Assembly: GCA_025360645.1 (NCBI GenBank)
Contig: JANYBT010000044.1
Location: 1-64,000, forward strand
From: Acidobacteriaceae bacterium
GTDB taxonomy: Bacteria > Acidobacteriota > Terriglobia > Terriglobales > Acidobacteriaceae
Direction: 5' to 3'
DNA length: 64,000 nt
In this document: positions 1 through 64,000 of the stretch, piece after piece
Layout of the letters: each line of letters opens with the position of its first letter
Position numbering within the stretch: the first letter of the stretch is position 1
Translations under genes and position numbers: made by a program
The notes under the pieces: generated by a model
Database searches by the model: none
The model's input: the letters and a program-made list of their open reading frames with translations, nothing else
What the model was told of the DNA's origin: nothing

Positions 1-648
1 AACCGCTTTAATGGCGCGGGCGGTGTGGTCGTAAAGTTCGAAATAGGTGGATTGCTTGGGGTCTCCCACCCAGAAATCAATATTGGGCTCGTTCCAGACC
101 TCGAAGTACCACTGCGAGACTTCGTCGATGCCATAGCGCTCGACCAGGTGGCGGGCGAATTGCGAGATCAGCGAATCCCACTTGGCGTAGTCCTTGGGAG
201 GGGCGACGTTGGGCTTGTACCAGAAAGCATGGGGTGCGTCTTTGGCCGCGAGCTTCGAGGGCATGAAGCTGAGTTCGACGAAGGGGCGCACGCCATTGGC
301 GCGTAGGCCGTCATAAATCTGATCCACATAAGAAAAATTCAGGATGGGAGTGCCCTTGGCATCTTCGTCGTAAATTCCGACTTCGTCGTGAAGGATGGCG
401 TGGAAGCGGACGTACTGCATGTCGGTGATCTGCTTGACCTCGCGCAGGTCGTGGCGATAGCTGTCGCGCAAGGAGAGGATGGCGCGGCCGGAGCCGAACA
501 TGTGCTCCCAGAAATGAGGGAAGGGATGGGCGGGAGCGGCGGCGTCCACGACGACCACTTCCGGCTTTTGTGCCCAAGATAAAACCGGGGTGATGGCGAG
601 CGCCAGACAAAGGATTTTCCCAGAGAGAGAGGAGTTCATCATCTTCAT
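1..648 (-). CDS. Glycoside hydrolase family 39 (beta-xylosidase-like), partial
   Basis: The 216 visible codons form the N-terminal part; the 3' end runs off the window. The protein begins MKMMNSSLSGKILCLALA and has a signal peptide ending near LSWAQ (residue 27), so it is exported. The segment around residues 181-189 reads FEVWNEPN, the family's acid/base motif, which makes Glu187 the likely proton donor. FWEHMFGSGRA and the following TDMQYVRFHAIL are also typical of GH39 enzymes acting on xylo-oligosaccharides or related beta-glycosides. The ATG at 648 was chosen over the ATGs at 642 and 639 because it gives the longest signal peptide; no strong Shine-Dalgarno is visible. The gene lies just downstream of the TonB receptor, which suggests a shared sugar-uptake role. 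Confidence 0.8.
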   Translation of the reverse strand, partial: MKMMNSSLSGKILCLALAITPVLSWAQKPEVVVVDAAAPAHPFPHFWEHMFGSGRAILSLRDSYRHDLREVKQITDMQYVRFHAILHDEVGIYDEDAKGTPILNFSYVDQIYDGLRANGVRPFVELSFMPSKLAAKDAPHAFWYKPNVAPPKDYAKWDSLISQFARHLVERYGIDEVSQWYFEVWNEPNIDFWVGDPKQSTYFELYDHTARAIKAV

Positions 649-665
649 GCCGCCGTTCCTAGGAT

Positions 666-706
666 GGAAAAAGCGGGCAGCGCATTCTGGTTAAGATGCG
701 CTGCCC
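666..706 (-). terminator. Rho-independent terminator of the TonB receptor gene
   Basis: A perfect 11-bp inverted repeat (arms at 675-685 and 696-706, 10-nt loop) lies 26 bp after the receptor's stop codon. On the minus strand it is followed by GCTTTTTCC. It sits between the receptor and the GH39 gene, so it should separate or attenuate their transcription. Confidence 0.8.
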
Positions 707-731
707 ACGGTGCAGCCCGCTTGCGCGGGAA

Positions 732-3700
732 CTAGAAGGTGAGCCGAGCCTGGAACTCAATCACGCGTCCGGACAGACCGCCTGGAGAGCGCCCGAACAG
801 CGGGCTCTCAATGCGGGTATTGTCGCTGCCGAAGCTGAAGGGTTGCAGATTGAGTTTGTTGAAGACGTTGAAGAAGTTACCGCGCAACTCGAGACTAGCG
901 CCTTCGCCCAGAGCCCGGTTGGGGATGGCGAAAGACTTGACCACGCTCATATCGAGGTTGAGATAGCTGGGCCCGGTGAAGGAGTTGCGCCCAATGCCCG
1001 GAGGTCCCGGCGTGCAAGTGTCGAAGTAGGGGTAGCCAGGACGGGTAGTGGGATCGGGGTTACTGCACTGCACAAATCCCGGTGCGCCGCTGACCGTGAT
1101 GGGCTGCCAGGGAAGAAGCAATCCGGGGAAGTTGGAGAGCGGGTTGATGAAGGCGTCATTGGAGTTGCCGGTGCCAGGTTGCCGCAGGAGCTTGGTGGGC
1201 CGGGTGGGGTTGATGGTGTTGGCATTGGTGATGGCTACGGAGTTGAGCTGGCCAGTGACCGGGGTCCAGGGGAAGCCGGTGTGCCAGGTGTAGATGCCAT
1301 TCACTTGCCATCCACCCAGGACCTTGCCCTTGAAGGTGGATTTGTCGCGGAAGAACGGCAAGTCATAGAGGGCAACGAAATTCAGGTAATGAGTCGAGTT
1401 AAAGTCGGAGGGACCGTGCTCGGTCTGAGGATGGGCCGGATCGGTCTGGTTGGTGACTGCGCCGGGACCCTCATTGGAGAGCTGGTCGATACTCTTGCTG
1501 AAGCGATATTGCAAATCAAACGATATGCCATGGGTGAACTGGCGGCGCAGGCGGGCGTTGAGCGAGTTGAAGTTAGAGTTAGTGTCGCTAGTCGGAATGT
1601 ACACCGCATAAAATGAGTTGCTGGGCTGCTGCAGGAAGTTCTGGTTGACCAGACGAGGCAAGCGGTGGCCCACGCTTCCCTGATAGCCCACGGTAGCGAT
1701 GAGGTTGTAGGGGAGCCTGCGCTCCATCTCCAACGAGTAGAGATAAACGTAGGCGTCGCGGAACTTAGGGCTTCCGCCGTAGATTTCGACTCCCTGATCA
1801 AAGCTGCACGCGGCGTCGCCGCAAACCCCGCCAGTCTTGGGATCGATGCCAAAAGCCAGCGCGGGATTGGCCGGATAGCTGTTGTAGGCCTTGCTGGCCC
1901 CTAGAGCGTAAAGAATGGCGCCGCCGTCAAACGGCGAACCAAACACGTCGCCTCCCGGAGTGCCGCCGGAAGTGCCGCAGCACAGGCCGAAGCGAGCGTA
2001 GTTGGGGGGGTTAAAGGCGGCATTGCCGAACTGCACATCGTCAGGTCGGTTGAAGGCAAGGCCCGCACCGCCGCGGAACACGGTCTCGCCATTGTACTTG
2101 GAAGGGCTCCAGGCGAAGCCAATGCGGGGGCCGAAGTCCCGCTTGGTGGGACTGATGAGGCTGTTGACATGGCCGACGGTAGCGGTGGACAAGACACCGC
2201 CCGGTCCGAAGGTGATGTTGGAGAGACCATTCTTTGCGTCAGCGAAGGGGCTGAAGTATTCCCAGCGCAGGCCCAGGTTGATGGTCAAGTTCGAGCGCAC
2301 CTTCCAGTCATCCTGGAAGAAGGCGCCATAGGACTTGGAACGCAGGTAACGCTGGGCGTTGGCGGGGCCGCCAGTCTGGGGGTTGGCGTCAATGCCTTCA
2401 AAGATAGGAGCGTCATTGGCGAAATTCCAGACCAAGTGATCCACGTAGATGGGGCGGGCCTGACCGCTCAGATTGTTATTGTTCTGCTCCGCGGTGAAAT
2501 CGAAGCCCATCTTCAGCGTCTGGTTGCCCAGGCTCTTGGTGATGTTATCGCGGAGGTTGTAGCTGTTTTCGACAAAGGCCGCGGGGGTGGTGGAACCCTG
2601 CTGGGCCCCGAACCGGATCCGATCGAAGTTGTAGCCCTCGATTTCAATGCGTGGAATGCCGAAATTGACGTTTTTACTTGTTGCGATCTGATTGAAATTG
2701 AAGCGCGTGAAATTTACCCGGAACTCATTGAGAAGTGTGGGGGTGAAGGTGTGGATGAAGGAGACGGCCTGCACCTGGTTGAGCGGCTGCTTGTTCAAAT
2801 CGGCCAGGGGACGACTGCGACCGCCAGCGTCGGCGCCCAAGCCATTGAAGAGCGTGAAGTAAGCGCTGTAGGCAAGCTGGTTTTTGCCGGAGATGTAATC
2901 CAAGCGCCCGTTGTATTGGTTTCCGTCACTCGTGCCCGGCAGACGGAGGGTGACAAATTGGATATCGGGAGTCGTGGGATCGAGGCCGCCGCCAATTTGC
3001 CCACCGCCAATGAGGTTGGCGTTGGGGCCGGTAAAGGGGAGATATTGCCCGACCGCGCCAAACGGAGAACCGATATTCAGGCCGTTGCCGACGACCAGGC
3101 AGTTGACACCATCGGTGAGCCCAGCGAGTGCACAGGTCGGAACCAGCACGGAGGCAATGCGAGGCTCAATGCCGGGGGAGGTCAACACCGTGGCAGCAAT
3201 GCTGCCGGGGTGAAAGGCCGCGACCAGTTGGCGGAACTGCGAAGTCTCCACCCAGGTGGGACTGGAGACGCCCGCGTCGTTGCTCCGCAAACCTTCGTAA
3301 GAAAAGAAGGCGAAGAGTTTGTCTTTGAGGATGGGAGCGCCCAGGCTGCCGCCGAACTGGCGGTATTTGTTGTTGGAGCGGACCGGGGGCGCATTGTCGG
3401 GACCACCGTAGCGGTTGAAAGCGTTCCAGTTGGGGTCCTGATATTTGAAGAAACCGCTGCCGTGGAGCTGGTTGGTGCCGCTCTTGGTGACGACCTTGAC
3501 CTGAGCGCCGGCACCGCGGCCATCTTCCGCAGAATAGGAACTGGAGAGAACAGAAATTTCCTGCACCGACTCCTGGTTGGGAGTAATGACGGCGGCGCCG
3601 CCATACTGCAAGCTGTTGACGCTGACTCCGTCAATGTTGAAGTTGTTGGCGGACTGGCGCTGTCCATTGGCCACGACCTGGACCGAATTTTCGGTCTGGA

Positions 3701-4277
3701 AGATGGAGGAGTTGGAGCCGCCGGGGCTGGTCTGGTTGGGCAAGTTGTTGGCGCCGCCAGCGCCGCCACGGGAGCCATCGCCAAACACGCCGGGGGTGAA
3801 GCGGAGCAGTTCGTAGGGATCGCGGCCAGTCTGGGGGAGGCGCGCGATTTCCCGGGCAGAGATGCTGTCGCCGGTGTTCGCGTTTTCGGTTTGCAGAGCT
3901 TCCGCCGAGGCACTGACTGTGACTTCCTCAGAGACGGCGCCGACTTGCACGGTTACATCAAAACCACGCGGCTCCTCGGCCTTAACCTGCACATCCTTGG
4001 AGACAGAACTCTTGAACCCGGCAGCTTCCACGGTCACGGTGTAATTGCCGGGGGGCAATTCACTGATGCGGTAGTAGCCTTCGCCGGAGGAAACGGTGTT
4101 GCGGGTGAGGCCGGTGTCCTGGTTGGCGACCGCCACTTTGGCATCTTTGATGACGGCATGGTTGGCATCCAGAATGGTGCCCTGCAAGCTAGCCTTAAAT
4201 TGCGCGAATCCAGGGATCGCCAGCAGCAGCAGTGCGGGGACGATCAGCAGGGCTCTGAGAAGTCGGGTAGGTAGCAT
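732..4277 (-). CDS. TonB-dependent receptor, Oar-like, with carboxypeptidase-regulatory N-terminal domain
   Basis: A 1181-residue outer-membrane protein. The start ATG at 4277 is preceded by GGAGG (4283-4287) and gives a clear signal peptide, MLPTRLLRALLIVPALLLL...GFAQ; the open frame extends 24 codons further upstream without support. Residues about 27-115 form a carboxypeptidase-regulatory/Ig-like domain (GTILDANHAVIKDAKV, GYYRISELPPGNYTV). A plug region follows (TGRDPYELLRFTPGVFGDG, NNFNIDGVSVN), then a long beta-barrel ending in RVIEFQARLTF with the terminal aromatic residue usual for barrel proteins. Such acidobacterial receptors are presumed to import sugars or polymer fragments. The divergent LacI-family gene and the operator on its promoter suggest substrate-induced expression. 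The substrate cannot be read from the sequence; the neighbouring GH39 hints at a xylose-type ligand. Confidence 0.9.
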   Translation of the reverse strand: MLPTRLLRALLIVPALLLLAIPGFAQFKASLQGTILDANHAVIKDAKVAVANQDTGLTRNTVSSGEGYYRISELPPGNYTVTVEAAGFKSSVSKDVQVKAEEPRGFDVTVQVGAVSEEVTVSASAEALQTENANTGDSISAREIARLPQTGRDPYELLRFTPGVFGDGSRGGAGGANNLPNQTSPGGSNSSIFQTENSVQVVANGQRQSANNFNIDGVSVNSLQYGGAAVITPNQESVQEISVLSSSYSAEDGRGAGAQVKVVTKSGTNQLHGSGFFKYQDPNWNAFNRYGGPDNAPPVRSNNKYRQFGGSLGAPILKDKLFAFFSYEGLRSNDAGVSSPTWVETSQFRQLVAAFHPGSIAATVLTSPGIEPRIASVLVPTCALAGLTDGVNCLVVGNGLNIGSPFGAVGQYLPFTGPNANLIGGGQIGGGLDPTTPDIQFVTLRLPGTSDGNQYNGRLDYISGKNQLAYSAYFTLFNGLGADAGGRSRPLADLNKQPLNQVQAVSFIHTFTPTLLNEFRVNFTRFNFNQIATSKNVNFGIPRIEIEGYNFDRIRFGAQQGSTTPAAFVENSYNLRDNITKSLGNQTLKMGFDFTAEQNNNNLSGQARPIYVDHLVWNFANDAPIFEGIDANPQTGGPANAQRYLRSKSYGAFFQDDWKVRSNLTINLGLRWEYFSPFADAKNGLSNITFGPGGVLSTATVGHVNSLISPTKRDFGPRIGFAWSPSKYNGETVFRGGAGLAFNRPDDVQFGNAAFNPPNYARFGLCCGTSGGTPGGDVFGSPFDGGAILYALGASKAYNSYPANPALAFGIDPKTGGVCGDAACSFDQGVEIYGGSPKFRDAYVYLYSLEMERRLPYNLIATVGYQGSVGHRLPRLVNQNFLQQPSNSFYAVYIPTSDTNSNFNSLNARLRRQFTHGISFDLQYRFSKSIDQLSNEGPGAVTNQTDPAHPQTEHGPSDFNSTHYLNFVALYDLPFFRDKSTFKGKVLGGWQVNGIYTWHTGFPWTPVTGQLNSVAITNANTINPTRPTKLLRQPGTGNSNDAFINPLSNFPGLLLPWQPITVSGAPGFVQCSNPDPTTRPGYPYFDTCTPGPPGIGRNSFTGPSYLNLDMSVVKSFAIPNRALGEGASLELRGNFFNVFNKLNLQPFSFGSDNTRIESPLFGRSPGGLSGRVIEFQARLTF

Positions 4278-4362
4278 CGTTGCCTCCGGTGAAACATGCA
4301 AAACTTGAACTTGAACCACAAGCGGGCGGGACGCCGTGATCTGCGTCACCCGCGGACGTCTA

Positions 4363-4389
4363 ACTAAATCGGAACTAAACCGATTTAGT
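4363..4389. promoter_or_regulatory. LacI-type operator with an extra half-site
   Basis: ACTAAACCGATTTAGT (4374-4389) is a 16-bp near-palindrome with a central CpG and one mismatch, the layout of LacI/GalR-family operators. A further half-site ACTAAATCGG lies at 4363-4372, so the outer arms (4363-4372 and 4380-4389) form a perfect 10-bp inverted repeat. The site falls just downstream of the receptor promoter's -10, where a bound repressor would block initiation or early elongation. The LacI-family gene starts about 140 bp away. Confidence 0.7.
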
Positions 4390-4404
4390 GCGGTGCGGAT
4401 GCTA

Positions 4405-4434
4405 GTTATAGCATTGTTGCGAAACCGCTGTCAA
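4405..4434 (-). promoter_or_regulatory. Sigma-70-type promoter of the TonB receptor gene
   Basis: On the minus strand TTGACA (4429-4434), an 18-nt spacer and TATAAC (4405-4410) make a near-consensus promoter. Transcription would start near 4398 and run into the operator within about ten bases. Confidence 0.75.
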
Positions 4435-4526
4435 GCAGGGGAGGGAGTGGGCGAAGTTTCGGTGGATCGGGAGAGAGCGGTTGGGATGCCGGTCCCCGAT
4501 TCCACGGTTGCCATCGAGTCGGGGGT

Positions 4527-5636
4527 GTGCGAAACTTCCGCAACGTGCCTGCCACGAAAAAAAAGAAGAGCCGCAAATCCGCAGCCAAGCTGAGCAGCAG
4601 CCCAACGAGCCTGAGAACGTTGGCTGACTCCCTGTGCCTTTCCCCTGCCACGGTATCTTTTGTGATGAACCGGTCGGCGGTGGCCGACACCATTCCGCAG
4701 GAAACGCAAGAGCGAATTTTTGCCGCGGCCCGCAAGCTGCATTACCGGCCCAATTTTTTCGCCCGCTCGCTGCGTACCCAGCGCAGCCTGACGGTGGGAG
4801 TGATGGTGCCGGAGGTGAGCGAGGGCTATGCTGCGATGGTGATGAGCGGCATCGAAGACCATCTGCTGCAAGAGGGCTATTTTTATTTTGTGGTCAGCCA
4901 TCGCCACCGGCCTGACTTAATCGACGAGTATCCCAAACTTTTGCTGGCGCGTTCGGTGGATGGATTGATCGCGGTCGATACACCGCTGCGGGTAAATATG
5001 TCGATTCCGGTGGTAACTATATCCGGCCACAACGGAGTGCGGGGCGTGAGCAACATTTTGCTGAACCATCAGCGGGCGGCGGAATTGGCGTTGCAACACC
5101 TGGTGTCGCTCGGGCACAGCCAGATAGCGTTTATCAAGGGACAGGAGTTTAGTTCAGACACGGAGGCGCGGTGGAGCGCGATCAAAGAAGCGGCGCAGGG
5201 ATTGGGACTGAAGGTGAGCGGACGTCTCACCATGCAACTGGAAGGCGATAATGCAACGCCGGAACTTGGGTATCAAGTCACCAAGCGGTTGCTGGCGGGG
5301 GGCCGGCCGTTTACGGCGCTGTTTGCGTTCAATGATATTTCGGCCCTTGGCGCCATTCAAGCCTTGCGGGGACATGGTTTGCGAGTGCCACAGGATGTTT
5401 CGGTGATCGGGTTCGACGACATTTTGAGCGCAGCTTTTTCCAGCCCGCGGTTGACTACGGTGCGACAGCCACTGCGCAAGATGGGCTTGATTGCGGCCGA
5501 GACTCTGCTGCAACGCATCACTCAACCTGGCAAAGATGCGTACGTGAGGGAAATCATGGTGGAGCCGGAGTTGATTGTGAGGGACTCCACGGGGCCGGTC
5601 GCCACGGTGCGTGGCCAGCCGGGCAAGCGCGGGTGA
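4527..5636 (+). CDS. LacI-family transcriptional regulator
   Basis: About 369 residues, the usual LacI/GalR length plus a basic N-terminal tail. The helix-turn-helix starts near residue 27 (TSLRTLADSLCLSPATVSFVMNRS region) and is followed by the hinge-like LHYRPNFFARSL. The remainder is a periplasmic-binding-protein-like sensor (LTVGVMVPEV, DGLIAVDTPL, GHSQIAFIKG, ALFAFNDISALGAI, VSVIGFDD, LTTVRQPL). The start used is GTG at 4527; a second in-frame GTG at 4545 would still keep the whole HTH. It is divergent from the TonB receptor, and an operator of matching type lies between them, so it probably represses the receptor until an imported sugar binds. Its stop overlaps the next gene's GTG, giving an operon with the MFS transporter. 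Confidence 0.92.
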   Translation: MRNFRNVPATKKKKSRKSAAKLSSSPTSLRTLADSLCLSPATVSFVMNRSAVADTIPQETQERIFAAARKLHYRPNFFARSLRTQRSLTVGVMVPEVSEGYAAMVMSGIEDHLLQEGYFYFVVSHRHRPDLIDEYPKLLLARSVDGLIAVDTPLRVNMSIPVVTISGHNGVRGVSNILLNHQRAAELALQHLVSLGHSQIAFIKGQEFSSDTEARWSAIKEAAQGLGLKVSGRLTMQLEGDNATPELGYQVTKRLLAGGRPFTALFAFNDISALGAIQALRGHGLRVPQDVSVIGFDDILSAAFSSPRLTTVRQPLRKMGLIAAETLLQRITQPGKDAYVREIMVEPELIVRDSTGPVATVRGQPGKRG

Positions 5637-6841
5637 CCGAGGGGATGAACGAGAAGGTTCCACGCCACGGCGCACCAGAGGCGCCATCCCCCGAGAGCCG
5701 GACTGCAACCGGGGCGTTGTACGGCGGGTTTCTTCTTTCCGGCGTGGTCACGACTCTGCTGGGCCCGATTCTTCCGGCGTTGGCGTCGCGTTGGTCGCTG
5801 GGGGACGCGCAATCGGGGACTCTGTTTATGGCGCAATTTCTGGGGAACACGCTGGGGGCCACCGGCTCTGGGGCGCTGATTGCACGCTGGGGATACCGAC
5901 GGACGCTGGGCGTCAGCATGTTGCTCACCGCGGCGGGAGTGGCCGGGTTGGGAGCCGCCGGGCACGTCCTGGGATTGTTCTGCATCGCGCTGTATGGAGT
6001 GGGATTGGGGGTATTGATTCCCGCAACTAATCTGTTGGTGGCGGCAACGCATCCCAAGCGGGCGGCGGGAGCGTTGAACTTCCTGAATTTTTGTTGGGGC
6101 CTGGGTGCGGTGGCGTGGCCACTGGCGGCAGCCCGATTCCTGTTGCGCGGTGGTCCGCTGCAGTTGCTGGAGCCGCTGGCCGCGGTGCTGGCGGTGTGGA
6201 GTGCGGCATATTTCTGTTTGCGGATCGAAGCTCCGGAACCGCAGCTGGAGAATGCCCCCGCGGGCCATATTCTTCAGCCTGACGTTGGGTTCTTCGTGCT
6301 TTTGGGCAGCATGTGTTTTCTGTATGTAGGAACGGAAAACGCATTTGCGGGCTGGATTGCGACTTACGTGAAGCGCTTGCTTAGCGAACCGGGGCAGATC
6401 TGGATGGCGATGCCGGCATACTTCTGGGGGGCCTTGCTGGCCGCGCGTTTGGCCGCACCGTGGGTGCTGAAGCACTGGGCGGAGCGCACGGTAGTCTCTG
6501 CAGGATTGTTTGGGGCGACAGCCGGAAGCGTGGTGCTATTGCTTTCCCATTCCACGACAGTCATGGTGTCGGCCATCGTCCTGGTGGGATTGGGGCTGGG
6601 GCCGGTGTACCCCACGTTGATTGCATGGATGACGCAGAAGCGGCCTCATCCTTTGCGCCACACCGCCAGTTACATTTTCGCGGTTTCCGGGTTGGGGGGG
6701 GCCACCCTTCCGCTTCTCGTAGGAGTGGTTTCGGGATGGGCGCTCTCTCTGCGCGCCGGGTTGGCGGTGGTGTGCGCGAGTTGCTTCGCGCTGGTGGTGC
6801 TGGAACTGTGGATCAGCCGCCGCTCCCGACGGCTCATTTGA
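5633..6841 (+). CDS. MFS transporter (sugar porter-like)
   Basis: A 402-residue polytopic inner-membrane protein with about 12 hydrophobic segments in two halves. LIARWGYRRTLG (about residues 82-93) matches the conserved MFS loop 2-3 signature. The second half starts around DVGFFVLLGSMCFLYVGTENAFAGWIATY, reminiscent of the FHS sugar:proton branch. The GTG at 5633 overlaps the LacI gene's stop as GTGA, which indicates translational coupling; an ATG at 5645, preceded by GAGGGG, is an equally plausible start. With the receptor and the GH39 it would complete uptake of a released sugar across the inner membrane. Its 3' end overlaps the convergent beta-helix gene by 8 bp. Confidence 0.85.
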   Translation: MTEGMNEKVPRHGAPEAPSPESRTATGALYGGFLLSGVVTTLLGPILPALASRWSLGDAQSGTLFMAQFLGNTLGATGSGALIARWGYRRTLGVSMLLTAAGVAGLGAAGHVLGLFCIALYGVGLGVLIPATNLLVAATHPKRAAGALNFLNFCWGLGAVAWPLAAARFLLRGGPLQLLEPLAAVLAVWSAAYFCLRIEAPEPQLENAPAGHILQPDVGFFVLLGSMCFLYVGTENAFAGWIATYVKRLLSEPGQIWMAMPAYFWGALLAARLAAPWVLKHWAERTVVSAGLFGATAGSVVLLLSHSTTVMVSAIVLVGLGLGPVYPTLIAWMTQKRPHPLRHTASYIFAVSGLGGATLPLLVGVVSGWALSLRAGLAVVCASCFALVVLELWISRRSRRLI

Positions 6842-9800
6842 CCCCAGTTCCGGTCAAACTGATATTCTGCTTGGCCCCGGTGGAGGAATCGTCGCGAACG
6901 GTGAGTGCGGCCTGGCGTGTTCCGGTCGCGGAGGGAGTGAAAGTGATGGTGAAGTCGCAGGCGACGCCAGCAGCCAAGGTCGCTCCGCAAGTGGTGGTCT
7001 CGGCAAAATCGGTTGCGTTCGCGCCCACCAAGGTGATGCTGGTGAGGTTGAGGGTCGCGCTCCCGGTATTGGTCAGGGTAATGGTCTGGGGCGGGCTGGT
7101 CGTGTTCTTCTTTTGATTGGCGAAGCTGACCGAAGTGGAAGAGAAACTGGCTATGGGGGCTGTGCCAGTGCCACTCAAGCTGACGGTTTGCGTGCCGCCG
7201 GAGGCATTGTCGGTGGCCGTCAGGGTAGCGGATTTCGATCCGCTGCTGGCCGGGGTGAAGGTCAAGCTGATGGTACACGCCGCGCCCGCAGCGACCGTGG
7301 AACCGCAGGTGTTGGTCTGGCTGAAGGATGATTGGTCGGTTCCGCCCATGGCGATGCTGGTAATGCTCAAAGACGCTGAGCCGGTGTTGGTCAGGGTAAC
7401 GATTTGAGCCGGGCTGGTGGTGTTGATGAGCTGGTTGCCGAAGGAGAGCGACGAAGGAGACATGTCCACTGTCGGCGCAGCGGAGCCGGTGCCCGTCAAG
7501 CTGACGGTTTGCGTACCGGTCGTGTCATTGTCCGTGAGGGTAAGGCTGCCGGACAAGCTGCCCGCAGTAGTGGGAGCGAAAATGACCGTCGCGGTACAAC
7601 TGGCGCCTGCAGCCAGGCTGGCGCCGCAGGTGTTGGTCTGGGTCCAGTTGGTGCTGATGGTGATACTGGTGATGCTGAGAGAAGTGGCGCCGAGGTTGGA
7701 GATGGTCACGGACTGCGGCAGACTCTGAGTGTTGATTTCCTGCGAGGCAAAGGTAAGGTTGGTGGGCGATAGAAGGACCGCCGTCCCGGTTCCGGAGAGG
7801 CTGATGGTTTGTGTTCCGCTGGAAGCATTGTCGGAAATTGTCACCGTTGCGCTCTTCGACCCGGTGCTGGCGGGGGTGAAGGTCAGGTTGATATTGCAGG
7901 TGGCGCCGGCAGCGACCGTAGAGCCGCAAGTGTTGGTCTGGCTGAATACGCCCTTGTTGGCCCCGCCGAGAGTGATGCTGGTGATGCTCAACGAAACCGA
8001 ACTGGTGTTGGTGAGAGTGACGGTTTGAGTGGGACTGGTGGTGTTGATCAACTGGTTACCGAAAGCCACCGAGGACGCGGACAGGGTCACGGTGGGAACA
8101 GCGGTGCCGATTCCGGTGAGACTGACGGTCTGAGAGCCGGAGGGGTCGCTGTCGGTGAGGGTCAACGTGCCGGTCAGACTCCCGACCACGGTGGGCGCGA
8201 AGGTGACCGTTACTGAACAGCTCTTGCCTTTGGCCACGCTGGCGCCGCAGCTATTGGTTTCGGTCCAATTGGTGTTGGTGGCGATGCTGGTGATGTTGAG
8301 CGCGCTGGCCCCCTGGTTGGTGACCGTCACGACCTGAGAGGCGCTAGTGGTGTTGACCTGCTGCGATCCAAACGCCAGGCTGGTGGGGGAGAGACTGACG
8401 GCCGAGCCGGTACCGGAGAGGCTGATGGTCTGGGAGCCGTTGCTGGTGTTGTCGGTGATCTTGGCGGTGGCCGTCTTCGATCCCGAACTGGTGGGGGTAA
8501 AGGTCAAGTTGATATTGCAGGCGAGACCGGCGGCAAGAGTCGATCCACAAGTGTTGGTCTGGCTGAATGCCCCTTTGTTGGATCCAGTGATGGCAATGCT
8601 CGAGATCGTGAGGGAAACGGTGCTGGTGTTGGTCAGGGTCACCGTCTGGGTGGTGCTGGTGGTGTTGATGAGTTGGTTGTTGAAGGACACGGACGACGCG
8701 GAAAGCGTGACCGTTGGTTTGACATTTACGCCGCTCCCGGCCAGCGTGGCCGACTGAGAACCGCTGGAAGTGTTGTCATCGACCGTGATGTTTGCGCTTT
8801 TCGAGCCGGTGCTGGTGGGAGTAAAGGTGACAGTAATGGTGCAGGTCGCGGCGGCGGCCAACGTGGAGCCGCAGGTGTCGGTCTGGGCGAAAGATCCCTT
8901 GTTGGAACCGCCGATAGTGATGCTGGTGATGCTCAGGGAAACACTACCGGTGTTGGTCAAGGTTACGGTTTGAGATGGGCTGGTGGTGTTGATTTGTTGT
9001 TTCCCGAATGACAGAGAAGCGGGCGTAACTTTCGCCGTAGGCACGGCGGCTACGCCAGTCCCAGTCAGCGTGATGGTCTGGGAGCCGACATAGGTATTGT
9101 CGGTGATGACGATGGAGGCGCTGAGGGTGGCGACGGTGGTGGGCGCGAAAGTCACGGTGAAAGTGCACATGGCACCCGCAGCCAGCGGGGATGCGCAATC
9201 GGTGGTCTCAGCGAAGTCGCCGGGATTGGTCCCGGACAGCGCGATGCTGGTGATATTCAGATCCACCGTGCCGGTGTTGGTTAAAGTCACGCTCTTGGAA
9301 GCACTGGTGTTGCCAACGGTTTGGTTGCCGAAGGCCAGGTTGCTCTGCGACAGTTGCACGGTGGGGGCGGCGGTTCCAGTGCCAATCAGGTTCACGGTCT
9401 GAGTACCGGTCGCATCACTATCGGTGATGGTGATGGTGCCGGTGAGATTACCCACAGCTAGAGGCGCGAAAGTCACGGTGATGGTGCAGCTATTGCCCGC
9501 CTTGAGAGTGGATCCGCAGGTATTGGTCTGGGTCCAGCTGGTGCCGCTGGATGCGATGCTGGTGATGGTGACGGACGAGTTTGCGAAATTCGTGACGGTG
9601 ACGGTTTGGGACGAGCCAGTGGTGTTGATCTGCTGCGAACCCCAACTGAGATTGACCGTGGAAAGGCGAATCGAAGTGCTGGGCACCACCAGCGACATGG
9701 TGACGGTGTGGGTCAGGTTGCCACTGTTGGCGATGACAGTGACGGGATAGGTGCCGACTTTAGTGGTGGTGGCGGCGGTCACCGTGAAGACCGAGGTTCC

Positions 9801-11624
9801 GGAGGTGGTGATGGAATTGGGGCTGAGCGTGGAGGTCAAGCCGGGGACTGCGCTCACGCCATCGGTGGTCAAGGTCAAGGTGCCGGTGAGGTTCAGGGAA
9901 GTGGCGGTCAAGTTGTACACCGCATTGCCGCTGGCGTCAGTGGTGACCGAGTCGTTGTCCACACTCAACCAATAGTCGGGAAAATCGGGCAGGATGGCAT
10001 TGCATTCGGCTGCGGGATCCTGCGACGGCGCCTGGAAAGTGGAGTTGCTGTCCTGGCCAGTTGCGCCCTGCCAGCCCGCGAGATCGAGGGTGGTGCCGGC
10101 TGTGGGTTCGGGGACCACGAAGGGCGAAGTGGTGTTGGCCGCGTTCCACCAGGTGTTGTTGTCGGAAACCAGATTGCTGAGGAAGGTCGTCCAATCGGTT
10201 CCGTTGAGATAGGAATCCTGGAACAGCGTCTGGCCGAAGCTGGTGCCTTCGATGGTGTTGTTTTGGTTGGTGAGACCTTGCGTGATGAGGTTGTAGACAA
10301 GACCCGTCTCCCAGTTGGTGATGGAAGTTCCGCCGGGGATTCCGCCCACCAGGATTTGCGTGGGGTAGTTGTTGACCAGGGTGCCGTTGGTGAAAGAAAT
10401 TTTCTCGGAATTGCGCAGGGCCAGGCCGCCGCTGGCCAGCGGGGAGGTGTGATTGCAGATGTGGCTGGCCGAAACCGTTGCGGGACCTTCGTCCTTTTCA
10501 AAGAATAGGCCGCTGCCGAGATTGCCGGTCACGATCATGTTGCTGGCGGTGACGTTGTAGGCATCGGTGTCCCAGTGGGCCCCGTAGGTCTGGTTGTAGG
10601 CCAGAGTCATGCCGGTGATGGTGTCTTCGTGGGCCAGCCAGTAGTGGGCGCCGGAGACGTTGCAGGAATAGTAGCCGCTCTGGCTGCCGCGCCAGTTGTT
10701 GAAGTTAGCGATGTCGTTGGACCACAGGCCGTACTGGGTTTGCGCCTCCTGAAAACCGCTGGTGCCGTTGTGGTTGGCGACGCTGTTCTGCACGGTGAAG
10801 TAGGTGGTGGGGGTGGAGAGGGACAGCCCCTGCCCGTTGTTCCACTGGAACACGTCGGAGTCAAACAGAATGTTGGTCGCGCTGCCGTACACGGTCACGG
10901 CTGCGGCAATGGGGCAGGAATTGGCGTACTGGAAGACGATGCCGCGGATGACGTAGTACGACTTGCCGATATCTCGAAACATGAAGGGCTGGTTGGCGAT
11001 TTCCACAGTGGCAGTGTTCATGTTGGTGCCTGACGGCGGCCACACGTAGACCAGTTTGGCCTTGGCGTCTACGTAGAATGAACCGGGCTGCATCGCGGCC
11101 AGGGAAAGCACCTGGGTCATGACCGTGCCGTTGACCGCGATCAGCTCGCGATGCAGCGCGATATCCTGCTGGGTCGGACAGCCGGAGATCTGCAAACACA
11201 GACTGTAGGAGTACTTCCAGTTGCTGGTATAGATGCTGGGGTTGGGACCATAGGAAGTCCACCCGGTTTGTACGGCGCCGCCGCTGAGGATGACGGTACC
11301 GTTGGTGACGGCCTGAATGGTGACGGGGTAGGTGGTGTCTTTCGACGAATAGCCGATGTCGATGACTTCGCGGTAGGTGCCGGGCTGGATGTTGATCTGG
11401 GTGCCGATGCTGGCATGATTGTTGGCAGCAGCGAGGGAAACCGCTTCGTTGATGGTCTTGAGCGGCTGCTGCTGGGTGCCCGGGTTGCTGTCGGAACCAT
11501 TGGTCCCGTCCACCCACAAGGAGGCGGTCTCCAAACCTTCGTTGATATTCGCCTGGGCCCAGCACCACGTCGAGGCGAACAGCAACATGAGCAGGGGGAG
11601 GGCTGCACGAGTGCTTTTTTTCAT
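6834..11624 (-). CDS. Secreted right-handed beta-helix protein with nine ASH/choice-of-anchor D modules
   Basis: A 1596-residue exported protein. The ATG at 11624 gives the signal peptide MKKSTRAALPLLMLLF...CWAQ; the open frame continues 51 codons upstream with no signal. Residues about 25-580 resemble a parallel beta-helix/pectate-lyase-like domain, opening with VDGTNGSDSNPGTQQQPLKTI and containing many Asn-rich turns. An Ig-like linker follows, then nine modules of about 100 residues, each with FGxQ-xNTTS, TVTLTNTG, xTCGSTLAAG, ITVTFTP and SLTGTG signatures of ASPM/SPD-2/Hydin-like domains. No catalytic residues are recognisable. The role may be adhesion or extracellular polysaccharide binding, which is inference. 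It is the tandem paralogue of the gene at 12038-16177. No Shine-Dalgarno is visible; the start is preceded by CCTCCCCC. Confidence 0.85.
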   Translation of the reverse strand: MKKSTRAALPLLMLLFASTWCWAQANINEGLETASLWVDGTNGSDSNPGTQQQPLKTINEAVSLAAANNHASIGTQINIQPGTYREVIDIGYSSKDTTYPVTIQAVTNGTVILSGGAVQTGWTSYGPNPSIYTSNWKYSYSLCLQISGCPTQQDIALHRELIAVNGTVMTQVLSLAAMQPGSFYVDAKAKLVYVWPPSGTNMNTATVEIANQPFMFRDIGKSYYVIRGIVFQYANSCPIAAAVTVYGSATNILFDSDVFQWNNGQGLSLSTPTTYFTVQNSVANHNGTSGFQEAQTQYGLWSNDIANFNNWRGSQSGYYSCNVSGAHYWLAHEDTITGMTLAYNQTYGAHWDTDAYNVTASNMIVTGNLGSGLFFEKDEGPATVSASHICNHTSPLASGGLALRNSEKISFTNGTLVNNYPTQILVGGIPGGTSITNWETGLVYNLITQGLTNQNNTIEGTSFGQTLFQDSYLNGTDWTTFLSNLVSDNNTWWNAANTTSPFVVPEPTAGTTLDLAGWQGATGQDSNSTFQAPSQDPAAECNAILPDFPDYWLSVDNDSVTTDASGNAVYNLTATSLNLTGTLTLTTDGVSAVPGLTSTLSPNSITTSGTSVFTVTAATTTKVGTYPVTVIANSGNLTHTVTMSLVVPSTSIRLSTVNLSWGSQQINTTGSSQTVTVTNFANSSVTITSIASSGTSWTQTNTCGSTLKAGNSCTITVTFAPLAVGNLTGTITITDSDATGTQTVNLIGTGTAAPTVQLSQSNLAFGNQTVGNTSASKSVTLTNTGTVDLNITSIALSGTNPGDFAETTDCASPLAAGAMCTFTVTFAPTTVATLSASIVITDNTYVGSQTITLTGTGVAAVPTAKVTPASLSFGKQQINTTSPSQTVTLTNTGSVSLSITSITIGGSNKGSFAQTDTCGSTLAAAATCTITVTFTPTSTGSKSANITVDDNTSSGSQSATLAGSGVNVKPTVTLSASSVSFNNQLINTTSTTQTVTLTNTSTVSLTISSIAITGSNKGAFSQTNTCGSTLAAGLACNINLTFTPTSSGSKTATAKITDNTSNGSQTISLSGTGSAVSLSPTSLAFGSQQVNTTSASQVVTVTNQGASALNITSIATNTNWTETNSCGASVAKGKSCSVTVTFAPTVVGSLTGTLTLTDSDPSGSQTVSLTGIGTAVPTVTLSASSVAFGNQLINTTSPTQTVTLTNTSSVSLSITSITLGGANKGVFSQTNTCGSTVAAGATCNINLTFTPASTGSKSATVTISDNASSGTQTISLSGTGTAVLLSPTNLTFASQEINTQSLPQSVTISNLGATSLSITSITISTNWTQTNTCGASLAAGASCTATVIFAPTTAGSLSGSLTLTDNDTTGTQTVSLTGTGSAAPTVDMSPSSLSFGNQLINTTSPAQIVTLTNTGSASLSITSIAMGGTDQSSFSQTNTCGSTVAAGAACTISLTFTPASSGSKSATLTATDNASGGTQTVSLSGTGTAPIASFSSTSVSFANQKKNTTSPPQTITLTNTGSATLNLTSITLVGANATDFAETTTCGATLAAGVACDFTITFTPSATGTRQAALTVRDDSSTGAKQNISLTGTGVK
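6837..9687 (-). repeat. Nine tandem ASH-module coding repeats (about 300 bp each)
   Basis: The 3' part of the beta-helix gene is built of nine degenerate units, each coding for about 100 residues and ending in a GTGTA-like linker. Long and slightly shorter module types partly alternate, which suggests past duplication of module pairs. Confidence 0.8.
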
Positions 11625-11795
11625 GGGGGAGGTTTGCGCTTCTACATCTTCCCGAAGTTCTCTTCGGGAGTGAAAACATGCCCTCGCTTTGTCTGAAAAT
11701 TGAATCGCATTTTCGGCAGAGAAATAATCACAGGCCGCAGGTGGGCCTCGCCAGACTCGGTACAGTCCGGTCCTCAAAATTTAGAAAATCAAAAG

Positions 11796-11821
11796 TTGCC
11801 GCCAACAGAAAGGGGCGGCAA
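11796..11821 (-). terminator. Candidate rho-independent terminator
   Basis: Arms TTGCCGCC and GGCGGCAA with a 10-nt loop. On the minus strand the stem is followed by CTTTTGATTTTC. It lies about 217 bp after the stop of the 12038-16177 gene, and could end that transcript before the next paralogue begins. Confidence 0.45.
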
Positions 11822-12011
11822 GAGGTTACAACATCCCACGCTTCAACTGCGATGGTTCAATGTACCCTCTTGCTCCAAAGCTGGTCAACAAATATCTTCA
11901 CGAGCGGGTTCTGAGTAGGAAAACTTGTACACATTGGGACGGGTGGGCTGAGGACGGCACAGCAAGACCCGAGAGAGGACTGGGCAAGGGTGGGAGCCGG
12001 GCACGATGCGG

Positions 12012-12034
12012 CGGCCCCCGATGTTCTGGGGCCG
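12012..12034 (-). terminator. GC-rich hairpin directly after the beta-helix paralogue stop
   Basis: Arms CGGCCCC (12012-12018) and GGGGCCG (12028-12034), 9-nt loop, starting 3 bp after the stop codon at 12038. There is no T-tract on the minus strand, so it may act as an mRNA-stabilising hairpin and not as a terminator. Confidence 0.35.
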
Positions 12035-12037
12035 GGT

Positions 12038-15000
12038 TTATTTGGTTCCAGTTCCGCTTAGATTGATGGTCTGGGAACCACCCGATGCGTTGTCAAAAAT
12101 GGTCACGACCGCGCTCTTAGTGGCGGCGCTCTTGGGGTCGAAGGTCAAGGTGAAATTGCATGTGCCTCCGGCTGCCACAGTGGACCCGCACGTGGTGGTC
12201 TCAATGAAAGAGCCCTTGTTGGCGCCGGTCAAAGTGATGCTGGTGATGTCCAGGGTCGAGCCCCCGGTGTTGGTAAGGGTGACCGTCTGCGGCGGACTCT
12301 TGGTGTTCTTCTTCTGATTGCCAAAATTGACTGATGTCGAAGACAGACTGACCATCGGATTGCTGGCGGTGCCGGTGCCGGTCAGGCCGACGGTCTGAGG
12401 GCTCGCCGGATCGCTGTCTTTCAACGTGATCGTGCCAGTGAGCGCGCCGGTCGTGGTGGGTGAGAAGGTTACGGTGATGGTGCAAGTCTTGTTGCCGGCC
12501 AGGCTGCTGCCGCAGGTGTTGGTCTGGGTCCAGTTGGTGCTGCTGGTCACGCTGGTGATGCTGACCGAAGTGCTGCTGTTGTTGGTGACGGTGACGGTCT
12601 GAGTGGAACTGCTGGTGCCGACCTGCTGGGATCCGTAGGTGAGACTGGTGGGTGACAGGCTGATGGCCGTGCCGGTGCCACTCAGGGCGATGGTCTGAGA
12701 ACCACTGGACGTGTTGTCAGTGATGGTCACCGTAGCGGACTTGGAGCCGCTGGTGGTCGGGGTGAAGGTGAGGTTGATGTTGCAAACCGCTCCGCCCGCT
12801 AATGAAGAGCCGCAGGTGTTGGTCTCGCTGAACGAGCTCTTGTCAGTGCCGCTGAGGGCGATGCTGGTAATGCTGAGCGATACGGTGCTGGTGTTGGTGA
12901 GGGTGACGGTCTGGGTGGCGCTGGTTTTGTTGATCTGCTGGTTGCCGAAGGCGACCGCGGAGGACGACAGCGTCACCGTGGGCGTGCTCGTGCCAGTGCC
13001 GGTTAGGCTGGCGGTGTGCGGACTTCCCGGGTCGCCGTCCTTGATTGTCACGGTACCGGAGAGGCTTCCCGCGGCAGTGGGGGAGAAGGTGACCGTAATG
13101 GTGCAGGTCTTGTTGCCGGCCAGGCTGCTGCCGCAGGTGTTGGTCTGCGTCCAGTTGGTGCTGCTGGTGACGCTAGTGATGCTCACCGAATTATTGGTGT
13201 TGTTGGTGAGGGTGATGGTCTGGGTGGAACTCTTGGTACCGACTAGTTGCGACCCGAACGACAGGCTGGTGGGCGACAGACTCAGCGCAGTGCCAGTCCC
13301 GCTGAGGGTGGAAGACTGGGCTCCATTTGCAGTGTTGTCGTTGATCGTAACATTCGCCGACTTGGAGCCAGTACTAGTGGGGGAGAAGGTCACGCTGATG
13401 TCGCACGTACTGCCGGCCGCGACCGAGGAGCCGCAGGTATTGGTTTGACTGAAGGATCCCGCGTTGGCTCCGCCCACCTTGACACTGCCGATATTGAGCG
13501 AGACGGTGCCGGTGTTGGTGAGAGTCACAGTTTGGGCGGCGCTGGTGGCGTTGATAAGCTGGTTTCCGTAAGACACGGAGGCCGCTGATAAGGTCACGGT
13601 TGGGTAAACGGTGACGCCCGTGCCGGTTGTGGTAACGGCTTGCGCGCCGTTGGAGGTGTTGTCCGTGACCGTCACCGTCGCCGATTTGGAACCGGTGCTG
13701 GTGGGGGTGAAGGTCATATTGAGGTCGCAGGTTGCGCCGGCGGCGACCGAAGAGCCGCAAGTGTTGGTTTCGGCAAAGGAACTGGAGTTGCTGCCACCGA
13801 GGACAACACTGGTGATGTTTAGGGTCACAGTGCCGGTGTTGGTGAGGGTCACGGTTTGAGTGGCGCTGGTGGTGTTTACACCCTGGGTGCCGAAGGACTC
13901 GGAATATTTGGAGAGGGTCACGGTAGGTACAGCGGTGCCGGTGCCGCTCATGGTGACGATCTGGGGGCTGTTGGCGTCCGCGTCAACGATGGTGAGAGTC
14001 CCGTTGATGCTGCCCACTGCTTTGGGAGTGAAGGTGACTGTGACGGTGCAGTTCTTGCCCGCCCCCAGACTGGTTCCGCAAGTGTTGGTTTGCGAAAAGC
14101 TCTGGGAGGCAGTGAAGCTGGTCAGGCTGATGGAACTCTTGCCGGTATTGGTGACGGTGAAAGTTTGCGGCGAACTGCTGGTGTTCTGCTGTTGCGAGCC
14201 GTAAGTCAGACTCGCGGTAGAGAGGCGGATGGAAGTGGTGGGTACCACCAGAGACATGGTCACGGTGTGGGTCAGGCTGCCGTTGTTGCCGATCACTGTA
14301 ATCGGGTAGGTGCCAGGAGTGGTGGCGGCGGTGGCAGACAACGTCAAAACTGAAGAACCAGAGGTGGTGACGGAGGTCGGGCTGAGCGTGGCGGAGAGGC
14401 CGGGAACCTCCGCGATACCGTCCAAAGTGAGGTTGACCGTGCCCGTGAACTTTAGTGGAGTGAGGGTCAAGTTGTAAACGGCCTGGCCCGAGGCGTCAGA
14501 ATTCAGCGATCCGTTATCCACAGTGAGCCAGAAATCAGCCACATCGGGCGAGATGGCGTTGCAGGCGGCCCCGGGGTCAGTGGCAGGCGCGGAAAAGGTC
14601 GAGTGTGTGTCTTGTCCGGTATCGGCTTGCCAGCCGGCAAGGTCCACGGTGCTGGCATCGATGGGTGTGGGAACGACGAAGGGAGTGAGGGTGTTGGAGG
14701 CGTTCCACCAAGTGTTGTTATCAGAAACCAGAGTGCTCTGGAAAGAGGTCCAGTCAGAGCCGTTTAAGTAGGAGTCCTGAAACACGCCCTGGTTGCTGTT
14801 GGTGCCTTGAATGACGTTGTTGGTGTTGGTGAAATTCTGCGCGATCAGGTTATACACCTGGAGAGTTTCCCAGTTGGTGACGGAGATGCCGCCGGGCGTT
14901 CCGATCACCGTTATCTGCGCGGTGAGGTTGTTATCCAACGTGCTATCGGAGAGGGTAATCCCTTCAGAGTTACGAATCACCAGTCCCGCTCCCGACAGAG

Positions 15001-16177
15001 GGGAAGTCTGATTGCAGGAATGGCTGGTGGTTACGGTCACCGGCCCCTCGTCTTTTTCGAAGAACAGTCCAGACAGGAAATTTCCGGTGAAAGTGGAACC
15101 GGAAACGGTGACGTTGGCGGTATCGGTATCCCAGTGGGCGCCGTACGTCAGATTGTAGGCGGAGGTCACGCCACTGATGGTGTCGTTGTGGTCCAGGTAG
15201 AAGTGGAATCCTGAAGTGTTGCAGCCGTAGTAAGAGCCCTGAGCCCCTTTCCAGTTGTTGAAGTTGGCCACGTCGTTTTGCCAGAAACCGTATTTGGTCT
15301 GGGATCCGGTGAACCCGCTGTCACCGTTGTGGTTCGCGGTGCTGTTCTGGACCGTGAACGTGGTGGCCGGATATGACATGGACAGGCCCTGGGCGTTGTT
15401 CCACACGAAGTTGTCGGAGTCGAACAGGATGTTGGTGGCGCTGCCATTGACGCTGACAGCAGCATTGTTGTGGCAGGAATTGGCATACTGAAACGTAATG
15501 CCGCGAATGACCCAGTTGGACTTGCCGAGGACGTGAAGGAGCAAAGGCTGGGTGGCGATTTCCACGGTGGCGGTGCTCATGTTGGTGCCCGAGGGCGGCC
15601 AGACGTAAACCAGACCACCAGACGCGTCAACGTAGAAGGTGCCAGGCTGCATCGCAGCGATGGACATCACCTGTGTCATGACCGTGCCGTTAACGGCGAT
15701 CAATTCCTGGCGAAGGGTAATATCCTGCTGGGAAGGGCAGGTGGCGAGTTGGGGACACAAGCTCCAATTGTAGTTCCAGGTGCTGGTGTAGACGCTTGTA
15801 TTCGAGGCGTACTTGGTCCAGCCGGTCTGAACCGTAGCACCGCTGAGGATGACAGTTCCGTTGGTGACCGCCTGCAAAGTGATGGGCAGGGAAGTGTCGC
15901 GCACGCTGTAGTCCACTTCCAGCGCCTCACGGTAGGTTCCCGGATTGACGTTGATTTGGGTGCCAATACCGTCCCAGTTACTGGCCACGGCGGCGCTCAG
16001 CGCAGCGCCAATGGTCTTCAGCGGCAATAGCTGAGTGCCGGGATTGGAATCCGAACCGATGGTTCCATCCACGTACAAAAATGCAGTTTCCAGACTTTCA
16101 TTCACGTTCGCCTGCGCCCAGCCTAAGGCCGACGCAAAGACCAACATGAGAAGGGGGAGGATAAATCTTTTTCTCAT
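12038..16177 (-). CDS. Secreted right-handed beta-helix protein with seven ASH/choice-of-anchor D modules
   Basis: A 1379-residue exported protein, paralogous over its full length to the 1596-residue neighbour. The signal peptide is MRKRFILPLLMLVFASALGWAQ. The beta-helix region starts with YVDGTIGSDSNPGTQLLPLKTI and keeps shared landmarks (AVNGTVMTQV, YVWPPSGTNM, GLFFEKDEGP, DNNTWWNA). An Ig-like segment (GTYPITVIGNNGSLTHTVTMSLVV) and seven ASH modules of about 100 residues follow. The 217-residue difference from its paralogue equals two modules, so the two genes differ mainly by module copy number. The ATG at 16177 is preceded by ACTCCCCC and lacks a Shine-Dalgarno, exactly as in the paralogue. 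Probably cell-surface or extracellular; substrate unknown. Confidence 0.85.
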   Translation of the reverse strand: MRKRFILPLLMLVFASALGWAQANVNESLETAFLYVDGTIGSDSNPGTQLLPLKTIGAALSAAVASNWDGIGTQINVNPGTYREALEVDYSVRDTSLPITLQAVTNGTVILSGATVQTGWTKYASNTSVYTSTWNYNWSLCPQLATCPSQQDITLRQELIAVNGTVMTQVMSIAAMQPGTFYVDASGGLVYVWPPSGTNMSTATVEIATQPLLLHVLGKSNWVIRGITFQYANSCHNNAAVSVNGSATNILFDSDNFVWNNAQGLSMSYPATTFTVQNSTANHNGDSGFTGSQTKYGFWQNDVANFNNWKGAQGSYYGCNTSGFHFYLDHNDTISGVTSAYNLTYGAHWDTDTANVTVSGSTFTGNFLSGLFFEKDEGPVTVTTSHSCNQTSPLSGAGLVIRNSEGITLSDSTLDNNLTAQITVIGTPGGISVTNWETLQVYNLIAQNFTNTNNVIQGTNSNQGVFQDSYLNGSDWTSFQSTLVSDNNTWWNASNTLTPFVVPTPIDASTVDLAGWQADTGQDTHSTFSAPATDPGAACNAISPDVADFWLTVDNGSLNSDASGQAVYNLTLTPLKFTGTVNLTLDGIAEVPGLSATLSPTSVTTSGSSVLTLSATAATTPGTYPITVIGNNGSLTHTVTMSLVVPTTSIRLSTASLTYGSQQQNTSSSPQTFTVTNTGKSSISLTSFTASQSFSQTNTCGTSLGAGKNCTVTVTFTPKAVGSINGTLTIVDADANSPQIVTMSGTGTAVPTVTLSKYSESFGTQGVNTTSATQTVTLTNTGTVTLNITSVVLGGSNSSSFAETNTCGSSVAAGATCDLNMTFTPTSTGSKSATVTVTDNTSNGAQAVTTTGTGVTVYPTVTLSAASVSYGNQLINATSAAQTVTLTNTGTVSLNIGSVKVGGANAGSFSQTNTCGSSVAAGSTCDISVTFSPTSTGSKSANVTINDNTANGAQSSTLSGTGTALSLSPTSLSFGSQLVGTKSSTQTITLTNNTNNSVSITSVTSSTNWTQTNTCGSSLAGNKTCTITVTFSPTAAGSLSGTVTIKDGDPGSPHTASLTGTGTSTPTVTLSSSAVAFGNQQINKTSATQTVTLTNTSTVSLSITSIALSGTDKSSFSETNTCGSSLAGGAVCNINLTFTPTTSGSKSATVTITDNTSSGSQTIALSGTGTAISLSPTSLTYGSQQVGTSSSTQTVTVTNNSSTSVSITSVTSSTNWTQTNTCGSSLAGNKTCTITVTFSPTTTGALTGTITLKDSDPASPQTVGLTGTGTASNPMVSLSSTSVNFGNQKKNTKSPPQTVTLTNTGGSTLDITSITLTGANKGSFIETTTCGSTVAAGGTCNFTLTFDPKSAATKSAVVTIFDNASGGSQTINLSGTGTK
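12041..14243 (-). repeat. Seven tandem ASH-module coding repeats
   Basis: Seven degenerate units of about 300 bp encode ASH modules, two fewer than in the neighbouring paralogue. Several neighbouring units share long near-identical stretches, for example the two modules containing TSSTNWTQTNTCGSSLAGNK, which suggests recent unequal recombination. Confidence 0.8.
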
Positions 16178-16554
16178 GGGGGAGTCTCAGTTTTTTTTAC
16201 GCGCCCTGGGGCAGCTTTCCCCCTGGGGGACACACCTATCCTGTCCTCCTTGCAATGTGACGATGAACGTGGCGTTTCTTGCTAGAACGGTGGCTTGCCA
16301 AACACAGGAACTGCTGACCTTTCCGCGGAATCGTTAAGAATCCTTGCGACTCTTCAACGTTCCGCCGAACCCCAGCAGCAGTACTCTGTGGCAAAATGAC
16401 GCGGAAAAAGGGAACATGATGTTGTTCCCCAAATTAAATAAAGTCTACCGTTTTCCGTCGACCCCCGTCAAGGGAAACCAAGGGTGGATGATTGTTTGTG
16501 GCGAAGTTTTAACAAATGAACCGTAACCGCTGTGAGGAGACTCGGTCTCCGTTG

Positions 16555-16594
16555 AAAAAAGAGACCGCGGGGTGTCTCGGGTACCCCGCGGTCT
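16555..16594 (-). terminator. Strong rho-independent terminator of the candidate small RNA
   Basis: A perfect 12-bp stem (arms 16562-16573 and 16583-16594, 9-nt loop) is followed on the minus strand by TTTTTT after CTC. The nearest minus-strand protein gene ends 365 bp upstream and has its own hairpin, so this terminator probably serves a separate RNA. Confidence 0.75.
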
Positions 16595-16796
16595 GAGCCC
16601 TGCTACTGCCATACAACTCCAGTTGCGAGCCGTCGAAACGGCATGCCCTGCCAGGTTCAGCGGGACGCAGATATTGTCGATCTCCAACCTCACCCACGCC
16701 CTGCGGGAGAGGCTTGACACGGAATTTAGCGCGTTGGTCAGAATCGCGCGATTGCCAATGCGGAAGTCCCTAATTGCAGAAGTCCGCCATCTTTGT
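16555..16796 (-). ncRNA. Candidate small structured RNA
   Basis: A stand-alone transcription unit of about 240 nt is bounded by a TTGACG-17-TAGATT promoter (16801-16829) and a strong terminator (16555-16594), with no credible ORF between them. The RNA would contain a UUCG-capped hairpin (GCCGT-TTCG-ACGGC), a CAAC-TGGA-GTTG hairpin and a 12-bp terminal stem. The size is near that of 6S RNA, but I cannot recognise the 6S consensus or any other Rfam family by eye. SRP RNA, tmRNA and RNase P motifs are absent. Confidence 0.4.
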
Positions 16797-16800
16797 AGTG

Positions 16801-16829
16801 AATCTATGCGGGCCGTGGGAGGGCGTCAA
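16801..16829 (-). promoter_or_regulatory. Promoter of the candidate small RNA
   Basis: On the minus strand TTGACG (16824-16829), a 17-nt spacer and TAGATT (16801-16806). It points into the ORF-free stretch that ends at the terminator 16555-16594. Confidence 0.5.
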
Positions 16830-16919
16830 GGATAAAAATTTATACACGAGCGAGGAACGAAGAAATGTCGGGGTCTGATGCGGAAAACGATTGAGATCTG
16901 GGTCTGAAGTGGAAATGGT

Positions 16920-16945
16920 GCGGTGCGAGCTGGAACCCGCACCGC
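16920..16945 (-). terminator. Hairpin after the PQQ-propeller/Ig gene
   Basis: Arms GCGGTGCG and CGCACCGC with a 10-nt loop, 15 bp after the stop codon at 16960. The minus-strand tail is only ACCATTTCC, so termination strength is uncertain. Confidence 0.5.
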
Positions 16946-16959
16946 AGTGTTTTTGAGAA

Positions 16960-19440
16960 CTACTGCACCGTTTCGGTGAATGTGACCGGGGTGAGACCGG
17001 TGGTTGTAGCGGTGATGCTAATGGTGCCGGGAGTCTGACCGGTGGTGTAGGTCACGCTGACTTGTCCCGAGGTGTTGGTCACCGGCGAGGTGTTCGAAAA
17101 CGTGCCACCCGCGCCGTTGTCGGAGAAAGTCACAGTGATGCCGGAGTTGCCATTGCCGTATTGGTCGGTAACCGAAACCACCAGGGCACGGGGCAGCACC
17201 TTGCCGTGGGTTGCGGTCTGGTTGTTGCCGCTGACGATGGTTTCGATCGCCGGGGCGGCGGCCACCGCTTGCTCCGAGAGCGTTGTGGAAAGCGAGCCTG
17301 CCGAACCCTTGACGACTGGGGAGCCTGCCTTGGTGGGCAGAGTGTAGGAAAAACTGACCTGTCCGTTGGAATTCGTGACCAGGGGATTGGCCGCGAAGCT
17401 TCCGCCGGCGCCACTGTCAGTAGCAGTGACGGTGACCCCCGGAACAACGTTGCCGTACACGTCTTTGACCCGGAATACCAAGCCTGCAGGCAGTGTGGTC
17501 CCGACCGTGCCCTTTTGTTTTCCACCCGAGACCACGGCCAGCGTCGATGGCGGGCCCGCCAATGCGGTCTCAGAGAAAGTTCCGGTGGTGAAGTTGGTCG
17601 CCTCAGCCGTGACGCCGTAGGAGCCGGGCAACGTCGGTAACGTGTAGGTGGTCGAGGCCAGACCATTGCTGTCTGTGACCGCCGTGGTAGTACTGAACTT
17701 GCCGCCCTTATTCCCGTCAGAAAAAGTAACGGTGATGCCGGGGATCGCAGCGCCGGTGTAGACGTTTTGAGCGGTGGTGGTGATGGCTTGAGGCAGGACG
17801 GTTCCGACGTTGGCAGTTTGAAGATTGCCCGAGGTCAAGGCCATGACCGGAAACAGACCGTACACCACCAGTTGGGTCTGGGCGGGCGTGTACACCCGGC
17901 CCGCCACGACCGTGGGGGTCGCGAAGTGGGCGATGTTGCCCAGGTTGTCGCGCGTGTAGGTGTTCGAGTTGTAGAGCTCATTCAAACCCAGTGCGGCATA
18001 GCCGCTCAGCACGGGCGCGGTCTTGACGGTGCGGATCAACCACACAATACCGTTGCTGGCGCCGTTTGCAGAAATGGAAGGCAGGCCCTGCGAAAAAATC
18101 TTGGCCGACCTGAACATGGCGGTGGTGGACAACTGTCCGTTGGTCAAGCTGAAGGCCTTGAAATTGTCCGAGCGACCGGCGTAATACACATAGCCGTTCC
18201 AATAGGCCGCATTGCCGTAGAGCTCGCCAGTGGCGCCGGTAACGTATTGCACAATCTGGCTGTTGCTGGTGGAGTTGTATTGGCCAAGGTTGTCACGGTT
18301 CACCAGGTAGAGGTTTCCCCCTTTGCCATTGGCGACCAGGAGGTGGGGATTAGCGCCCGATTGGTCGGGGAGCAAAGTGGGACCGCCGGAACCCAAATCC
18401 AGATCGTTCAGCGCCAGGTTGTTTTGATCGAAAGGCGTGAAGTAGTCCGTGGCGGTGGCTGTTCCTGCGCCGAACTTGATAATGCTGTCGCCGTAGTCGG
18501 GGCCCCCGGTGTTCGCATCGAAGACGCCATTCGCGCTGGACAAATAAATATTGCCGCTGCTGTCAGCTGCCGGCGCTACTCCGCTCTGCCAGAGCGAACT
18601 GCCGTAGGTGCCCATGGTCTGGGCGGCGAATACGCCCAACTGCTGCAAGGTGGACGCGCTGTACGACAACAGCCAGCCATAAGCGTTAAAGTCACAGCCA
18701 TTGGAACCGAAGGCGACGTAGACCTGGCCGTTGGTGAGAACGAGTCCGGGGCGCTGGAAGTGGTTCAGGATGTTGAGAGTGACGGTATTTCCACCCGCCG
18801 TGTACGAGGCAGAGATCGGTACAGGCCCGCCGAATTTTTCCGCGCCCGTGGTGACGTCGAGGGCGTGCAGGCGGAAATAGTAGGTGGTGGTGCCGCCCAC
18901 CACTTCCTTGGTCTTGGCCACGACGTAAAGGGTCTTGGTGGTACTGTCAATCACGGGTGTGCCAATGATGCCAACCTCGGTATACCCGTTGACGACGGGG
19001 CAGCCCTGGTCGGCGATGGGCACGGTGGTCACGCCGTTCGCCGAATTAATGAAAGTGGCTTGCCAGAGGGGTAAGGTGGTGTTGCCATCGGCGTCGAAGG
19101 CATAGACGCTATCGTGCTGGGTGGCCACGAACACTACGTTGTGCGTGCCTTGAGCTGGGATGCCCAGGTTGGGCAAGTAAAGAGGTTGGGACACGATGAA
19201 GCCGTCGACCGGGAAGGAAAAGACCTTTCCGAAGGAGCTGGCATTGACGTTGCTGGGAGTGAGAATCGTCTCGCTAGAGTTGAGGCCGTCCCGAGCATTA
19301 TCGTTGCGGTTGGTGGTAACGCTGACTTGGGCGTTGGCGGAAGGCAGACAGGGTAGGAACAAGGCCGGCACTACGACCGCAAGAGCGAAGAACCTTAACC
19401 ATGCGGGACGACCAATACGCGATTTACGCTCGTTGTTCAA
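16960..19440 (-). CDS. Secreted PQQ-type beta-propeller protein with three bacterial Ig-like (Big_1) domains
   Basis: An 826-residue exported protein with signal peptide MNNERKSRIGRPAWLRFFAL...ANAQ. Residues about 38-530 form a propeller with repeated strand motifs such as HDSVYAFDADG, LYVVAKTKEV, RLHALDVTTGAEKFGG and GNLYLVNRDNLGQY, resembling PQQ-binding-like (pyrrolo-quinoline quinone) repeats. No dehydrogenase active site was identified. Three invasin-type Ig-like repeats follow, each with the pattern VxDxYGNxxxGxxVTFSDxGxGGxF...TxxxGxxxxxYT. The start is TTG at 19440, supported by GAGGAG seven bases upstream. It probably acts at the cell surface or outside the cell; function unknown. Confidence 0.82.
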   Translation of the reverse strand: MNNERKSRIGRPAWLRFFALAVVVPALFLPCLPSANAQVSVTTNRNDNARDGLNSSETILTPSNVNASSFGKVFSFPVDGFIVSQPLYLPNLGIPAQGTHNVVFVATQHDSVYAFDADGNTTLPLWQATFINSANGVTTVPIADQGCPVVNGYTEVGIIGTPVIDSTTKTLYVVAKTKEVVGGTTTYYFRLHALDVTTGAEKFGGPVPISASYTAGGNTVTLNILNHFQRPGLVLTNGQVYVAFGSNGCDFNAYGWLLSYSASTLQQLGVFAAQTMGTYGSSLWQSGVAPAADSSGNIYLSSANGVFDANTGGPDYGDSIIKFGAGTATATDYFTPFDQNNLALNDLDLGSGGPTLLPDQSGANPHLLVANGKGGNLYLVNRDNLGQYNSTSNSQIVQYVTGATGELYGNAAYWNGYVYYAGRSDNFKAFSLTNGQLSTTAMFRSAKIFSQGLPSISANGASNGIVWLIRTVKTAPVLSGYAALGLNELYNSNTYTRDNLGNIAHFATPTVVAGRVYTPAQTQLVVYGLFPVMALTSGNLQTANVGTVLPQAITTTAQNVYTGAAIPGITVTFSDGNKGGKFSTTTAVTDSNGLASTTYTLPTLPGSYGVTAEATNFTTGTFSETALAGPPSTLAVVSGGKQKGTVGTTLPAGLVFRVKDVYGNVVPGVTVTATDSGAGGSFAANPLVTNSNGQVSFSYTLPTKAGSPVVKGSAGSLSTTLSEQAVAAAPAIETIVSGNNQTATHGKVLPRALVVSVTDQYGNGNSGITVTFSDNGAGGTFSNTSPVTNTSGQVSVTYTTGQTPGTISITATTTGLTPVTFTETVQ

Positions 19441-19674
19441 GGCAAACTCCTCAACAAGAAATTAGCGGGGAGTGGGCGCGGAACATCCAACCGCTGAATC
19501 ACCGCCCCTTTTTTCGACGTCGCAAAGGATCGATCCGGGGAGGGACGAAAAAGGGTCAAGGTAGCTTCGCGAAGCGCTAATTCTTGACGTATACGGGAGT
19601 CTAGCACACTGAGGTGAAATTCCGGCACAAAAATATCGGGCCCCGTAAAATTGTGCCGGGCCGGGAAGAAACAG

Positions 19675-19702
19675 TAAAAGGGAGCGGCAAGATGCCGCTC
19701 CC
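19675..19702 (-). terminator. Rho-independent terminator of the SGNH-like gene
   Basis: Arms GGGAGCGGCA and TGCCGCTCCC (10 bp, 3-nt loop, 19680-19702) lie 19 bp after the stop codon at 19722. On the minus strand the stem is followed by TTTTACTGTTTC. Confidence 0.8.
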
Positions 19703-19721
19703 GTCGCTCTGCAACCCCGTT

Positions 19722-21641
19722 CTAGTGCTGTAAATACCACGACGTAGTAGAAGTATCGGTTTTGAAGTAGTTGAGCAAGTAGCTGGCAACCTTGATCTTG
19801 CCAGTGGTTGCGGGATGGGTGCCGTCTTTGGAAGAATCCTGACAGGACCACACTAGTCCGTCCTTCCGTCCGAGCAAGCCATTGGTCCAGTCGTAGGGTC
19901 CCCAAATGATCAAGGGTGCGACCACCGTGCCGTTGCTGCTCTTGTAGTTGAGGTTGTTCAAGCCATTGACCTGGTCCTGAATCGCCCATTTGACGGCGTA
20001 CCCGACTTCGAAAGCGTAGGGTTCCGGATTCACCGTGGAAATTCCGTTGGAATAGCCGGCATAGAAACGGCTGGTAAAATAAGCGATTTTAATTTTGGGG
20101 AACAGAGTGTAGATGTTGCGAGCCATCTGTTCGTATTCGGACTGCAAGTTGGTGATGTCGGCGGGGAAAGTGCCGCTGGCAATGCCATCGGTGGTTTCCA
20201 CCCACACCGCTTGCACCTGGTTTGGGGTGACGCTGGCCCCGGGCAGATAGTCATTCAGGATCGTGGTCCAATAGGCGGAAGTGGTCAGTTGGAAGTTCTT
20301 CGGGGTTGCGCCACCCTGAGCTCCGTTCACGATTACCAGGCTCTTGTTCTTCTGGGGATCGGCGTTAGCCAATTGCACGAACTGCCCAAATTCATCCAGG
20401 GCAGTGGATTCTCCGATGCTGAGGAGAACGATCTTGCCGGTGGTGCTGGGATTGCCGTTGGAATCGAGGGGAGTGATCGCGTTGCCGAACGCGACTGCGT
20501 CGGCATCGGTGGTCGCCGGACGTACATTGCTTCCGTTGGGGTAGAGTCCGCCTTGGGAACCTTGATACGTGCCCACGCCCAGGTCGGTGAGGGGAACGAT
20601 CGGCGTCGTGGTGCTTGGGATGTTGAAGGAAATGTTGCTGCAGGCGGCGCCTGTAGCGGCGAAGACGGGAAATGTGAAGGTCTTGCTGCCGGCAACGCCT
20701 TTGCCGTCCTTAACGTTGATGGTGAAAGTGTAATTGCCTGTGCCCACCGAAACGTCCAGCGTCCCACTGAGCAAGCCCTTACTGGTGCCCTTGATGCCCT
20801 TGGGCAGTGCCGACCCAGTGGCCAGGCTGTAGGTGTAGGGATTGACCCCTCCCGTGCCATTGAGTTGGACTTGGTATGCAGAGCTCTGGGTGGCGGCGGG
20901 GAGCAACGCCAAGTTGGTGATGGCCACTGAGGTGGCTGCGATGCCCGTGCCGTTGAGATCGGAAGCGTTGTCGGGAACGGAGTCGTAGGTGAGATCCAGA
21001 ACCGCGGTGTCAGACTCCACGCCGGTCGGACTGTAGGTGATGGTCAGCGGAAACGAGGCCCCGGCATTAATGGTCGCAGGGAGGGTGGAGGAGGTGACAG
21101 CGAAATTCGCAGTCTGCGGCGTGACGGACTGCAATGACAGGCTCTGTCCGCCCGTGTTCGTCACATTCAGGATCTGGCTGGCGCTGATGGATCCCACTGT
21201 GGTGTTTCCAAAATTCACCGCAGTGGAACTCAGGCTGGCGGCGGCCGTAGTGAGCTTCCCGGTCCCCGTCAGGGGTACCACTGTGGTCACGCCGGTATTG
21301 TCCAGCAAATTCATATTGCAATTGAAGGTGGTGCCGGAGTCGGGCGCAAATTGCACCGAATAGTGGGTAAAGCCGCCGTTGGCCTTGACGGTTTCAGGCG
21401 CTACGCCGGAAGTCAGTTGGAACTGAGGGCAGATCAGAGTGATGGTTCGAATGGTGAGGTTGACCGCCCCGCTGTTGGTAACCGTAAAAGCTTTGGTGCC
21501 GCTCACTTTGCCCACGTAGGTGGCACTATACGTGTAGGAGGAAGGAGATACGGTGATGACCTGGGCTCGCGCCACGGGCGAGAGGAAACTGAATACGACG
21601 GAAAGCAGAGCCGCAGAGCTCGCCGAAAAGAAAGTTTTCAT
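19722..21641 (-). CDS. Secreted ASH/Ig protein with a C-terminal SGNH-hydrolase-like domain (copy A)
   Basis: 639 residues from the ATG at 21641, which has GAGGTGGG upstream and a signal peptide MKTFFSASSAALLSVVFSFL...ARAQ. Domain order: two ASH-type domains (about 28-230), a putative Ig domain of the He_PIG kind (about 235-330), then a roughly 300-residue C-terminal domain. That domain carries LLSIGES (Ser412), NGAQGGA, AVWVETTDG and DGTHP (Asp606, His609), which match in order and spacing the catalytic Ser, the Gly block and the Asp-x-x-His block of SGNH/GDSL hydrolases. The match is inference from motifs; Asn of block III is not obvious. A tandem paralogue lies directly upstream and two more are at 38482-42487. 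Confidence 0.7.
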   Translation of the reverse strand: MKTFFSASSAALLSVVFSFLSPVARAQVITVSPSSYTYSATYVGKVSGTKAFTVTNSGAVNLTIRTITLICPQFQLTSGVAPETVKANGGFTHYSVQFAPDSGTTFNCNMNLLDNTGVTTVVPLTGTGKLTTAAASLSSTAVNFGNTTVGSISASQILNVTNTGGQSLSLQSVTPQTANFAVTSSTLPATINAGASFPLTITYSPTGVESDTAVLDLTYDSVPDNASDLNGTGIAATSVAITNLALLPAATQSSAYQVQLNGTGGVNPYTYSLATGSALPKGIKGTSKGLLSGTLDVSVGTGNYTFTINVKDGKGVAGSKTFTFPVFAATGAACSNISFNIPSTTTPIVPLTDLGVGTYQGSQGGLYPNGSNVRPATTDADAVAFGNAITPLDSNGNPSTTGKIVLLSIGESTALDEFGQFVQLANADPQKNKSLVIVNGAQGGATPKNFQLTTSAYWTTILNDYLPGASVTPNQVQAVWVETTDGIASGTFPADITNLQSEYEQMARNIYTLFPKIKIAYFTSRFYAGYSNGISTVNPEPYAFEVGYAVKWAIQDQVNGLNNLNYKSSNGTVVAPLIIWGPYDWTNGLLGRKDGLVWSCQDSSKDGTHPATTGKIKVASYLLNYFKTDTSTTSWYLQH

Positions 21642-21722
21642 GACCCACCTCAATTGGAGTTTGCAAAACTGTTGGTTCTCTATCGCCCCTGTGATCGAGA
21701 CCGCGGATCGGATGCAGCGGCC

Positions 21723-21740
21723 CCGCCTTCAAGAAGGCGG
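21723..21740 (-). terminator. Candidate hairpin upstream of SGNH-like copy A
   Basis: Arms CCGCCTTC and GAAGGCGG separated by two bases, located between the two SGNH-like paralogues and about 40 bp after copy B's stop. There is no T-tract, so function as a terminator is uncertain. Confidence 0.35.
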
Positions 21741-21779
21741 AGGGAATACTCCCCCGCCCTCCCACTGATGTCGTTTGGT

Positions 21780-23726
21780 TTACTTCGTTTCTGGAGCGTT
21801 GAACCCCGGGGCTTTGAACCACGGCGTTGCCGAAGTGTCGCTCTTAAAATAATTCAGGAGCTGATTGGCCACTTTCTGCTGCCCGGTGGGTTTCGAAGGA
21901 TGGGTTCCATCCGAAGAGACATCCTGGCAGGTCCATACCAACCCATCCTGACGGCCGAGCAGGCCGTCGGTCCAGTCGTACGGGCCCCAAATCATCAGGG
22001 GCGCAACGACGGTGCCACTGCTGCCTTTGTAATTGAGATTGTTTACGCCATTGATCTGATCTTGGATCGCCCACTTGACCGCGAATCCAACCTCGTAAGC
22101 ATACGGTTCCGGATTGACCGTGGAAACGCCGTTGGAATAGCCCGCGTAAAAGCGGCTGGAGAAATATGCCAACGAAGCATTCGGAAACAGAACGTGAACG
22201 TTACGTGCCATTTGTTCATACTCGCTGTAAAGAGTGTTGATGTCGGTGGGGAAGGTTCCGCTAGCGATGCCGTCGGTGTCCTCAATCCAAACCGCGGTGA
22301 CTTGATAGGAGGTGACGTTGGCGCCGGGTAGGTAGTCCTTCAGGATAGTAGACCAATACGCCGAAGTAAGCGATTGGAAGTTGGCTGGCGTCGCGCCCCC
22401 CTGAGAGCCATTCACCAGCACCAGGTTTGCGTTCTTGGAGGGGTCGGAATTGGCTAGGGAGACGAATTGTCCAAACTCGTCGAGCGCCGTGGACTCGCCC
22501 ACGCTGAGCAGCACGTACTTGCCGGTAGGACTGGGGTTGCCATTGGCATCCAGAGGCTGAATTGCCTTCCCGAACGCGACCGCGTCGGCATCGGTTTGGG
22601 CAGGCCGCAGGTTACTTCCACCGGGATACAGTCCGCCCTGCGATCCCTGATAGGTGCCGGCGCCCAGGTCGGTCAGCGGCGTAATCGGGGTGGTGGTCTT
22701 CGGAACATTGAACGAGATGTTATTGCATGCTGAACCGGTTTTGGCCGCGACGGTAACGGTGAACGCTTTGCTGGAACTCTGGAGCTGCGCGTCAGTTACG
22801 TTGATGGTGAAGGAGTAGGTGCCGATGCCGACGGAGGTCGCAAGGGTCCCGGTGATCGCTCCAGAGCTGGAGAGGCTGAGCCCCGAGGGGAGGGTAGATC
22901 CGGATGCCAACGAAAATGTAAAGGGGGCGGTGCCGCCGTTCGCCTGCAGGTTGGCTTGGTAGGCGGAACTCTGTGTGGCCGTCGGCAAGACGCTGAAGGT
23001 TGCGATGTCCACCGGCACGGAAGCGACCCCCGTGCCACTCAGGTTGACCCCGTTCATGGGAATCGAGTCGTAAGTGAAACTGAGGACTCCAGTGTCCGAC
23101 CGAACAGCAGTAGGAGAGTAAGTCACGGTGAAGGGAACGGTGTCGCCCGCGCGCACGGTCAGCGGCAAGGCTGGACCGGTGGCCGCGAAGTTGGCGGGCA
23201 CGGTGACGAATCCGGTCAAGTTCATCTTTTGGGTGCCGGAGTTGTGCAGGTTGACGGTGAGAGCGGAGGTGGTAGTTCCCACGGCGTCATTGCCGAACGC
23301 CAGCGTGGTCTGATCCAGGGAGGAGGCGGCATTGGTCAACTTGCCGGTGCCGATAAGGTTCACGTTGGTGATGCTGAAGTCATTCAGCTCAACCACCATG
23401 TTGCAGTTGTAGACCAGGCCTGCGTCGGGCGCGAAGAACACGGAGTAATGGGTGGTGCCGCCGTTGGCTTTAATGGTGGTGGGAGCGACTCCCGACGCCA
23501 ACTTAAATTCCGGGCAGGAGAAAGTGATGCTGATCACGGTCACGTTGGCTGTCCCGTTGTTGGTCACTGTGAAGGCTGTCGAGGCGGACGCCAAGCCAAC
23601 GTAGGTTGCGGTGAAGGTGTGTCCCACAGGTTTCACCGAAATGGACGCCGTGGCTGGAGTAGCCAAAACGACGCCCAGAAGGCATCCCACAATGATACGG
23701 ACAGCATTTTTCGAAACCATTGGCAT
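21780..23726 (-). CDS. Secreted ASH/Ig protein with a C-terminal SGNH-hydrolase-like domain (copy B)
   Basis: 648 residues, closely related to copy A downstream. The ATG at 23726 follows GGAG after AAA, and another in-frame ATG lies at 23720. The signal peptide is MPMVSKNAVRIIVGCLLGVVLATPATA. Two ASH-type domains (FTATYVGLASASTAFTVTN and TTLAFGNDAVG regions) are followed by a He_PIG-like Ig domain (AYQANLQANGGTAPFTFSLA) and the same C-terminal domain with LSVGES, NGSQGGA, AVWIEDTDG and DGTHPS motifs. The conserved strip NPEPYAYEVGFAVKWAIQDQ is shared by the whole family and looks like a structural or substrate-binding element. Probably an exported esterase- or deacetylase-like enzyme, by motif only. 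Confidence 0.7.
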   Translation of the reverse strand: MPMVSKNAVRIIVGCLLGVVLATPATASISVKPVGHTFTATYVGLASASTAFTVTNNGTANVTVISITFSCPEFKLASGVAPTTIKANGGTTHYSVFFAPDAGLVYNCNMVVELNDFSITNVNLIGTGKLTNAASSLDQTTLAFGNDAVGTTTSALTVNLHNSGTQKMNLTGFVTVPANFAATGPALPLTVRAGDTVPFTVTYSPTAVRSDTGVLSFTYDSIPMNGVNLSGTGVASVPVDIATFSVLPTATQSSAYQANLQANGGTAPFTFSLASGSTLPSGLSLSSSGAITGTLATSVGIGTYSFTINVTDAQLQSSSKAFTVTVAAKTGSACNNISFNVPKTTTPITPLTDLGAGTYQGSQGGLYPGGSNLRPAQTDADAVAFGKAIQPLDANGNPSPTGKYVLLSVGESTALDEFGQFVSLANSDPSKNANLVLVNGSQGGATPANFQSLTSAYWSTILKDYLPGANVTSYQVTAVWIEDTDGIASGTFPTDINTLYSEYEQMARNVHVLFPNASLAYFSSRFYAGYSNGVSTVNPEPYAYEVGFAVKWAIQDQINGVNNLNYKGSSGTVVAPLMIWGPYDWTDGLLGRQDGLVWTCQDVSSDGTHPSKPTGQQKVANQLLNYFKSDTSATPWFKAPGFNAPETK

Positions 23727-23768
23727 TTTCTCCAGAAGGCTGAATTGTGGCCCCGCGAGAGGGGCTGG

Positions 23769-25016
23769 TTACCGTGAAAAAAGTTCTACCTCTCGTGCCA
23801 TGTTCAATATTTCTCGACCAATGGGGAGAGAGGCAGTTGCGGCGGGGGAAGGACAATTTAGTATATGAAGAAACCGGCCGCAAGGCAAGAAATTAAAATC
23901 GTCCACCAGGGAGCCGTCCAGACGGATGGCCTGGGCGCGAACCCCAGCACCGCCCGGCCGCAGGTCTGCCGGCTTTAGTTCCGGAACCAACCGTTGCAGG
24001 GAACGAAGAAAGGCGGATTTGCTTAGGGATCGCCCGAATTCGCCGACCCCATAGCGCCAGTTCCTGAGGGCGAGACGGCGAAAGCCAGCTGAGCCGACAC
24101 TCTCCAGAACGTCTTGGGCGTTGAAGTCGCTGCGTTGGTAGCCCTCGCGGTCGAAAGCGAAGACTGCGTTGGGACCGGCGTCCACTCCGCCGTGGACGCG
24201 GCGAGTCAAGTGCACGCCCAGGAAAGGAAATCGCGGATCGGGAACGGGGTAGATGAGGCCGCGCACCAGGGACTCCCGCTCCGGGATGAGGTCGTAATAC
24301 TCCCCGCGGAAGGGGACGATCAGGACATCCGGCTGGTGGCCTGCCAGGCGCGCGATGCGATCACTGTACAGCCCGGCGCAGTTGACCACCGCTCGGGTCG
24401 CGAAACTTCCTCGCGTGGTCAGGACCGTGACTTGGGAACCGTCCTGTCGAAAGCCTGTGACGCGGGCTCCCGTCACCAGCGTCGCTCCCTGCGCCATCGC
24501 AAGTTCCGCATACTTCGCGGAGACTTGAGCGTAGCCCGTAATTCCGGTACCGGGCACCCATAGCGCGCGAAGCCCTTCGCAGGCGGGTTCGATTTGCTTC
24601 ATCTCGGATGGGTCAAGCAGGCGCAGACCGATAAGCCCGTTGGCCTGGCCGCGTTGCCACAAGTCGTCAAGCCGGGGAACTTCCTGCTCACGCGTGGCCA
24701 CAATGAGTTTGCCGCACCGGGCATAGGGGATGGAGTGCTCGTGGCAGAACTCTGCCATGGCGCGAGCTCCTTCCACGCACAGCTTGGCCTTCAGTGAGCC
24801 GGGTTGGTAGTAGACGCCGGAGTGGACGACCCCGCTGTTGTGGCCGCTTTGGTGGCGAGCGACTCCCTCTTCCTTTTCTAGAATGAGCAGGCGCAGGCCC
24901 GGCAAGTCACGCACCGCTTGCATGGCAAAGGAAAGGCCCACAATGCCAGCGCCGATCACGGCGACGTCGTAGCCAGTGGAGCTTTTCGGCGCGGGATGTG
25001 GATCGGACAAAGACAA
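23769..25016 (-). CDS. lhgO: L-2-hydroxyglutarate oxidase (FAD-dependent)
   Basis: About 415 residues in the DAO/L2HGDH fold. The N-terminal VAVIGAGIVGLSFA is the FAD-binding GxGxxG motif. RHQSGHNSGVVHSGVYYQPGS and PFRGEYY are signatures of LhgO, which oxidises L-2-hydroxyglutarate to 2-oxoglutarate and passes electrons to the membrane quinone pool. The long open frame continues upstream into the neighbouring gene, so the start must lie below 25127. TTG at 25016 was chosen (TTG at 25010 is equivalent) with a weak GGTGGAAG upstream; the start is uncertain. It is a housekeeping-type metabolic gene placed among secreted-protein genes with no visible functional link. Confidence 0.85.
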   Translation of the reverse strand: MSLSDPHPAPKSSTGYDVAVIGAGIVGLSFAMQAVRDLPGLRLLILEKEEGVARHQSGHNSGVVHSGVYYQPGSLKAKLCVEGARAMAEFCHEHSIPYARCGKLIVATREQEVPRLDDLWQRGQANGLIGLRLLDPSEMKQIEPACEGLRALWVPGTGITGYAQVSAKYAELAMAQGATLVTGARVTGFRQDGSQVTVLTTRGSFATRAVVNCAGLYSDRIARLAGHQPDVLIVPFRGEYYDLIPERESLVRGLIYPVPDPRFPFLGVHLTRRVHGGVDAGPNAVFAFDREGYQRSDFNAQDVLESVGSAGFRRLALRNWRYGVGEFGRSLSKSAFLRSLQRLVPELKPADLRPGGAGVRAQAIRLDGSLVDDFNFLPCGRFLHILNCPSPAATASLPIGREILNMAREVELFSR

Positions 25017-25093
25017 GAGGGAAGACTGAGCGCTTCCACCCCGATCTTCCCGGAACCAGCCGGAGTTCGAGGCGCTCAGGAAATTGGTGAAAC

Positions 25094-25115
25094 GGGGAGC
25101 GAGTGTGCGCTCCCC
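25094..25115 (-). terminator. Hairpin after the BNR-propeller gene
   Basis: Arms GGGGAGCG and CGCTCCCC with a 6-nt loop, 11 bp after the stop codon at 25127. The minus-strand tail GTTTCACC is only moderately T-rich. It lies just before the presumed lhgO start. Confidence 0.55.
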
Positions 25116-25126
25116 ATCCAGTTTTC

Positions 25127-28100
25127 TTACATCACCGTCAGGGTCACTGTCGTGGTGTGCGTGACCCCCCCACCGGTGGCTGAGATCGTGACCGTGTAGG
25201 TCCCGGCTGCGGTCTGCTGCGTTAGCATCACTGCGGCCGAAGCCGATTTCGTTGTGTCCGCCTGCGATACCGCGGTGACCGAGACAGTTGCCGGAGTCGG
25301 TACCACCGTTGGCGGTGTATAGAGACCAGCGGTTGTGATGGTGCCTACGGTGGCATTGCCTCCCACCACCCCCGCCACTTCCCAATTCACCGCCGTGTTG
25401 GTGGTGTTGGTGACCGTCGCAGTGAACTGCTTGGTCTGCGTGGTGAACAAGGTGGCGGTTGTGGGGGTGATGGTGACCGCTACTGCCGGCGGCGGCGGAG
25501 GCGTGCTGTTGCTGGAACCACAAGCCGGCAACAGAATGAGGGGCGCGATCATCAGCGTCAGCATGAGCAGCGTTGCCCCGGTTCGGCGGCGAAGCGGCGC
25601 GCTGAAGAATATCCCGAACGCCAGTCCGAAAGCCGACATCACCAGCGCCAGCGGAGTGTGATCCGGTTGCGTACTGGCGGTGGGGACGATCCGGTTGGAG
25701 GCGTTGGGTCCATTCGTGCTGATGGTGAGCACGCTCGCGGTTCCACCCGGAGTGACGGTCGTCGGGTTGAACAAGCACGCCGCCCCGGCGGGAAGACCCG
25801 CGGTGCATGACAGAGTCACTGTGTTGGTGTTGGCGCCTCCGACGGACGCAGCCGTCACGTTGTAGCTGGCGGATTGTCCCGCGCTGACCGTGCCTTTGAT
25901 CACGCTGGTTCCCACGCTAAAGTCCGGCAGGGAAGTGAAGACCAGCGCAGCAGAATGGGTGGTTTTCGCGGTGTCGGTTCCGGTGGCGACGATATTGAAA
26001 GTCGTGGTTCGCTCGGAGGTGTCGCCGAGAGTGACGGTGAAGGTTGCGCCCACCGCGGTCGGCGTGACCGAAGACGGCGAGATGCTGCAGGTGGCCGGGT
26101 GTCCAGAGCCGCAGGTCAGGGTTACCGCGCTGCTGTAGGAGTTGATGGAAGTCAGCGTACCCGTAACCGTCGTGGTTTGATTGACCACTGCGGAAGGAGT
26201 ACCGCTGTTCAACAGCAAGGTGAAGTCCGCAACCGGTGAGGTCACATTCGCGGTGAAGGTCCTGGTCTTGGCCGAAGGATCCCCAGAGGTGGTGCCCGAG
26301 ACGGTGATTGTCGAATTCCCCAGGGTGGCGCCCGCAGCCGCAGTGATGGTCAAGGTGACGGTGACCGGTACGGTTGCAGTTGGGCTGACCGAAGCGCTGG
26401 GCGAGAAGTTGCAAGTGATGGTGGACGAACCCGCGCAGGCGAGTGCGACCGCGCCGTTAAACGACCCGGCAGCCGTCACTTGGAAGGTGCTGGAGGCCGT
26501 CGAAGTTGTGCCCTGCTGCACCTTGATGGTGCCCGGCGAGATCGCGGCCAAGTCAAAGTCCACTACGTGCAGCACGACCGCGGCATCGTGCACGGTGTTG
26601 CCGGTGTCGGAACCCACTCCGTGAACGTTGAAGTTGTAGTCGCCGGCCGTGCCCTTGGCGGTGACCGTGTAGGTTGCGCCCCCCGCCGTGGGGGTCAGTT
26701 TGGCTGGGGCCACCGAGCAAGTGCTGGGAAGCGGATTAGGATTGCCAACGCAACTCAGTGTCACCTGGCTGTTGTAGCTGTTGAGTGAAGTCAGCGTGCC
26801 GCTGAACGAAGCGGTCTGCGTGGGAAACATGGTCTGCGGCGAGTTGGAAACTGCGTTGGTGTAATCGGCGGAGGCCAGCAGATTGAATTCCCAGATACCG
26901 CGACCATACGTGGAAGCGCGCAACCTCTTCATCCCGGTCGTCTGGAAAATACGCAAAGCTGTCACCGGTGCGTTGGGCAGGTATCCGACTGCGCCCGGCG
27001 CTGGAATCGGACCGACTTCGGTCCAGGCTGGGGTCGTCCCAGTAGTCGGACTCACAAAGATGCCGACATCGGTGCCGACGTAGACGTTGGTGGCTTGCGA
27101 GTCCACCACCAGAGAGTTGACCGGCGCATCGGGTAGCGTTCCTGTCCAGTTGACCCAGGTTCCGCCCGCGTCGGTAGTCTTGAATACATGGCCCACGCCG
27201 AAGCCCATGATGCCCACATAGGCGGTTTTGCCAGTGGCATCGGACTGATCCATCGCAACCGTGGGAATGGGGAAGAATCCGGGATTGATGGAGCCGGTAA
27301 CGGCATTGAACGTCGAGGTGCCCCCCGCAGCGTTGGTGGTGACAAAAACGTTTCCGCCCACGCTGGTCAAACTGCCTGTCCCATCGGTGGTGGCCCACAC
27401 CACATTGGAGAAGCCGTTTGTGTCTTTCGGTCCACCGGCGTCCAGGCCGTGCACCAGATTGATTTCATTGCCGAAGCACCTGAAACCCGTTCCGTCAAAG
27501 TAGTCGCTCAATGCGGTAAACGCACCGCCGCCCAATCGCGGTCCCCGCCATACCCGGCAGGTGCCAATCAGAATAGCCGTAGTGGACTGCGGGTCCAGAA
27601 TATAGGGGAAGTAAAACGCACCATCGTCGCCAGCCAGATCGGTGCTGGAAATTACAGGATTCCAACTGTTTTGGCTGCAGGCAGCGCCGGCGGAGCAGTT
27701 ATTGATAACGAGGCTGCCATTGCCGCCGTCGGGGTTCGAGGTGAACCAACTGGATCCCGAGTTGGGGTCAATGGCATTGAAGCCGCCATCCCCGCCCAGC
27801 ACATTCAGCCAGCTGGTCTTGCTTCCCGCCGAAGCGGTTCCGGGAGAGCCGTTGTCTTGCGTGCCTCCCAACAATTGCGCCGGATCGGTGGGGTGAACCG
27901 AGAACGAAACGAACTCAGTCATGGAACCCAGAGTGGTGTTCAGACTGTCAAATTGATTGCTGCCAGTGCAGGCCCCGGTGGTCAGGTCCGTGAAGCCGTC
28001 GAGGGTGCGATAGATGCCGCCGTCATTCGCGAAATAACCGATCGCCTTGCCGCTGGCGATCATGAAATCCAGATGGTGCTGGTCCGGGTGCACATGCGCG

Positions 28101-29557
28101 ATTCCGCCAAAGGTCGGGGCGCATCCGTAAACGTGGGTCAGGTTCAAGAACGAGTTGGCCGAATTGGCTGTATTGTCGTTGCAGGTTGGAAAGGCGCTCG
28201 TGATCGTGCACTTGTAGAGATTGATGGTGCCGGCATAAACGTCCGTGGCCGTGGCGCCGTTGGGCACTGCAGCGATCTCCAGATTGTAGGTACCTTGCGA
28301 GATGCCACAGCCGCCCGCCTCTCCGCAACCGATAATCCCATTTTCATTCAAAGGGGTCCAGGAGCCCCCGCCGTCTAGAGACTTGTAGATGCCTCCGTCC
28401 ACCTCCGCTCCGTTGTTATCCAGGGAAATGATCCAGGTGTACATCTCGTTCCGTCCGGCGACGACTGCCGTTTCCGCCCGGTAGATGGGGCAGAGGGAAG
28501 ACGTCCCGGTGGCTGGGCATTTGGCCGCGGTCAAGGTGTTCAACGGCTGGATCGCGAGCCGGGTCCAATTGATGCCGTCGGTGGAGGAATACATGCCGTG
28601 ATAGCGCAGCCAGGCATAGAATTTTCCCGCCATCGCGTTGTAAACCACGCTGGAGACCGAACCGGGATCCACCGTAGTTCCCCCATCCTTCACGCTGGCA
28701 TACTTCCATGTCGCCCCCGCGTCTTGCGAGTAGTAGATGCCGCGGTTCAAAGTCACGGGGGTTTCTTTGCCGGTAAGGATGCCCACGTAGGCGGCTGCGG
28801 CGGCGGCCACCACCAGGTTGGGGTTCGCGGCGCTGAAGGCAATCTTGCTGAATCCGAAACCGGCGAAGGAGCGCCCATCGGCGGAAGATGTAATCAGGTT
28901 CCAGCTGCTGCCACTGTCGGTCGAACGCAGAATGCCCAAGCCGTAGTAAGAGTCCACCGAACTATTGGTCTCACCAGTGCCAACCAGCACCACGCCGGTA
29001 CCGCCGGGTTGAACCGCGATCGCGCCCACAGCCAGCGTGGCTTGGGCGTCAATCTGCGAGGTCCATACCACCGACGATGGACTAGCCGCTGCCGCGTTGG
29101 TGGATTTCCACACTCCGCCGTAAGCGCCGCCAATATACACCGTGTTGCCGGTGGAGTCGGAGGGATCGATCGCGACGGCGGTGGCACGGCCGGAAACGTC
29201 ATGATAGTCCTGGGTGCCGTCCTGGAAAGCGTCGGAGGCGAGCGGCGCGGGGCCGAGCGGGACCCATGTTGCCGTGGCGGCCGCCGGGCCCAAGCCCTTC
29301 GCACTGAAGGCCGCGAACTGCCGGGCGCGCAACGCCAGCTTCTGCTGGTGGGCGCGCAGACGCAGCGCGGCCGCAGACTGGCCCTTCACTTCGCGGCCCT
29401 TGCGGAAATACTGCTCACGCAGGTCCTCGCGATCGCGATCGTTCTCTGCAATCGAATCACGGTAAGGACTCACCTTGGAGCCTTGGGCAAGTGCTGGCGT
29501 GGAGGCGATGGCAAAAAGCAGGAGGGCGGACAAGCTGCGGAGCAGAATGCTTTTCAT
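25127..29557 (-). CDS. Giant secreted BNR/sortilin-like propeller protein with Ig-like domains and an internal lipobox
   Basis: A 1476-residue protein with signal peptide MKSILLRSLSALLLFAIASTPALAQ. Residues about 95-900 contain Asp-box/BNR-type repeats typical of sortilin or glycosidase-like propellers (GGVWKSTN, LRSTDSGSSW, YYSQDAGATW, YKSLDGGGSW, FKTTDAGGTW). Three or more Ig-like domains follow (about 905-1310). An unusual segment comes next: a first hydrophobic stretch, the basic PLRRRTG, a second hydrophobic stretch and LLPACGSSNS, resembling a lipoprotein cleavage box in the middle of a protein. A proline stretch and another Ig-like domain end in HTTTVTLTVM. Similar tails are common in acidobacterial proteins. 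The function is unknown; extracellular or envelope-associated is inferred. Confidence 0.8.
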   Translation of the reverse strand: MKSILLRSLSALLLFAIASTPALAQGSKVSPYRDSIAENDRDREDLREQYFRKGREVKGQSAAALRLRAHQQKLALRARQFAAFSAKGLGPAAATATWVPLGPAPLASDAFQDGTQDYHDVSGRATAVAIDPSDSTGNTVYIGGAYGGVWKSTNAAAASPSSVVWTSQIDAQATLAVGAIAVQPGGTGVVLVGTGETNSSVDSYYGLGILRSTDSGSSWNLITSSADGRSFAGFGFSKIAFSAANPNLVVAAAAAAYVGILTGKETPVTLNRGIYYSQDAGATWKYASVKDGGTTVDPGSVSSVVYNAMAGKFYAWLRYHGMYSSTDGINWTRLAIQPLNTLTAAKCPATGTSSLCPIYRAETAVVAGRNEMYTWIISLDNNGAEVDGGIYKSLDGGGSWTPLNENGIIGCGEAGGCGISQGTYNLEIAAVPNGATATDVYAGTINLYKCTITSAFPTCNDNTANSANSFLNLTHVYGCAPTFGGIAHVHPDQHHLDFMIASGKAIGYFANDGGIYRTLDGFTDLTTGACTGSNQFDSLNTTLGSMTEFVSFSVHPTDPAQLLGGTQDNGSPGTASAGSKTSWLNVLGGDGGFNAIDPNSGSSWFTSNPDGGNGSLVINNCSAGAACSQNSWNPVISSTDLAGDDGAFYFPYILDPQSTTAILIGTCRVWRGPRLGGGAFTALSDYFDGTGFRCFGNEINLVHGLDAGGPKDTNGFSNVVWATTDGTGSLTSVGGNVFVTTNAAGGTSTFNAVTGSINPGFFPIPTVAMDQSDATGKTAYVGIMGFGVGHVFKTTDAGGTWVNWTGTLPDAPVNSLVVDSQATNVYVGTDVGIFVSPTTGTTPAWTEVGPIPAPGAVGYLPNAPVTALRIFQTTGMKRLRASTYGRGIWEFNLLASADYTNAVSNSPQTMFPTQTASFSGTLTSLNSYNSQVTLSCVGNPNPLPSTCSVAPAKLTPTAGGATYTVTAKGTAGDYNFNVHGVGSDTGNTVHDAAVVLHVVDFDLAAISPGTIKVQQGTTSTASSTFQVTAAGSFNGAVALACAGSSTITCNFSPSASVSPTATVPVTVTLTITAAAGATLGNSTITVSGTTSGDPSAKTRTFTANVTSPVADFTLLLNSGTPSAVVNQTTTVTGTLTSINSYSSAVTLTCGSGHPATCSISPSSVTPTAVGATFTVTLGDTSERTTTFNIVATGTDTAKTTHSAALVFTSLPDFSVGTSVIKGTVSAGQSASYNVTAASVGGANTNTVTLSCTAGLPAGAACLFNPTTVTPGGTASVLTISTNGPNASNRIVPTASTQPDHTPLALVMSAFGLAFGIFFSAPLRRRTGATLLMLTLMIAPLILLPACGSSNSTPPPPPAVAVTITPTTATLFTTQTKQFTATVTNTTNTAVNWEVAGVVGGNATVGTITTAGLYTPPTVVPTPATVSVTAVSQADTTKSASAAVMLTQQTAAGTYTVTISATGGGVTHTTTVTLTVM

Positions 29558-29769
29558 GTCACTAACTTTCTGGGAGAAATCTAGAATATGACACTAAGCG
29601 CGTTGGAACCAAGAGTCAATTGGGGTGGTCACAGTTGTCTGTGACCGGGGGTGGTATTGCAGGCGCAGGCCTAAAGGCAGGTCTGGGAGAGGGGACTTGG
29701 GTCTCGCTTGAAACACGGCCAACCCTCCAGGGAATGTTAGTGCCAACCCCAAAACCCAAGCCTCAATAT

Positions 29770-30990
29770 CTACTCATAGCGCAAGGCTTCGATCGGATCC
29801 AGTCGCGCCGCCTTGCGCGCGGGGTAGAAGCCGAAGAAGATTCCGACCGCTCCCGAGAACAAAGCTGCAGCCGCAATCGCGGTGGTGGAAACCAGCACCG
29901 GCCAACCCAGAGTCTGAGTGATCAGGTACGACACGCCGATGCCGATGGCAATACCAATGCCGCCACCAATCAGGCTGAGCACGATCGCTTCAATCAGAAA
30001 CTGCTGCTGCACATCGCCTTCGGTGGCGCCGATGGCCATGCGGATACCGATCTCCCGGGTACGCTCGGTGACGGACACCAGCATGATGTTCATGATGCCG
30101 ATGCCGCCGACGATCAAAGAGATGCTGGCAATGGAAGCCAGCAACACGGTGAATAGCCGCGACTGTTGGTCGGCGAGGTCGGCCATATCCGCTAGATTAC
30201 GGACAAAGAAGTCGTCATCCGAACCCGGCCGAATGCGATGGCGGTCCCGCAACAGGGAGGCGATTTGCTGCTGGGCGATGTAACTGCCCTGGCGCGATAC
30301 CGCCGATACAATAATCCAGCGCAGCCAGGGTTGTCCGGTGATCTTCTTCTGCAGCGTGGTGATGGGGACGAAGATGTTGTCATCCTGATCGTCACCGCCC
30401 GCGGCGGAAGTCCCTTTCGTGACCAACACCCCCACCACTTTGAAGGGGAGATTATTGATGCGCATGGTCTGGCCCAGCGGGTCGGTGGCGCCGAATAGGT
30501 TCTTGCGCACGGTCTCGCCGATGACGGCGACGTTGGCCACGGATTCTCCATCCGCCTGGCTGAACGAAGCTCCCTCCTGAAACGCCCAGGTGCGAATGTC
30601 GAAGTACTGGGGTTCGGTGCCATTGACCCGGGTGTTCCAGTTGTCATTGCCGAACACTACCTGCGCGCTGGCGGTGGCTCCGGGCGCGGCCGCTTTCACT
30701 GCGGGACACTCGCGCACAATGGCCTGTTCGTCTTCGTAAATCAGGGTTTTGGTGGCCCCCCATCCCATGTGCATCCCGCCGCGCGAAATGGTGCCGGAGC
30801 CGACAAACAGCATGTTGGATCCCATCGCCGCGATCTGCTGTTGCGCCTGCGCCTGCGCTCCCTGGCCCACGCTCACCATGGCAATGACGGCAGCCACCCC
30901 AATGATGATGCCCAGCATGGTGAGCGCCGAGCGCATCTTGTTGCGGGCCAAAGCTCGCATCGCAATTCGAAGTATGGCTACGATTTCCAT
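29770..30990 (-). CDS. MacB-like ABC transporter permease
   Basis: 406 residues with the MacB/FtsX architecture: an N-terminal TM helix (RSALTMLGIIIGVAAVIAMVSVG), a large periplasmic MacB_PCD-type domain of about 240 residues, then three TM helices (TVLLASIASISLIVGGIGIMNI, FLIEAIVLSLIGGGIGIAIG, ALFSGAVGIFFGFYPARKAA) ending DPIEALRYE. ERTREIGIRMAIGAT is the usual cytoplasmic coupling sequence. The ATG at 30990 was preferred over the GTG at 31005 because GGGAGAG precedes it. It forms an operon with the ATPase and adaptor genes upstream, making a MacAB-type tripartite exporter for peptides, lipids or antimicrobials; the substrate is not evident. Here ATPase and permease are separate polypeptides, unlike E. 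coli MacB. Confidence 0.9.
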   Translation of the reverse strand: MEIVAILRIAMRALARNKMRSALTMLGIIIGVAAVIAMVSVGQGAQAQAQQQIAAMGSNMLFVGSGTISRGGMHMGWGATKTLIYEDEQAIVRECPAVKAAAPGATASAQVVFGNDNWNTRVNGTEPQYFDIRTWAFQEGASFSQADGESVANVAVIGETVRKNLFGATDPLGQTMRINNLPFKVVGVLVTKGTSAAGGDDQDDNIFVPITTLQKKITGQPWLRWIIVSAVSRQGSYIAQQQIASLLRDRHRIRPGSDDDFFVRNLADMADLADQQSRLFTVLLASIASISLIVGGIGIMNIMLVSVTERTREIGIRMAIGATEGDVQQQFLIEAIVLSLIGGGIGIAIGIGVSYLITQTLGWPVLVSTTAIAAAALFSGAVGIFFGFYPARKAARLDPIEALRYE

Positions 30991-31027
30991 AAATTTCTCT
31001 CCCACCGCGGTGCGGCCGAGTCTCGTC

Positions 31028-31813
31028 CTAATCTTCCAGGGTGGGCAGGTTTTTCAATACTTCGGAGGCCAGAGGACGGTTCTTGACCGGCGTATCATGG
31101 CGAATTCTGCCATCGCGGAACTCAATGGTCCGGGTGGCAAACTGGGAAATGTCGGGCTCGTGCGTCACCAGGACCACGGTCAGTCCCCCTAGGTTCAGGT
31201 TTTGGAACACATCCATGATCTCGACCGAGGTGCGGCTGTCGAGGTTCCCGGTGGGTTCGTCCGCCAGCAGGATGGCAGGCCGATTGACTAGGGCGCGGGC
31301 GATGGCCACGCGCTGCTGTTGTCCGCCGGAAAGCTGCGACGGGTAATGCAGCTTGCGTTCTCCCAGGCCTACCAGTTCGAGAGCTTCGTGAGCGCGCCTC
31401 TGGCCTTCGGCGTGCGTGATGTGCGCATAAAGAGTAGGCAGCTCCACGTTTTCCAACGCCGTGGTGCGCGACAGCAGGTTGAATCCCTGGAAGACAAAAC
31501 CAATTTTCTTGTTGCGGATGGAAGCCAGATCCTTCTTGCTGAAGCGCTGCACGTCAATTTCTTCCAGAAAGTACTCGCCGGAACTGAGCGTGTCGAGGCA
31601 CCCGACAATATTCATAAAGGTAGACTTACCGCTGCCGCTGGCGCCCATGATGGCGACAAACTCGCCGCGGTGGATTTCTACGTTCACGCCACGCAGGGCA
31701 TGCACGCGGGTCTCGCCCAGTTCGTAATATTTGTGGGCGTCGGCTACGCGAATGATGGCATTCGTCGCCGGCGCCTGTGCCGGGTGCGTGTCGGGTTGGG
31801 AAATGGTTGCCAT
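31028..31813 (-). CDS. MacB/LolD-type ABC transporter ATP-binding protein
   Basis: 261 residues. Walker A is GASGSGKST, the signature is LSGGQQQR, Walker B is ILLADEPTG and the H-loop is VTHEP. YYELGETRVHALRGV near the N-terminus is typical of the LolD/MacB/FtsE group. It energises the permease encoded 37 bp downstream. The ATG at 31813 lies 3 bp after the stop of the adaptor gene, so the three genes form one operon in the order adaptor, ATPase, permease. Confidence 0.93.
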   Translation of the reverse strand: MATISQPDTHPAQAPATNAIIRVADAHKYYELGETRVHALRGVNVEIHRGEFVAIMGASGSGKSTFMNIVGCLDTLSSGEYFLEEIDVQRFSKKDLASIRNKKIGFVFQGFNLLSRTTALENVELPTLYAHITHAEGQRRAHEALELVGLGERKLHYPSQLSGGQQQRVAIARALVNRPAILLADEPTGNLDSRTSVEIMDVFQNLNLGGLTVVLVTHEPDISQFATRTIEFRDGRIRHDTPVKNRPLASEVLKNLPTLED

Positions 31814-31816
31814 AAA

Positions 31817-33196
31817 CTATCGCCTCGCCGGAGTGGCTGCCGCGCCCGGCGGTCGGCCGCCACTACTGGCCGTCATCGCGCCGGTCACCAGGTTATCGCC
31901 GTCATTGAGGCTGCCCTTCAATACCTGCGCTACTTCGGTAAGGGTGTGGTCGGTAATTCCGGTGCGGATGCGCACCGGCTCCAGCGTCTTATCGTCGCGC
32001 AGCTTCCAGATCACGGCGACATCAAGCCGGGGAGTTCGCGGCCCGCCCGCTTCGTTGCCTGCGGAAGCGTTTTGCGCGCGCGATTGCTTGCCGGCTGCGC
32101 CGGCAGACCCGCCCTCGGGCGCGGCCGCTCGCGCGCTCTCGTCTCCGCTATCCAATCCGTACTTCTTGTAAAGCGCCCGGATTTCGTCCGCCTTCAGGTC
32201 GGGCTTGTAACGCACCGCGGCATTGGGGACGCGCAGCGCATCCGCCGCATTGGCCACTGGAATCGTGATGTAGGCGGTCATGCCAGGGAAAAGCTTGAGA
32301 TCGGGATTGTCGAAGTCGATCACCGTGTTGTAGGTGACCACGTTCTGCACTACGGTCGCGTTGAGGCGCACTTGTGAGACTTTTCCCGAGAAGCTGTCTT
32401 TGGGAAATGCGTCCACCTTGAACAAAACCGGCTGGCCGGGACGGATCATGCCCACGTCAGACTCGTCGGTGTTGGTATACACCTGCATCTTGGTCAAATC
32501 CTGTGCGATGGTGAACAGGGTGGGCGCTTGCAATGAGGCTGCCACGGTCTGGCCAACATCCACGTTGCGGGCAATCACCGTGCCGTCGATGGGAGCATGG
32601 ATGGTGGTGTAGTTGAGATTGGTTTGCGCCACCGAGACCGCAGCTTCATTCTGGGTGACCTGCGCCAGCGCCTGTGTGATCTGGGCTTTGGCCGCGGACA
32701 CGCCTGCCACCGAAGAGTCGGCATTGGCTCTGGCCAGATCGAGTTGCTGAGGGCTCATCACCCCCGCTTTCGCCAGACCGTCGGTGCGCTCGAAATCTGC
32801 TTTGGCTTGTAAAGCTGTGGCCGCCGCTTTCTCCAAATTGGCTCGCGCGGCAGCGAGATTGGCCTGTGCATTCGCCAGGTTGGCTTTCGCCTGCAGCATG
32901 GTTCCGTCAAACAAGGCGGGGTCAATCTGCGCCACTACTTGACCCTTCTTCACCCGGGAATTGAAGTCTACGAAGAGTTTGGAGATGGTGCCAGAAACCT
33001 GCGATCCTACTTGGACCGTGGTCACCGCGTTGATGGTCCCGGTGGCCTCCACCACTTGGCGGATGGAACCGCGATCGGCTTTGACCGTGAAGTATTGCGG
33101 CTTGTCGTTGCCTTTGACCACGAACGACGCGGAGACCGCGATGAGGATGACGATGACAACGACGAACAAAACCACAGCCCAGCGGCGTTTAAACAT
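31817..33196 (-). CDS. Periplasmic adaptor (MacA/HlyD-type membrane fusion protein)
   Basis: 459 residues with an N-terminal membrane anchor (WAVVLFVVVIVILIAVSASFVV). The lipoyl/barrel-sandwich halves are visible at GSQVSGTISKLFVDFNSRVKKGQVVAQIDP and TTIHAPIDGTVIARNVDVGQTV, separated by a long Ala/Gln-rich coiled-coil hairpin (about residues 100-190). Beta-barrel and membrane-proximal regions follow. A low-complexity insert rich in Gly, Ala and Ser (about 350-390) interrupts the C-terminal part, and the tail is GGRPPGAAATPARR. It links the MacB-type exporter to an outer-membrane channel, whose gene is not in this window. The start ATG at 33196 has only a weak GGA upstream. Confidence 0.9.
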   Translation of the reverse strand: MFKRRWAVVLFVVVIVILIAVSASFVVKGNDKPQYFTVKADRGSIRQVVEATGTINAVTTVQVGSQVSGTISKLFVDFNSRVKKGQVVAQIDPALFDGTMLQAKANLANAQANLAAARANLEKAAATALQAKADFERTDGLAKAGVMSPQQLDLARANADSSVAGVSAAKAQITQALAQVTQNEAAVSVAQTNLNYTTIHAPIDGTVIARNVDVGQTVAASLQAPTLFTIAQDLTKMQVYTNTDESDVGMIRPGQPVLFKVDAFPKDSFSGKVSQVRLNATVVQNVVTYNTVIDFDNPDLKLFPGMTAYITIPVANAADALRVPNAAVRYKPDLKADEIRALYKKYGLDSGDESARAAAPEGGSAGAAGKQSRAQNASAGNEAGGPRTPRLDVAVIWKLRDDKTLEPVRIRTGITDHTLTEVAQVLKGSLNDGDNLVTGAMTASSGGRPPGAAATPARR

Positions 33197-33397
33197 TCCA
33201 GTTGCACAGTCCTTTTAGGAAATCGCGAGCCACAGAAAAGTACTCTTCTATAATTTCACAAAACCGGCTGGCGATGCGGAAGTGCGGCCGGGTTTACCAA
33301 GTTTTACAATTGGCGGGGCGACGCAAGGCTGGTTCCCGCTGGCCCAGCTTATCGCGGAACGCGGCTAAGCCCAGGCTGCGAAAAGGTGATAATCGTA

Positions 33398-33426
33398 TTG
33401 ACAACGCGTATCGATACGACTAAAAA
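33398..33426 (+). promoter_or_regulatory. Promoter of the molybdate regulator with an operator-like palindrome in its spacer
   Basis: TTGACA (33398-33403), a 17-nt spacer and TAAAAA (33421-33426). The spacer contains the perfect 12-bp palindrome CGTATCGATACG (33407-33418). Further CGTAT copies lie at 33394-33398 and 33427-33431. Transcription would start at about 33433, one base before the ATG at 33434, so the mRNA may be leaderless. The placement suggests repression or autoregulation by the encoded regulator. Confidence 0.6.
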
Positions 33427-33433
33427 CGTATTT

Positions 33434-33847
33434 ATGGTGGAGCGCCTGCTCAAGCCTCGCGAAGCTGCCCAGGTCTTGGGCGTCAGTTATCCGGCCCTGA
33501 AGCAATGGCTGTATCACGGCAAGGTGAAGAGCGTGAAGACCCCGGGCGGGCACCATCGTATTCCCCAGGCCGAACTGGATCGCTACTTGCACCGTGCGGG
33601 CAAAAAACCCGGGCCAGGGGTGCGCGCCGGCTTCCGAAGCATCAGCGGGCGCAACCAGTTGGTGGGCCGGATTGTCGAAGTCAAGACCAGCGGGCTAATG
33701 GGGCAGGTGGTGATCTCCATTGGTGGACAGCACATCACTTCGCTGATCTCCGCCGACGCCGTCCATGAGATGGGATTGAAGCGCGGGCAGACCGCTACGG
33801 CGCTGATCAAAGCCACCGAGGTAATGATCATTCGAGTAGGAGAATAG
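33434..33847 (+). CDS. Molybdate-responsive HTH-TOBE (Mop-type) regulator
   Basis: 137 residues from the ATG at 33434, or 153 if the GTG at 33386 is used; the promoter position favours 33434. The N-terminal half is an excisionase/MerR-like helix-turn-helix (LKPREAAQVLGVSYPALKQW, TPGGHHRIPQAELDRYL). The C-terminal half (about 75-137) is a single TOBE/Mop domain: GRNQLVGRIVEVKTSGLMGQVVISIGGQHITSLIS ending IKATEVMIIRVGE. Mop domains bind molybdate or tungstate oxyanions. The gene directly precedes modABC, so it most likely senses molybdate and controls this operon, replacing the larger ModE of proteobacteria. Confidence 0.85.
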   Translation: MVERLLKPREAAQVLGVSYPALKQWLYHGKVKSVKTPGGHHRIPQAELDRYLHRAGKKPGPGVRAGFRSISGRNQLVGRIVEVKTSGLMGQVVISIGGQHITSLISADAVHEMGLKRGQTATALIKATEVMIIRVGE

Positions 33848-33851
33848 TCGA

Positions 33852-34634
33852 GTGACGATAAAGAGAGTCCTGATCTCCGCGTCTCTGGTGCTCGCGTTTC
33901 TGTTGCCCGCATTCGCGGCTGCCCAGCAGTTCACTGTGGCCGCGGCCGCCGACCTGAGCAACGCGTTGGGCGAAGTGGCGGCAAACTACGAGAAGCAGAG
34001 CGGAACGACGGTGCGGTTGGTCTATGGCTCATCGGGCGCATTGTTCACCCAAATCCAGAACGGCGCTCCCTTCGATGTTTTTCTTTCCGCGGATGAAGGC
34101 TATCCCACGCAGTTAGTTGAGGCCAATCTCGCAGAGAAGGCTTCCTACTCTCGCTACGCGCAAGGCGGCCTGGTAGTGTGGGTGCCCCCCAACTCGCAGT
34201 TGAACGTGGAACAACACGGCATTGACGTGCTGCTCGACCCTTCGGTGAAGAAGATTGCGATCGCCAATCCGCAACATGCTCCGTATGGCAAAGCAGCCGT
34301 CGCCGCGCTTCAGCATTTCGATCTCTACGAACGAGTGCAGAAGAAGTTGGTGTTCGGCGAAAATGTTTCTCAGGCGGCCCAGTTTGTGGATTCTGGAAAC
34401 GCGCAAGTTGGACTGGTGGCGCGCTCTCATGCATTCGCGCCCGGACGCAAAGAAAATGGAACCTTCTGGACCGTGCCGCTGGACGCGTATCCGGCGCTGC
34501 TGCAGGCGGCGGTGGTGTTGACGCACTCCGCGCACAAAAAAGAAGCCGGGGAATTTCTGGAATATCTGAAAAGCGCGGACGCCAAGGCAGTGCTGGTGAA
34601 GTACGGGTTCGGCGTGCCCGCGAGGAAACCCTGA
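33852..34634 (+). CDS. modA: Molybdate ABC transporter substrate-binding protein
   Basis: 260 residues with signal peptide ending AFAAAQ. FTVAAAADLSNALGEVA and YGSSGALFTQIQNGAPFDVFLSAD are ModA signatures that contribute to oxyanion binding, and IANPQHAPYGKAAVAAL is the conserved second-lobe motif. It captures molybdate or tungstate in the periplasm for the ModBC transporter. The GTG at 33852 follows the regulator's stop by 4 bp and has AGGAGA 11 bases upstream. Its stop TGA shares a base with the ATG of modB, so the genes are translationally coupled. Confidence 0.95.
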   Translation: MTIKRVLISASLVLAFLLPAFAAAQQFTVAAAADLSNALGEVAANYEKQSGTTVRLVYGSSGALFTQIQNGAPFDVFLSADEGYPTQLVEANLAEKASYSRYAQGGLVVWVPPNSQLNVEQHGIDVLLDPSVKKIAIANPQHAPYGKAAVAALQHFDLYERVQKKLVFGENVSQAAQFVDSGNAQVGLVARSHAFAPGRKENGTFWTVPLDAYPALLQAAVVLTHSAHKKEAGEFLEYLKSADAKAVLVKYGFGVPARKP

Positions 34635-35308
34635 TGGACTGGCAGGCATTCGGGCTAACCCTTCGCCTGGCCGCGTTGGTGTCGGGCTTGCTGCTGCTCC
34701 TGGGCTTGCCGGTCGCATACTGGATTGCCTTCTCGCGCTGGCGATGGAAATTTCTGGTGGAGGCGTTGGTGGCGTTACCCATCGTGCTGCCCCCGACGGT
34801 TTTGGGATTCTATGTGCTGATCGCGCTCGGGTTTCGCAGCCCCTTGGGACGCTGGTGGGAGTCGCTCACCGGCCATTCGTTGGCCTTCACGTTTCCGGGC
34901 CTGGTGATCGGCTCGCTTCTCTACAGCCTGCCTTTTGCGGTGCAGCCGCTGGCGGCAGCCTTTGGCGCCGTGAATCCAAAACTCCTGGCGGCGTCGGCAA
35001 CTTTGGGCGCTTCGCGCCTGGAGACGTTCTTCCGCATCACCTTGCCCCTGTCGTCAGCAGGCTTGGTGACCGGGGTTGCCCTGAGCTTCGCTCACACCCT
35101 CGGCGAGTTCGGCGTGGTGCTGATGGTGGGGGGCAACATTCCCGGCGTCACACGCACCATATCGATTGCCATTTACGACCGAGTGCAGGCGGGCGAGTAC
35201 GCTGCGGCCAACCGGGAAGCTCTTGTCCTGCTGCTGCTCTCCTTCGCCATCCTGACGGCGGTTTACGGATGGAACCGCAAGGCGTTGATGGTGGGGACGT
35301 GGAAGTAG
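34634..35308 (+). CDS. modB: Molybdate ABC transporter permease
   Basis: 224 residues with about five TM helices. PIVLPPTVLGFYVLI near residue 55 and the EAA-like loop ASATLGASRLETFFRITLPLSSAGLVTG, followed by AHTLGEFGVVLMVGGNIPG, are diagnostic for ModB. It forms the inner-membrane channel with ModC. The ATG overlaps the modA stop and the reading frame overlaps the start of modC by ten bases. Confidence 0.95.
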   Translation: MDWQAFGLTLRLAALVSGLLLLLGLPVAYWIAFSRWRWKFLVEALVALPIVLPPTVLGFYVLIALGFRSPLGRWWESLTGHSLAFTFPGLVIGSLLYSLPFAVQPLAAAFGAVNPKLLAASATLGASRLETFFRITLPLSSAGLVTGVALSFAHTLGEFGVVLMVGGNIPGVTRTISIAIYDRVQAGEYAAANREALVLLLLSFAILTAVYGWNRKALMVGTWK

Positions 35309-36459
35309 ACCGGCACGCGGCCGTGCAGCAGGATGCCAGTTTGTCGTTGCGTCTGCGAGCGGCCTATGGCGGCGTGCCGGCGCGCGGGGAGGGCCACCCT
35401 TTCGAACTCAACTGCGAGATTGAAGCCGCTCCGGGATTCACTATCTTGTTCGGCGCCTCGGGCGCTGGGAAGACCACGTTGCTTAATTGCATTGCCGGCA
35501 TCACTCAGCCCAGCGAGGGCAGGATTTCCGCCGCTGGCAACCTCTGGTTCGATTCTTCAAGCCGCCGCAACACTCCCGTGCACCTGCGCCGGGTGGGTTA
35601 CGTGTTGCAAGACCTGGCGCTGTTTCCGCACTTAAACGTGCAGCAGAACGTTGCCTACGGCTTGCGCGATTTGGCTGGCGCAGAGAAGCAAGCCCGCTGC
35701 GCTGCGATCCTGACGGCATTTCGCATTGAGCCTTTGCGCGACCGGTGCCCCAACCAGATCTCAGGTGGCGAGAAGCAACGCGTCGCCTTGGCCAGGGCCT
35801 TGGTCATTCAGCCGCTGGTGTTGCTGCTGGACGAGCCTCTGGCTGCGCTCGATCGCACGACCAAAGCCAGTATTGTGGACGACTTGCGGACTTGGAACCG
35901 CGAGCACGGTGTTCCCATCCTCTACGCCACCCACAGCCGCGAAGAAGTCTTCGCATTGGGGGACCGTGTGCTGGTGATGGAAGATGGCAAGATTATTGCC
36001 GACGGTACGCCGCATGAAGTGATGCGGGCGCCGCGCACCGAGACCGTCGCCCAACTGGTGGGATTTGAAAACGTTTTCGATGTGGTGGTGGTGGCGTCTC
36101 ATCCCGACCGCGGCACCATGACTTGCCGTTTGCAAAATAGCGCGGTCGAATTGGAAACACCACTGGTGCGGGCAGAAGTTGGCTCCAGTTTGTGGGTGGG
36201 TATTCGCGCGGGGGACATCCTATTAGCCACAGCCAAGCCCAGTGGACTGAGCGCGCGCAATATTTTGCCGGGAAGCGTAGTGTCTCTAGACCGACGTGAT
36301 GTGATCGTCGCTGCCCGCGTGCAGTGCGGCGTGGAGATGGAGGTGCAGCTCACGCTGGCCGCGCGCGATGCCCTGGAACTCTCACCCGGCCGCCCGGTCT
36401 GGCTGATTGTCAAAACGCACTCCTGCCACCTCATGAGCCGGGGATCGCAAAAGTCTTAG
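35299..36459 (+). CDS. modC: Molybdate ABC transporter ATP-binding protein
   Basis: About 386 residues. Walker A is FGASGAGKTT, the signature ISGGEKQRVALARAL, Walker B VLLLDEPLAALD and the H-loop ATHSREE. The C-terminal portion from about residue 290 is a TOBE/Mop-type domain (ARNILPGSVVSLDRRDVIVAARVQCGVEMEVQLT), which in ModC binds molybdate to inhibit transport. The open frame extends far upstream inside modB; GTG at 35299, with GGTGGGGAC just before it, gives the expected protein length. A second GTG at 35323 is possible. It ends 6 bp before the convergent glycosyltransferase gene. Confidence 0.93.
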   Translation: MEVDRHAAVQQDASLSLRLRAAYGGVPARGEGHPFELNCEIEAAPGFTILFGASGAGKTTLLNCIAGITQPSEGRISAAGNLWFDSSSRRNTPVHLRRVGYVLQDLALFPHLNVQQNVAYGLRDLAGAEKQARCAAILTAFRIEPLRDRCPNQISGGEKQRVALARALVIQPLVLLLDEPLAALDRTTKASIVDDLRTWNREHGVPILYATHSREEVFALGDRVLVMEDGKIIADGTPHEVMRAPRTETVAQLVGFENVFDVVVVASHPDRGTMTCRLQNSAVELETPLVRAEVGSSLWVGIRAGDILLATAKPSGLSARNILPGSVVSLDRRDVIVAARVQCGVEMEVQLTLAARDALELSPGRPVWLIVKTHSCHLMSRGSQKS

Positions 36460-36465
36460 GGACGA

Positions 36466-38070
36466 TTACTTCTGCACAGAAGGAGCCCGCAGTCGAGCGT
36501 CCACCGCCTGATCGAGCGCGATCACCGCCGCCCATTGCCCGCTACGCGACTCGCTAAACACGATGTGCCCGCCCAGTACCTGCGCAATTGCCGCTGGCGG
36601 CAAATCGCGATGAAATCCAAAATACTTTGCGTTGATTCTCTGCCAGGCTGCCCAGTGGTCGAATAGGCGATAGGCGGGCTCGTATTTGGTCGAAAAGACA
36701 AAGGCGACGTCGAAGTTGGGTCGAGCCTCAGCCGCGGCAAAAACCTGTTCCGCCGTGAAATCCTCAATCCGTAACACCCGCAACGGAGCGGCGACGTAGC
36801 CCAGATCCGGACGGTTCAGTTCGTCCGAGCTGGGCCACGCGGTGAGCACGCGCGCTTGCGGAGAATGTGTTTGCAGAAACTGCGCTCCGTGCTGGTGCAT
36901 CTGGATGTAGTCGCGGTAAGCCAGCGTGTCTTCCAAAGAAATTCCGTGCGGCGGATTGAACAACAGGGCCGCGACAAAGGCCAGCGCCACCAGCCCGACC
37001 ACCATCCGCCAATAGCGCAGCCGCCGGTACAGCGTCGACACCGCCACCAGAATGAACAGCGGCATCGTCGGCAGCATGTAGCGTGCCAGTACCGCGCCGC
37101 CCACCACCGCCATGAATCCCAGATAGGCGACGGTCACCGCCGCGAAGGCCAACTGGATCCAGATGGGAATCCGAGTCCGCAGCGAACCTTCCTCGCGCAT
37201 CGGTGGCTGCCACATCGCGAGCATCGTCACTATCGTCAGCAGAAACAGATTCAGGTAGCCGAAGCTCTGCCACACTCGCAGGCCGAGCGCCAGCAGAATG
37301 CGAAAAGGCTGAGCCGTCGCCGCCACGTTGTAGCGAAAGAATTCCGGATTGCCAAGTAAGTAGCCTGTCTTCAAGTAGTGAAAGCCATACCATGCCGCCA
37401 GAGGAAGGCATGGAACCAGCAGCAGAGCCGTGTTCCATCCGTCACGCTGCGGAGGGCTAGCCGGTTCGCCGTCCAGGCGTGGCTGCCACATGCGGCACAG
37501 GACCTCCCATGCGAACAAGGCCAGGGGCGCCAGAATCGCGGTTTCCTTGGTCAGAGCGGCCAGCGAAAAAAGAAGAACCGTTCTCCACCGCCGCCTTTCC
37601 ACATAGGCCAGCAATCCCCAGAATGTAAAGCCCGCCGCGGGAAGGTCCAGTTGCGCCAGGGAACTCTGCACAAAAAGTACGGGATACAGCGCGCTCAGGG
37701 CGACTGTCGCCAAGGCCACCGGAGTGTTCGCGACCTTCTGGGCCAATCGACCCAACCCCAGCAGAGAGAATGCCGCAAACCCGAGCATGGCAGTGCGCGT
37801 CACCAGCGGGGAGTACGTGGTCGCTTTCCAGCACAGGGCAAGGTACGCCATCACCAACGGCGGGTGAGCATTCGATGGCGTGGAGTGCGGGATCAGGCTG
37901 CCGGTCTGGAATAAATCGCGCGTGGCGGGGATGTAGTAGCCCGCTTCATCCCAAAAGTAAGGGAGCCGCAGCACCGTGCTATGCAGAAGCAGCAGCGCGA
38001 AAAATAGCAGGATGAAATGTCTAGCTGTTTTGAACCGGCTCAGTTGGACCTGCTGCAGGGAGGCTGGCAT
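36466..38070 (-). CDS. GT39/ArnT-like membrane glycosyltransferase
   Basis: 534 residues with an N-terminal TM helix followed by LRLPYFWDEAGYYIPATRDLF. The Asp-Glu pair in the first periplasmic loop is the catalytic signature of the PMT/ArnT (GT-C) superfamily. About ten further hydrophobic segments follow, then a soluble C-terminal part of about 150 residues (YRDYIQMHQHGAQFLQTHSPQARVLTAWPS onwards). Such enzymes transfer a sugar from a polyprenyl-phosphate donor to lipid A, protein or glycan in the periplasm; the acceptor here is unknown. It ends 6 bp from modC on the opposite strand and is preceded by the DUF3467 gene. Confidence 0.82.
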   Translation of the reverse strand: MPASLQQVQLSRFKTARHFILLFFALLLLHSTVLRLPYFWDEAGYYIPATRDLFQTGSLIPHSTPSNAHPPLVMAYLALCWKATTYSPLVTRTAMLGFAAFSLLGLGRLAQKVANTPVALATVALSALYPVLFVQSSLAQLDLPAAGFTFWGLLAYVERRRWRTVLLFSLAALTKETAILAPLALFAWEVLCRMWQPRLDGEPASPPQRDGWNTALLLVPCLPLAAWYGFHYLKTGYLLGNPEFFRYNVAATAQPFRILLALGLRVWQSFGYLNLFLLTIVTMLAMWQPPMREEGSLRTRIPIWIQLAFAAVTVAYLGFMAVVGGAVLARYMLPTMPLFILVAVSTLYRRLRYWRMVVGLVALAFVAALLFNPPHGISLEDTLAYRDYIQMHQHGAQFLQTHSPQARVLTAWPSSDELNRPDLGYVAAPLRVLRIEDFTAEQVFAAAEARPNFDVAFVFSTKYEPAYRLFDHWAAWQRINAKYFGFHRDLPPAAIAQVLGGHIVFSESRSGQWAAVIALDQAVDARLRAPSVQK

Positions 38071-38079
38071 TGAACCGAG

Positions 38080-38370
38080 CTAGTTTACTTGCCCGGTAGG
38101 CGCTCGCGGATCGAGCTTGATCTCACCAAACGCGCTCTCGTAGTTGGCCACGTTCTGCACCAGCAGATTCATCAGCGCTTTGGCTTGTTGCGGACTCAGG
38201 TACACGCCTTGGAAGTGGCGGATTTCGACCTCTTTTTCCGTCTGCTGCACCAGGGTGCCAAATACCAGGAAAAAATCCCAAACGGTGAGGCGGATTTGCA
38301 CGCTGTTCGCGTAGTTGTCACGGTAGTCTTCGGAATTGACGATCTTCAGTTTGGCTTCGGGATTATTCAT
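38080..38370 (-). CDS. DUF3467 family protein
   Basis: 96 residues, a compact single-domain protein. YANSVQIRLTVWDFFLVFGTL and LSPQQAKALMNLLVQNVANYESAFGEI match the DUF3467 pattern (YAN...DFxLxFG...PxxAKxLxxLLxxNxxxYExxFG). The molecular function of the family is not established to my knowledge. The ATG at 38370 is the start. It lies 9 bp from the glycosyltransferase gene downstream and is likely co-transcribed with it. Confidence 0.8.
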   Translation of the reverse strand: MNNPEAKLKIVNSEDYRDNYANSVQIRLTVWDFFLVFGTLVQQTEKEVEIRHFQGVYLSPQQAKALMNLLVQNVANYESAFGEIKLDPRAPTGQVN

Positions 38371-38442
38371 ATTGAGCCTCAGTGTAGCCTCTCCTCGCCG
38401 AAGAAGAAAGCGACGGAGGTGGTGCCCCTGCGGTTAGCTGCG

Positions 38443-38476
38443 GAAAAATGCGGATCCCGCCCGACTACCGATCCGC
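38443..38476 (-). terminator. Rho-independent terminator of SGNH-like copy C
   Basis: Arms GCGGATC (38450-38456) and GATCCGC (38470-38476) with a 13-nt loop. On the minus strand the stem is followed by ATTTTTCCG. It begins 6 bp after the stop codon at 38482. Confidence 0.65.
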
Positions 38477-38481
38477 CCGAC

Positions 38482-40431
38482 TTACCGGCCCGCGCTCGGC
38501 TTCTTCTCGGCGGGTGCGAGGAACCACGGCGATGCCGTATCGTCGGTTTCCAGAAAGTTCAGCAACAGGTAGGCAGTTTTCGCTCTTCCTCCCGGATTCG
38601 AGGGATGCGTACCGTCCGCCATATAGTCCTGGCACGACCAGCTCAGGCCGTCACTTCGTGCCAGCAAGCCGTTGGCCCACAGGTAGGGGCCCCAGGTCAG
38701 CCACGGCGCTTTCACCGTGCCCTTGGTAAGATCGTAGTTCAAGTTGGGGTCGCCGTTGATTTGGTCTTGAATCAGGTTCTTGACCGCGAACCCGGACTCG
38801 TAGGCATAGGGTTCGGGGTTCAAGTTCGTAACCTGATTCGAATATCCCGCGTAGTTGAAACTGGAAAAATAGGCGATCTTGATGTTGGGAAATTTCGTAA
38901 GCAGGTTTTGCGCGATCGAGGCATACTCCGACTGCAGCGTCGACATGTCGCTGGGAAAAACTCCGGTGGGGGATCCGTCTGAGTCATTGACCCAGGCCGC
39001 GACAATCTGTTGCGGAGTCAGGCCGACATTCGGTATGTAAGCATTCAGAATGTTGGTCCAAAACGAACTATTGACTTGCGACATCTGGTAAGCCGTTGCG
39101 CCACCCTGACCGCCATTGACCAGCACCAGCGCGGCGTTCTTGTTGAAATCGGAATTCGCCAGACTCAAGAATTCGATGAATGGCTGTTCGGTCGTGGAAA
39201 CTCCGACCGCCACCAGTCCATATTTCCCTGTGGTGCTGGGATTTCCGTTTCCGTCCAGCGGCTGAATTTGCTGGGCCAGCGAAACTCCGTAGGCGTCATT
39301 GTCCGCGGGTCGGACATTACTGCCGTTGGCGAACAATCCCCCAGTCTCGCTGCCTAAGTAATAGGCGGTCCCCAGATCCGTCAAAGGCACCAGGGGGTTG
39401 ATGGAGCCGGCAATGTTGTAGGAGATGGTGTTGCAAGACGCCCCGGAAGACTTGTCCACCGGAAGCGTGAAGTTCTGCGATACAGTGTTAGGCGGGACGG
39501 CGGAATCCGTGGCCTTAGAGGTGAAAAAATAATTCCCAGGAGTCACACTGCTCGAAACCGTGCCGTTAATCAATCCGCTGCTGTTGACGGCGAGACCCGA
39601 GGGCAACTTGGAATTGGTAGCCAAAGTCCAGGACACACTGCCCACGCCCTGCGTCGTTGCCAACTGAACCAGGTAGTTCGCCGCTTGGGTCGCCGCCGGC
39701 AGAGTGGGAAAATTGGTAATCCCGAACCTGGTGGTCGCCACGCCGGCCCCACTCAGTGAAACCGCGCTGTCGGCGACCACGTCATAGCTGAATACGACAT
39801 TGCCTTTGGCCGTCGCTACGTTCTGCGAACTGAATCGGATTGGGAGCGTGAACGACTGACCCTTGTTCAGTTGCACATTCTTGGTGAATGCCGATTGCAG
39901 GAACGGCGGAGAGTCGATGGCTACATTGATAATCGTGAAGCCCTGGGTTCCGGTGTTCGTGATTTGTACGTTCTTGGGGCCGCCAATGCTGCCCAGCGCC
40001 ACGTTCCCAAAATCCAACGAACTGGGCGTCACCGTGGCAATGGCATTGGGATTGGTCCCCGTCCCGGTCACCGTCACGCTCTTGGCTGCCTGTCCGGTGA
40101 CGGCAAACGTGATCGTGCCGGTGATTTGTTTGGCCGCGCTTGGGGTGAAGGTAAATCCGTAGGCGTAGGTTTGTCCCGCGGCGATATTCACCGGTACCGT
40201 GCCGCTCGCCAACTGAAAGTCGCTGGGAGTGACGGTCACCATCGTCACTGACGCCGTCGATGTGCCCAAATTAGTGATGATGATCGACTGCGTACTGGAG
40301 GCAACGCCCTGCGCCTGCTTGCCGAAGTCAAGTGTCGCAGGGACCAGCCCTACTGAAATATCTGCCGCCGCCCTGCTGTGCATAGCAAGGACGACCAGCA
40401 CACAAGCCAACGAAGAAGTGAGCTTTGTCAT
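38482..40431 (-). CDS. Secreted ASH/Ig protein with a C-terminal SGNH-hydrolase-like domain (copy C)
   Basis: 649 residues from the ATG at 40431 (a TTG at 40449 is the alternative). The signal peptide is MTKLTSSLACVLVVLAMHSRAAA. Two ASH-type domains open with ATLDFGKQAQGVASSTQSI and SSLDFGNVALGSIGGPKNV. A He_PIG-like Ig domain (ANYLVQLATTQGVGSVSWTLA) and the family's C-terminal domain follow, with AVGVS, NGGQGGA, AAWVNDSDG and DGTHPS in the same order as copies A and B. GES has become GVS, but the presumed nucleophilic Ser, the Gly block and the Asp-x-x-His are kept. It forms a tandem pair with copy D. Confidence 0.7.
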   Translation of the reverse strand: MTKLTSSLACVLVVLAMHSRAAADISVGLVPATLDFGKQAQGVASSTQSIIITNLGTSTASVTMVTVTPSDFQLASGTVPVNIAAGQTYAYGFTFTPSAAKQITGTITFAVTGQAAKSVTVTGTGTNPNAIATVTPSSLDFGNVALGSIGGPKNVQITNTGTQGFTIINVAIDSPPFLQSAFTKNVQLNKGQSFTLPIRFSSQNVATAKGNVVFSYDVVADSAVSLSGAGVATTRFGITNFPTLPAATQAANYLVQLATTQGVGSVSWTLATNSKLPSGLAVNSSGLINGTVSSSVTPGNYFFTSKATDSAVPPNTVSQNFTLPVDKSSGASCNTISYNIAGSINPLVPLTDLGTAYYLGSETGGLFANGSNVRPADNDAYGVSLAQQIQPLDGNGNPSTTGKYGLVAVGVSTTEQPFIEFLSLANSDFNKNAALVLVNGGQGGATAYQMSQVNSSFWTNILNAYIPNVGLTPQQIVAAWVNDSDGSPTGVFPSDMSTLQSEYASIAQNLLTKFPNIKIAYFSSFNYAGYSNQVTNLNPEPYAYESGFAVKNLIQDQINGDPNLNYDLTKGTVKAPWLTWGPYLWANGLLARSDGLSWSCQDYMADGTHPSNPGGRAKTAYLLLNFLETDDTASPWFLAPAEKKPSAGR

Positions 40432-40525
40432 AGTCTCGCGAAGAAACAAATTCGCAGAACGGCACTTCTAGCATCTCACCATACTTGGGTTGAGGGAAGG
40501 CGGAGGAGGTCTTGGCGAACCACGA

Positions 40526-42487
40526 CTATCGATGACTACTCTGGTTCCGGCGGCTTCCCGGCTTCACGAACCAGGGGTTGGTGGTGTCGTCATTCTTGAA
40601 GAAATTCAGCATCATTTGCGCGGCCTTCTCGCGACCCAGCGGCGAGGAGGGATGGGTGCCGTCGGCTTTGTAGTCCTGGCAGGTCCACACCAATCCATCG
40701 CTGCGCGCCAGTAGTCCATTGGCCCAGAAATACGGGCCCCACGACATCCAGGGCGCGACCACCGATCCTTTGGAGGGATCGAAATTCAGGTTGGCGTTGC
40801 CGTTCAACTGGTCCTGGATCGCGTTCTTTACCGCGAACCCCGACTCGTAGGCATACGGCTCCGGATCCAGGTTGCCGATTCCATTCGAGTAGCCCTGGTA
40901 GTTGTTGCTGGTCATGTACATAAACTTCACGTTCGGGAACTTGGTCAAAACCAACTGAGCGATGGTCTCGTACTCGGACTGCAAGGCGGTCATGTCGCTC
41001 GGGAAGGTTCCCGAGGGGCCGCCATCCACCGTATCAAACCACACCGCAACCACCTGGTTCGCAGTGACCCCGGCGTTCAGTAACAGGCTGGAACCGATGT
41101 TGTTCCAGAAAAAGTTTGTCGGATTCGAGAGCTGATTGGCGGTGGCTCCTCCCTGCGCCCCATTGACGAGAATGAGCTTCGAGTTCTTTTCCGGATCGGC
41201 GTTGGCCAGGGTCAGAAACTCGGCCGACTGGTATTCAGTGATGGAAAGGCCGAGAGTGAGCAGCGCATAATTCCCGCTGGGACTGGGGTTGCCGTAATAG
41301 TCCAGCGCTTGAATGCCGTCGGCCAGATTCACGCCGTAGGCGTCGTGGTCGGCCGGGCGGGCGTTGGCCCCGTTCGCGTACAGCCCGCCAGACTCCGCAC
41401 CCAGGTATAGGTTCGAGCCTAGGTCAATCAAGGGCACCAGTGGATTGCTGCTGCCTGCAACGTTCCAGGAAATGTTCGGGCAATTCGCCCCCGGGGCAGC
41501 GCCCACCGGCAGGTTTAATTCCTCAGTTGCGGGGACCGATGGTTTGGACGAGTCGGTACCCTGTACCGTAAAAGTGTAGGTGCCTGTAGCCACGGTGGAC
41601 CCCACCGTTCCGCTGATCAGTCCTCCATTCGAGAGGGTCAATCCCGAGGGCAGACTCGACCCCGGCTGCAGCGCCCATGTGATGGCTCCCCTTCCTCCAG
41701 CTGACAACATGGTCGCTTGGTACGGGGCGCCTTGCGTGGCATAGGGCAAGACCGGATAAGTGCTGACCCCGAATTTGAACGGCGCGACCCCGGTTCCGGT
41801 GAGATCCACCGCTTGATTGGGCAACGTGTCATATGTCAGCAGCACCGATCCCGTCATTGAGCCCAAGGCTTGGGGAATAAACGTGACTGGTAGAGTGAAG
41901 GAGTTGCCTGGGCCAATTTTCGTAGTGCCGGTGAACCCCGTCACATTGTACGGAGGACCCGTGAAATCCACTCGCGTCAGTTTGAGCGAGCTGGTCCCGC
42001 TGTTGGTGATGACGATGTTCTGCGAGGCGCTCTGCGTCCCCAGCGGCTGGCCTGAAAACGTAAGCGACGTCAGGTTCAATGTCGAAGCCGCTGCGGTGTT
42101 CTTTCCATTGCCGTTCAGCGCCACAGTATGGGTCGCGATTCCAGAATCGAAAGTAACCGTAAACGTATCGGTAAACTGTTGCGCGATATCTGGTGTAAAA
42201 ACGATCGCAAAATACGCCGCTTTCCCCGGCGCCAGCAGCGTTGGCGCTCCGCTCGTGATCTGAAATTCTGATAGCGCGGTGCTCACGCTGGTGATGCTGA
42301 AACTTTTGGTGCCAGTGTTGGTGACCAGAACCAGGTGGGGAGTGCTGGCGACATGGAGCTGCGAACTTCCGAAGCCAATTTGAATTGGTACCACTCCCAC
42401 TGTCGCGGCGCCCGAGGAAATAGGCGCTTCTGCCAGGAAAACGAAAAAGATGCAGGAAAAGAACCCCAGGCGCTTGATTCTGTTCAA
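40526..42487 (-). CDS. Secreted ASH/Ig protein with a C-terminal SGNH-hydrolase-like domain (copy D)
   Basis: 653 residues. The start is TTG at 42487, supported by GTGGAG seven bases upstream and a signal peptide MNRIKRLGFFSCIFFVFLAEAPISSGA. Two ASH-type domains (IGFGSSQLHVASTPHLVLV, LTFSGQPLGTQSASQNIVI), a He_PIG-like Ig domain (YQATMLSAGGRGAITWAL) and the C-terminal domain with TLGLS, NGAQGGA, AVWFDTVDG and DGTHPSS follow. NPEPYAYESGFAVKN and IQDQ are shared with the other copies. The family may hydrolyse acyl or acetyl esters on an extracellular polymer; this is motif-based inference only. Confidence 0.7.
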   Translation of the reverse strand: MNRIKRLGFFSCIFFVFLAEAPISSGAATVGVVPIQIGFGSSQLHVASTPHLVLVTNTGTKSFSITSVSTALSEFQITSGAPTLLAPGKAAYFAIVFTPDIAQQFTDTFTVTFDSGIATHTVALNGNGKNTAAASTLNLTSLTFSGQPLGTQSASQNIVITNSGTSSLKLTRVDFTGPPYNVTGFTGTTKIGPGNSFTLPVTFIPQALGSMTGSVLLTYDTLPNQAVDLTGTGVAPFKFGVSTYPVLPYATQGAPYQATMLSAGGRGAITWALQPGSSLPSGLTLSNGGLISGTVGSTVATGTYTFTVQGTDSSKPSVPATEELNLPVGAAPGANCPNISWNVAGSSNPLVPLIDLGSNLYLGAESGGLYANGANARPADHDAYGVNLADGIQALDYYGNPSPSGNYALLTLGLSITEYQSAEFLTLANADPEKNSKLILVNGAQGGATANQLSNPTNFFWNNIGSSLLLNAGVTANQVVAVWFDTVDGGPSGTFPSDMTALQSEYETIAQLVLTKFPNVKFMYMTSNNYQGYSNGIGNLDPEPYAYESGFAVKNAIQDQLNGNANLNFDPSKGSVVAPWMSWGPYFWANGLLARSDGLVWTCQDYKADGTHPSSPLGREKAAQMMLNFFKNDDTTNPWFVKPGSRRNQSSHR

Positions 42488-42641
42488 TTCTCACTCCACG
42501 AAGATGGCGTTGCCGTAGAAAGACCTTAGAGAACCGCAGTGCCTTTGTCAAGAATTGTCAAGGGAATTACCACCCACTGACTCGGCACGGTTGCAAAAGC
42601 GTGAAGTCTTCGCGTGCACGTGCGTTAAAATAAGTCCCAGC

Positions 42642-42726
42642 GCCGGGATGGCGGAATTGGCAGACGCGCTGGACTTAGGATCCAGTGCCGCAAGGCGTGC
42701 AGGTTCAAGTCCTGTTCCCGGCACCA
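42642..42726 (+). tRNA. tRNA-Leu (anticodon UAG)
   Basis: An 85-nt type II tRNA with acceptor arms GCCGGGA and TCCCGGC, an encoded CCA end, a T-loop GGTTCAAGTCC and a long variable arm (TGCCGCAAGGCGT). The anticodon stem CTGGA/TCCAG encloses CTTAGGA, so the anticodon is TAG and it reads CUA/CUN leucine codons. Confidence 0.95.
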
Positions 42727-42906
42727 GACTTTCCGCTTCCGGCAGGCACATTGTGGTCAACGACCCCAGCGCCATTCCCGGCTGGGTGCTATGCAAGTTT
42801 ATTCATCTTGACGTGGGGAGCCTGCGGAACGCACACTTCTTCAATCCCCCGAGAATCAACTGGCTGTGGGTGGTTACGAATAAATCCGCATCTTGGAGTC
42901 TAAGGC

Positions 42907-44301
42907 ATGAAGCTCTTTACCCGCATTTCCCCGCTTTTTGTGATGCTGACCGTGCTTGCTTTCGCCACCTTCAGCCCGGCTCAGACCGTGACCACTCTCT
43001 ACAACTTCAATGGCACCGTGGGCGCAAACCCCTATTACATGACTCTGGCGCAGGGGCAGGACGGTCTGCTTTACGGCACCACCTACAACGGCGGCGCCAG
43101 CAATCTGGGCGCGGCCTTCAAGGTCGACACCCTGGGCAATGCCACTCTGCTGCACAGCTTCGCCGGAACTGCCGACGGCGAAAATCCCGCTGGTGGCCTG
43201 ACCCTGGGGACCGACGGCAACTTTTATGGCACGACTGTCTTGGGCGGCACCACACAATCGGGCACCATTTTCAAGATGACCTCCAGCGGCACGGTAACGG
43301 TGCTCTACAACTTCCTGGGCACATCCGATGGCTCGTTCCCTTACGCGGCTCCGCTGTTGGGTTCTGACGGCGCGCTGTACGGCACAGCGAGCGTCGGCGG
43401 CACTGGCGATGGCGTGGTGTACAAGATCACCACCGCCGGCGTTTACAAGGTGATCTACACCTACGACAATACCCACGGTTCTTACCCCGCCTCCACTCCT
43501 TTGCTAGGCGCGGACGGCAACCTCTACATCACTTCCATCCTGGGCGGCTCCAACTACTGCGGCAGCGTGATCAAGCTTTCCACCGCCGGCGTCCTGGGAT
43601 CAACCTACAACTTCACCTGCGGCACCACTGGCGCCTATCCGGTGGGCAGCCTGATTCAAGGCTCGGACGGAAACTACTACGGCACCACTGAGGACGGCGG
43701 CGCCTACTCCAACGGCCTCCTGTTCAAGCTCAGCAAGGCGTTTGCCTTCTCTTCGATTCACAGCTTCGGCGCCACCACCACCGAGGGCCTCTACCCCTCC
43801 GCCGGTGTGGTGCAGGCCACCGACGGCAACTACTACGGAGTGACCACTCAAGGTGGAACGCTGAATGACGGTTCCATTTTCGAATCCACCTCGGGGAACG
43901 TATTCAGCACCTTGTTCAGCTTCAACAACAGCGCCAACCTGATGCCCGCCTATCCTCTCGGCGAAATGATGCAACACACCAACGGCACTCTCTACGGGGT
44001 GACCCAGTTTGGCGGTACTTCCAACTTTGGCACCGTCTTCAGCTTGAGCCGGAGTCTAGCCAAGTTCTGTGCCTTGGTGCAGTACACCGGCAAAGCAGGC
44101 AACAGCATTGAAATTCTAGGCCAGGGATTCACTGGCGCCACCAAAGTCACCTTCAACGGCCTCTCCGCAGCCAGTTTCAAGATCGTGTCAGACACCTACT
44201 TGACGACGGTTGCTCCGACCGGTGTGACGTCCGGAAACCTGGTGGTCACCACCCCCACGGGCACCCTGACCAGCGCCAAGATCTTCACCGTGAAGCACTA
44301 G
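42907..44301 (+). CDS. Secreted GloVer-repeat protein with a C-terminal IPT/TIG-like domain
   Basis: 464 residues with signal peptide MKLFTRISPLFVMLTVLAFATFSPAQ. About ten tandem repeats with the core GxDGxLYGTTxxGG...GTxFKxxxxG and LYxFxGxxDGxxP identify the choice-of-anchor GloVer tandem-repeat family, predicted to form a propeller. The C-terminal 75 residues (GNSIEILGQGFTGATKVTFNG ... SGNLVVTTPTGTLTS) look like an IPT/TIG Ig-fold domain. Probably an exported surface or extracellular protein with no assigned activity. The ATG at 42907 has only AAGG nearby as a ribosome-binding site. It ends at a strong terminator. Confidence 0.82.
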   Translation: MKLFTRISPLFVMLTVLAFATFSPAQTVTTLYNFNGTVGANPYYMTLAQGQDGLLYGTTYNGGASNLGAAFKVDTLGNATLLHSFAGTADGENPAGGLTLGTDGNFYGTTVLGGTTQSGTIFKMTSSGTVTVLYNFLGTSDGSFPYAAPLLGSDGALYGTASVGGTGDGVVYKITTAGVYKVIYTYDNTHGSYPASTPLLGADGNLYITSILGGSNYCGSVIKLSTAGVLGSTYNFTCGTTGAYPVGSLIQGSDGNYYGTTEDGGAYSNGLLFKLSKAFAFSSIHSFGATTTEGLYPSAGVVQATDGNYYGVTTQGGTLNDGSIFESTSGNVFSTLFSFNNSANLMPAYPLGEMMQHTNGTLYGVTQFGGTSNFGTVFSLSRSLAKFCALVQYTGKAGNSIEILGQGFTGATKVTFNGLSAASFKIVSDTYLTTVAPTGVTSGNLVVTTPTGTLTSAKIFTVKH

Positions 44302-44332
44302 CGAAAACCGCTCAGGGATGGGCCACACCTCC

Positions 44333-44364
44333 AAGCGCCGCGCAGCAAATTCGCGGCGCTTTTG
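44333..44364 (+). terminator. Rho-independent terminator of the GloVer gene
   Basis: Arms AAGCGCCGCG and CGCGGCGCTT with a 9-nt loop (44333-44361), followed by TTTGTG. It lies 32 bp after the stop codon. Confidence 0.8.
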
Positions 44365-44461
44365 TGATATGCGATCACCAGAGGAATTCGGGCAAACTTC
44401 CAGCTTCGCAACGGCCCACCAGTCCCTCACCGCCGCGTCGTTCTCCTTACACTTTCCCCGG

Positions 44462-44734
44462 CTACGGGGTTCGCTGCAATCCCTGGTAAAGAAATATTCC
44501 TACCATGATCACCAGCGTAGCCAAAGAAATCCCGCTCAGAGTTTTGATCAGCGGCCCGATCCGGTTCATTCTGGCGCGCAGCTCGTTCTGCTCTTTTTCC
44601 ATATGGGCATCGGATGCGTTCAGAAACATCTGATCATCCTCGTGCATGGAGAGAGTGCTGCGATAAATCAACAGAACCACCAAAACCGCTGTGAGGACAC
44701 CCCAGCCCGTTAACAGCATGACCAAAGGAGACAT
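44462..44734 (-). CDS. Small two-TM membrane protein of unknown function
   Basis: 90 residues from the ATG at 44734, which follows AGGTGG by five bases; a GTG eight codons upstream is less likely. Two TM segments (LVMLLTGWGVLTAVLVVLLIY and LSGISLATLVIMVGIFLYQGL) flank a charged segment, MHEDDQMFLNASDAHMEKEQ, followed by RARMNRIGP. I do not recognise a family. The central segment looks helical and might form a coiled coil. It stands alone, convergent with the GloVer gene and divergent from the iron-sulfur carrier gene. Confidence 0.65.
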   Translation of the reverse strand: MSPLVMLLTGWGVLTAVLVVLLIYRSTLSMHEDDQMFLNASDAHMEKEQNELRARMNRIGPLIKTLSGISLATLVIMVGIFLYQGLQRTP

Positions 44735-44907
44735 ATGCCACCTCGGCGTGTCCGCCACCCTCGCAGGCGCGCGGGTAACCGGACGACTTCATTATAGACC
44801 GCTGGGCAAGGGAAAAGGCCCCCGCGTCGAAATGGCCCGCAGCATCATCCAACCTCTTGTTCCAAGCCCGTTCCCCTTGGGTTAGGGTTTTGCTGCGGGC
44901 AGAATGC

Positions 44908-44913
44908 TATAAT
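44908..44913 (+). promoter_or_regulatory. Consensus -10 element upstream of the Fe-S carrier gene
   Basis: A perfect TATAAT lies 26 bp before the ATG and is followed by CGTTTTTT and the AAGGAGA ribosome-binding site. No good -35 (only GGTTTT-like) is seen at 17 bp. Confidence 0.6.
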
Positions 44914-44938
44914 CGTTTTTTCTAAGGAGACTATTTCC

Positions 44939-45319
44939 ATGGCCACTACGACTACCCCGGAAATCACGACCCCGGCAGCTCCCCCCAAGATGCTTCCGGT
45001 CAACCTGACTCCCAGCGCCATCGCCAAGGTCAAGGAAATCATGGCGTCCCAGACTCCGGTTCCGACCGGTTTGCGCGTCGGTGTGGTCGGCGGCGGCTGC
45101 TCGGGATTTTCCTACTCCATGTCGTTTGAAAACGGTGCCGGCATGATGGACAAAACCTTCGACTACGACGGCCTCAAGGTGTACGTGGACGCCACCTCGC
45201 TGACCTACCTGAATGGTGCGGTTGTGGACTACGTCGAAACCCTCGAAGGCGCCGGCTTCAAGTTCGAAAACCCCAACACCAAAAGCACTTGCGGCTGCGG
45301 TTCCTCGTTCAGCGTGTAA
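44939..45319 (+). CDS. A-type iron-sulfur cluster carrier (ErpA/IscA-like)
   Basis: 126 residues with a short Thr/Pro-rich N-terminal extension of about 20 residues. The HesB/IscA core carries the three conserved ligands in GGGCSGFSY (Cys54) and TCGCGSSF (Cys118, Cys120). LRVGVVGGGCSG and DATSLTYLNGAVVDYVE are typical of the family, which passes 4Fe-4S or 2Fe-2S clusters to apoproteins. AAGGAGA is ideally spaced before the ATG at 44939. Monocistronic by context: own -10 element and own terminator. ErpA is slightly favoured over IscA or SufA because no isc or suf genes are adjacent. Confidence 0.92.
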   Translation: MATTTTPEITTPAAPPKMLPVNLTPSAIAKVKEIMASQTPVPTGLRVGVVGGGCSGFSYSMSFENGAGMMDKTFDYDGLKVYVDATSLTYLNGAVVDYVETLEGAGFKFENPNTKSTCGCGSSFSV

Positions 45320-45351
45320 GCGCGGATTTTCGGAAACACTTCGTCACGGAC

Positions 45352-45379
45352 AAGGCCCCACTTCAATCGTGGGGCCTTT
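45352..45379 (+). terminator. Terminator after the Fe-S carrier gene, possibly bidirectional
   Basis: Perfect 10-bp stem AAGGCCCCAC / GTGGGGCCTT with a 7-nt loop, followed by TCTCTTT on the plus strand. It lies between convergent genes and may also serve the pilus operon. Confidence 0.8.
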
Positions 45380-45397
45380 CTCTTTGCCAGCGTCTCC

Positions 45398-46375
45398 CTA
45401 GTTGTGGGGTGGATTGCCCGGGTCGCCGGGGTTCGACGGGTTGTTATTGGGGAAGTTTGGCGGATTGAAATTCGTGCCGCCCGGCGGAACGCCACTGCCA
45501 CCAGCGCCCGGTTGTCCTGGTTGCCCCGGCTGTCCCGGTTGCACCGTGCCCACTGTGAGCGGCGGCTGGTTGGGCGTGGTAATCAGGCCTCCGTGATCGG
45601 CCCCCGGATCATAAATGAATTGCCAATCCTTGTAGTGGTTCTTGTGGTTGAATTCGCGGATCGTTTCTTTCTTGCTCGCGCTCGTCACCCCGACGATCGG
45701 GCCCCCGCCAAACGCCTGCCCAACGCCCGGGCCGGCAGTCCCGAAGCCTTGACCGCCTCCGGGTCCGCCTCCCGCTCGTCCCGCCAACGCGCCGCCAGGG
45801 TTCTGGTCCTGAGCTGCATTGGGGTCAGCATTCGGATCGCCCGTATTCAGATTGGGCGCCCCGGTGTTTCCCGCCTGCGCCAACGCCGCAGCTTGCGCTG
45901 CCTGCGCCACTTGCGCTAAACCGCCTGGCCCCACATTTCCCGCCAGTCCAGCGACATTTCCCGCCAGTCCGCCCGGCAGCCCGGGTAGGCCACCCGGAAC
46001 CCCCGCGCCCAAGCCCGGCAACAGCCCCGCTCCCAGGTTCAATCGCACTTCGCCAAAGTGCAACAGTTTGAAGTCTTGTCCAGTCAGCGGGTCTTTGTAG
46101 CGCTTGCGCAAATAACGGATGTTGCTGGTGTTCTCCAGTTCTTCCAGTCGCGTGGGATAGCGGTTAAATTTTTTGTAGTACAGTCGGATCGCCCGTGAGT
46201 ATTGCACTCCTCGGTGGATCATTTCCGACTCGCGATCGCGCCGCACGTCGAACTCCACCTTCCGCACCACTGCGATCAAGCTGATCGACAGGAGAGCGAC
46301 CAGCAGCAGCATCGTGATCAGGATGTAGCCATCTTGGTTGCCACGGTTCTTCGATTTCGAGTGAACGACCGTCAT
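45398..46375 (-). CDS. Pseudopilin-like protein with a Gly/Ala/Pro-rich tail
   Basis: 325 residues. QDG followed by YILITMLLLVALLSISLIAVV resembles a prepilin peptidase site and the pilin N-terminal helix, but position 5 after the Gly is Thr, not the usual Glu. The next about 80 residues look like a GspG/type II pseudopilin head (RESEMIHRGVQYSRAIRLYYKKFNRYPTRLEEL, KDPLTGQDFKLL). The remaining 200 residues are low-complexity: Gly-Leu-Pro repeats, a Gln/Ala stretch, NTGDPNADPNAAQDQNPGG, and a tail of PGQPGQPGQPG and NPPHN. It is the last gene of the assembly operon and is probably exported or displayed through it. A minor pilin or GspK-like role is possible. Confidence 0.7.
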   Translation of the reverse strand: MTVVHSKSKNRGNQDGYILITMLLLVALLSISLIAVVRKVEFDVRRDRESEMIHRGVQYSRAIRLYYKKFNRYPTRLEELENTSNIRYLRKRYKDPLTGQDFKLLHFGEVRLNLGAGLLPGLGAGVPGGLPGLPGGLAGNVAGLAGNVGPGGLAQVAQAAQAAALAQAGNTGAPNLNTGDPNADPNAAQDQNPGGALAGRAGGGPGGGQGFGTAGPGVGQAFGGGPIVGVTSASKKETIREFNHKNHYKDWQFIYDPGADHGGLITTPNQPPLTVGTVQPGQPGQPGQPGAGGSGVPPGGTNFNPPNFPNNNPSNPGDPGNPPHN

Positions 46376-46378
46376 GCC

Positions 46379-46954
46379 TTATCCCAGGGTCAGCGGAATG
46401 GTCTGGCGATTACTGTTGATCATGTCTTCGATTTCCACCCCCGCCGGGCTGATCTTTACGATGCGATAGCGGCGGTTCACGATTTCCCCTTCCCCCGCGA
46501 CGAACACGTCCTCCCCCTGGGACAGGAAAACTTTCTTCGATTCTCCGGGCTTGCTGGCGAAGCCGAAAAACTTCAAGTTGATGGGCGGCGGTGGCGGCAC
46601 TGGCGGAGGTAGGTAGGTCGCGGCCGCTTTCTTGTTGCTCCCCGTCCCATTCGCCAGCGGCTTCTCGATCTCCGGAGTATCGGTGAAAATATTCCGCCCG
46701 CTGCCCGTGTACTTCGTCGATTCACTTTGCGCCAGCAAGTCGAGCCGAAGCGTTGGATCGAGGCGCGGCTCTTTCACCACCTTCGCTCCTGGTTTGCGCA
46801 CCGGAGTCGTGGCCGCGGGCACCGCGACTTGCGGAGCGCTGTCCGAACCGCTGAACAGATTGCGCGCGCCATAGAACACCAGCACCAGCACCAGCACGGT
46901 CAGAATCACCACCTGCTTCTTGTTTTCCAAACCGAGTTTTGGGATCACTGCCAC
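46379..46954 (-). CDS. PilP/GspC-like inner-membrane assembly protein
   Basis: 191 residues with one N-terminal TM helix (KKQVVILTVLVLVLVFYGARNLF), a periplasmic linker with the proline run PPPVPPPPPIN, and a C-terminal beta-rich domain (LKFFGFASKPGESKKVFLSQGEDVFVAGEGEIVNRRYRIVKISPAGVEIED). Position after PilO and the HR/PilP-like fold suggest that it couples the PilMNO inner-membrane platform to a secretin. The start is GTG at 46954, sharing one base with the PilO stop; GTG at 46948 is also possible. No secretin gene lies in the window. Confidence 0.65.
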   Translation of the reverse strand: MAVIPKLGLENKKQVVILTVLVLVLVFYGARNLFSGSDSAPQVAVPAATTPVRKPGAKVVKEPRLDPTLRLDLLAQSESTKYTGSGRNIFTDTPEIEKPLANGTGSNKKAAATYLPPPVPPPPPINLKFFGFASKPGESKKVFLSQGEDVFVAGEGEIVNRRYRIVKISPAGVEIEDMINSNRQTIPLTLG

Positions 46955-47490
46955 TAACTTGCCGTCCTCAGGTACGACTCCATCTTCATCTGCAATTTCA
47001 CTGGCCCGTTCTCCTCGGCCAAGGTCACGCTGTCAATCACAAACAGCACTTTCGAACGCTCCAAGGCATTGATGAAGCGCACAATCTGCAAATAGTCTCC
47101 CGACAGATCAGCTTCAATCAGTACCCGGCGCACTCCCACCGGCTGGGGATCCTCCACCTTGTACTTGGCGCCGTTAATGCGAACCCCAGTCTGCGTCGCC
47201 ATCTTCCCCAACGCATCGGAAATCATCGAATCCTGCGCATCGATGCGGTCTTTGTAAAAGCCATCAATCTGCTGCTTGGCCAGCACCACTTTCTTGTCCA
47301 TGCCGAGCAAGGGTTGCACCTGCTTCGTTTTCTGCTGCAGTTCCGCCCACAGTTGTTCCATCTGCAGCCGCCGCGAATTTGACGACCCCACCAGCGGCGA
47401 GTACAGCAGTCCCGCTGCCGCAATGTCGATCAGCACCAACACTGCAATCACGATTTTTACATTGCGGCGAGTGTCACGTAGATCCGGCAT
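46954..47490 (-). CDS. PilO-like type IV pilus assembly protein
   Basis: 178 residues: a short cytoplasmic N-terminus, one TM helix (VKIVIAVLVLIDIAAAGLLYSP), a coiled coil (about 40-80, LQMEQLWAELQQKTKQVQPLL) and a ferredoxin-like C-terminal domain (VRRVLIEADLSGDYLQIVRFINALER). This is the PilO/GspM organisation. It pairs with PilN in the inner membrane. The start codon overlaps the PilN stop by one base. Confidence 0.78.
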   Translation of the reverse strand: MPDLRDTRRNVKIVIAVLVLIDIAAAGLLYSPLVGSSNSRRLQMEQLWAELQQKTKQVQPLLGMDKKVVLAKQQIDGFYKDRIDAQDSMISDALGKMATQTGVRINGAKYKVEDPQPVGVRRVLIEADLSGDYLQIVRFINALERSKVLFVIDSVTLAEENGPVKLQMKMESYLRTAS

Positions 47491-48080
47491 TATTCGCTGC
47501 TCCGCGCCGGCTGCTCCGGGATGTACAACGCCGAAATATTAAATTGCACTGCATCGGCCGCATTGGTCGTGCCCGTCTGCGCTTCCTGCGTGATCTGGGT
47601 TTGCTGGAAATGGGGGGACCCTTCCATGCGCCTCGCCAGATCCAGCGCCCGCTCCCGCGAATCGCCCGCCACCACCAGTCGCACTTCCAACTGACCGTCT
47701 GCCGTCATTTCCGGGCGCATGGAAATTACATGCAGGCGCGGCGGCATCACCTTTTCCAGATCTTCAAACGCCTGCGTCCATGAAAACGACTTGCGCTGAA
47801 TCAAGTCGTTCAGAAACTGCGATTTGTCGCGCGTCATGTAGTTAGCGGGCTGCTGCAGAAAAGCTTGGGCATCCGACCGTTGCTGGTCGCGATTGGCGAT
47901 CTGCGCCTGCAAGTCCCGGATCTTTGCCCGGTCCCGGCTCGCGTTGAACCAGCCGGTCACCGTCATGGTCAACAGCGCCAGCGTCAGAATGCCCAGCGCT
48001 CCCAGTCCCACTCCCCAGCGCAGCCAGAACTGCTGCGCGTCTTCATACGGACGAGTCGAAAGATTGATGTTCAGATGCAT
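47490..48080 (-). CDS. PilN-like type IV pilus assembly protein
   Basis: 196 residues. The N-terminal MHLNINLSTRPYED matches the conserved PilN N-terminus (INLLP/INLS-type) that binds the cytoplasmic PilM. One TM helix (GLGALGILTLALLTMTVTGWF), a coiled coil (RAKIRDLQAQIANRDQQRSDAQAFL) and a ferredoxin-like periplasmic domain (LHVISMRPEMTADGQLEVRLVVAG) follow. It starts 1 bp after the PilM stop. Confidence 0.82.
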   Translation of the reverse strand: MHLNINLSTRPYEDAQQFWLRWGVGLGALGILTLALLTMTVTGWFNASRDRAKIRDLQAQIANRDQQRSDAQAFLQQPANYMTRDKSQFLNDLIQRKSFSWTQAFEDLEKVMPPRLHVISMRPEMTADGQLEVRLVVAGDSRERALDLARRMEGSPHFQQTQITQEAQTGTTNAADAVQFNISALYIPEQPARSSE

Positions 48081-48081
48081 G

Positions 48082-48984
48082 TCAGGAAATCAGCGCCCCC
48101 AGCACGCCCGCCATCATGCTGCTGGGGACGGGCAAATTCGCGCCCCCCACCAGTTGTCCCGCCTGCACTAACTCCTGCACTTCGATTCCAGTCTGCGCCT
48201 GCAGAGCGGCGACTCCGGCGGCATCCGGCATGCCCGCCACGCAAATGCGTTCAATGTTCAAGTGGTAGGTGTCCTGAAAAAACACCACTGAGGGATAAAT
48301 CTCTTCCGCTAGTTGCTCTCCGCTGATGGCCGCACCGTGCATGTTCTCCAGAGTGCGGAACAGCAGCAGTTGTTCTTTGTCCAGAATCGCGATCCCAATG
48401 GTCCGGCCATCGAACTTCACCACCAGCGTCGGACGCTGTGCATCGGCGGCGCCCAGTGCTGCCAGCATCGAGGGCATCACGACTCCGGGATTGTACCCAG
48501 CCTCGCGAAACACCGTCTCGTATTCTTCCAGCACGCTTTGCAGCGCCACCACCGCCACCACCCGCACCGTTTCTCCCAGGGTCTGCGCCTGATAAGACAC
48601 TTTCGCTTTTTCGATCTCGAAGGGCAGCGACTTCTTCAGCCGGAATCGCACCACCGCTTCTGCCTCCTCGTGATTGCTCGGCAGAGTATCAAAATCCAGC
48701 AGCGCGACCCGCACCGCGGCATCGGGAAGAATCGCCACCACGTCGCGTCCGCGTCCGCTAATCCCGCTCAGCATTTCCTGGATTGCCTGCTTGATGGCCG
48801 CCGTGTCGTGAAGATTCGGCTCCATCAGATCGGGCGTAATGCTTCCCGCCGGCAGGTCCCGCGCCCCGCAATCCTGCGCTGACCTCCCGTCATCCGACGA
48901 GCGCGCCACCAGAATCCTTCCCGCCGAAATCTCGCAGGCCAGTGTCGGTCGTACCGTGTGTTTAGGGGTTTTGCTCATTTGCAT
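48082..48984 (-). CDS. PilM/GspL-like cytoplasmic assembly ATPase-fold protein
   Basis: 300 residues with the actin-like fold expected of PilM: DVVAILPDAAVRVALLDFDTLP, VRFRLKKSLPFEIEKAKVSYQ, VVALQSVLEEYETVFREAGYNPGVVMPSMLAAL, TLVVKFDGRTIGIAILD. PilM docks on PilN and helps couple GspE/PilB to the platform. The ATG at 48984 lies inside a 16-bp repeat array, and an in-frame ATG follows two codons later (48978). It sits 62 bp downstream of the gspE stop, the spacer being filled largely by the repeats. Confidence 0.8.
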   Translation of the reverse strand: MQMSKTPKHTVRPTLACEISAGRILVARSSDDGRSAQDCGARDLPAGSITPDLMEPNLHDTAAIKQAIQEMLSGISGRGRDVVAILPDAAVRVALLDFDTLPSNHEEAEAVVRFRLKKSLPFEIEKAKVSYQAQTLGETVRVVAVVALQSVLEEYETVFREAGYNPGVVMPSMLAALGAADAQRPTLVVKFDGRTIGIAILDKEQLLLFRTLENMHGAAISGEQLAEEIYPSVVFFQDTYHLNIERICVAGMPDAAGVAALQAQTGIEVQELVQAGQLVGGANLPVPSSMMAGVLGALIS

Positions 48985-49026
48985 GATTTGAAAGTTGCAT
49001 GATTCGAAAGTTGCATGGTTCGAAAG
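48979..49026. repeat. Three 16-bp tandem repeats containing the PilM start codon
   Basis: Units TTGCATGATTTGAAAG (48979-48994), TTGCATGATTCGAAAG (48995-49010) and TTGCATGGTTCGAAAG (49011-49026) in plus-strand orientation. On the coding strand each unit carries an ATGCAA; the one nearest the gene is the start codon. Upstream ATGs are out of frame because the unit is 16 bp. Confidence 0.9.
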
Positions 49027-49046
49027 CCGGAGCGAGCCGCCCCGTC

Positions 49047-50711
49047 CTAGCGCATCATCTCGATGAACGTCACTTTATTGATCTCTTTCAGAGTGCTCAA
49101 GCCCAGCCGCACCTTATCGAGCGCCGATTCGCGCAGGAACCTCATGCCTTCGTCGCGCGCCGCACGCCGTATCTCAGAAGTCGGCTTCTTGGCCAAAATC
49201 ATTTCCCGGATGCGGTCGCTCAGGTCCAGCAGTTCGTGGATCGCCGTCCGCCCTCGAAACCCCGTTCCCGCGCACTCGATGCAGCCTTGTCCCTCGTAAA
49301 ACGTCACGTCCCGCCACTCGCTGGGAACCAAACCGCTGGCCTCCAGTTCCTCGTCCGAGTAGTGCACTACTCCGCGGCAGGATTCGCAAATCAAGCGCAC
49401 CAGACGCTGCGCCAGAATGCAGTTCAGCGCGGAAACAAAGTTGTACGGCTCCACTCCCATGTTCAGAAAGCGCCCGATCACGTCCACCACGTTGTTGGCG
49501 TGGACCGTGGTGAACACCAGATGGCCGGTGAGGGCGGATTGAATCGCGATCTGCGCCGTCTCGGTGTCGCGAATTTCCCCCACCATGATCTTGTCCGGGT
49601 CGTGTCGCAGAATCGACCGCAGCCCGCGCGCAAACGTCAGCCCCTTCTTCTCGTTCACCGGAATCTGCGTGATGCCGCGCAGTTGGTATTCGACCGGGTC
49701 TTCGATGGTGATGATTTTGTCTTCGTCGGTTTTGATTTCGTTGACCGCCGCATACAGGGTCGTGGTTTTTCCGCTGCCCGTCGGTCCCGTCACCAGCACC
49801 ATGCCGTAGGGTTCTTTGATATAGCGCCGGAACTTCCGCAGGTCCTCTTCGTCAAAGCCCACCACATCCAGCGTCAGAGTGCGGAACTTCTCGCTCATCG
49901 ACTCTTTGTCCAGAACTCGAAGCACCGCGTCTTCACCGTGGATCGACGGCATAATGGACACGCGGAAATCGATGGCGCGACCGTTATACTTCACCCGGAA
50001 GCGTCCGTCCTGCGGCACCCGCCGCTCAGAAATGTCGAGTTCGCTCATCACCTTAATCCGCGAGATGATGGTGGAGTGGTGCTCTTTCCCAATGGGCGCC
50101 ATCGCCGGCGTAAGCACCCCGTCAATGCGAAACTTGATGACTACCGAATCGTCCTGCGTTTCAATGTGAATGTCGCTGGCCCGCCGCTGCAGCGCGGTGA
50201 AAATCGTGGTATCCACCAGGCGAATAATCGGGCTCATGTCGCCCGTGGTGGTGGTCAACTTATCGATCGAAATGGTTTCATCGCCCGCTTCGTCTTCGCG
50301 GATCACATCCAGTGCGAAACCTTCGCTGGCTTCTTCCAGCACCCGCTGCGATTGCTCGGTCTTCTTCAGAATGTCCGAGATCTGCTTCAGCGTGGAAACC
50401 TTGGTCACGATGCGCTTGCCCAGCAGCAGGCTGATCTCGTCAATCATCATCAACTGGCTGGGGTCGGCGATGGCAATCGCCAACCTTCCGTCCGCGGTAT
50501 CTTCCAGCGGAACGAAGTTGTAGCGGAACATCAGATCCACCGGAATCTTCTTGAACAGATCGTGGTGCAGCTGAAAGTCGTTCAAGTCCACAAATTCGCA
50601 GCGATAGCGCCGCGCAATGTCCTGCGCCTTCTCGCGCTCGTCCACGATCGGCTCCACCGCCAGCCGCGTCCCGCTCCCGCCATTTCCCGTGACTATTTTC
50701 TTATCTGACAT
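49047..50711 (-). CDS. GspE/PilB-type assembly ATPase
   Basis: 554 residues. An N-terminal GspE_N domain (about 30-130) is followed by the ATPase core with ASDIHIETQ, Walker A GPTGSGKTTT (309-318), the Asp-box ITIEDPVEYQL, Walker B-type IMVGEIRDTETAQIA and the His-box TGHLVFTTVHANN. C-terminal CESC ... CIEC pairs form the family's tetracysteine zinc site. It powers assembly of a pilus or type II pseudopilus. The ATG at 50711 starts the protein. It lies between gspF upstream and pilM downstream on the same strand. Confidence 0.95.
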   Translation of the reverse strand: MSDKKIVTGNGGSGTRLAVEPIVDEREKAQDIARRYRCEFVDLNDFQLHHDLFKKIPVDLMFRYNFVPLEDTADGRLAIAIADPSQLMMIDEISLLLGKRIVTKVSTLKQISDILKKTEQSQRVLEEASEGFALDVIREDEAGDETISIDKLTTTTGDMSPIIRLVDTTIFTALQRRASDIHIETQDDSVVIKFRIDGVLTPAMAPIGKEHHSTIISRIKVMSELDISERRVPQDGRFRVKYNGRAIDFRVSIMPSIHGEDAVLRVLDKESMSEKFRTLTLDVVGFDEEDLRKFRRYIKEPYGMVLVTGPTGSGKTTTLYAAVNEIKTDEDKIITIEDPVEYQLRGITQIPVNEKKGLTFARGLRSILRHDPDKIMVGEIRDTETAQIAIQSALTGHLVFTTVHANNVVDVIGRFLNMGVEPYNFVSALNCILAQRLVRLICESCRGVVHYSDEELEASGLVPSEWRDVTFYEGQGCIECAGTGFRGRTAIHELLDLSDRIREMILAKKPTSEIRRAARDEGMRFLRESALDKVRLGLSTLKEINKVTFIEMMR

Positions 50712-50758
50712 GCCACTTCCAGTGTACTTAAGTTACCGCGCCGTTACTCGCGTCCGCC

Positions 50759-51967
50759 CTAGTGCGTGCCCGCACCCAGCGTGAAAATCGGCAGGTAAAG
50801 CGAAATCAGAACCCCGCCGACAAACACTGCCATGAAGATGAGCAGCACCGGTTCGATCAGCGCCATCGCCGCACCCAGCGCGGTCTGCACGTCTTCCTCG
50901 TAGAATTCAGCCACCGATCCCAGCATCGCTGGCAGTGCCCCGGTGGACTCGCCAACCTCGATCATCTCCACTGCCAGGTCTGGGAAAACCTTCGTCGCCT
51001 CCAGGCTTTTGGCCAGACTCTGACCTTCCTTCACCCGTCGCGCCGCTGTCACCACGCTGTTCAGGATCTTGCGGCTGCCCATGGACGCGCCCGCCGTCTG
51101 CATGGCTGGAACCAGCGGTAGTCCGCCCTGCAGCAACGTCGCTAGAATTCGGGAGAAATTTGCCACCTGATACTTCAGCCGGATCCCCCCCAGCAAGGGA
51201 AGTGAAAGCAGTATGCTGTCCAATGCTTCCGCCCCGGTATCGGTCTTGCCCCAGCGCCACAACAGCAGCGCGGCAATCACCAGCGCCGGCAGGGCATACA
51301 CTGCATACTTCTGCGACGCCACTCCCACCGCCAGCATGAACACCGTGATGGCCGGAAGCTTCGCGCCCAGGCTGTCGAACAATTTGGCAAACTCCGGCAC
51401 TACGTACGTCACCAGGAACACCACCATGATCGACACGAAGGTCACCAGTAGCGCCGGATACACCAGCGAAACCGCCAACTTCTTCTTGAACGTCATCGCC
51501 ATCCGCTGGTAGGCGATGTAGCGGGTCAGCACTTCTTCCATGTTGCCGCTCTTTTCGCCCGCCAACAGCGTCGTGGTGTACATCTTGGGAAACAGGCCCT
51601 GCGCCGCGAACGCGTCCGACAGCATTTCTCCACTCTTCACCCGGTCGCGCACGTTTTCCAGCAGCGATGCCAGGTACACATCCTTTTGCCGTTTGATCAA
51701 CAATTCCAGCGAGGTCAGAATCGGCAACCCCGCCTTGATCAGAGTCAAAAATTGCTGGTTGAACACGATGAAGCCCGACTGTTTCAGGTGGCCCCGCCGC
51801 CCCAACGAAAAACCCTTCGCCGAAAATACTCCCTGGGGCTTGACCCAGTACACCAGGTAGCCTTGCTGCACGTACCGGTCGTGCACTTCGGCCATCGAAT
51901 AACCACGATCCACCTGCTCCAGCAGGTGACCCCGTTCGTCCGCGACCTTGACTAGAAATTCCGCCAT
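50759..51967 (-). CDS. GspF/PilC-type inner-membrane platform protein
   Basis: 402 residues with two T2SSF domains, each followed by TM helices (VSLVYPALLVTFVSIMVVFLVTYVVPEF, and AMALIEPVLLIFMAVFVGGVLISLYLPIF at the C-terminus). QQFLTLIKAGLPILTSLELL and NFSRILATLLQGGLPLVPAMQTA are the duplicated GspF signature. It forms the rotary platform for GspE. First gene of the operon; its ATG at 51967 is abutted by four short tandem repeats. Confidence 0.93.
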   Translation of the reverse strand: MAEFLVKVADERGHLLEQVDRGYSMAEVHDRYVQQGYLVYWVKPQGVFSAKGFSLGRRGHLKQSGFIVFNQQFLTLIKAGLPILTSLELLIKRQKDVYLASLLENVRDRVKSGEMLSDAFAAQGLFPKMYTTTLLAGEKSGNMEEVLTRYIAYQRMAMTFKKKLAVSLVYPALLVTFVSIMVVFLVTYVVPEFAKLFDSLGAKLPAITVFMLAVGVASQKYAVYALPALVIAALLLWRWGKTDTGAEALDSILLSLPLLGGIRLKYQVANFSRILATLLQGGLPLVPAMQTAGASMGSRKILNSVVTAARRVKEGQSLAKSLEATKVFPDLAVEMIEVGESTGALPAMLGSVAEFYEEDVQTALGAAMALIEPVLLIFMAVFVGGVLISLYLPIFTLGAGTH

Positions 51968-52030
51968 GATTGTAACAAGTTACGATTTCAACAAGCTACG
52001 ATTGCAACAGTTACGATTGCAACAATTTAC
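51968..52030. repeat. Four 15-16-bp tandem repeats abutting the gspF start codon
   Basis: Units of consensus GATTGCAACAAGTTAC in plus orientation at 51968-51983, 51984-51999, 52000-52014 and 52015-52030 directly upstream of the ATG. They resemble the array before pilM in having GATT...AAGTT. No Shine-Dalgarno is visible, so the array occupies the whole initiation region. Confidence 0.9.
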
Positions 52031-52191
52031 GCGCTACTAATTCCAGTTTAACACCGCCCCAGCGAGCCTTCCGCATCGTCTGCGTCCTCCGTGATCAATT
52101 GGTTTGCCTTACCCCGTGTCCCCCGTGTTCTCTGTGTTGATCTTCCGCTTTTCCTCAGACATTCCTCGATCCGCAAATGCAAAACCCAAAT

Positions 52192-52854
52192 TCACTGCCG
52201 CGCCATTCCTTCCACCACTTCCACCCCTGGGGGAGCAGCAAACTCGAAATCTGCGTCTTTGACGGCGATGTTCTCCTGCTGGTTGCTGAAGCGATACTCG
52301 GTAGTGGCCTCGTCTCCGCCCATCACCACGATGCGTGCGATTTCGCCCCCCGCAGTCACCTCCAGCAGCACCTGGTTTACTCGCTCCGCCAGGAACTTGG
52401 GCACCCCGCGCAGCACCACGTTGCCAGGTACTTTCGGCACTTCATCCGCAGCTATAGAGATTCCCTGTAACTCATTCTCCAGCTTCGTCTTGCCGAGCAA
52501 GAATGCCAGCGGCGAGCGCAGGTCGTCCAGCTTCCGCGCATCCATTCTCCGCGCCTGTCGATCCCCGGGCAGGTAGAACCACGCCGCCTTTCCATCGCTC
52601 ACAAACAGCTTCTCTCTGGGAGAACGGTATTCCCACCGCATCTTGCCCGGTTTTTTTAGCCACAGGGTTCCAGTCTCGGTACGTTCCACTCCCGCCCCGC
52701 GATACGACTCGGTGAAATCGGCGCGCAGCGTCTTGATTCGGTTGTAGTGCTGGTCCACCGCCTGCGCCAGTGGATGGACGTCGGTCGCCTCCACCGCCCC
52801 GCTGGCGAGGCCACCCGTGACCAGCGCGATCCAGATGAAGCGTGCCCTTATCAT
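52192..52854 (-). CDS. lolA: LolA-like outer-membrane lipoprotein carrier protein
   Basis: 220 residues from the ATG at 52854, giving signal peptide MIRARFIWIALVTGGLASGAVEA; the frame is open 18 codons further upstream. TLRADFTESYRG, GTLWLKKPGKMRWEYRSPREKLFVSDGKAAWFYLPGDRQ and DLRSPLAFLLG are classic LolA motifs lining the lipid-binding half-barrel. LolA shuttles lipoproteins across the periplasm. It lies upstream of the pilus operon on the same strand, separated by about 220 bp that contain the tandem repeats. Confidence 0.87.
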   Translation of the reverse strand: MIRARFIWIALVTGGLASGAVEATDVHPLAQAVDQHYNRIKTLRADFTESYRGAGVERTETGTLWLKKPGKMRWEYRSPREKLFVSDGKAAWFYLPGDRQARRMDARKLDDLRSPLAFLLGKTKLENELQGISIAADEVPKVPGNVVLRGVPKFLAERVNQVLLEVTAGGEIARIVVMGGDEATTEYRFSNQQENIAVKDADFEFAAPPGVEVVEGMARQ

Positions 52855-53029
52855 GCCCTTGCCTTTGTCATGCTCATCTTCGGTTGGATGCCCCGTTGGT
52901 GCGAACACCCAATCCTGATATTGATTGTAGTGCTGTGGCAGCCGGGGGACAGCCGCGAAGCCGATTAGCTGGACAATGCACCAGCCGCGAAGCCGATCCG
53001 CGAGGGACGCCCAGCACCATGTGAGTCGC

Positions 53030-53788
53030 TCAACGCCCCCGGTTCCGATAAGCCGAGTACTGGTGCGTGCCGCCCGTTTTCTTCAGCCATTCGCACCGCG
53101 CCAACGTTTGCTCCAGCAGCGGGTTGTGATAAAGCACCACCACCGGCCGGGGATGTTCCGCGACCGAACGCCCCAAGTTGCCCATCACCTGACGCAGCCC
53201 CGCCTCAGGCAGCGGATTGAAAAGAAACAGCACCAGCGGCTGGTGCGGAAACTCGTAATCCCGCGCATCCGCACACACCGCTTCGAGGTCGAAACACATT
53301 TGGCTTCCGCTCTTGTACCCTGCGATGTTGGCTCGGGCAATCTCATGCAACTCCGGCACCACTTCCACCCCAATAATCTTCTGGAACGGATACTCTGCCG
53401 CCATCAGCAACGTCCGCCCTTTGCCCGACCCCAAATCCACGAACACAAACTTACTGCAGTCAACCTCAAGCGCCGCCATCAACTCATTCGCCATCAAATG
53501 ATGAAAGAGCGCCGGGTCCGTGGGTTGATACGGCGACAGAAAATGTCCGAGCAGCCGCGAGCGCCAGCTCACATTCGCGCTCGTTGTATCCACCCCATGC
53601 TCCCAGTCGAACTCCACATCGCCAAAGCGTTGCCTTCGTCGCCCAGGGGTTGAGTCGCGCAAAAATTCCCAAATCTCGCGGGCGAAAGCAGCCGACGTGC
53701 GCACCCAACCGGCGCGCGCACAGCCTTCCCGCCACCACTCTCGAAGTGCTCGCGACATCCTGATCTCGTCCGCTTCCATCGCTCGCAT
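53030..53788 (-). CDS. Class I SAM-dependent methyltransferase-like protein
   Basis: About 252 residues from the ATG at 53788; further ATGs at 53779 and 53758 make the start uncertain. FVFVDLGSGKGRTLLMAAEYPFQKIIGVEVVPELHEIA is motif I and its acidic strand-2 residue, typical of class I methyltransferases. ADARDYEFPHQPLVLFLFNPLPEAGLRQVM supplies motifs II-III. The substrate is unknown; an N-terminal helical part of about 80 residues precedes the fold. No operon partner is evident. Confidence 0.78.
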   Translation of the reverse strand: MRAMEADEIRMSRALREWWREGCARAGWVRTSAAFAREIWEFLRDSTPGRRRQRFGDVEFDWEHGVDTTSANVSWRSRLLGHFLSPYQPTDPALFHHLMANELMAALEVDCSKFVFVDLGSGKGRTLLMAAEYPFQKIIGVEVVPELHEIARANIAGYKSGSQMCFDLEAVCADARDYEFPHQPLVLFLFNPLPEAGLRQVMGNLGRSVAEHPRPVVVLYHNPLLEQTLARCEWLKKTGGTHQYSAYRNRGR

Positions 53789-53884
53789 GGTAGCAGCCGC
53801 ATGCGTCGCGGGTGGATGGCCTGCTGGTGCAACAAGGCAGTCCAGATTGGGCATTGGTGAAAGAGCTCGCGGAAACGGGTTTTA

Positions 53885-53945
53885 GTGGAAGAGCGGCGCT
53901 TCAGCGCCGCGTAACATCGCCGTAAATCTTACGGCCTTCAGGCCC
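53885..53945 (+). repeat. REP-like element, copy 1 (61 bp)
   Basis: Starts GTGGAAGAGCGGCGCT and contains the hairpins GCGGCGCT/AGCGCCGC (2-nt loop), CGTAA/TTACG and GGCCT/AGGCC. A second copy of identical length and orientation is at 55100-55160. Intergenic, upstream of the metallophosphoesterase gene. Confidence 0.85.
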
Positions 53946-54002
53946 GGGAACCCCGCCCGCCTACCTGCTCCCGCTTCCCGTAGAATAAACTTCAGCAATG
54001 GA

Positions 54003-54890
54003 TTGCTGCCCGACTGCTCCTGCTTGAACAACTTTCTCTCATCCAGACGCAATTTCCTGAAGTGCGCTGCCGTGGCGGGCGCAGGTCTGCTCACGGCCGA
54101 CGCGTTCGTGCTTGAGCCCAATCACCCCATCCTCGATCGCGTGCCCCTCACCTTGCCGCGCCTCCCTGAGCGCTTTGATGGCCTCACCATCGCCCACCTC
54201 AGCGATTTTCACTACGATACCTATTTCTCGGTCTACCCCATTGCGGCAGCGGTCCGCATGGTGAATGAACTCCAGCCCGACATCGTCGTACTTACCGGCG
54301 ACTTCGTCACCATGCCCGTGCTGCGGCACAAGCACATGGACCGCGATGCCGCCCGCGCCTCCCAGCCTTGCGCGGAAATCTTGCGCGGCCTGCGCTCCCG
54401 TCTCGGCGTCTATGCCGTCCTGGGCAATCACGATGAAGCGGCCGACCCCGACCTCATCTCCGACGGGTTGACTGCCGCCGGCATCCGGGTGCTGCGCAAT
54501 CAGGCCGTGCCCCTCGAACGCGACGGCAGCCGCATCTGGATTGCCGGTGTCGGAGACGTCCTCCTGCTGCAGGCTCTGCCCGAAAAAGCCCTGCTCGGCA
54601 TTCCCCGCGACGAGTTCGTCCTCATGCTCGCCCACGAGCCTGACTTCGCCGACTATCTCGCCAAACTTCCCGTGGACCTGCAACTCTCTGGACACTCTCA
54701 CGGCGGGCAAATCCGCATTCCGTTGCTCGGCGCCCCCTGGCTTCCCGACCTGGGCAGGAAATATCCCTACGGCTGGTACCGGATCGGAAAGTTGCAGCTC
54801 TACACCAACCGCGGCATCGGCACCATCCGTATGCCCGCCCGTTGGAACTGCCCCCCGGAAGTAACGCTGTCCACGCTGCGGCGGGGCTAG
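54003..54890 (+). CDS. Tat-exported metallophosphoesterase
   Basis: About 295 residues. SSRRNFLKCAAVAGAGLLTADAF is a twin-arginine signal, so the folded enzyme is exported. The calcineurin-like metal motifs are present in order: LSDFHYD (D-x-H), VVLTGDFV (GD), VLGNHDE (GNHD), MLAHEPDF and SGHSHGGQ (GHxH). This is the YkuE-like group of membrane-associated phosphodiesterases. The start is uncertain: TTG at 54003 was used and TTG at 54024 is possible; the ATG at 53998 is out of frame. The gene is bracketed by two REP-like elements, and its stop codon lies at the junction of a 45-bp repeat array. Confidence 0.83.
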   Translation: MLPDCSCLNNFLSSRRNFLKCAAVAGAGLLTADAFVLEPNHPILDRVPLTLPRLPERFDGLTIAHLSDFHYDTYFSVYPIAAAVRMVNELQPDIVVLTGDFVTMPVLRHKHMDRDAARASQPCAEILRGLRSRLGVYAVLGNHDEAADPDLISDGLTAAGIRVLRNQAVPLERDGSRIWIAGVGDVLLLQALPEKALLGIPRDEFVLMLAHEPDFADYLAKLPVDLQLSGHSHGGQIRIPLLGAPWLPDLGRKYPYGWYRIGKLQLYTNRGIGTIRMPARWNCPPEVTLSTLRRG

Positions 54891-55013
54891 CCGTCTCGGG
54901 AAAGTGACCGCCTGTTTCCGCTGCGACGCGGCTAAGCGTCTCGGTAAAGTGACCGCTTGTTTCCGCTGCGGTGCGGCGAAGCGTGTCGGGAAAGTGACCG
55001 CCTGTTTCCGCAA
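54888..55013. repeat. 45-bp tandem repeat array (2.8 units) starting at the metallophosphoesterase stop
   Basis: Units at 54888-54932, 54933-54977 and a partial third to about 55013. Each contains CTCGG(G/T)AAAGTGACCGC and TGTTTCCGCTGCG. The first unit begins with the stop codon TAG; the last codons of the gene resemble the unit's 3' end. Because 45 is a multiple of three, several frames stay open and encode 15-residue repeats, which I regard as fortuitous. Confidence 0.85.
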
Positions 55014-55099
55014 GGGCTGGGGGGTTGGTTTGGGTTCTGATGGAAGAGCGCGCTTTAGCGAAAGGAAGGGCGGCGGCCAAGCGTGGGGTTAGGGTCTTG

Positions 55100-55160
55100 G
55101 TGGAAGAGCGGCGCTTTAGCGCCGCGTAACGTCGCCCAAAATTCGAGGGCCTTTAGGCCC
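55100..55160 (+). repeat. REP-like element, copy 2 (61 bp)
   Basis: Starts GTGGAAGAGCGGCGCT and ends GGCCTTTAGGCCC, same length and order of hairpins as copy 1. A degenerate fragment (TGGAAGAGCG then CGCTTTAGCG) is at 55041-55060. The 3' hairpin loop supplies the stop codon of the AbrB-type gene on the minus strand. Confidence 0.85.
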
Positions 55161-55422
55161 CGTCTGTGCCAAGCGTCTGCCCAATCCGCTCCGAGCGCAC
55201 TTCCTCAAGAACGCTTCCAAAGTTGGCGCCGGGTTCCGCGGTTCCCTGATGGACCCACAGACCATCCACCTTGACCATGGACGCCCGCTGCTCGATACGC
55301 TTGATGAGTACGCCCTCGGGCTGTTCAACGGCTTCCAGCGCGCAGTCCGGCCGAAAGCCCAACCGCTCTCGCAGAGGTTTGGGTATTAGAATCCGCCCGG
55401 CTTTGTCTATCTTGAGATCCAT
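55153..55422 (-). CDS. AbrB/SpoVT/MazE-type DNA-binding protein
   Basis: 89 residues from the ATG at 55422, preceded by ACAGGA; an ATG at 55446 would add eight residues. MDLKIDKAGRILIPKPLRERLGF is the swapped-hairpin AbrB fold, usually a DNA-binding autorepressor or antitoxin. The second half (VDGLWVHQGTAEPGANFGSVLEEVRSERIGQ) is a short tail that in antitoxins would bind a toxin. No toxin gene adjoins it; instead the upstream partners are the polyproline ORF and the two-TM protein. The last two codons and the stop are contributed by REP-like copy 2. Confidence 0.8.
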   Translation of the reverse strand: MDLKIDKAGRILIPKPLRERLGFRPDCALEAVEQPEGVLIKRIEQRASMVKVDGLWVHQGTAEPGANFGSVLEEVRSERIGQTLGTDGA

Positions 55423-55450
55423 ACCATTTCCTGTCCGGTAGCGCATGGTC

Positions 55451-55558
55451 CTATTTCTTCTTCGGGGGTGGTGGAGGAGGAGGTGGCGGCGGTGGCGGCG
55501 GTGGTGGCAACGGCCTGCTCAGCGGAGGCCAGGTCTTGTTAAAATCATTGGTCCTCAT
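55451..55558 (-). CDS. 35-residue microprotein with 15 consecutive prolines
   Basis: The protein is MRTNDFNKTWPPLSRPL, then fifteen prolines, then KKK. Its ATG overlaps the stop of the two-TM gene as ATGA, and its stop lies 4 bp before the longer AbrB start. This overlap pattern supports real translation. The proline codons are mixed (CCA, CCG, CCT, CCC), so the run is not a simple DNA microsatellite. A run of this length should stall ribosomes unless EF-P acts, which could tune translation of the downstream AbrB gene. It could also be a proline-rich ligand peptide. No family is recognised. Confidence 0.6.
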   Translation of the reverse strand: MRTNDFNKTWPPLSRPLPPPPPPPPPPPPPPPKKK

Positions 55559-56061
55559 GCGACCGAGGTTAGCCGATGCTGTTGCTGAACATAATCTTGC
55601 CACTTATCCATCGAGCGCTTATTGTTCGGGAAGCTGGTGCTGCTCTTTGAAAGGTCAGCTTCTTTCTCTTCCAGTTCGTGCAGAGTGTTAGGCGCATCGG
55701 GAGAATACATATCGCCCCAGAGCGCCTTGTACTGGTCCGCCAACCTATTCCACCGAAAATGGAGATCCGCGTAATCCGTCGAGCGCTTTTGATTCTGCTG
55801 AACCAGAGAGAAAACACTTATTGCGGCAGCCAAAAGCGCGAATGCTAATCTCATCCACTGGTACTCAGGCGGAAGCGAGGTCGCCAGGAGAGCGGTCACC
55901 GCCCCCGAAGAAAACAACAGGGTCAACCATGTGAGGACCTTCTGCTCGGTCTGGGAGCGTCCAGACAGGTCGGCAAAATAGTTCGCCCTGACCTCTGCCC
56001 CAATCCAACCCTCCCACACATCCTTCTGCTGCAACGCCGACAATTGGAGTTCCGCGACCAT
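55555..56061 (-). CDS. Two-TM protein with SLATT-like topology
   Basis: 168 residues. An amphipathic N-terminal helix (about 1-40, GWIGAEVRANYFADLSGRSQ) is followed by two closely spaced TM helices (about 43-62 and 70-88). A long cytosolic helical part of about 80 residues contains TDYADLHFRWNRLADQYKALWGDMY. This order and spacing resemble SLATT domains, the 2-TM effectors predicted in nucleotide-signalling conflict systems, but similarity is by topology only. GGGAGG lies 12 bases before the ATG at 56061. It is the first gene of a three-gene unit with the polyproline ORF and the AbrB-type gene. Confidence 0.65.
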   Translation of the reverse strand: MVAELQLSALQQKDVWEGWIGAEVRANYFADLSGRSQTEQKVLTWLTLLFSSGAVTALLATSLPPEYQWMRLAFALLAAAISVFSLVQQNQKRSTDYADLHFRWNRLADQYKALWGDMYSPDAPNTLHELEEKEADLSKSSTSFPNNKRSMDKWQDYVQQQHRLTSVA

Positions 56062-56200
56062 GGTAAAAATATACCTCCCGATCCCGCCTGGTGCTACCGA
56101 AGTTTGAAGGCGCGAGCATCAAACTGGGCGATAGTCATTGAGACTCGCGGCGGGCTGCGCCAGCGATTCGAGGTGAACCCGGAGTTCCTTGCCATGGCTG

Positions 56201-56602
56201 TCAGCCCACTCCCTTGCCGCCTCTCACCATCACGCCCCCGGTCACAACCAAAACCACAGCCACCGCCCCATAGAAGTAATGCGGCAAAATTACCATCCGC
56301 AGCATCACCATTTGCACCACGAGCCATCCGGCCAGTACGCATCCTTGCGCGATCACCCAACAGCCATAACCGCCGCGCCGCCTCACGGCCAACCACGCCA
56401 CCCAGAAGCTCATCAAGCCAATCGCCAGTAGCAGAATTATTCCCGGAACCAGATAGGAATGGAACGAAGAGCGCGCCAGCAGGGTTTGCGGCATCTGCCA
56501 CGGCTCGCCTCCCGGATGCAGAAGCATGGGAATCGCGCCCACCATCGCCGTCACGCCGAGAAACACTAGCGCGGATACGGCCACCACCCGAGCAACTCTC
56601 AT
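56201..56602 (-). CDS. Small four-TM membrane protein of unknown function
   Basis: 133 residues from the ATG at 56602; the open frame runs about 97 codons further upstream into the next gene and is not supported there. Four hydrophobic segments are visible: VARVVAVSALVFLGVTAMVGAI, LVPGIILLLAIGLMSFWVAWLAV, CWVIAQGCVLAGWLVVQMVML and YFYGAVAVVLVVTGGVMV. A conserved-looking loop HPGGEPWQMPQTLL follows the first TM. I do not recognise a family. It lies 139 bp from the SLATT-like gene on the same strand, so co-transcription is possible. Confidence 0.65.
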   Translation of the reverse strand: MRVARVVAVSALVFLGVTAMVGAIPMLLHPGGEPWQMPQTLLARSSFHSYLVPGIILLLAIGLMSFWVAWLAVRRRGGYGCWVIAQGCVLAGWLVVQMVMLRMVILPHYFYGAVAVVLVVTGGVMVRGGKGVG

Positions 56603-56775
56603 TTCAATTCCGCCAGTCGCGCTCGCTCTCTCTCGACCGGCAGAATCTTCGGCGTATCCGTGCCCGGGCCGAGACGCCACAGCGTCCGGGCAATCATTCA
56701 GTACCAGACTTGTATCTCCACCACCGAGGCGAGTCGCGAATCCCCTTGCCCTCGCCAGGAAAGCCCCCCGCCCCT

Positions 56776-57447
56776 CTACTCGCTTGCTACCTGCCAGCCA
56801 TTGTCGCCCTTGGTCAGCGCCAGCGTCACTTTCGTGGGCTCTCCGTGATAGAACGCCGCGCCATACTTGCTGATCAGCGTTGACCGGTCCCACGTATTGA
56901 AGCCCTTCACCGTCGCTCCCGCAGCATCAAATAGCTCTCCCGCCGCGGTGGTGTCCCATTTCCAACTGTAGTTCACCAGGGCGCGGTTGGGATTTACCAT
57001 CGTGATCTTCGAAATCTCCACCAGTCTCCGTCGCGCCAACGGCACGCTGTAGGCTTCCGTCCCGTCTTTGTCTTTCTCTTCTTTCACTCCCGCCAATTGC
57101 TTTAGAAATGCTTCGCCCTTGGGGGTCAGGCTCACCGGAGTCTTGTATCCCACGTCTTTGCCAATCTTCAGGAATCCCATCTTCTCCAGCAGCCGGTAGT
57201 GCGGGTCGTGCGGTTTCTCTTCCACGCTGGCCTTGATGATCCCGGTGTGAAAATGGACCATCGCCGGCCCCTCGGATTCCAACGCCGCCGTGATAATCGG
57301 AGACGTCTCCTGGGTGGTGAGCACCCTGCGGCTCTGCAGCACAAAGTACGTGGCCACAGTCACAAACGAAACGATCAGGCAAATGATCAGCAGCAGCGGG
57401 ACGAATGATCCCCGGCGCTCTTCCATCTCCATCTCTTGTTCAAACAT
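56776..57447 (-). CDS. Membrane-anchored hypothetical protein
   Basis: 223 residues with a short acidic N-terminus (MFEQEMEMEERRG), one TM helix (SFVPLLLIICLIVSFVTVATYFVL) and a soluble domain of about 180 residues. The first part of that domain, HYRLLEKMGFLKIGKDVGYKTPVSLTPKGEAFLKQL, looks like a winged-helix fragment. The second part (VNPNRALVNYSWKWDTTAAGELFD, AAFYHGEPTKVTLALTKGDNGWQV) is beta-rich. The function is unknown. It precedes the four-TM protein gene on the same strand. Confidence 0.7.
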   Translation of the reverse strand: MFEQEMEMEERRGSFVPLLLIICLIVSFVTVATYFVLQSRRVLTTQETSPIITAALESEGPAMVHFHTGIIKASVEEKPHDPHYRLLEKMGFLKIGKDVGYKTPVSLTPKGEAFLKQLAGVKEEKDKDGTEAYSVPLARRRLVEISKITMVNPNRALVNYSWKWDTTAAGELFDAAGATVKGFNTWDRSTLISKYGAAFYHGEPTKVTLALTKGDNGWQVASE

Positions 57448-57559
57448 GGCATCCTCCGCGAATCACCCTCGACGCACTACCAGCAGCCTCGTCAAGCTAA
57501 TTCTCGCGCAGCACGTCATAGTTTGTTGTGACGTACATCACGTGTGAGTGTTCGCCAGG

Positions 57560-58564
57560 TCACAGAACGCGTCGAGGCACTCTTTCGTTCTTGCCTGAGG
57601 CCAGGCTGCGGTACGCCGCATCCAGCACTTCCTGGTTCTGCCAGCCCTCCACGCCAGGCACCGGAAACGCCGCCTTGCCCTCGACCGCGGCCGCAAACGC
57701 GTCCACCTGCCGGGCATACGCCAACTGGTTCCACACGCTCTCCCGCTCCACCACCACGCCCTTGCGAATGAGCTGAATCTCCACCGGCCGTTCGACTGTC
57801 AAGCCATCCTGCACGCTGAGTGTGCCCGCGTCGCCCACGATTTCCAACGGGGTCCGGTACTCCGCTCGCGTCGAAACCGTCACCGCGCCCAGCGTCCCGC
57901 GGGCGAACTTCAGCGCCAGCACCGCCGAAGCCTCCACGTCGCCGGAGTGATCGTCCGCCGCGCCCTGCGCCGCGACTTCGACCACCTCATCCTGCAGGAT
58001 GAAGCGCAGCGCATCAATGCAGTGCACTCCGACATCGGCAATGGGACCGCCCCCGGCCACCGCCCGGTCATACAACCACGACCGCGCGTGTCCCAGCCCC
58101 AGGTAGGAAAATTCCGAACGCACCCACACCGGCTTGCCAATCTCTCCCGCCGCGATGCGCTCCCGCAACCGGTTGGTGCTCTGCTCAAAGCGAAAAATCT
58201 GCGCCACCCCCAGCAGCACCCTCGCGCGTTCTGCCGCCTCCACCATCTGGCGGCATTCATGCGCGTCCATCGCCATCGGCTTTTCGCACAGCACCGGCTT
58301 GCCGCACTTGATCGCCACCAGCACGTCGTGCAAGTGCGCTGCATTCGGCGTGGTCACAAACACCGCATCCACTTCCGGTGAACGGCATAGGTCCTCCACC
58401 GAATCAAACGCCAACGGCACCTCGTACTTCGCAGCCGATTCCCGTGCCCTCGCCAAATCGCGCCGCGAAAGCGCCGTCACCTTGCAGTTCTGTGCCAGCG
58501 CGAAGCCCGGCATCATCCGCTTCACTGCATGAATCCCAAATCCGGCAATCCCAAAACGAACCAT
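57560..58564 (-). CDS. Gfo/Idh/MocA-family oxidoreductase
   Basis: 334 residues. MVRFGIAGFGIHAVKRMMPG is the start of the Rossmann fold, DAVFVTTPNAAHLHDVLVAI is the second nucleotide-binding stretch, and CGKPVLCEKPMAMD contains the EKP motif diagnostic of the family. GGGPIADVGVHCIDALRFIL carries the catalytic Asp/His region of the C-terminal beta-sheet domain. These enzymes oxidise or reduce sugars, inositols or related alcohols with NAD(P). The ATG at 58564 was chosen over the longer frame (58621) because it begins the canonical fold and has GGCGGG upstream. The substrate is unassigned. Confidence 0.9.
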   Translation of the reverse strand: MVRFGIAGFGIHAVKRMMPGFALAQNCKVTALSRRDLARARESAAKYEVPLAFDSVEDLCRSPEVDAVFVTTPNAAHLHDVLVAIKCGKPVLCEKPMAMDAHECRQMVEAAERARVLLGVAQIFRFEQSTNRLRERIAAGEIGKPVWVRSEFSYLGLGHARSWLYDRAVAGGGPIADVGVHCIDALRFILQDEVVEVAAQGAADDHSGDVEASAVLALKFARGTLGAVTVSTRAEYRTPLEIVGDAGTLSVQDGLTVERPVEIQLIRKGVVVERESVWNQLAYARQVDAFAAAVEGKAAFPVPGVEGWQNQEVLDAAYRSLASGKNERVPRRVL

Positions 58565-58662
58565 GACCCGCCTGTGTACGCGCAAAATTCCCAGGCCGAT
58601 GATCGACCTGCACTCTGGCACAGCCTACCATGTTGACTTCCAAACCCCGTTGATTTGTGTAG

Positions 58663-58682
58663 GGCGGACACTCCTGTCCGCC
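58663..58682. repeat. Short hairpin repeat (GGCGGACA/TGTCCGCC)
   Basis: A perfect 8-bp stem with 4-nt loop in the 254-bp gap between the oxidoreductase and the propeller gene. The surrounding GTGTAGGGCGGACACTCC looks like a dispersed intergenic repeat, but only one copy is in the window. Confidence 0.5.
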
Positions 58683-58818
58683 GCCGTTGACGTTGCTCTT
58701 TCTCCGCCGTTCTTGTGTCACTTCAGCATCACCGCCTGCCGAGCCGCAAACGACTCCCCAGCTTTCGCGTAACCTAAGTGGAGGTCGGGAGTCTGAAGAA
58801 TTACGCAAGGAGAAAAAT

Positions 58819-59931
58819 ATGGAACTCATGGGAAGGGTTAGGCAAAGGCTCGGAATCCTGGCAGCTGCCGCTTTGACGTTGGCCGCTCTGGCCGCAGGGG
58901 CTGGGGCGCAAGAGGCCGCCACGGCAGGAGCGGCATTCGTCAGCACCAATGCTGCGGCCAGCAATCAGGTCTGGCAATACACTCGCGCCACCGATGGCAC
59001 CCTCACCTTGCTAGGCAAGTTTTCCACCACCGGTTTGGGCAACTCCGGTGTATTGGGATCGCAGGGCGAAGTGATCCTGAACTCGACCAACAAGTATTTG
59101 TTTGTGGTGAATGCCGGAAGCAATGACATCACTTCCTTCAGCGTCAAGTCCACCGGGCTGACGGTGGTCAACAAAGTGGCCTCCGGCGGCACCAAGCCGG
59201 TGAGTCTGACCATGCATGGCAATCTGCTCTACGTTCTCAATGCCTCAGGTACTCCGAACATTACCGGCTTTACTGTCGGGGCCACCGGGGCTCTGACCCA
59301 ATTGGCAAATTCCACTCGCTTGCTGAGCGCCAATACCGCCAGTCCCGCTCAAGTTGGATTTAACGCGGCTGGCACCGTGCTAGTGGTCACCGAAAAAAAG
59401 ACCAATAAAATCGACACCTACACCGTGGCGAAAAGCGGCATGGCGACCGGTCCGCTGGTGCAAACCTCTGTGGGAGCCGAGCCCTTCGGCTTTGCCTTCG
59501 ACTCGCGGGGCCGTCTGATGGTGTCCGAGGGTACTAACAGCACGATGTCTTCCTATTCGGTTTCGAGTGGCGGGACGCTCACCGTGATCAGCGCGTCGGT
59601 GCCTGACTTCGGCGGCGCAGCGTGCTGGGTGGTCAACACCAACAATCCCGCTTTCACCAGCCAGTATTCTTTCACCAGCAACACTGGCAGCAACAGCATC
59701 TCTGGATACCAGATCGGTAGCGACGGCAGCCTGGCGCTGCTCTCGGCCAACACCGCGACAGCCAAGGGTCCCTTGGACATGGCGTTGACTCCGGGAAGCG
59801 CCTATCTGTATGTCGTTGACGGAAAAACCGGCGAGATCGAAGGCTACTCAGTGATATCCGATGGCAGCTTGTCGAAGGTCACCACGGCCACCGGCGTTCC
59901 CGTCGGCTCGGCAGGAATGGCGGCGTACTAA
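58819..59931 (+). CDS. Secreted lactonase-fold (YVTN-like) beta-propeller protein
   Basis: 370 residues. The ATG at 58819 has AAGGAG six bases upstream and a signal peptide MELMGRVRQRLGILAAAALTLAALAAGAGAQ. Repeats such as NKYLFVVNAGSNDITSFSV, GNLLYVLNASGTPNITGFTV and SAYLYVVDGKTGEIEGYSV are typical of the seven-bladed 6-phosphogluconolactonase-like/YVTN propeller. In secreted acidobacterial members the lactonase activity is unproven. It stands alone with a hairpin downstream. Confidence 0.85.
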   Translation: MELMGRVRQRLGILAAAALTLAALAAGAGAQEAATAGAAFVSTNAAASNQVWQYTRATDGTLTLLGKFSTTGLGNSGVLGSQGEVILNSTNKYLFVVNAGSNDITSFSVKSTGLTVVNKVASGGTKPVSLTMHGNLLYVLNASGTPNITGFTVGATGALTQLANSTRLLSANTASPAQVGFNAAGTVLVVTEKKTNKIDTYTVAKSGMATGPLVQTSVGAEPFGFAFDSRGRLMVSEGTNSTMSSYSVSSGGTLTVISASVPDFGGAACWVVNTNNPAFTSQYSFTSNTGSNSISGYQIGSDGSLALLSANTATAKGPLDMALTPGSAYLYVVDGKTGEIEGYSVISDGSLSKVTTATGVPVGSAGMAAY

Positions 59932-59983
59932 AAAAGACGGGGCGGCTTACGTCTGGTGTTGGAGGTCCCTGGTAATAGGAAGT

Positions 59984-60019
59984 GCCCCATTTCTCGCGTT
60001 CTTTTGCGAGGAATGGGGC
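59984..60019. terminator. Candidate bidirectional terminator hairpin
   Basis: Arms GCCCCATTTCTCGC and GCGAGGAATGGGGC (14 bp with one G-U) around an 8-nt loop, between convergent genes ending at 59931 and 60068. No clear T-tract on either side. Confidence 0.55.
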
Positions 60020-60067
60020 GCTTGGTCTTGGGATGCGGCTTGATCGTCTGCAGCGCTCCGCCCTGGA

Positions 60068-61207
60068 TCAGGCAGCGGGCTTGAGGACGATTTTGGTCCA
60101 GCCTTTGTCGCGGGCATCGAAGTGTTTGTATGCGGCCGGGGCTTTCGCTAGTGGCAGCTCGTGGGAAACGATAATCGACGGCTTCGCTTTGCCCAAATGA
60201 ATTAGGTCGCGGAGATGGCGATTGTAGAGCTTCACGTTCGCCTGACCAGAACCAATCGTCTGCCCTTTGTTCCAGAATAGGCCAAAGTCGAAAGCCATCA
60301 CCCCTTTCTTGCTGAGCTTGTCGGGGCCTTTGGGATCTTCAGGAACGAACACGCCGACCACGCCGAGGATACCTGTGGGGCGGACTGCGCGCACCAGATC
60401 GTTCATCGTCATGTTGGGATGTTCTTCGCCGGATGGGTCATGGGCTTGATAGCCGACGCATTCGCAGCCCTTATCCGCCCCTTCGCCTTTGGTAAGTTCC
60501 AGGACCTGTTCCACCGCATTGCCATCGGAGTCATCGATGGCGATGGCGCCCATTTTTTCGGCTAACGCAAGGCGATCGGCAAGCCGATCCACAATCATGA
60601 TTTTGCTGGCACCCTTCAACGAGGCTGACATCGCGGCCATCAGCCCGACCGGGCCGGCGCCATAGATCACAACAGACTCGCCGGGCTTGAGCTGGGCCAA
60701 CTCGGTGGCGTGATAGCCGGTGGGGAAAATGTCGGAGAGCATCACGTAATCGTTTTGTTTTTCCTCGGCATCGCTGGGCAGACGAAGGCAATTGAAGTCG
60801 CCATAGGGGACGCGCAACAGTTCCGCTTGGCCGCCGGAGTAGGGCCCCATGCCGGCATACCCGTAAGCGCCCCCCGCCGTGCCCGGGTTCACCGTGAGGC
60901 AAGCGCTGGTCAGGCCGCGTTCACAGTTCTTGCAGAAACCGCAACTCACATTGAAGGGCAGGCACACCCAGTCGCCCACCTTCACCCGATCTACAGCGTT
61001 GCCAATTTCAATCACAGTTCCAAGATTTTCATGGCCGAGTACGCGGCCAGATTCCATGTCGGTGCGGCCGTCGTACATGTGCAGGTCGGAGCCGCAAATG
61101 TTCGTGCTGGTAATGCGAACCAGCACGTCGGTGGGCCGTTCGATTTTGGCGTCGGGAACTGTTTTCACGCTGACATCGTGCGGGCCGTTATAGACGAGAG
61201 CTTTCAT
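60068..61207 (-). CDS. Zinc-dependent alcohol dehydrogenase, glutathione-independent formaldehyde dehydrogenase-like
   Basis: 379 residues of the MDR family. Catalytic zinc ligands are in NICGSDLHMYDG (Cys38) and GHENLG (His-Glu). The structural zinc loop CGFCKNCERGLTSAC has four cysteines. VVIYGAGPVGLMAA is the NAD-binding motif. The insertion around NPGTAGGAYGYAGMGPYSGGQAE and the long loop EHPNMTMNDLVRAVRPTGILGVVGVFVPEDP are typical of the FdhA/PFDH-like branch, which oxidises formaldehyde or dismutates aldehydes with tightly bound NAD. The ATG at 61207 starts it. No neighbouring C1-pathway genes are present. Confidence 0.85.
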   Translation of the reverse strand: MKALVYNGPHDVSVKTVPDAKIERPTDVLVRITSTNICGSDLHMYDGRTDMESGRVLGHENLGTVIEIGNAVDRVKVGDWVCLPFNVSCGFCKNCERGLTSACLTVNPGTAGGAYGYAGMGPYSGGQAELLRVPYGDFNCLRLPSDAEEKQNDYVMLSDIFPTGYHATELAQLKPGESVVIYGAGPVGLMAAMSASLKGASKIMIVDRLADRLALAEKMGAIAIDDSDGNAVEQVLELTKGEGADKGCECVGYQAHDPSGEEHPNMTMNDLVRAVRPTGILGVVGVFVPEDPKGPDKLSKKGVMAFDFGLFWNKGQTIGSGQANVKLYNRHLRDLIHLGKAKPSIIVSHELPLAKAPAAYKHFDARDKGWTKIVLKPAA

Positions 61208-61539
61208 GATTTAGAACCATCCTCTTCTTAAGATTGATCGCAACAGTCGTGATCGGAACCGTAGTCAAAAGACAGTGAACGAAACACGTGTGCGATTCCA
61301 GTTTCGCGAGGAGGCCGTGTGTGATCGGAACGATACCCGCATACAGCCGCCTACCATCAGAACGCTAAATCGGGTTCCGAGGTCACACCATACGGCGCTT
61401 GGTGTATTCCCGCTGGAGTTTGGTGGTAGTACAGAACCGTACCGCTACGCCCCCACCGAGACCGGGTCGGCGCTTATCCCGGACCGGCGCGCGACGCCTC
61501 TTTAGGGGACCGCCTCGTAGGAATTTTCGGCAGTGTGGC
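61208..61539. other. Intergenic region upstream of the dehydrogenase gene
   Basis: 332 bp with no recognisable gene. Short ORFs lack ribosome-binding sites and protein-like composition. It presumably contains the dehydrogenase promoter, but I found no convincing -35/-10 pair. Confidence 0.5.
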
Positions 61540-62235
61540 CTACCGCGCCGCCATCGCTCCCACCATGGATGCAAAAATCTTGAGCCCGTCCGTACCGCCC
61601 AACTCGGGTTCCGAGGCGCGCTCGGGGTGGGGCATCATTCCTAATACATTGCGTCCCGCATTGCAGATGCCGGCGATGTTTTCCAGCGAGCCGTTGGGAT
61701 TCGCCTCCGCCGTGATTTGTCCATCGGGGGTGGCGTAGCGGAAGATGATGCGGTCGTCGCGGTTCAGTTCGGCCAGCGTGGCCTCGTCGCAGAAATAATT
61801 GCCGTCCATGTGGCCAATGGGAATGGTCAGGACTTCCCCCTTCTGGCAGGCGCTGGTGAACGGAGTGTCGGTGCTCTCCACCCGTACCGTCACCGACTTG
61901 CAAATATATTTCAAGCCCAGGTTGCGGGTCAGTGCGCCGGGCAGCAATCCGGATTCGCAGAGAATCTGAAAACCATTGCAGAGGCCGAGGACCAGCCCGC
62001 CTCCGTCGGCAAACTTGCGCACCGATTCCATCACAGGCGAAAACCTGGCGATGGCTCCGGTTCGCAAGTAGTCGCCATAGGAAAATCCACCTGGCACGAT
62101 GATGGCATCGCAATTCTGCAGGTCGGGCGAGTCGTGCCACAGGAAGGTTGCGGGCTGGTGGGCGACTTGTTGCGCTGTCCAGTAAGCGTCGTGGTCGCAG
62201 TTGGATCCGGGGAAGATGATGACGCCGAATTTCAT
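61540..62235 (-). CDS. purQ: Phosphoribosylformylglycinamidine synthase, glutaminase subunit
   Basis: 231 residues, class I glutamine amidotransferase. The nucleophile elbow is GLCNGFQIL (Cys86) and the His-Glu pair is in MMPHPERA. The opening [20 protein letters not shown] and [15 protein letters not shown] are diagnostic of PurQ. It supplies ammonia to PurL in the fourth step of purine synthesis. The ATG at 62235 starts it. The cognate purS and purL are not in this window. Confidence 0.95.
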
Positions 62236-62793
62236 GATTCCTGCCCTCTCGCTGTGCTTTCCAGCAGTCTAGCACGAAGAAATAGCCGCGAAATTGATTG
62301 CGGGCGCCTCACTGGACAGTAAAGGGGACAGTTCTAGGGGAAGCGTGGGCCATACTATCCCGTTAGGCTCCGTGGGGGAGTTGAAATATTTTCGACGCTG
62401 GCCCCGGCAAGCTGCTTTTGCACTTAAATAAGTGCAGTTTTAAAATATATCAGCGTCTGGGCCAATAGAGTCAACGAGTTAGCTTTCTAAATTGTGATCA
62501 CGGGCTTGAGCTGGAAGGGGCGAGCGGCGTCGCCCAAGGGAGACCAGTCGGTTCCAGATCGGCGAAACGCATCACGGCGGTCACGTAGAATGCCATTTGC
62601 TGGCCCTGTAGGGTACCAAGGAGCGCGTTCGGGGGTTCGGGGGGCATTGGAGGTCATCCGCGAGGTAGACGGGCCTTAAAAACGCTTTAAAACGCGATTT
62701 TCGTCTCTTGCATGTCTAATGTTACCAAACAGTAAATAGCTGGTTGATATTTCCCGGTCTACGGAAAGCGGGGGTGCCTAAACCGCTTGCTTC
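62236..62793. other. 558-bp region without protein gene
   Basis: Contains an 18-bp perfect palindrome (62419-62436) and a GGGCGA/TCGCCC hairpin near 62518-62535. AT content rises around 62420-62490, unlike the GC-rich surroundings. Short ORFs show no family resemblance. Confidence 0.5.
62419..62436. promoter_or_regulatory. 18-bp perfect palindrome, possible regulator site
   Basis: TGCACTTA-AA-TAAGTGCA in an AT-rich stretch about 184 bp upstream of purQ. The symmetry and the short centre fit a homodimeric repressor site better than a terminator. No regulator gene lies nearby. Confidence 0.4.
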
Positions 62794-63045
62794 TCAAGCC
62801 AATTGGTCGCCCAAGGTTGCAGCGGCTTGCTGTTGTGAGGAGATCGAGACCCGCAGCGCCGAATATCCGGCCAGACTGGCGACGATCACATTGGCCACAA
62901 TGATCGGCGTCGCGTGCAGCAGCACTCCGTAGACGATCCAACAGAGGGCGGCGACGGCCTGCACCAGACGCATCCGGTCAGGCCGCTTCACGAAATAGGA
63001 CACGGCGAAGATTCCCGTCGCCACCCACCCGATGGAGTTAAGCAC
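62794..63045 (-). CDS. Small three-TM YgjV/SemiSWEET-like membrane protein
   Basis: 83 residues with three hydrophobic helices: [29 protein letters not shown] and [43 protein letters not shown] followed by [10 protein letters not shown] resembles the YgjV/PQ-loop triple-helix bundle, related in topology to SemiSWEET sugar transporters. Transport has not been shown for this group as far as I know. It overlaps the HAD phosphatase gene upstream by 8 bp, indicating coupled translation. Confidence 0.72.
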
Positions 63046-63883
63046 GCGCCGCCTCTTTGTCCACCAGCTTCAAGCCCGCAGTGGTCGCGCTGCGGATGGT
63101 CAGCGAGTCGGTGCTGACCTTGTCCCACTCCTGGATCAGGAAGCCTTGCTTCTCGAATAGCGCACGAATGCCGGTGCGGTCGAGCCCGACGATTTCTTCG
63201 AGGATCGGGATAAGGACGCCGAGCGCGTCATCGCTGAGCACGGTACGCTTGGCGATGGGCGCGATGTGCTTGTTTTCCGAAACCGCGATGGTGAAGCCGT
63301 CACGGCGGTTGATGTGCAGCATCACGTGAATGTCAGAGCTGCCGTCGCCCACGTACACGATGCGCTCGGGACCCACCTTCAAGGCATGTTGCAGGCGGTC
63401 AATGGCGGCGACCTTGCCGTATCCGGCGGTCACCTGCTCGATGGTGTCCATCTTGCCGCTGGGCAGATAGCGGAAGCGGGTGCCAAAGATGTGGTCGGCG
63501 GGGACAATGCCCTCCAGCGCTGACTGCACAATCTCCACCGGTGCCGCCGAAACCACGTAGAACTCAAACTGATGGCCCGCGATGCCCGTGGTCAAAATGC
63601 GGTAGAGGAGATTGATGTTCTCCTTCAGGCGGATGCGTTTGCCAACCTCGTAGAGCTGTTCTTTGTTAACCTGCTGAAACTCGGGGTCGTGCAGGAGGAG
63701 ATAAGAAAGCTCTCCGCCCTGCTGAACCAGATTCAGCTTGGCCATTCCAGCCGCCTTGCGCTCAAACTCTTCCGAGGAAATGCCGAGTAATTCGGCGAGG
63801 ACGTACCCTGAGTCGTTGAAACTCAAGGTCTGGTCGAAATCACTAGCGAAAAGGTACTGCTTTGGTGCTTGTTGCTGTGCCAT
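63038..63883 (-). CDS. HAD-superfamily phosphatase
   Basis: 281 residues. Motif I is DFDQT (Asp15 nucleophile, Asp17 acid/base), motif II is VVSAAP and motif III/IV is [14 protein letters not shown]. The helical cap after motif I resembles the phosphoserine-phosphatase-like (PSPase/MtnX) type. The substrate is not evident. The C-terminal 70 residues ([27 protein letters not shown]) are an extension without known motifs. The ATG at 63883 starts the protein. It is co-transcribed with the overlapping small membrane protein. Confidence 0.82.
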
Positions 63884-63928
63884 AAATTATTAGATACGGG
63901 TGGGAGCGAAAATGCCGGTAAATTCGAG

Positions 63929-63957
63929 GTTAAAATTGTTAAGTGTAATCTTGTCAA
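63929..63957 (-). promoter_or_regulatory. Promoter of the HAD phosphatase gene
   Basis: On the minus strand TTGACA (63952-63957), a 17-nt spacer and TTTAAC (63929-63934), about 45 bp before the ATG at 63883. Confidence 0.55.
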
Positions 63958-64000
63958 TAACTTAGGCGTCGGCTGAAGGTGGCTTCCGGGGCGATTGGGG

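Follow-up and report, generated by a model that had tools for sequence, protein, structure and literature searches.

The closest described systems belong to the SGNH superfamily (CL0264), for which a 2022 review counts 16 structurally distinct families (PMC9487903). In SASA, the oxyanion hole is defined by HQGE in block III together with a Gln beside the Ser, and SASA, AlgX and XOAT1 are all accepted families that lack the block III Asn (PMC9487903). Consequently, a missing block III Asn does not exclude a protein from the superfamily. Here, we analyze a group of proteins encoded in a 64,000-nucleotide stretch of an Acidobacteriaceae contig (hereafter the window), which are most likely secreted serine acyl-esterases (or acyltransferases) carried on an Ig/ASH stalk. 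The members of this family, which probably cleave esters or transfer acyl groups, are currently annotated as “hypothetical” or “choice-of-anchor”. For a family missed completely by current libraries, including those proteins that are named by their stalk alone, the probable fold, nucleophile and type of reaction can be proposed, and the question arises of how SGNH enzymes work without the block III Asn.

With Lipase_GDSL (PF00657) and Lipase_GDSL_2 (PF13472), which give the best profile-profile scores, the family shares the block order, the Ser on the first strand, the predicted fold, and the block V Asp and His three apart near the C-terminus. However, it has GxSN or GxST instead of GDSL, lacks both a conserved block III Asn and a significant Pfam match, and has, from strand 4 to the DxxH loop, a long intervening stretch of the form PEPYAYE...WGPYxWxDG...DGLxW. 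The SASA/CE6 group (PF03629; sialate and acetylxylan esterases) also has no block III Asn, most relatives show its GxSN after the first strand, one paralogue (on contig C96) even has GQSN, and structures of this type match our model at Z 8.1-8.7; but (H)QGE was seen in block III of none of the members shown, and a Gln stands beside the Ser only in the C96 paralogue. The CE2, CE3 and CE12 carbohydrate esterases (2wao, 5b5s, 3c1u) share fold and triad (Z 8.5-10.3), whereas identity in the alignments is about 10%, and neither the block III Asn nor the layout of the blocks is the same. The PatB/DUF459 peptidoglycan O-acetyltransferases provide the top structural match (Z 10.4) and likewise an extracytoplasmic SGNH head, but at 9% identity, with no sequence match and no PatA-like partner among the window genes scanned. 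Finally, the choice-of-anchor D/ASH models (PF15780, PF22544, NF012200) cover only the stalk and not the C-terminal domain.

Four copies in the window

Translation of the open reading frames confirmed copy A (643 aa; 19722..21653) and copy B (648 aa; 21780..23726), both on the minus strand, as are all features given below. Copy A is a secreted protein with a signal peptide, Ig/ASH modules and a C-terminal SGNH-like domain (19725..20651). Copy B, also secreted, has the same architecture plus a He_PIG Ig domain at residues 246-327, and its C-terminal domain (21798..22736) is the sequence used for the AlphaFold model and the structural matches. The sequence-only reading had described two tandem copies; A and B are real, but the count was too low, as the window holds four. 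Copies C (655 aa; 38482..40449) and D (653 aa; 40526..42487), found by sequence search, have the architecture of A and B, and motif mapping places their triads at Ser418, Asp612 and His615, and at Ser415, Asp609 and His612, respectively. Beyond the window, contigs C123 and C96 each carry one copy, which brings the genome to six full copies, and contig C14 has a fragment.

In copies A to D, the N-terminal half corresponds to choice-of-anchor D/ASH (PF15780, PF22544, NF012200), and in copy A the ASH/HYDIN and choice-of-anchor D matches (Pfam, NCBIfam) are confined to the N-terminal part. The C-terminal domain is 77% identical between A and B, compared with 49% for the stalk, and for C and D the corresponding values are 61% and 37%. 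For the A and B domains, dN is 0.17 and dS is near saturation. Based on this difference in identity, the low dN and the recurrence of the same residues in divergent relatives, it is confirmed at the sequence level that the motifs shared by A and B are not due to chance.

Conserved residues of the C-terminal domain

As had been read from the two copies, GxS, NGxQGGA, WxxxxDG, PEPYA and DGTHP occur in this order in both A and B, within the roughly 300 C-terminal residues that form the domain. The Ser is residue 416 in A and 412 in B, while NGxQGGA starts at 443 and 439, PEPYA at 543 and 539, and DGTHP at 610 and 606, respectively. The codon of the putative nucleophile lies at 20406..20408 in copy A (Ser416, in GES) and at 22491..22493 in copy B (Ser412, model residue 82; motif mapping and family alignment), and this Ser is invariant in the alignment of members (29/29). 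The block V DGTH is at 19815..19826 in copy A (Asp610, His613), as placed by motif mapping and the family alignment, and at 21900..21911 in copy B (Asp606, His609), where the hhalign register gives the same position. Among the 28 scorable members, the His is found in all and the Asp in 27, that is, block V reads DxxH in 27 and ExxH in one.

The proposed equivalence of GxS, NGxQGGA and DGTHP with SGNH blocks was upheld for the two outer motifs, which are in register with blocks I and V in hhalign. The block I Ser stands at the end of strand 1, after the strand 73-81 of the model, and is aligned to the GDS of Lipase_GDSL. NGxQGG follows strand 2 and is aligned with block II, but hhalign pairs the block II Gly, which donates a backbone NH, with A, S or G. 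The WxxxxDG strip had been taken as block III, which does not hold, for the canonical Asn is present in only four of the 29 members (D 12, N 4, V 4, T 3, R 2, and others including E). The SGNH assignment of the domain is therefore supported for the predicted fold and the triad, but not for the N.

The family-specific strip starting with PEPYAYE (22086..22112 in copy B) had been noted as having no counterpart in classic SGNH enzymes. It is indeed absent from the classic profile; however, it is also missing in Streptomyces homologues. The E and P of PEP are both present in 27/29 members and missing in two from Streptomyces, which keep the triad, and hence, as judged from the alignment, the strip is a lineage element outside the core catalytic set. 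In addition, the window sub-family has T or I after the Ser, where relatives usually have N (block I reads GEST, GVST or GLSI, compared with GMSN in the family), and E, D or N replaces the usual K of the WxK strip. Because of these changes, lower or shifted activity of the window sub-family is possible.

Comparison with SGNH profiles

The hhalign score of the family profile against Lipase_GDSL is 39.5 (probability 63%, P 7e-5), in an alignment that spans GxS to DGTHP with both in register, and the score against GDSL_2 is 28.7. As controls, 120 column-shuffled profiles gave at most 18.2, and the unrelated abhydrolase and SDR folds gave 14.1 and 15.9, respectively. SASA and GDSL, which belong to one superfamily, score 50 against each other and serve as a yardstick. 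SASA membership, suggested by GxSN, was rejected, since the score of 21.3 against the SASA profile is not above background (23.8 for the reversed profile) and the QGE motif is absent.

Pfam, NCBIfam and PDB sequence searches returned no significant match for the domain, and those with single members and the family profile, PHROGs included, gave nothing usable. The Pfam gathering cut-off for Lipase_GDSL or GDSL_2 was not reached (best E 0.029, in 2/25 members, none of them window copies). In the literature searched, whose coverage is incomplete, the family is not described. The Lipase_GDSL, GDSL_2 and SASA models found no match in the genome of the window, and therefore most of its secreted SGNH-type enzymes may belong to this family.

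Predicted structure

An initial AlphaFold run based on five closely related sequences yielded a poor model (pLDDT 49.8), whose Foldseek list was mixed with RecA-type folds and uninterpretable. For the second run, four divergent viral relatives were added, with relatives from the genome survey left out, and the resulting model of the copy B domain is of moderate confidence (pLDDT 71.7, pTM 0.78). As the sequence-only reading had anticipated, it is SGNH-like; the fold is a three-layer alpha/beta/alpha one with the strand and helix order of SGNH. Its best structural alignment has Z 10.4 (rmsd 4.2 over 189 residues), with 69 chains at Z of at least 8 and Z 8.1 at row 50. Among the matches listed, most are SGNH-fold esterases and O-acetyltransferases, by title or known family, such as PatB, CE2, CE3, PAF-AH, TesA, RGAE and sialate esterases. 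If the alignment has no gaps before that point, Ser82 of the model coincides with Ser10 of 5b5l, a CE3 enzyme whose title names S10A. The superposition ranges agree with Ser, Asp and His lying close together, in a model whose block V loop is of low confidence (mean pLDDT 40 for residues 251-270 and 55 for 271-280). The expected Foldseek similarity to SGNH folds was obtained in part: SGNH enzymes occupy ranks 1-5, but at E of only 6e-3 to 2e-2, with no match at E below 0.001. In a BFVD search, too, no match had an E below 0.001; the entries listed were phage tail proteins and others with lipase, esterase or SGNH in the name.

Proposed function

Because Ser, Asp and His occur in SGNH order, the fold is predicted to be alpha/beta/alpha and the profile resembles Lipase_GDSL, these proteins probably represent an uncatalogued SGNH family, in which a serine acyl-esterase or acyltransferase head is held outside the cytoplasm on an Ig/ASH stalk and acts on a glycan. 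By analogy with superfamily chemistry, Ser412 of copy B, activated by His609 and Asp606, would attack an acyl ester to form an acyl-enzyme, which would be resolved by water (esterase) or an acceptor hydroxyl (acyltransferase). The N-terminal Sec signal, two ASH-type modules and one Ig-type module would keep the catalytic head extracytoplasmic; such a stalk, already suggested from the sequence, fits the Pfam architecture, although most relatives outside the group have no ASH modules. The substrate would most likely be an O-acylated polysaccharide or a cell-envelope glycan; however, neighboring genes vary between genomes and point to no substrate.

The oxyanion hole would have to do without a conserved block III Asn. 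More tentatively, and at somewhat less than an even chance, the proteins of Acidobacteriota, Streptomyces plasmids and viral contigs may form a further structurally distinct SGNH family, with a substrate unprecedented for SGNH enzymes and a novel set of oxyanion residues that includes neither the block III Asn nor QGE; candidates for this set are the WxK strip, the PEPYAYE strip and the Asn that follows the Ser.

It is unlikely that the domain, with the same fold and triad, is specifically an O-acyltransferase that acylates surface or envelope glycans, like PatB, OatA and OafB. PatB (8tlb) heads the structural alignment list, the Foldseek list includes PatB and a Salmonella LPS acetyltransferase domain, and the absence of the block III Asn is reminiscent of XOAT1 and PatB1, transferases that work without this residue (PMC9487903). 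However, triad and fold cannot tell an esterase from a transferase, PatB differs from the esterases by less than one Z unit, and no MBOAT or AT3 partner was found among the window genes scanned. It is improbable, too, that the window copies have little or no catalytic activity and serve as SGNH heads for glycan binding or adhesion, the activity having been lost in an expanded sub-family. Six full copies in one genome and the altered blocks I and III of the window copies would suit such a role, and CE2 esterases are known to join binding with catalysis (PMC2661963); but every window copy keeps Ser, Asp and His, conservation is much higher in the domain than in the stalk, and dN is well below dS. 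A convergent motif order on another alpha/beta fold unrelated to SGNH, with which the non-significant sequence matches and the poor first model would agree, is already disfavored and very improbable given the hhalign score far above the shuffles and the SGNH-like second model with its structural alignment.

Spread of the family

Relatives outside the window share 23-57% identity with copy B. The same residues are found again in divergent relatives, which come from other families of the phylum as well as from Streptomyces plasmids and viral contigs. Within the phylum, 15/297 of the genomes sampled contain relatives, most of which have no ASH stalk, and those encoded by Streptomyces plasmids are named “hypothetical protein”. 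The gene neighborhoods of eight relatives were read and a few of the neighbors scanned, which revealed no partner in common. No homologue was found in the annotated phage records searched, and four viral contigs carry relatives. Of the viral members, one overlaps the beginning of a gene that encodes an M23 peptidase domain, and a second has GtrB-like and other glycosyltransferases nearby, which fits envelope glycans as the substrate.

Tandem copies and their C-terminal domain

Both tandem open reading frames proposed from the sequence alone are present on the minus strand, namely copy A (19722-21653, 643 aa) and copy B (21780-23726, 648 aa), each with a Sec-type signal peptide by inspection, and every motif named for them (GxS, NGxQGGA, WxxxxDG, PEPYAYE and DGTHP) is found in the order claimed. 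Their sole Pfam and NCBIfam matches, to ASH/HYDIN, He_PIG and choice-of-anchor D, are confined to about the first 330 residues; neither library recognises anything in the last 300. A second tandem pair of full copies, C and D, lies at 38482-40449 and 40526-42487, with an overall identity to copy B of only 44%. Other copies occur on contigs C123 and C96 of the same genome, plus a fragment on C14, which brings the number of full copies to six or more. Between A and B the identity is 77% in the C-terminal domain versus 49% in the stalk, and between C and D 61% versus 37%; dN is far below dS in the copies compared, where dS is near saturation. Consequently, the C-terminal domain is the most strongly constrained part.

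Block I reads GEST, GVST or GLSI in the window copies, and GQSN, like SASA esterases, in the paralogue L033 (G000:C96:8335-9255). On the same strand, copy A is flanked by several secreted proteins of very large size (6834-19440) that are rich in ASH/HYDIN or Big_1 repeats, with a weak beta-helix match within 12038-16177. A frame resembling an L-2-hydroxyglutarate-oxidase-type FAD protein (23769-25808) overlaps, in a different frame, the end of a 1476-aa secreted protein (25127-29557), the start sites of both being provisional.

Probable remote homology and predicted fold

The 28-member family profile was compared by hhalign with target profiles built from the relatives' genomes. Lipase_GDSL scored 39.5 (probability 63%, P 7e-5), GDSL_2 28.7, SASA 21.3, SDR 15.9 and abhydrolase 14.1. 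Forty column shuffles per target all gave 18.3 or less; the scores were 13, 19 and 24 for reversed profiles, 21-22 for unrelated folds against GDSL, and 50 for the true superfamily pair SASA and GDSL. Judged against the shuffled, reversed and unrelated-fold controls, the GDSL match most likely reflects true homology close to the limit of detection. The SASA score taken alone does not support homology, as control scores reach 24. The Lipase_GDSL alignment pairs GES with GDS, NGSQGG with block II, WIEDTDG with block III and DGTHPS with the template's DxxHP.

From five sequences, AlphaFold gave a poor first model of the copy B domain (pLDDT 49.8), whose Foldseek matches could not be interpreted; after viral relatives were added, pLDDT was 71.7 and pTM 0.78. 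The predicted order is strand 73-81 followed by the putative nucleophile Ser82, helix 82-96, strand 105-109, helix 126-138, strand 146-152, helix 166-183, strand 189-193, helix 213-228, the DxxH loop and a final helix 283-299. Confidence is low at residues 1-34, 197-211 and 252-271, which makes the PEP strip and the block V loop unreliable in detail. The SGNH-like fold suspected in the sequence-only reading gains support from Foldseek, whose best five matches are SGNH enzymes, with weak E-values. A second structural comparison is led by PatB (Z 10.4) and CE2 esterases (Z 10.2-10.3), with further rows for CE3, PAF acetylhydrolase, TesA, rhamnogalacturonan acetylesterase and sialate esterases; row 50 still has a Z of 8.1. 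Assuming no gap at the start of the aligned ranges, model residue 82 aligns with Ser10 of the CE3 enzyme that is listed among the matches as an S10A mutant.

No description of the family was found in the library entries or literature searched. The domain is a new family within a known superfamily, not a new kind of system; its interest lies in annotation and in the question of the oxyanion hole.

Conserved residues and the oxyanion hole

In a 29-member alignment the GxS Ser is invariant, the His occurs in 28 of 28 scorable rows and the DxxH Asp in 27 of 28, with Glu in the remaining one. Also invariant among scorable rows are W, G, Y and W of WGPYxW, an Asp ahead of the DxxH loop, and a Lys and a Trp behind it. 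As had been supposed, PEPYAYE has no equivalent in the GDSL profile. Streptomyces members have lost this strip and kept Ser, Asp and His, so by its conservation it more likely belongs to the substrate site, or forms a structural loop, than contributes to the triad.

The assignment of WxxxxDG to block III holds for its position, opposite that block, but not for the Asn, which only a minority of members have (D 12, N 4, V 4, T 3, R 2 and others mixed among 29 members). SASA, AlgX, PatB1 and XOAT1 also lack the block III Asn and use other donors, in SASA a Gln next to Ser that is held by HQGE (PMC9487903). In contrast to SASA, the family lacks HQGE and, except in one paralogue, that Gln; therefore, oxyanion-hole residues cannot be assigned from SASA.

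Distribution, putative mechanism and substrate

With the copy B domain as query, 7 of 100 genomes from the taxonomic family contained relatives; with an alignment of 14 members as query, 15 of 297 from the whole phylum did. A Candidatus Sulfotelmatobacter MAG (Acidobacteriota) carries one, and many Acidobacteriota relatives are without ASH, having either a signal peptide and the domain alone or the domain with other C-terminal modules. Relatives with 48% identity, annotated 'hypothetical protein', occur on Streptomyces plasmids, and four divergent members (L058, L060, L086 and L092) on IMG/VR viral contigs.

Together with the stalk modules and the signal peptide by inspection, the conservation of the triad, the predicted fold and the remote homology suggest that the domain would act on O-acyl groups outside the cytoplasm by a serine acyl-enzyme mechanism. 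The acyl acceptor may be water or a glycan hydroxyl: an O-acetyltransferase is the best structural match, and esterases follow it with Z differences below 1.

For the substrate, the hints come from viral neighbour genes only. On one viral contig (L060:9062-12246) the member, which shows no obvious signal peptide, has a gene that overlaps the start of the one for a 778-aa M23 peptidase-domain protein, suggesting a joint cell-wall role; near another viral member (L095:1040-5816) are glycosyltransferase genes and GtrB-like genes for O-antigen conversion. Together, the M23 overlap and the nearby glycosyltransferase genes point to envelope or surface glycans. The bacterial neighbourhoods inspected have no partner gene in common. 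On two Streptomyces plasmids (L235:5902-7527 and L236:5891-7464) a carboxymuconolactone decarboxylase or peroxidase-related gene comes after the homologue, which on one of them is near gamma-butyrolactone regulator genes.

Follow-up and report, generated by a model that had tools for sequence, protein, structure and literature searches.

How a giant secreted protein could use a lipoprotein-type signal lying close to its C-terminus is the question raised by a gene in a 64,000-nucleotide stretch of an Acidobacteriaceae genome (GenBank assembly GCA_025360645.1, contig JANYBT010000044.1), hereafter the window. The gene is an uninterrupted 1476-aa ORF at window positions 25127-29557 on the minus strand, and the Cys of the signal is residue 1346 of 1476, which makes the signal internal rather than N-terminal. 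Behind a predicted hairpin of two helices joined by a basic loop, the chain continues with LLPAC(1346)GSSNS, a proline run, an extra domain and the final 28 residues; counted from the end of the basic loop, 148 residues remain. The features are as follows.

25127..29557, minus strand: whole gene, secreted protein with a propeller-like region, three intact Ig-like repeats and a split Ig domain with a hairpin (ORF reading)
29483..29557, minus strand: predicted N-terminal Sec signal peptide, aa 1-25 (MKSILLR, hydrophobic core, ALA then Q; sequence, by eye)
25925..26866, minus strand: three intact Ig-like repeats, aa 898-1211, borders approximate (sequence, by eye)
25706..25924, minus strand: split Ig domain, first part, aa 1212-1284, with strand E and the left-edge motif (TNGP in this protein) at its end (sequence; model pLDDT mostly 90-96)
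25595..25654, minus strand: predicted transmembrane helix 1, aa 1302-1321 (sequence; modelled helix aa 1302-1319, moderate confidence)
25574..25594, minus strand: basic loop LRRRTGA, aa 1322-1328, cytoplasmic placement proposed (sequence)
25523..25573, minus strand: predicted transmembrane helix 2, proposed type II signal peptide core, aa 1329-1345 (sequence; modelled helix aa 1322-1342, moderate confidence)
25520..25522, minus strand: codon of Cys 1346, the proposed lipidated residue, preceded by LLPA (sequence and conservation)
25487..25522, minus strand: CGSSNSTPPPPP proline linker, aa 1346-1357 (sequence)
25214..25486, minus strand: extra beta-rich domain, aa 1358-1448, present in a subset of tails (sequence comparison; low-confidence model)
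25130..25213, minus strand: split Ig domain, last two strands F and G, aa 1449-1476 (sequence, model, structural alignment)

In a Pfam scan of the window protein, the propeller-like region gave weak Sortilin-Vps10/BNR matches under the cut-off, and no Pfam family above the cut-off was found for the extra domain.

Both sequence comparison and models place the hairpin within the last Ig domain, where it separates strand E from strand F, and the chain ends with the final two strands of that domain. An earlier note on this DNA had placed a last Ig-like domain behind the proline run; its description and coordinates fit the protein, except that this chain end has two components: a domain that was inserted, and a strand pair of 28 residues belonging to the Ig domain that begins before the hairpin. 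We built an intact-repeat profile of 88 positions from 50 repeats upstream of tails, seeded with the second intact Ig-like repeat of the window protein. Before helix 1, the profile matched 99 of 103 unspliced C-terminal regions, with a median end at position 66 of 88; the four regions lacking this match resemble N-terminal lipoproteins. After the Cys it matched 86 of the 103 regions, with a median start at position 60 of 88. Under this stricter rule the strands after the Cys were missed in 17 regions, and under a looser rule both halves were found in 93. We rejected the possibility that the final 28 residues are a piece of a second, independent Ig domain: in most tails, these residues align with the closing positions of the Ig profile alone and are assigned to the Ig part ahead of the hairpin.

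AlphaFold2 models, judged by their pLDDT and pTM scores, were obtained for the window tail (mean pLDDT 69.9, pTM 0.52, with the extra domain low) and for a canonical tail from Terriglobus albidus (mean pLDDT 83.5, pTM 0.66); in both, the Ig halves scored mostly 88-98 and the helices about 51-76. Residues 552-645 of SbsC, one contiguous Ig domain, aligned to positions 6..272 of the window-tail model (Z 10.1, 91 aligned residues, rmsd 2.6), and residues 404-502 of a sialidase, again one contiguous Ig domain, to positions 8..172 of the canonical model (Z 12.0, 94 aligned residues, rmsd 1.9). These alignments, which report the first and last aligned residue only, extend across the insert, starting close to the first strand and reaching the last residue. 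Since the roughly 90 aligned residues equal the content of the two Ig pieces together, the end strands appear to complete the interrupted Ig domain, although this completion may partly echo the network's knowledge of Ig folds.

To assess the conservation of the site, we searched the fetched loci with a tail profile, which gave 278 matches, 80 of which fail to span the hairpin: 78 lack its columns altogether and 2 cover it in part. The remaining 198 hairpin-spanning rows represent 179 distinct tails as judged by the 38 residues around the Cys, 80 from the named-genome set and 99 others. The Cys is kept in 179 of 179; this includes L138, which reads TSC but is out of register in the alignment. 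It is preceded by G, A or S in 178 tails and by N in one (L175). The rows of the first and second profiles had been picked by a [GAS]C or [GASN]C pattern, with a consequent risk of circularity, and we therefore repeated the search with the Cys and three columns on each side hidden. This masked search returned 183 spanning rows, 176 of which had [GASN]C near the expected place. The seven exceptions comprise L075, L227 and L230, which end just short of [GAS]C, L222, which carries TAGC, and L006, L183 and a second L227 match, in which the matched region has no hairpin. Across the 170 columns, the Cys and one Ig-core Gly are the best conserved (4.27 bits each) and the neighbouring helices are weakly conserved; the only other well-conserved Cys pair (columns 37 and 46, 164 and 163 of 181) lies within the Ig part. 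Column counts out of 180 or 181 still include some genes twice, such as L045 and L078.

Within the named-genome set, 82 full-length matches were distributed across 74 of 80 loci, with [GAS]C in 80 and NC in L175. The full-length match of L183 is an Ig repeat; the hairpin of this protein, with DSC, lies further up, and two extra domains are present as well. L158 and L222, although not full-length matches, also have the Cys. In the 80 tails from named genomes, the basic loops contain 388 K/R vs 20 D/E, helix 2 has a median of 18 uncharged residues and the -3 position is loose (L 25, Q 11, A 11). The classical lipobox is [LVI][ASTVI][GAS]C. The window site LLPAC has the required Cys at +1 and a G/A/S residue at -1, with L at -3 and P at -2; given the loose -3 position and this Pro, the classical pattern is not strictly followed. 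Pro at -2 occurs in 14 of the 80 named-genome tails and in 1 of 32 N-terminal lipoprotein candidates. The latter came from a relaxed script (a strict script gave 6) and are not an independent set, since many were fetched for their resemblance to the window tail and a few are doubtful. They show the same box followed by a Gly/Ser run, with G in 22, A in 7 and S in 3 at -1, and G at +1, counted from the Cys, in 25. A signal-peptide heuristic, weak and subject to uncertain start codons, was positive in 77 of 112 tail carriers vs 36 of 136 other long frames. The earlier note's view of the motif as a second, internal type II signal peptide thus agrees with a conserved [GAS]C site, its proposal of a C-terminal anchoring device is the best supported reading, and the loss of the Cys in homologues, which it named as evidence to the contrary, is seen in none of the distinct tails.

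Tails of this kind already have a name in NCBIfam. Model NF058595 (invert_tail, "lipo-invert putative C-terminal anchoring domain") matches residues 1274-1382 of the window protein with 23.3 bits, or 27.9 in the genome search, under its curated cut-off of 37. We compared the two by the model's name and description line and by its layout as read from members over the cut-off; all elements of this layout (helix, basic loop, helix, Cys, Gly/Ser run and end strands after an Ig part) are found in the window tail, where the extra domain displaces the end strands. At E up to 0.1, the window's genome has 14 matches. Four of them exceed the cut-off; the other ten are the window copy, an additional match within one of the paralogues and eight weak ones. 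The four paralogues over the cut-off show the Ig part, helix, basic loop, helix, Cys, Gly/Ser run and end strands, and one of them carries an extra domain like that of the window protein, whose own copy differs in scoring under the cut-off. By eye, the eight weak matches include four N-terminal lipoproteins (L009, L010, L012, L013), two intact Ig repeats (L007, L008) and two that are neither (L011, L014). In effect, judging from these sequences, the tail module would be a lipoprotein signal placed into an Ig repeat. To the named family we add the split Ig domain, the count of Cys invariance, the left-edge motif and the inserted-domain variants; accessible portions of the literature on internal or C-terminal lipoboxes, acidobacterial lipoproteins and strand complementation gave no account of this tail.

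NF058595 was detected in 69 of 396 genomes drawn across the phylum at E up to 1e-5, with 49 over the cut-off, and in 58 of 60 genomes of the window's family (one per genus), where positive genomes had 1 to 29 matches among those listed, in part as "at least" figures. Beyond the family, matches were counted mostly by score, and L028 and L034, both over the cut-off, were read. All 14 control genomes had matches at E 0.1, Thermus alone at 1e-5, and none over the cut-off. An end-strand pattern scan of named genomes kept 80 of 108 relatives: 77 records labelled as Acidobacteriota groups (including Terriglobus albidus), one Gammaproteobacteria MAG and two Kitasatospora, L218 and L229, in which a full tail was not found. 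The Gammaproteobacteria-labelled contig (L198) bears a typical tail, through mis-binning or transfer. The tail sits on unrelated cargo; five scanned carriers have pro-kumamolisin activation domains (two), a sortilin-like propeller (one) and SBBP propeller repeats (two).

The window protein belongs to a minority with additional sequence behind the Cys. Up to 60 residues follow it in 169 of 179 tails, 126-139 in seven, corresponding to one extra domain, and 231-235 in three. The last group, measured from Cys to stop, comprises L183, L227 and L230, and L183 has two extra Ig-like domains ahead of the end strands. In the window protein, helix 2, the Cys, the proline run and the extra domain are 58% identical, over 113 residues, to the N-terminal region of an ordinary lipoprotein encoded in the same genome. 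We read the eight nearest full-length relatives, 40-54% identical to the window protein, and found the Cys and last strands in all of them, with the extra domain present in L075, L076, L077 and L078 and absent from L129, L167, L226 and L233; the extra domain thus comes and goes while the Cys and end strands stay constant. A ninth relative, L080 (G486 contig 271), was left out of the count, its reading frame breaking within the hairpin, genuinely or through an assembly error.

With the gene, the order of its parts, the invariant Cys and, in sequence and model, the Ig insertion established, we consider it probable that the tail is a module by which Acidobacteriota surface proteins are anchored at the C-terminus, and in which the Cys is lipidated by Lgt and cut by LspA and the strand pair stays clasped in the Ig domain. 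The N-terminal signal peptide would export the chain via Sec, helix 1 would go back into the membrane with the basic loop remaining inside, and helix 2 would lead the chain out again. Under this topology, which the basic loop implies, helix 2 and [GAS]C would be oriented like a lipoprotein signal peptide. Lgt would put diacylglycerol on the Cys, LspA would cut before it, and the final two strands, now lipidated, would be held in the Ig domain whose first strands precede helix 1, tethering the giant by its C-terminal end. We infer this topology together with lipidation and cutting, which rest on the lipoprotein analogy and the invariance of the site, and clasping, which rests on the split Ig domain. 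A cut at the Cys need not yield two free halves of the protein, as supposed before the position of the hairpin inside an Ig domain was recognised. The prediction is one Cys, one cut and a single short piece bearing the lipid, about 33-61 residues long for 169 of the 179 tails and 131 residues long for the window protein. If this reading is correct, giant surface proteins would be anchored C-terminally by ordinary lipoprotein enzymes without a dedicated sortase, which would explain how a family rich in giant secreted proteins retains them; and if the cut product stays clasped by strand complementation, the tail would provide a split-Ig system of natural origin that could serve as a tool.

The closest known parallel is the type II signal peptide processed by Lgt and LspA, with which the tail shares a basic stretch, a core of 17-18 residues, [GAS]C and a Gly/Ser-rich linker, in identical orientation if the loop is cytoplasmic. 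The tail differs in that its signal is internal, near the C-terminus and behind a first, re-entering helix, and in that the lipidated part would be an Ig strand pair and not the whole protein. MYXO-CTERM, the myxosortase tag of Myxococcota, is likewise described in PMC11980579 as a C-terminal module with an invariant Cys proposed to be lipidated; there the Cys lies ahead of one helix and the basic cluster closes the chain, and the authors themselves point to an inverted topology and to the lack of a defined lipobox. As far as this description goes, the order of Cys, one helix and Arg-rich end differs from that of the window protein, whose Cys follows helix 2 and whose basic cluster lies between the helices, and the second helix would restore the normal lipoprotein topology. 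Pilus chaperones were among the structural matches of the tail models. In donor-strand complementation, as in chaperone-usher pili, a strand of a separate chain completes an Ig-like fold, whereas the strands of the tail would come from the protein's own cut-off end, and the structural match reflects the shared fold only.

What becomes of the hairpin is a separate matter. LspA cleavage without a second cut would leave it on the giant, making lipid and hairpin redundant anchors. A conserved motif, T-T-A-[R/P], marks the left edge of the insert and is rare in intact repeats. Just past strand E, the tail profile rows, in which a few genes occur twice, have T in 164 of 180, T in 113 of 180, A in 97 of 181 and R or P in 95 of 180, and at the matching profile position the 141 rows that cover intact repeats vary (A 45, T 35, V 18). 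TT[AS]R occurs in 33 of 167 tails vs 0 of 88 intact repeats and TTAP in 24 of 167 vs 1 of 88, while the window protein reads TNGP. A helix starting with Trp follows in 94 of 180 tails, and then the basic cluster. As the tails share common ancestry, we take this enrichment as a lead and not as proof. Possible, although we would not expect it, is a second protease cut at T-T-A-[R/P] which, combined with the LspA cut before the Cys, would remove the whole hairpin and leave the giant attached solely through non-covalent contacts with its final two Ig strands, which would bear the lipid. The lipid would then be on a separate chain clipped into the C-terminal domain, and the protein would be free to reach the outer membrane and face outward.

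It is unlikely that the opposite holds and the chain is never cut, with Lgt modifying the Cys, LspA inactive, and hairpin and lipid together holding the protein in the inner membrane. Such an arrangement would account for the invariant Cys and leave the Ig domain covalently whole, and the loose -3 position and the window's Pro at -2 would make a poor LspA site. The -1 residue, however, follows the lipobox rule in 178 of 179 tails, which is what cleavage just ahead of the Cys would predict, and a lipid on a two-helix anchor has no clear use. Even less probable is an anchor formed by the helix-loop-helix without any lipid, the Cys serving, say, for a metal, disulfide or packing contact: the models do contain two helices and the loop is basic, but an invariant Cys with G/A/S before it and Gly/Ser after it, as in ordinary lipoproteins, would be unexpected, and the other well-conserved Cys pair is confined to the Ig part. 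That the tail is a degenerate relic of fusion with a lipoprotein gene is scarcely credible. The earlier note had offered such a fossil as its second explanation, and the likeness to the same-genome lipoprotein N-terminus lends it a little substance for the window variant only; we reject "fossil" because the Cys is invariant, and the module occurs on unrelated cargos and in most sampled genera of the family.

A sortase- or exosortase-type C-terminal signal, in which helix 1 and RRR form a classical tripartite tag and helix 2 is an add-on, seems very improbable to us. The left half of the insert does have the motif, helix and basic cluster of PEP-CTERM/exosortase, LPXTG/sortase and GlyGly-CTERM/rhombosortase tags in the known order, and a search of the window's genome returned one exosortase-family match and no sortase-family match. 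Yet these tags end right after the helix and basic cluster, whereas the window protein continues to the end strands, and the Cys and subsequent Ig strands would be left unexplained. The tail also occurs independently of sortase- and exosortase-family genes: in the same draw of 60 family genomes, sortase-family genes were found in 26 and exosortase-family genes in 34, vs the tail model in 58, and G007, G023, G179, G388 and G436, with 14, 6, 9, 9 and 7 tail matches listed, have neither. On this distribution we reject a sortase or exosortase as the required enzyme, and a tail carried by almost every sampled genome of the family fits universal lipoprotein enzymes better; the window's genome has one match each for LspA and Lgt. 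The exosortase-family match lies at G000:C122:28649-29410 (E 3.0e-73), and a PEP-CTERM-type pathway may coexist with the tail in this genome.

Downstream of the gene, from window position 23769 to about 25000 on the minus strand, lies a gene that resembles an FAD-dependent oxidoreductase of the L-2-hydroxyglutarate oxidase type. Further along the same strand, two adjacent long frames at window 19722-21653 and 21780-23726 encode secreted proteins whose clear similarity is seen by eye in shared stretches; the pair is likely the result of a duplication.
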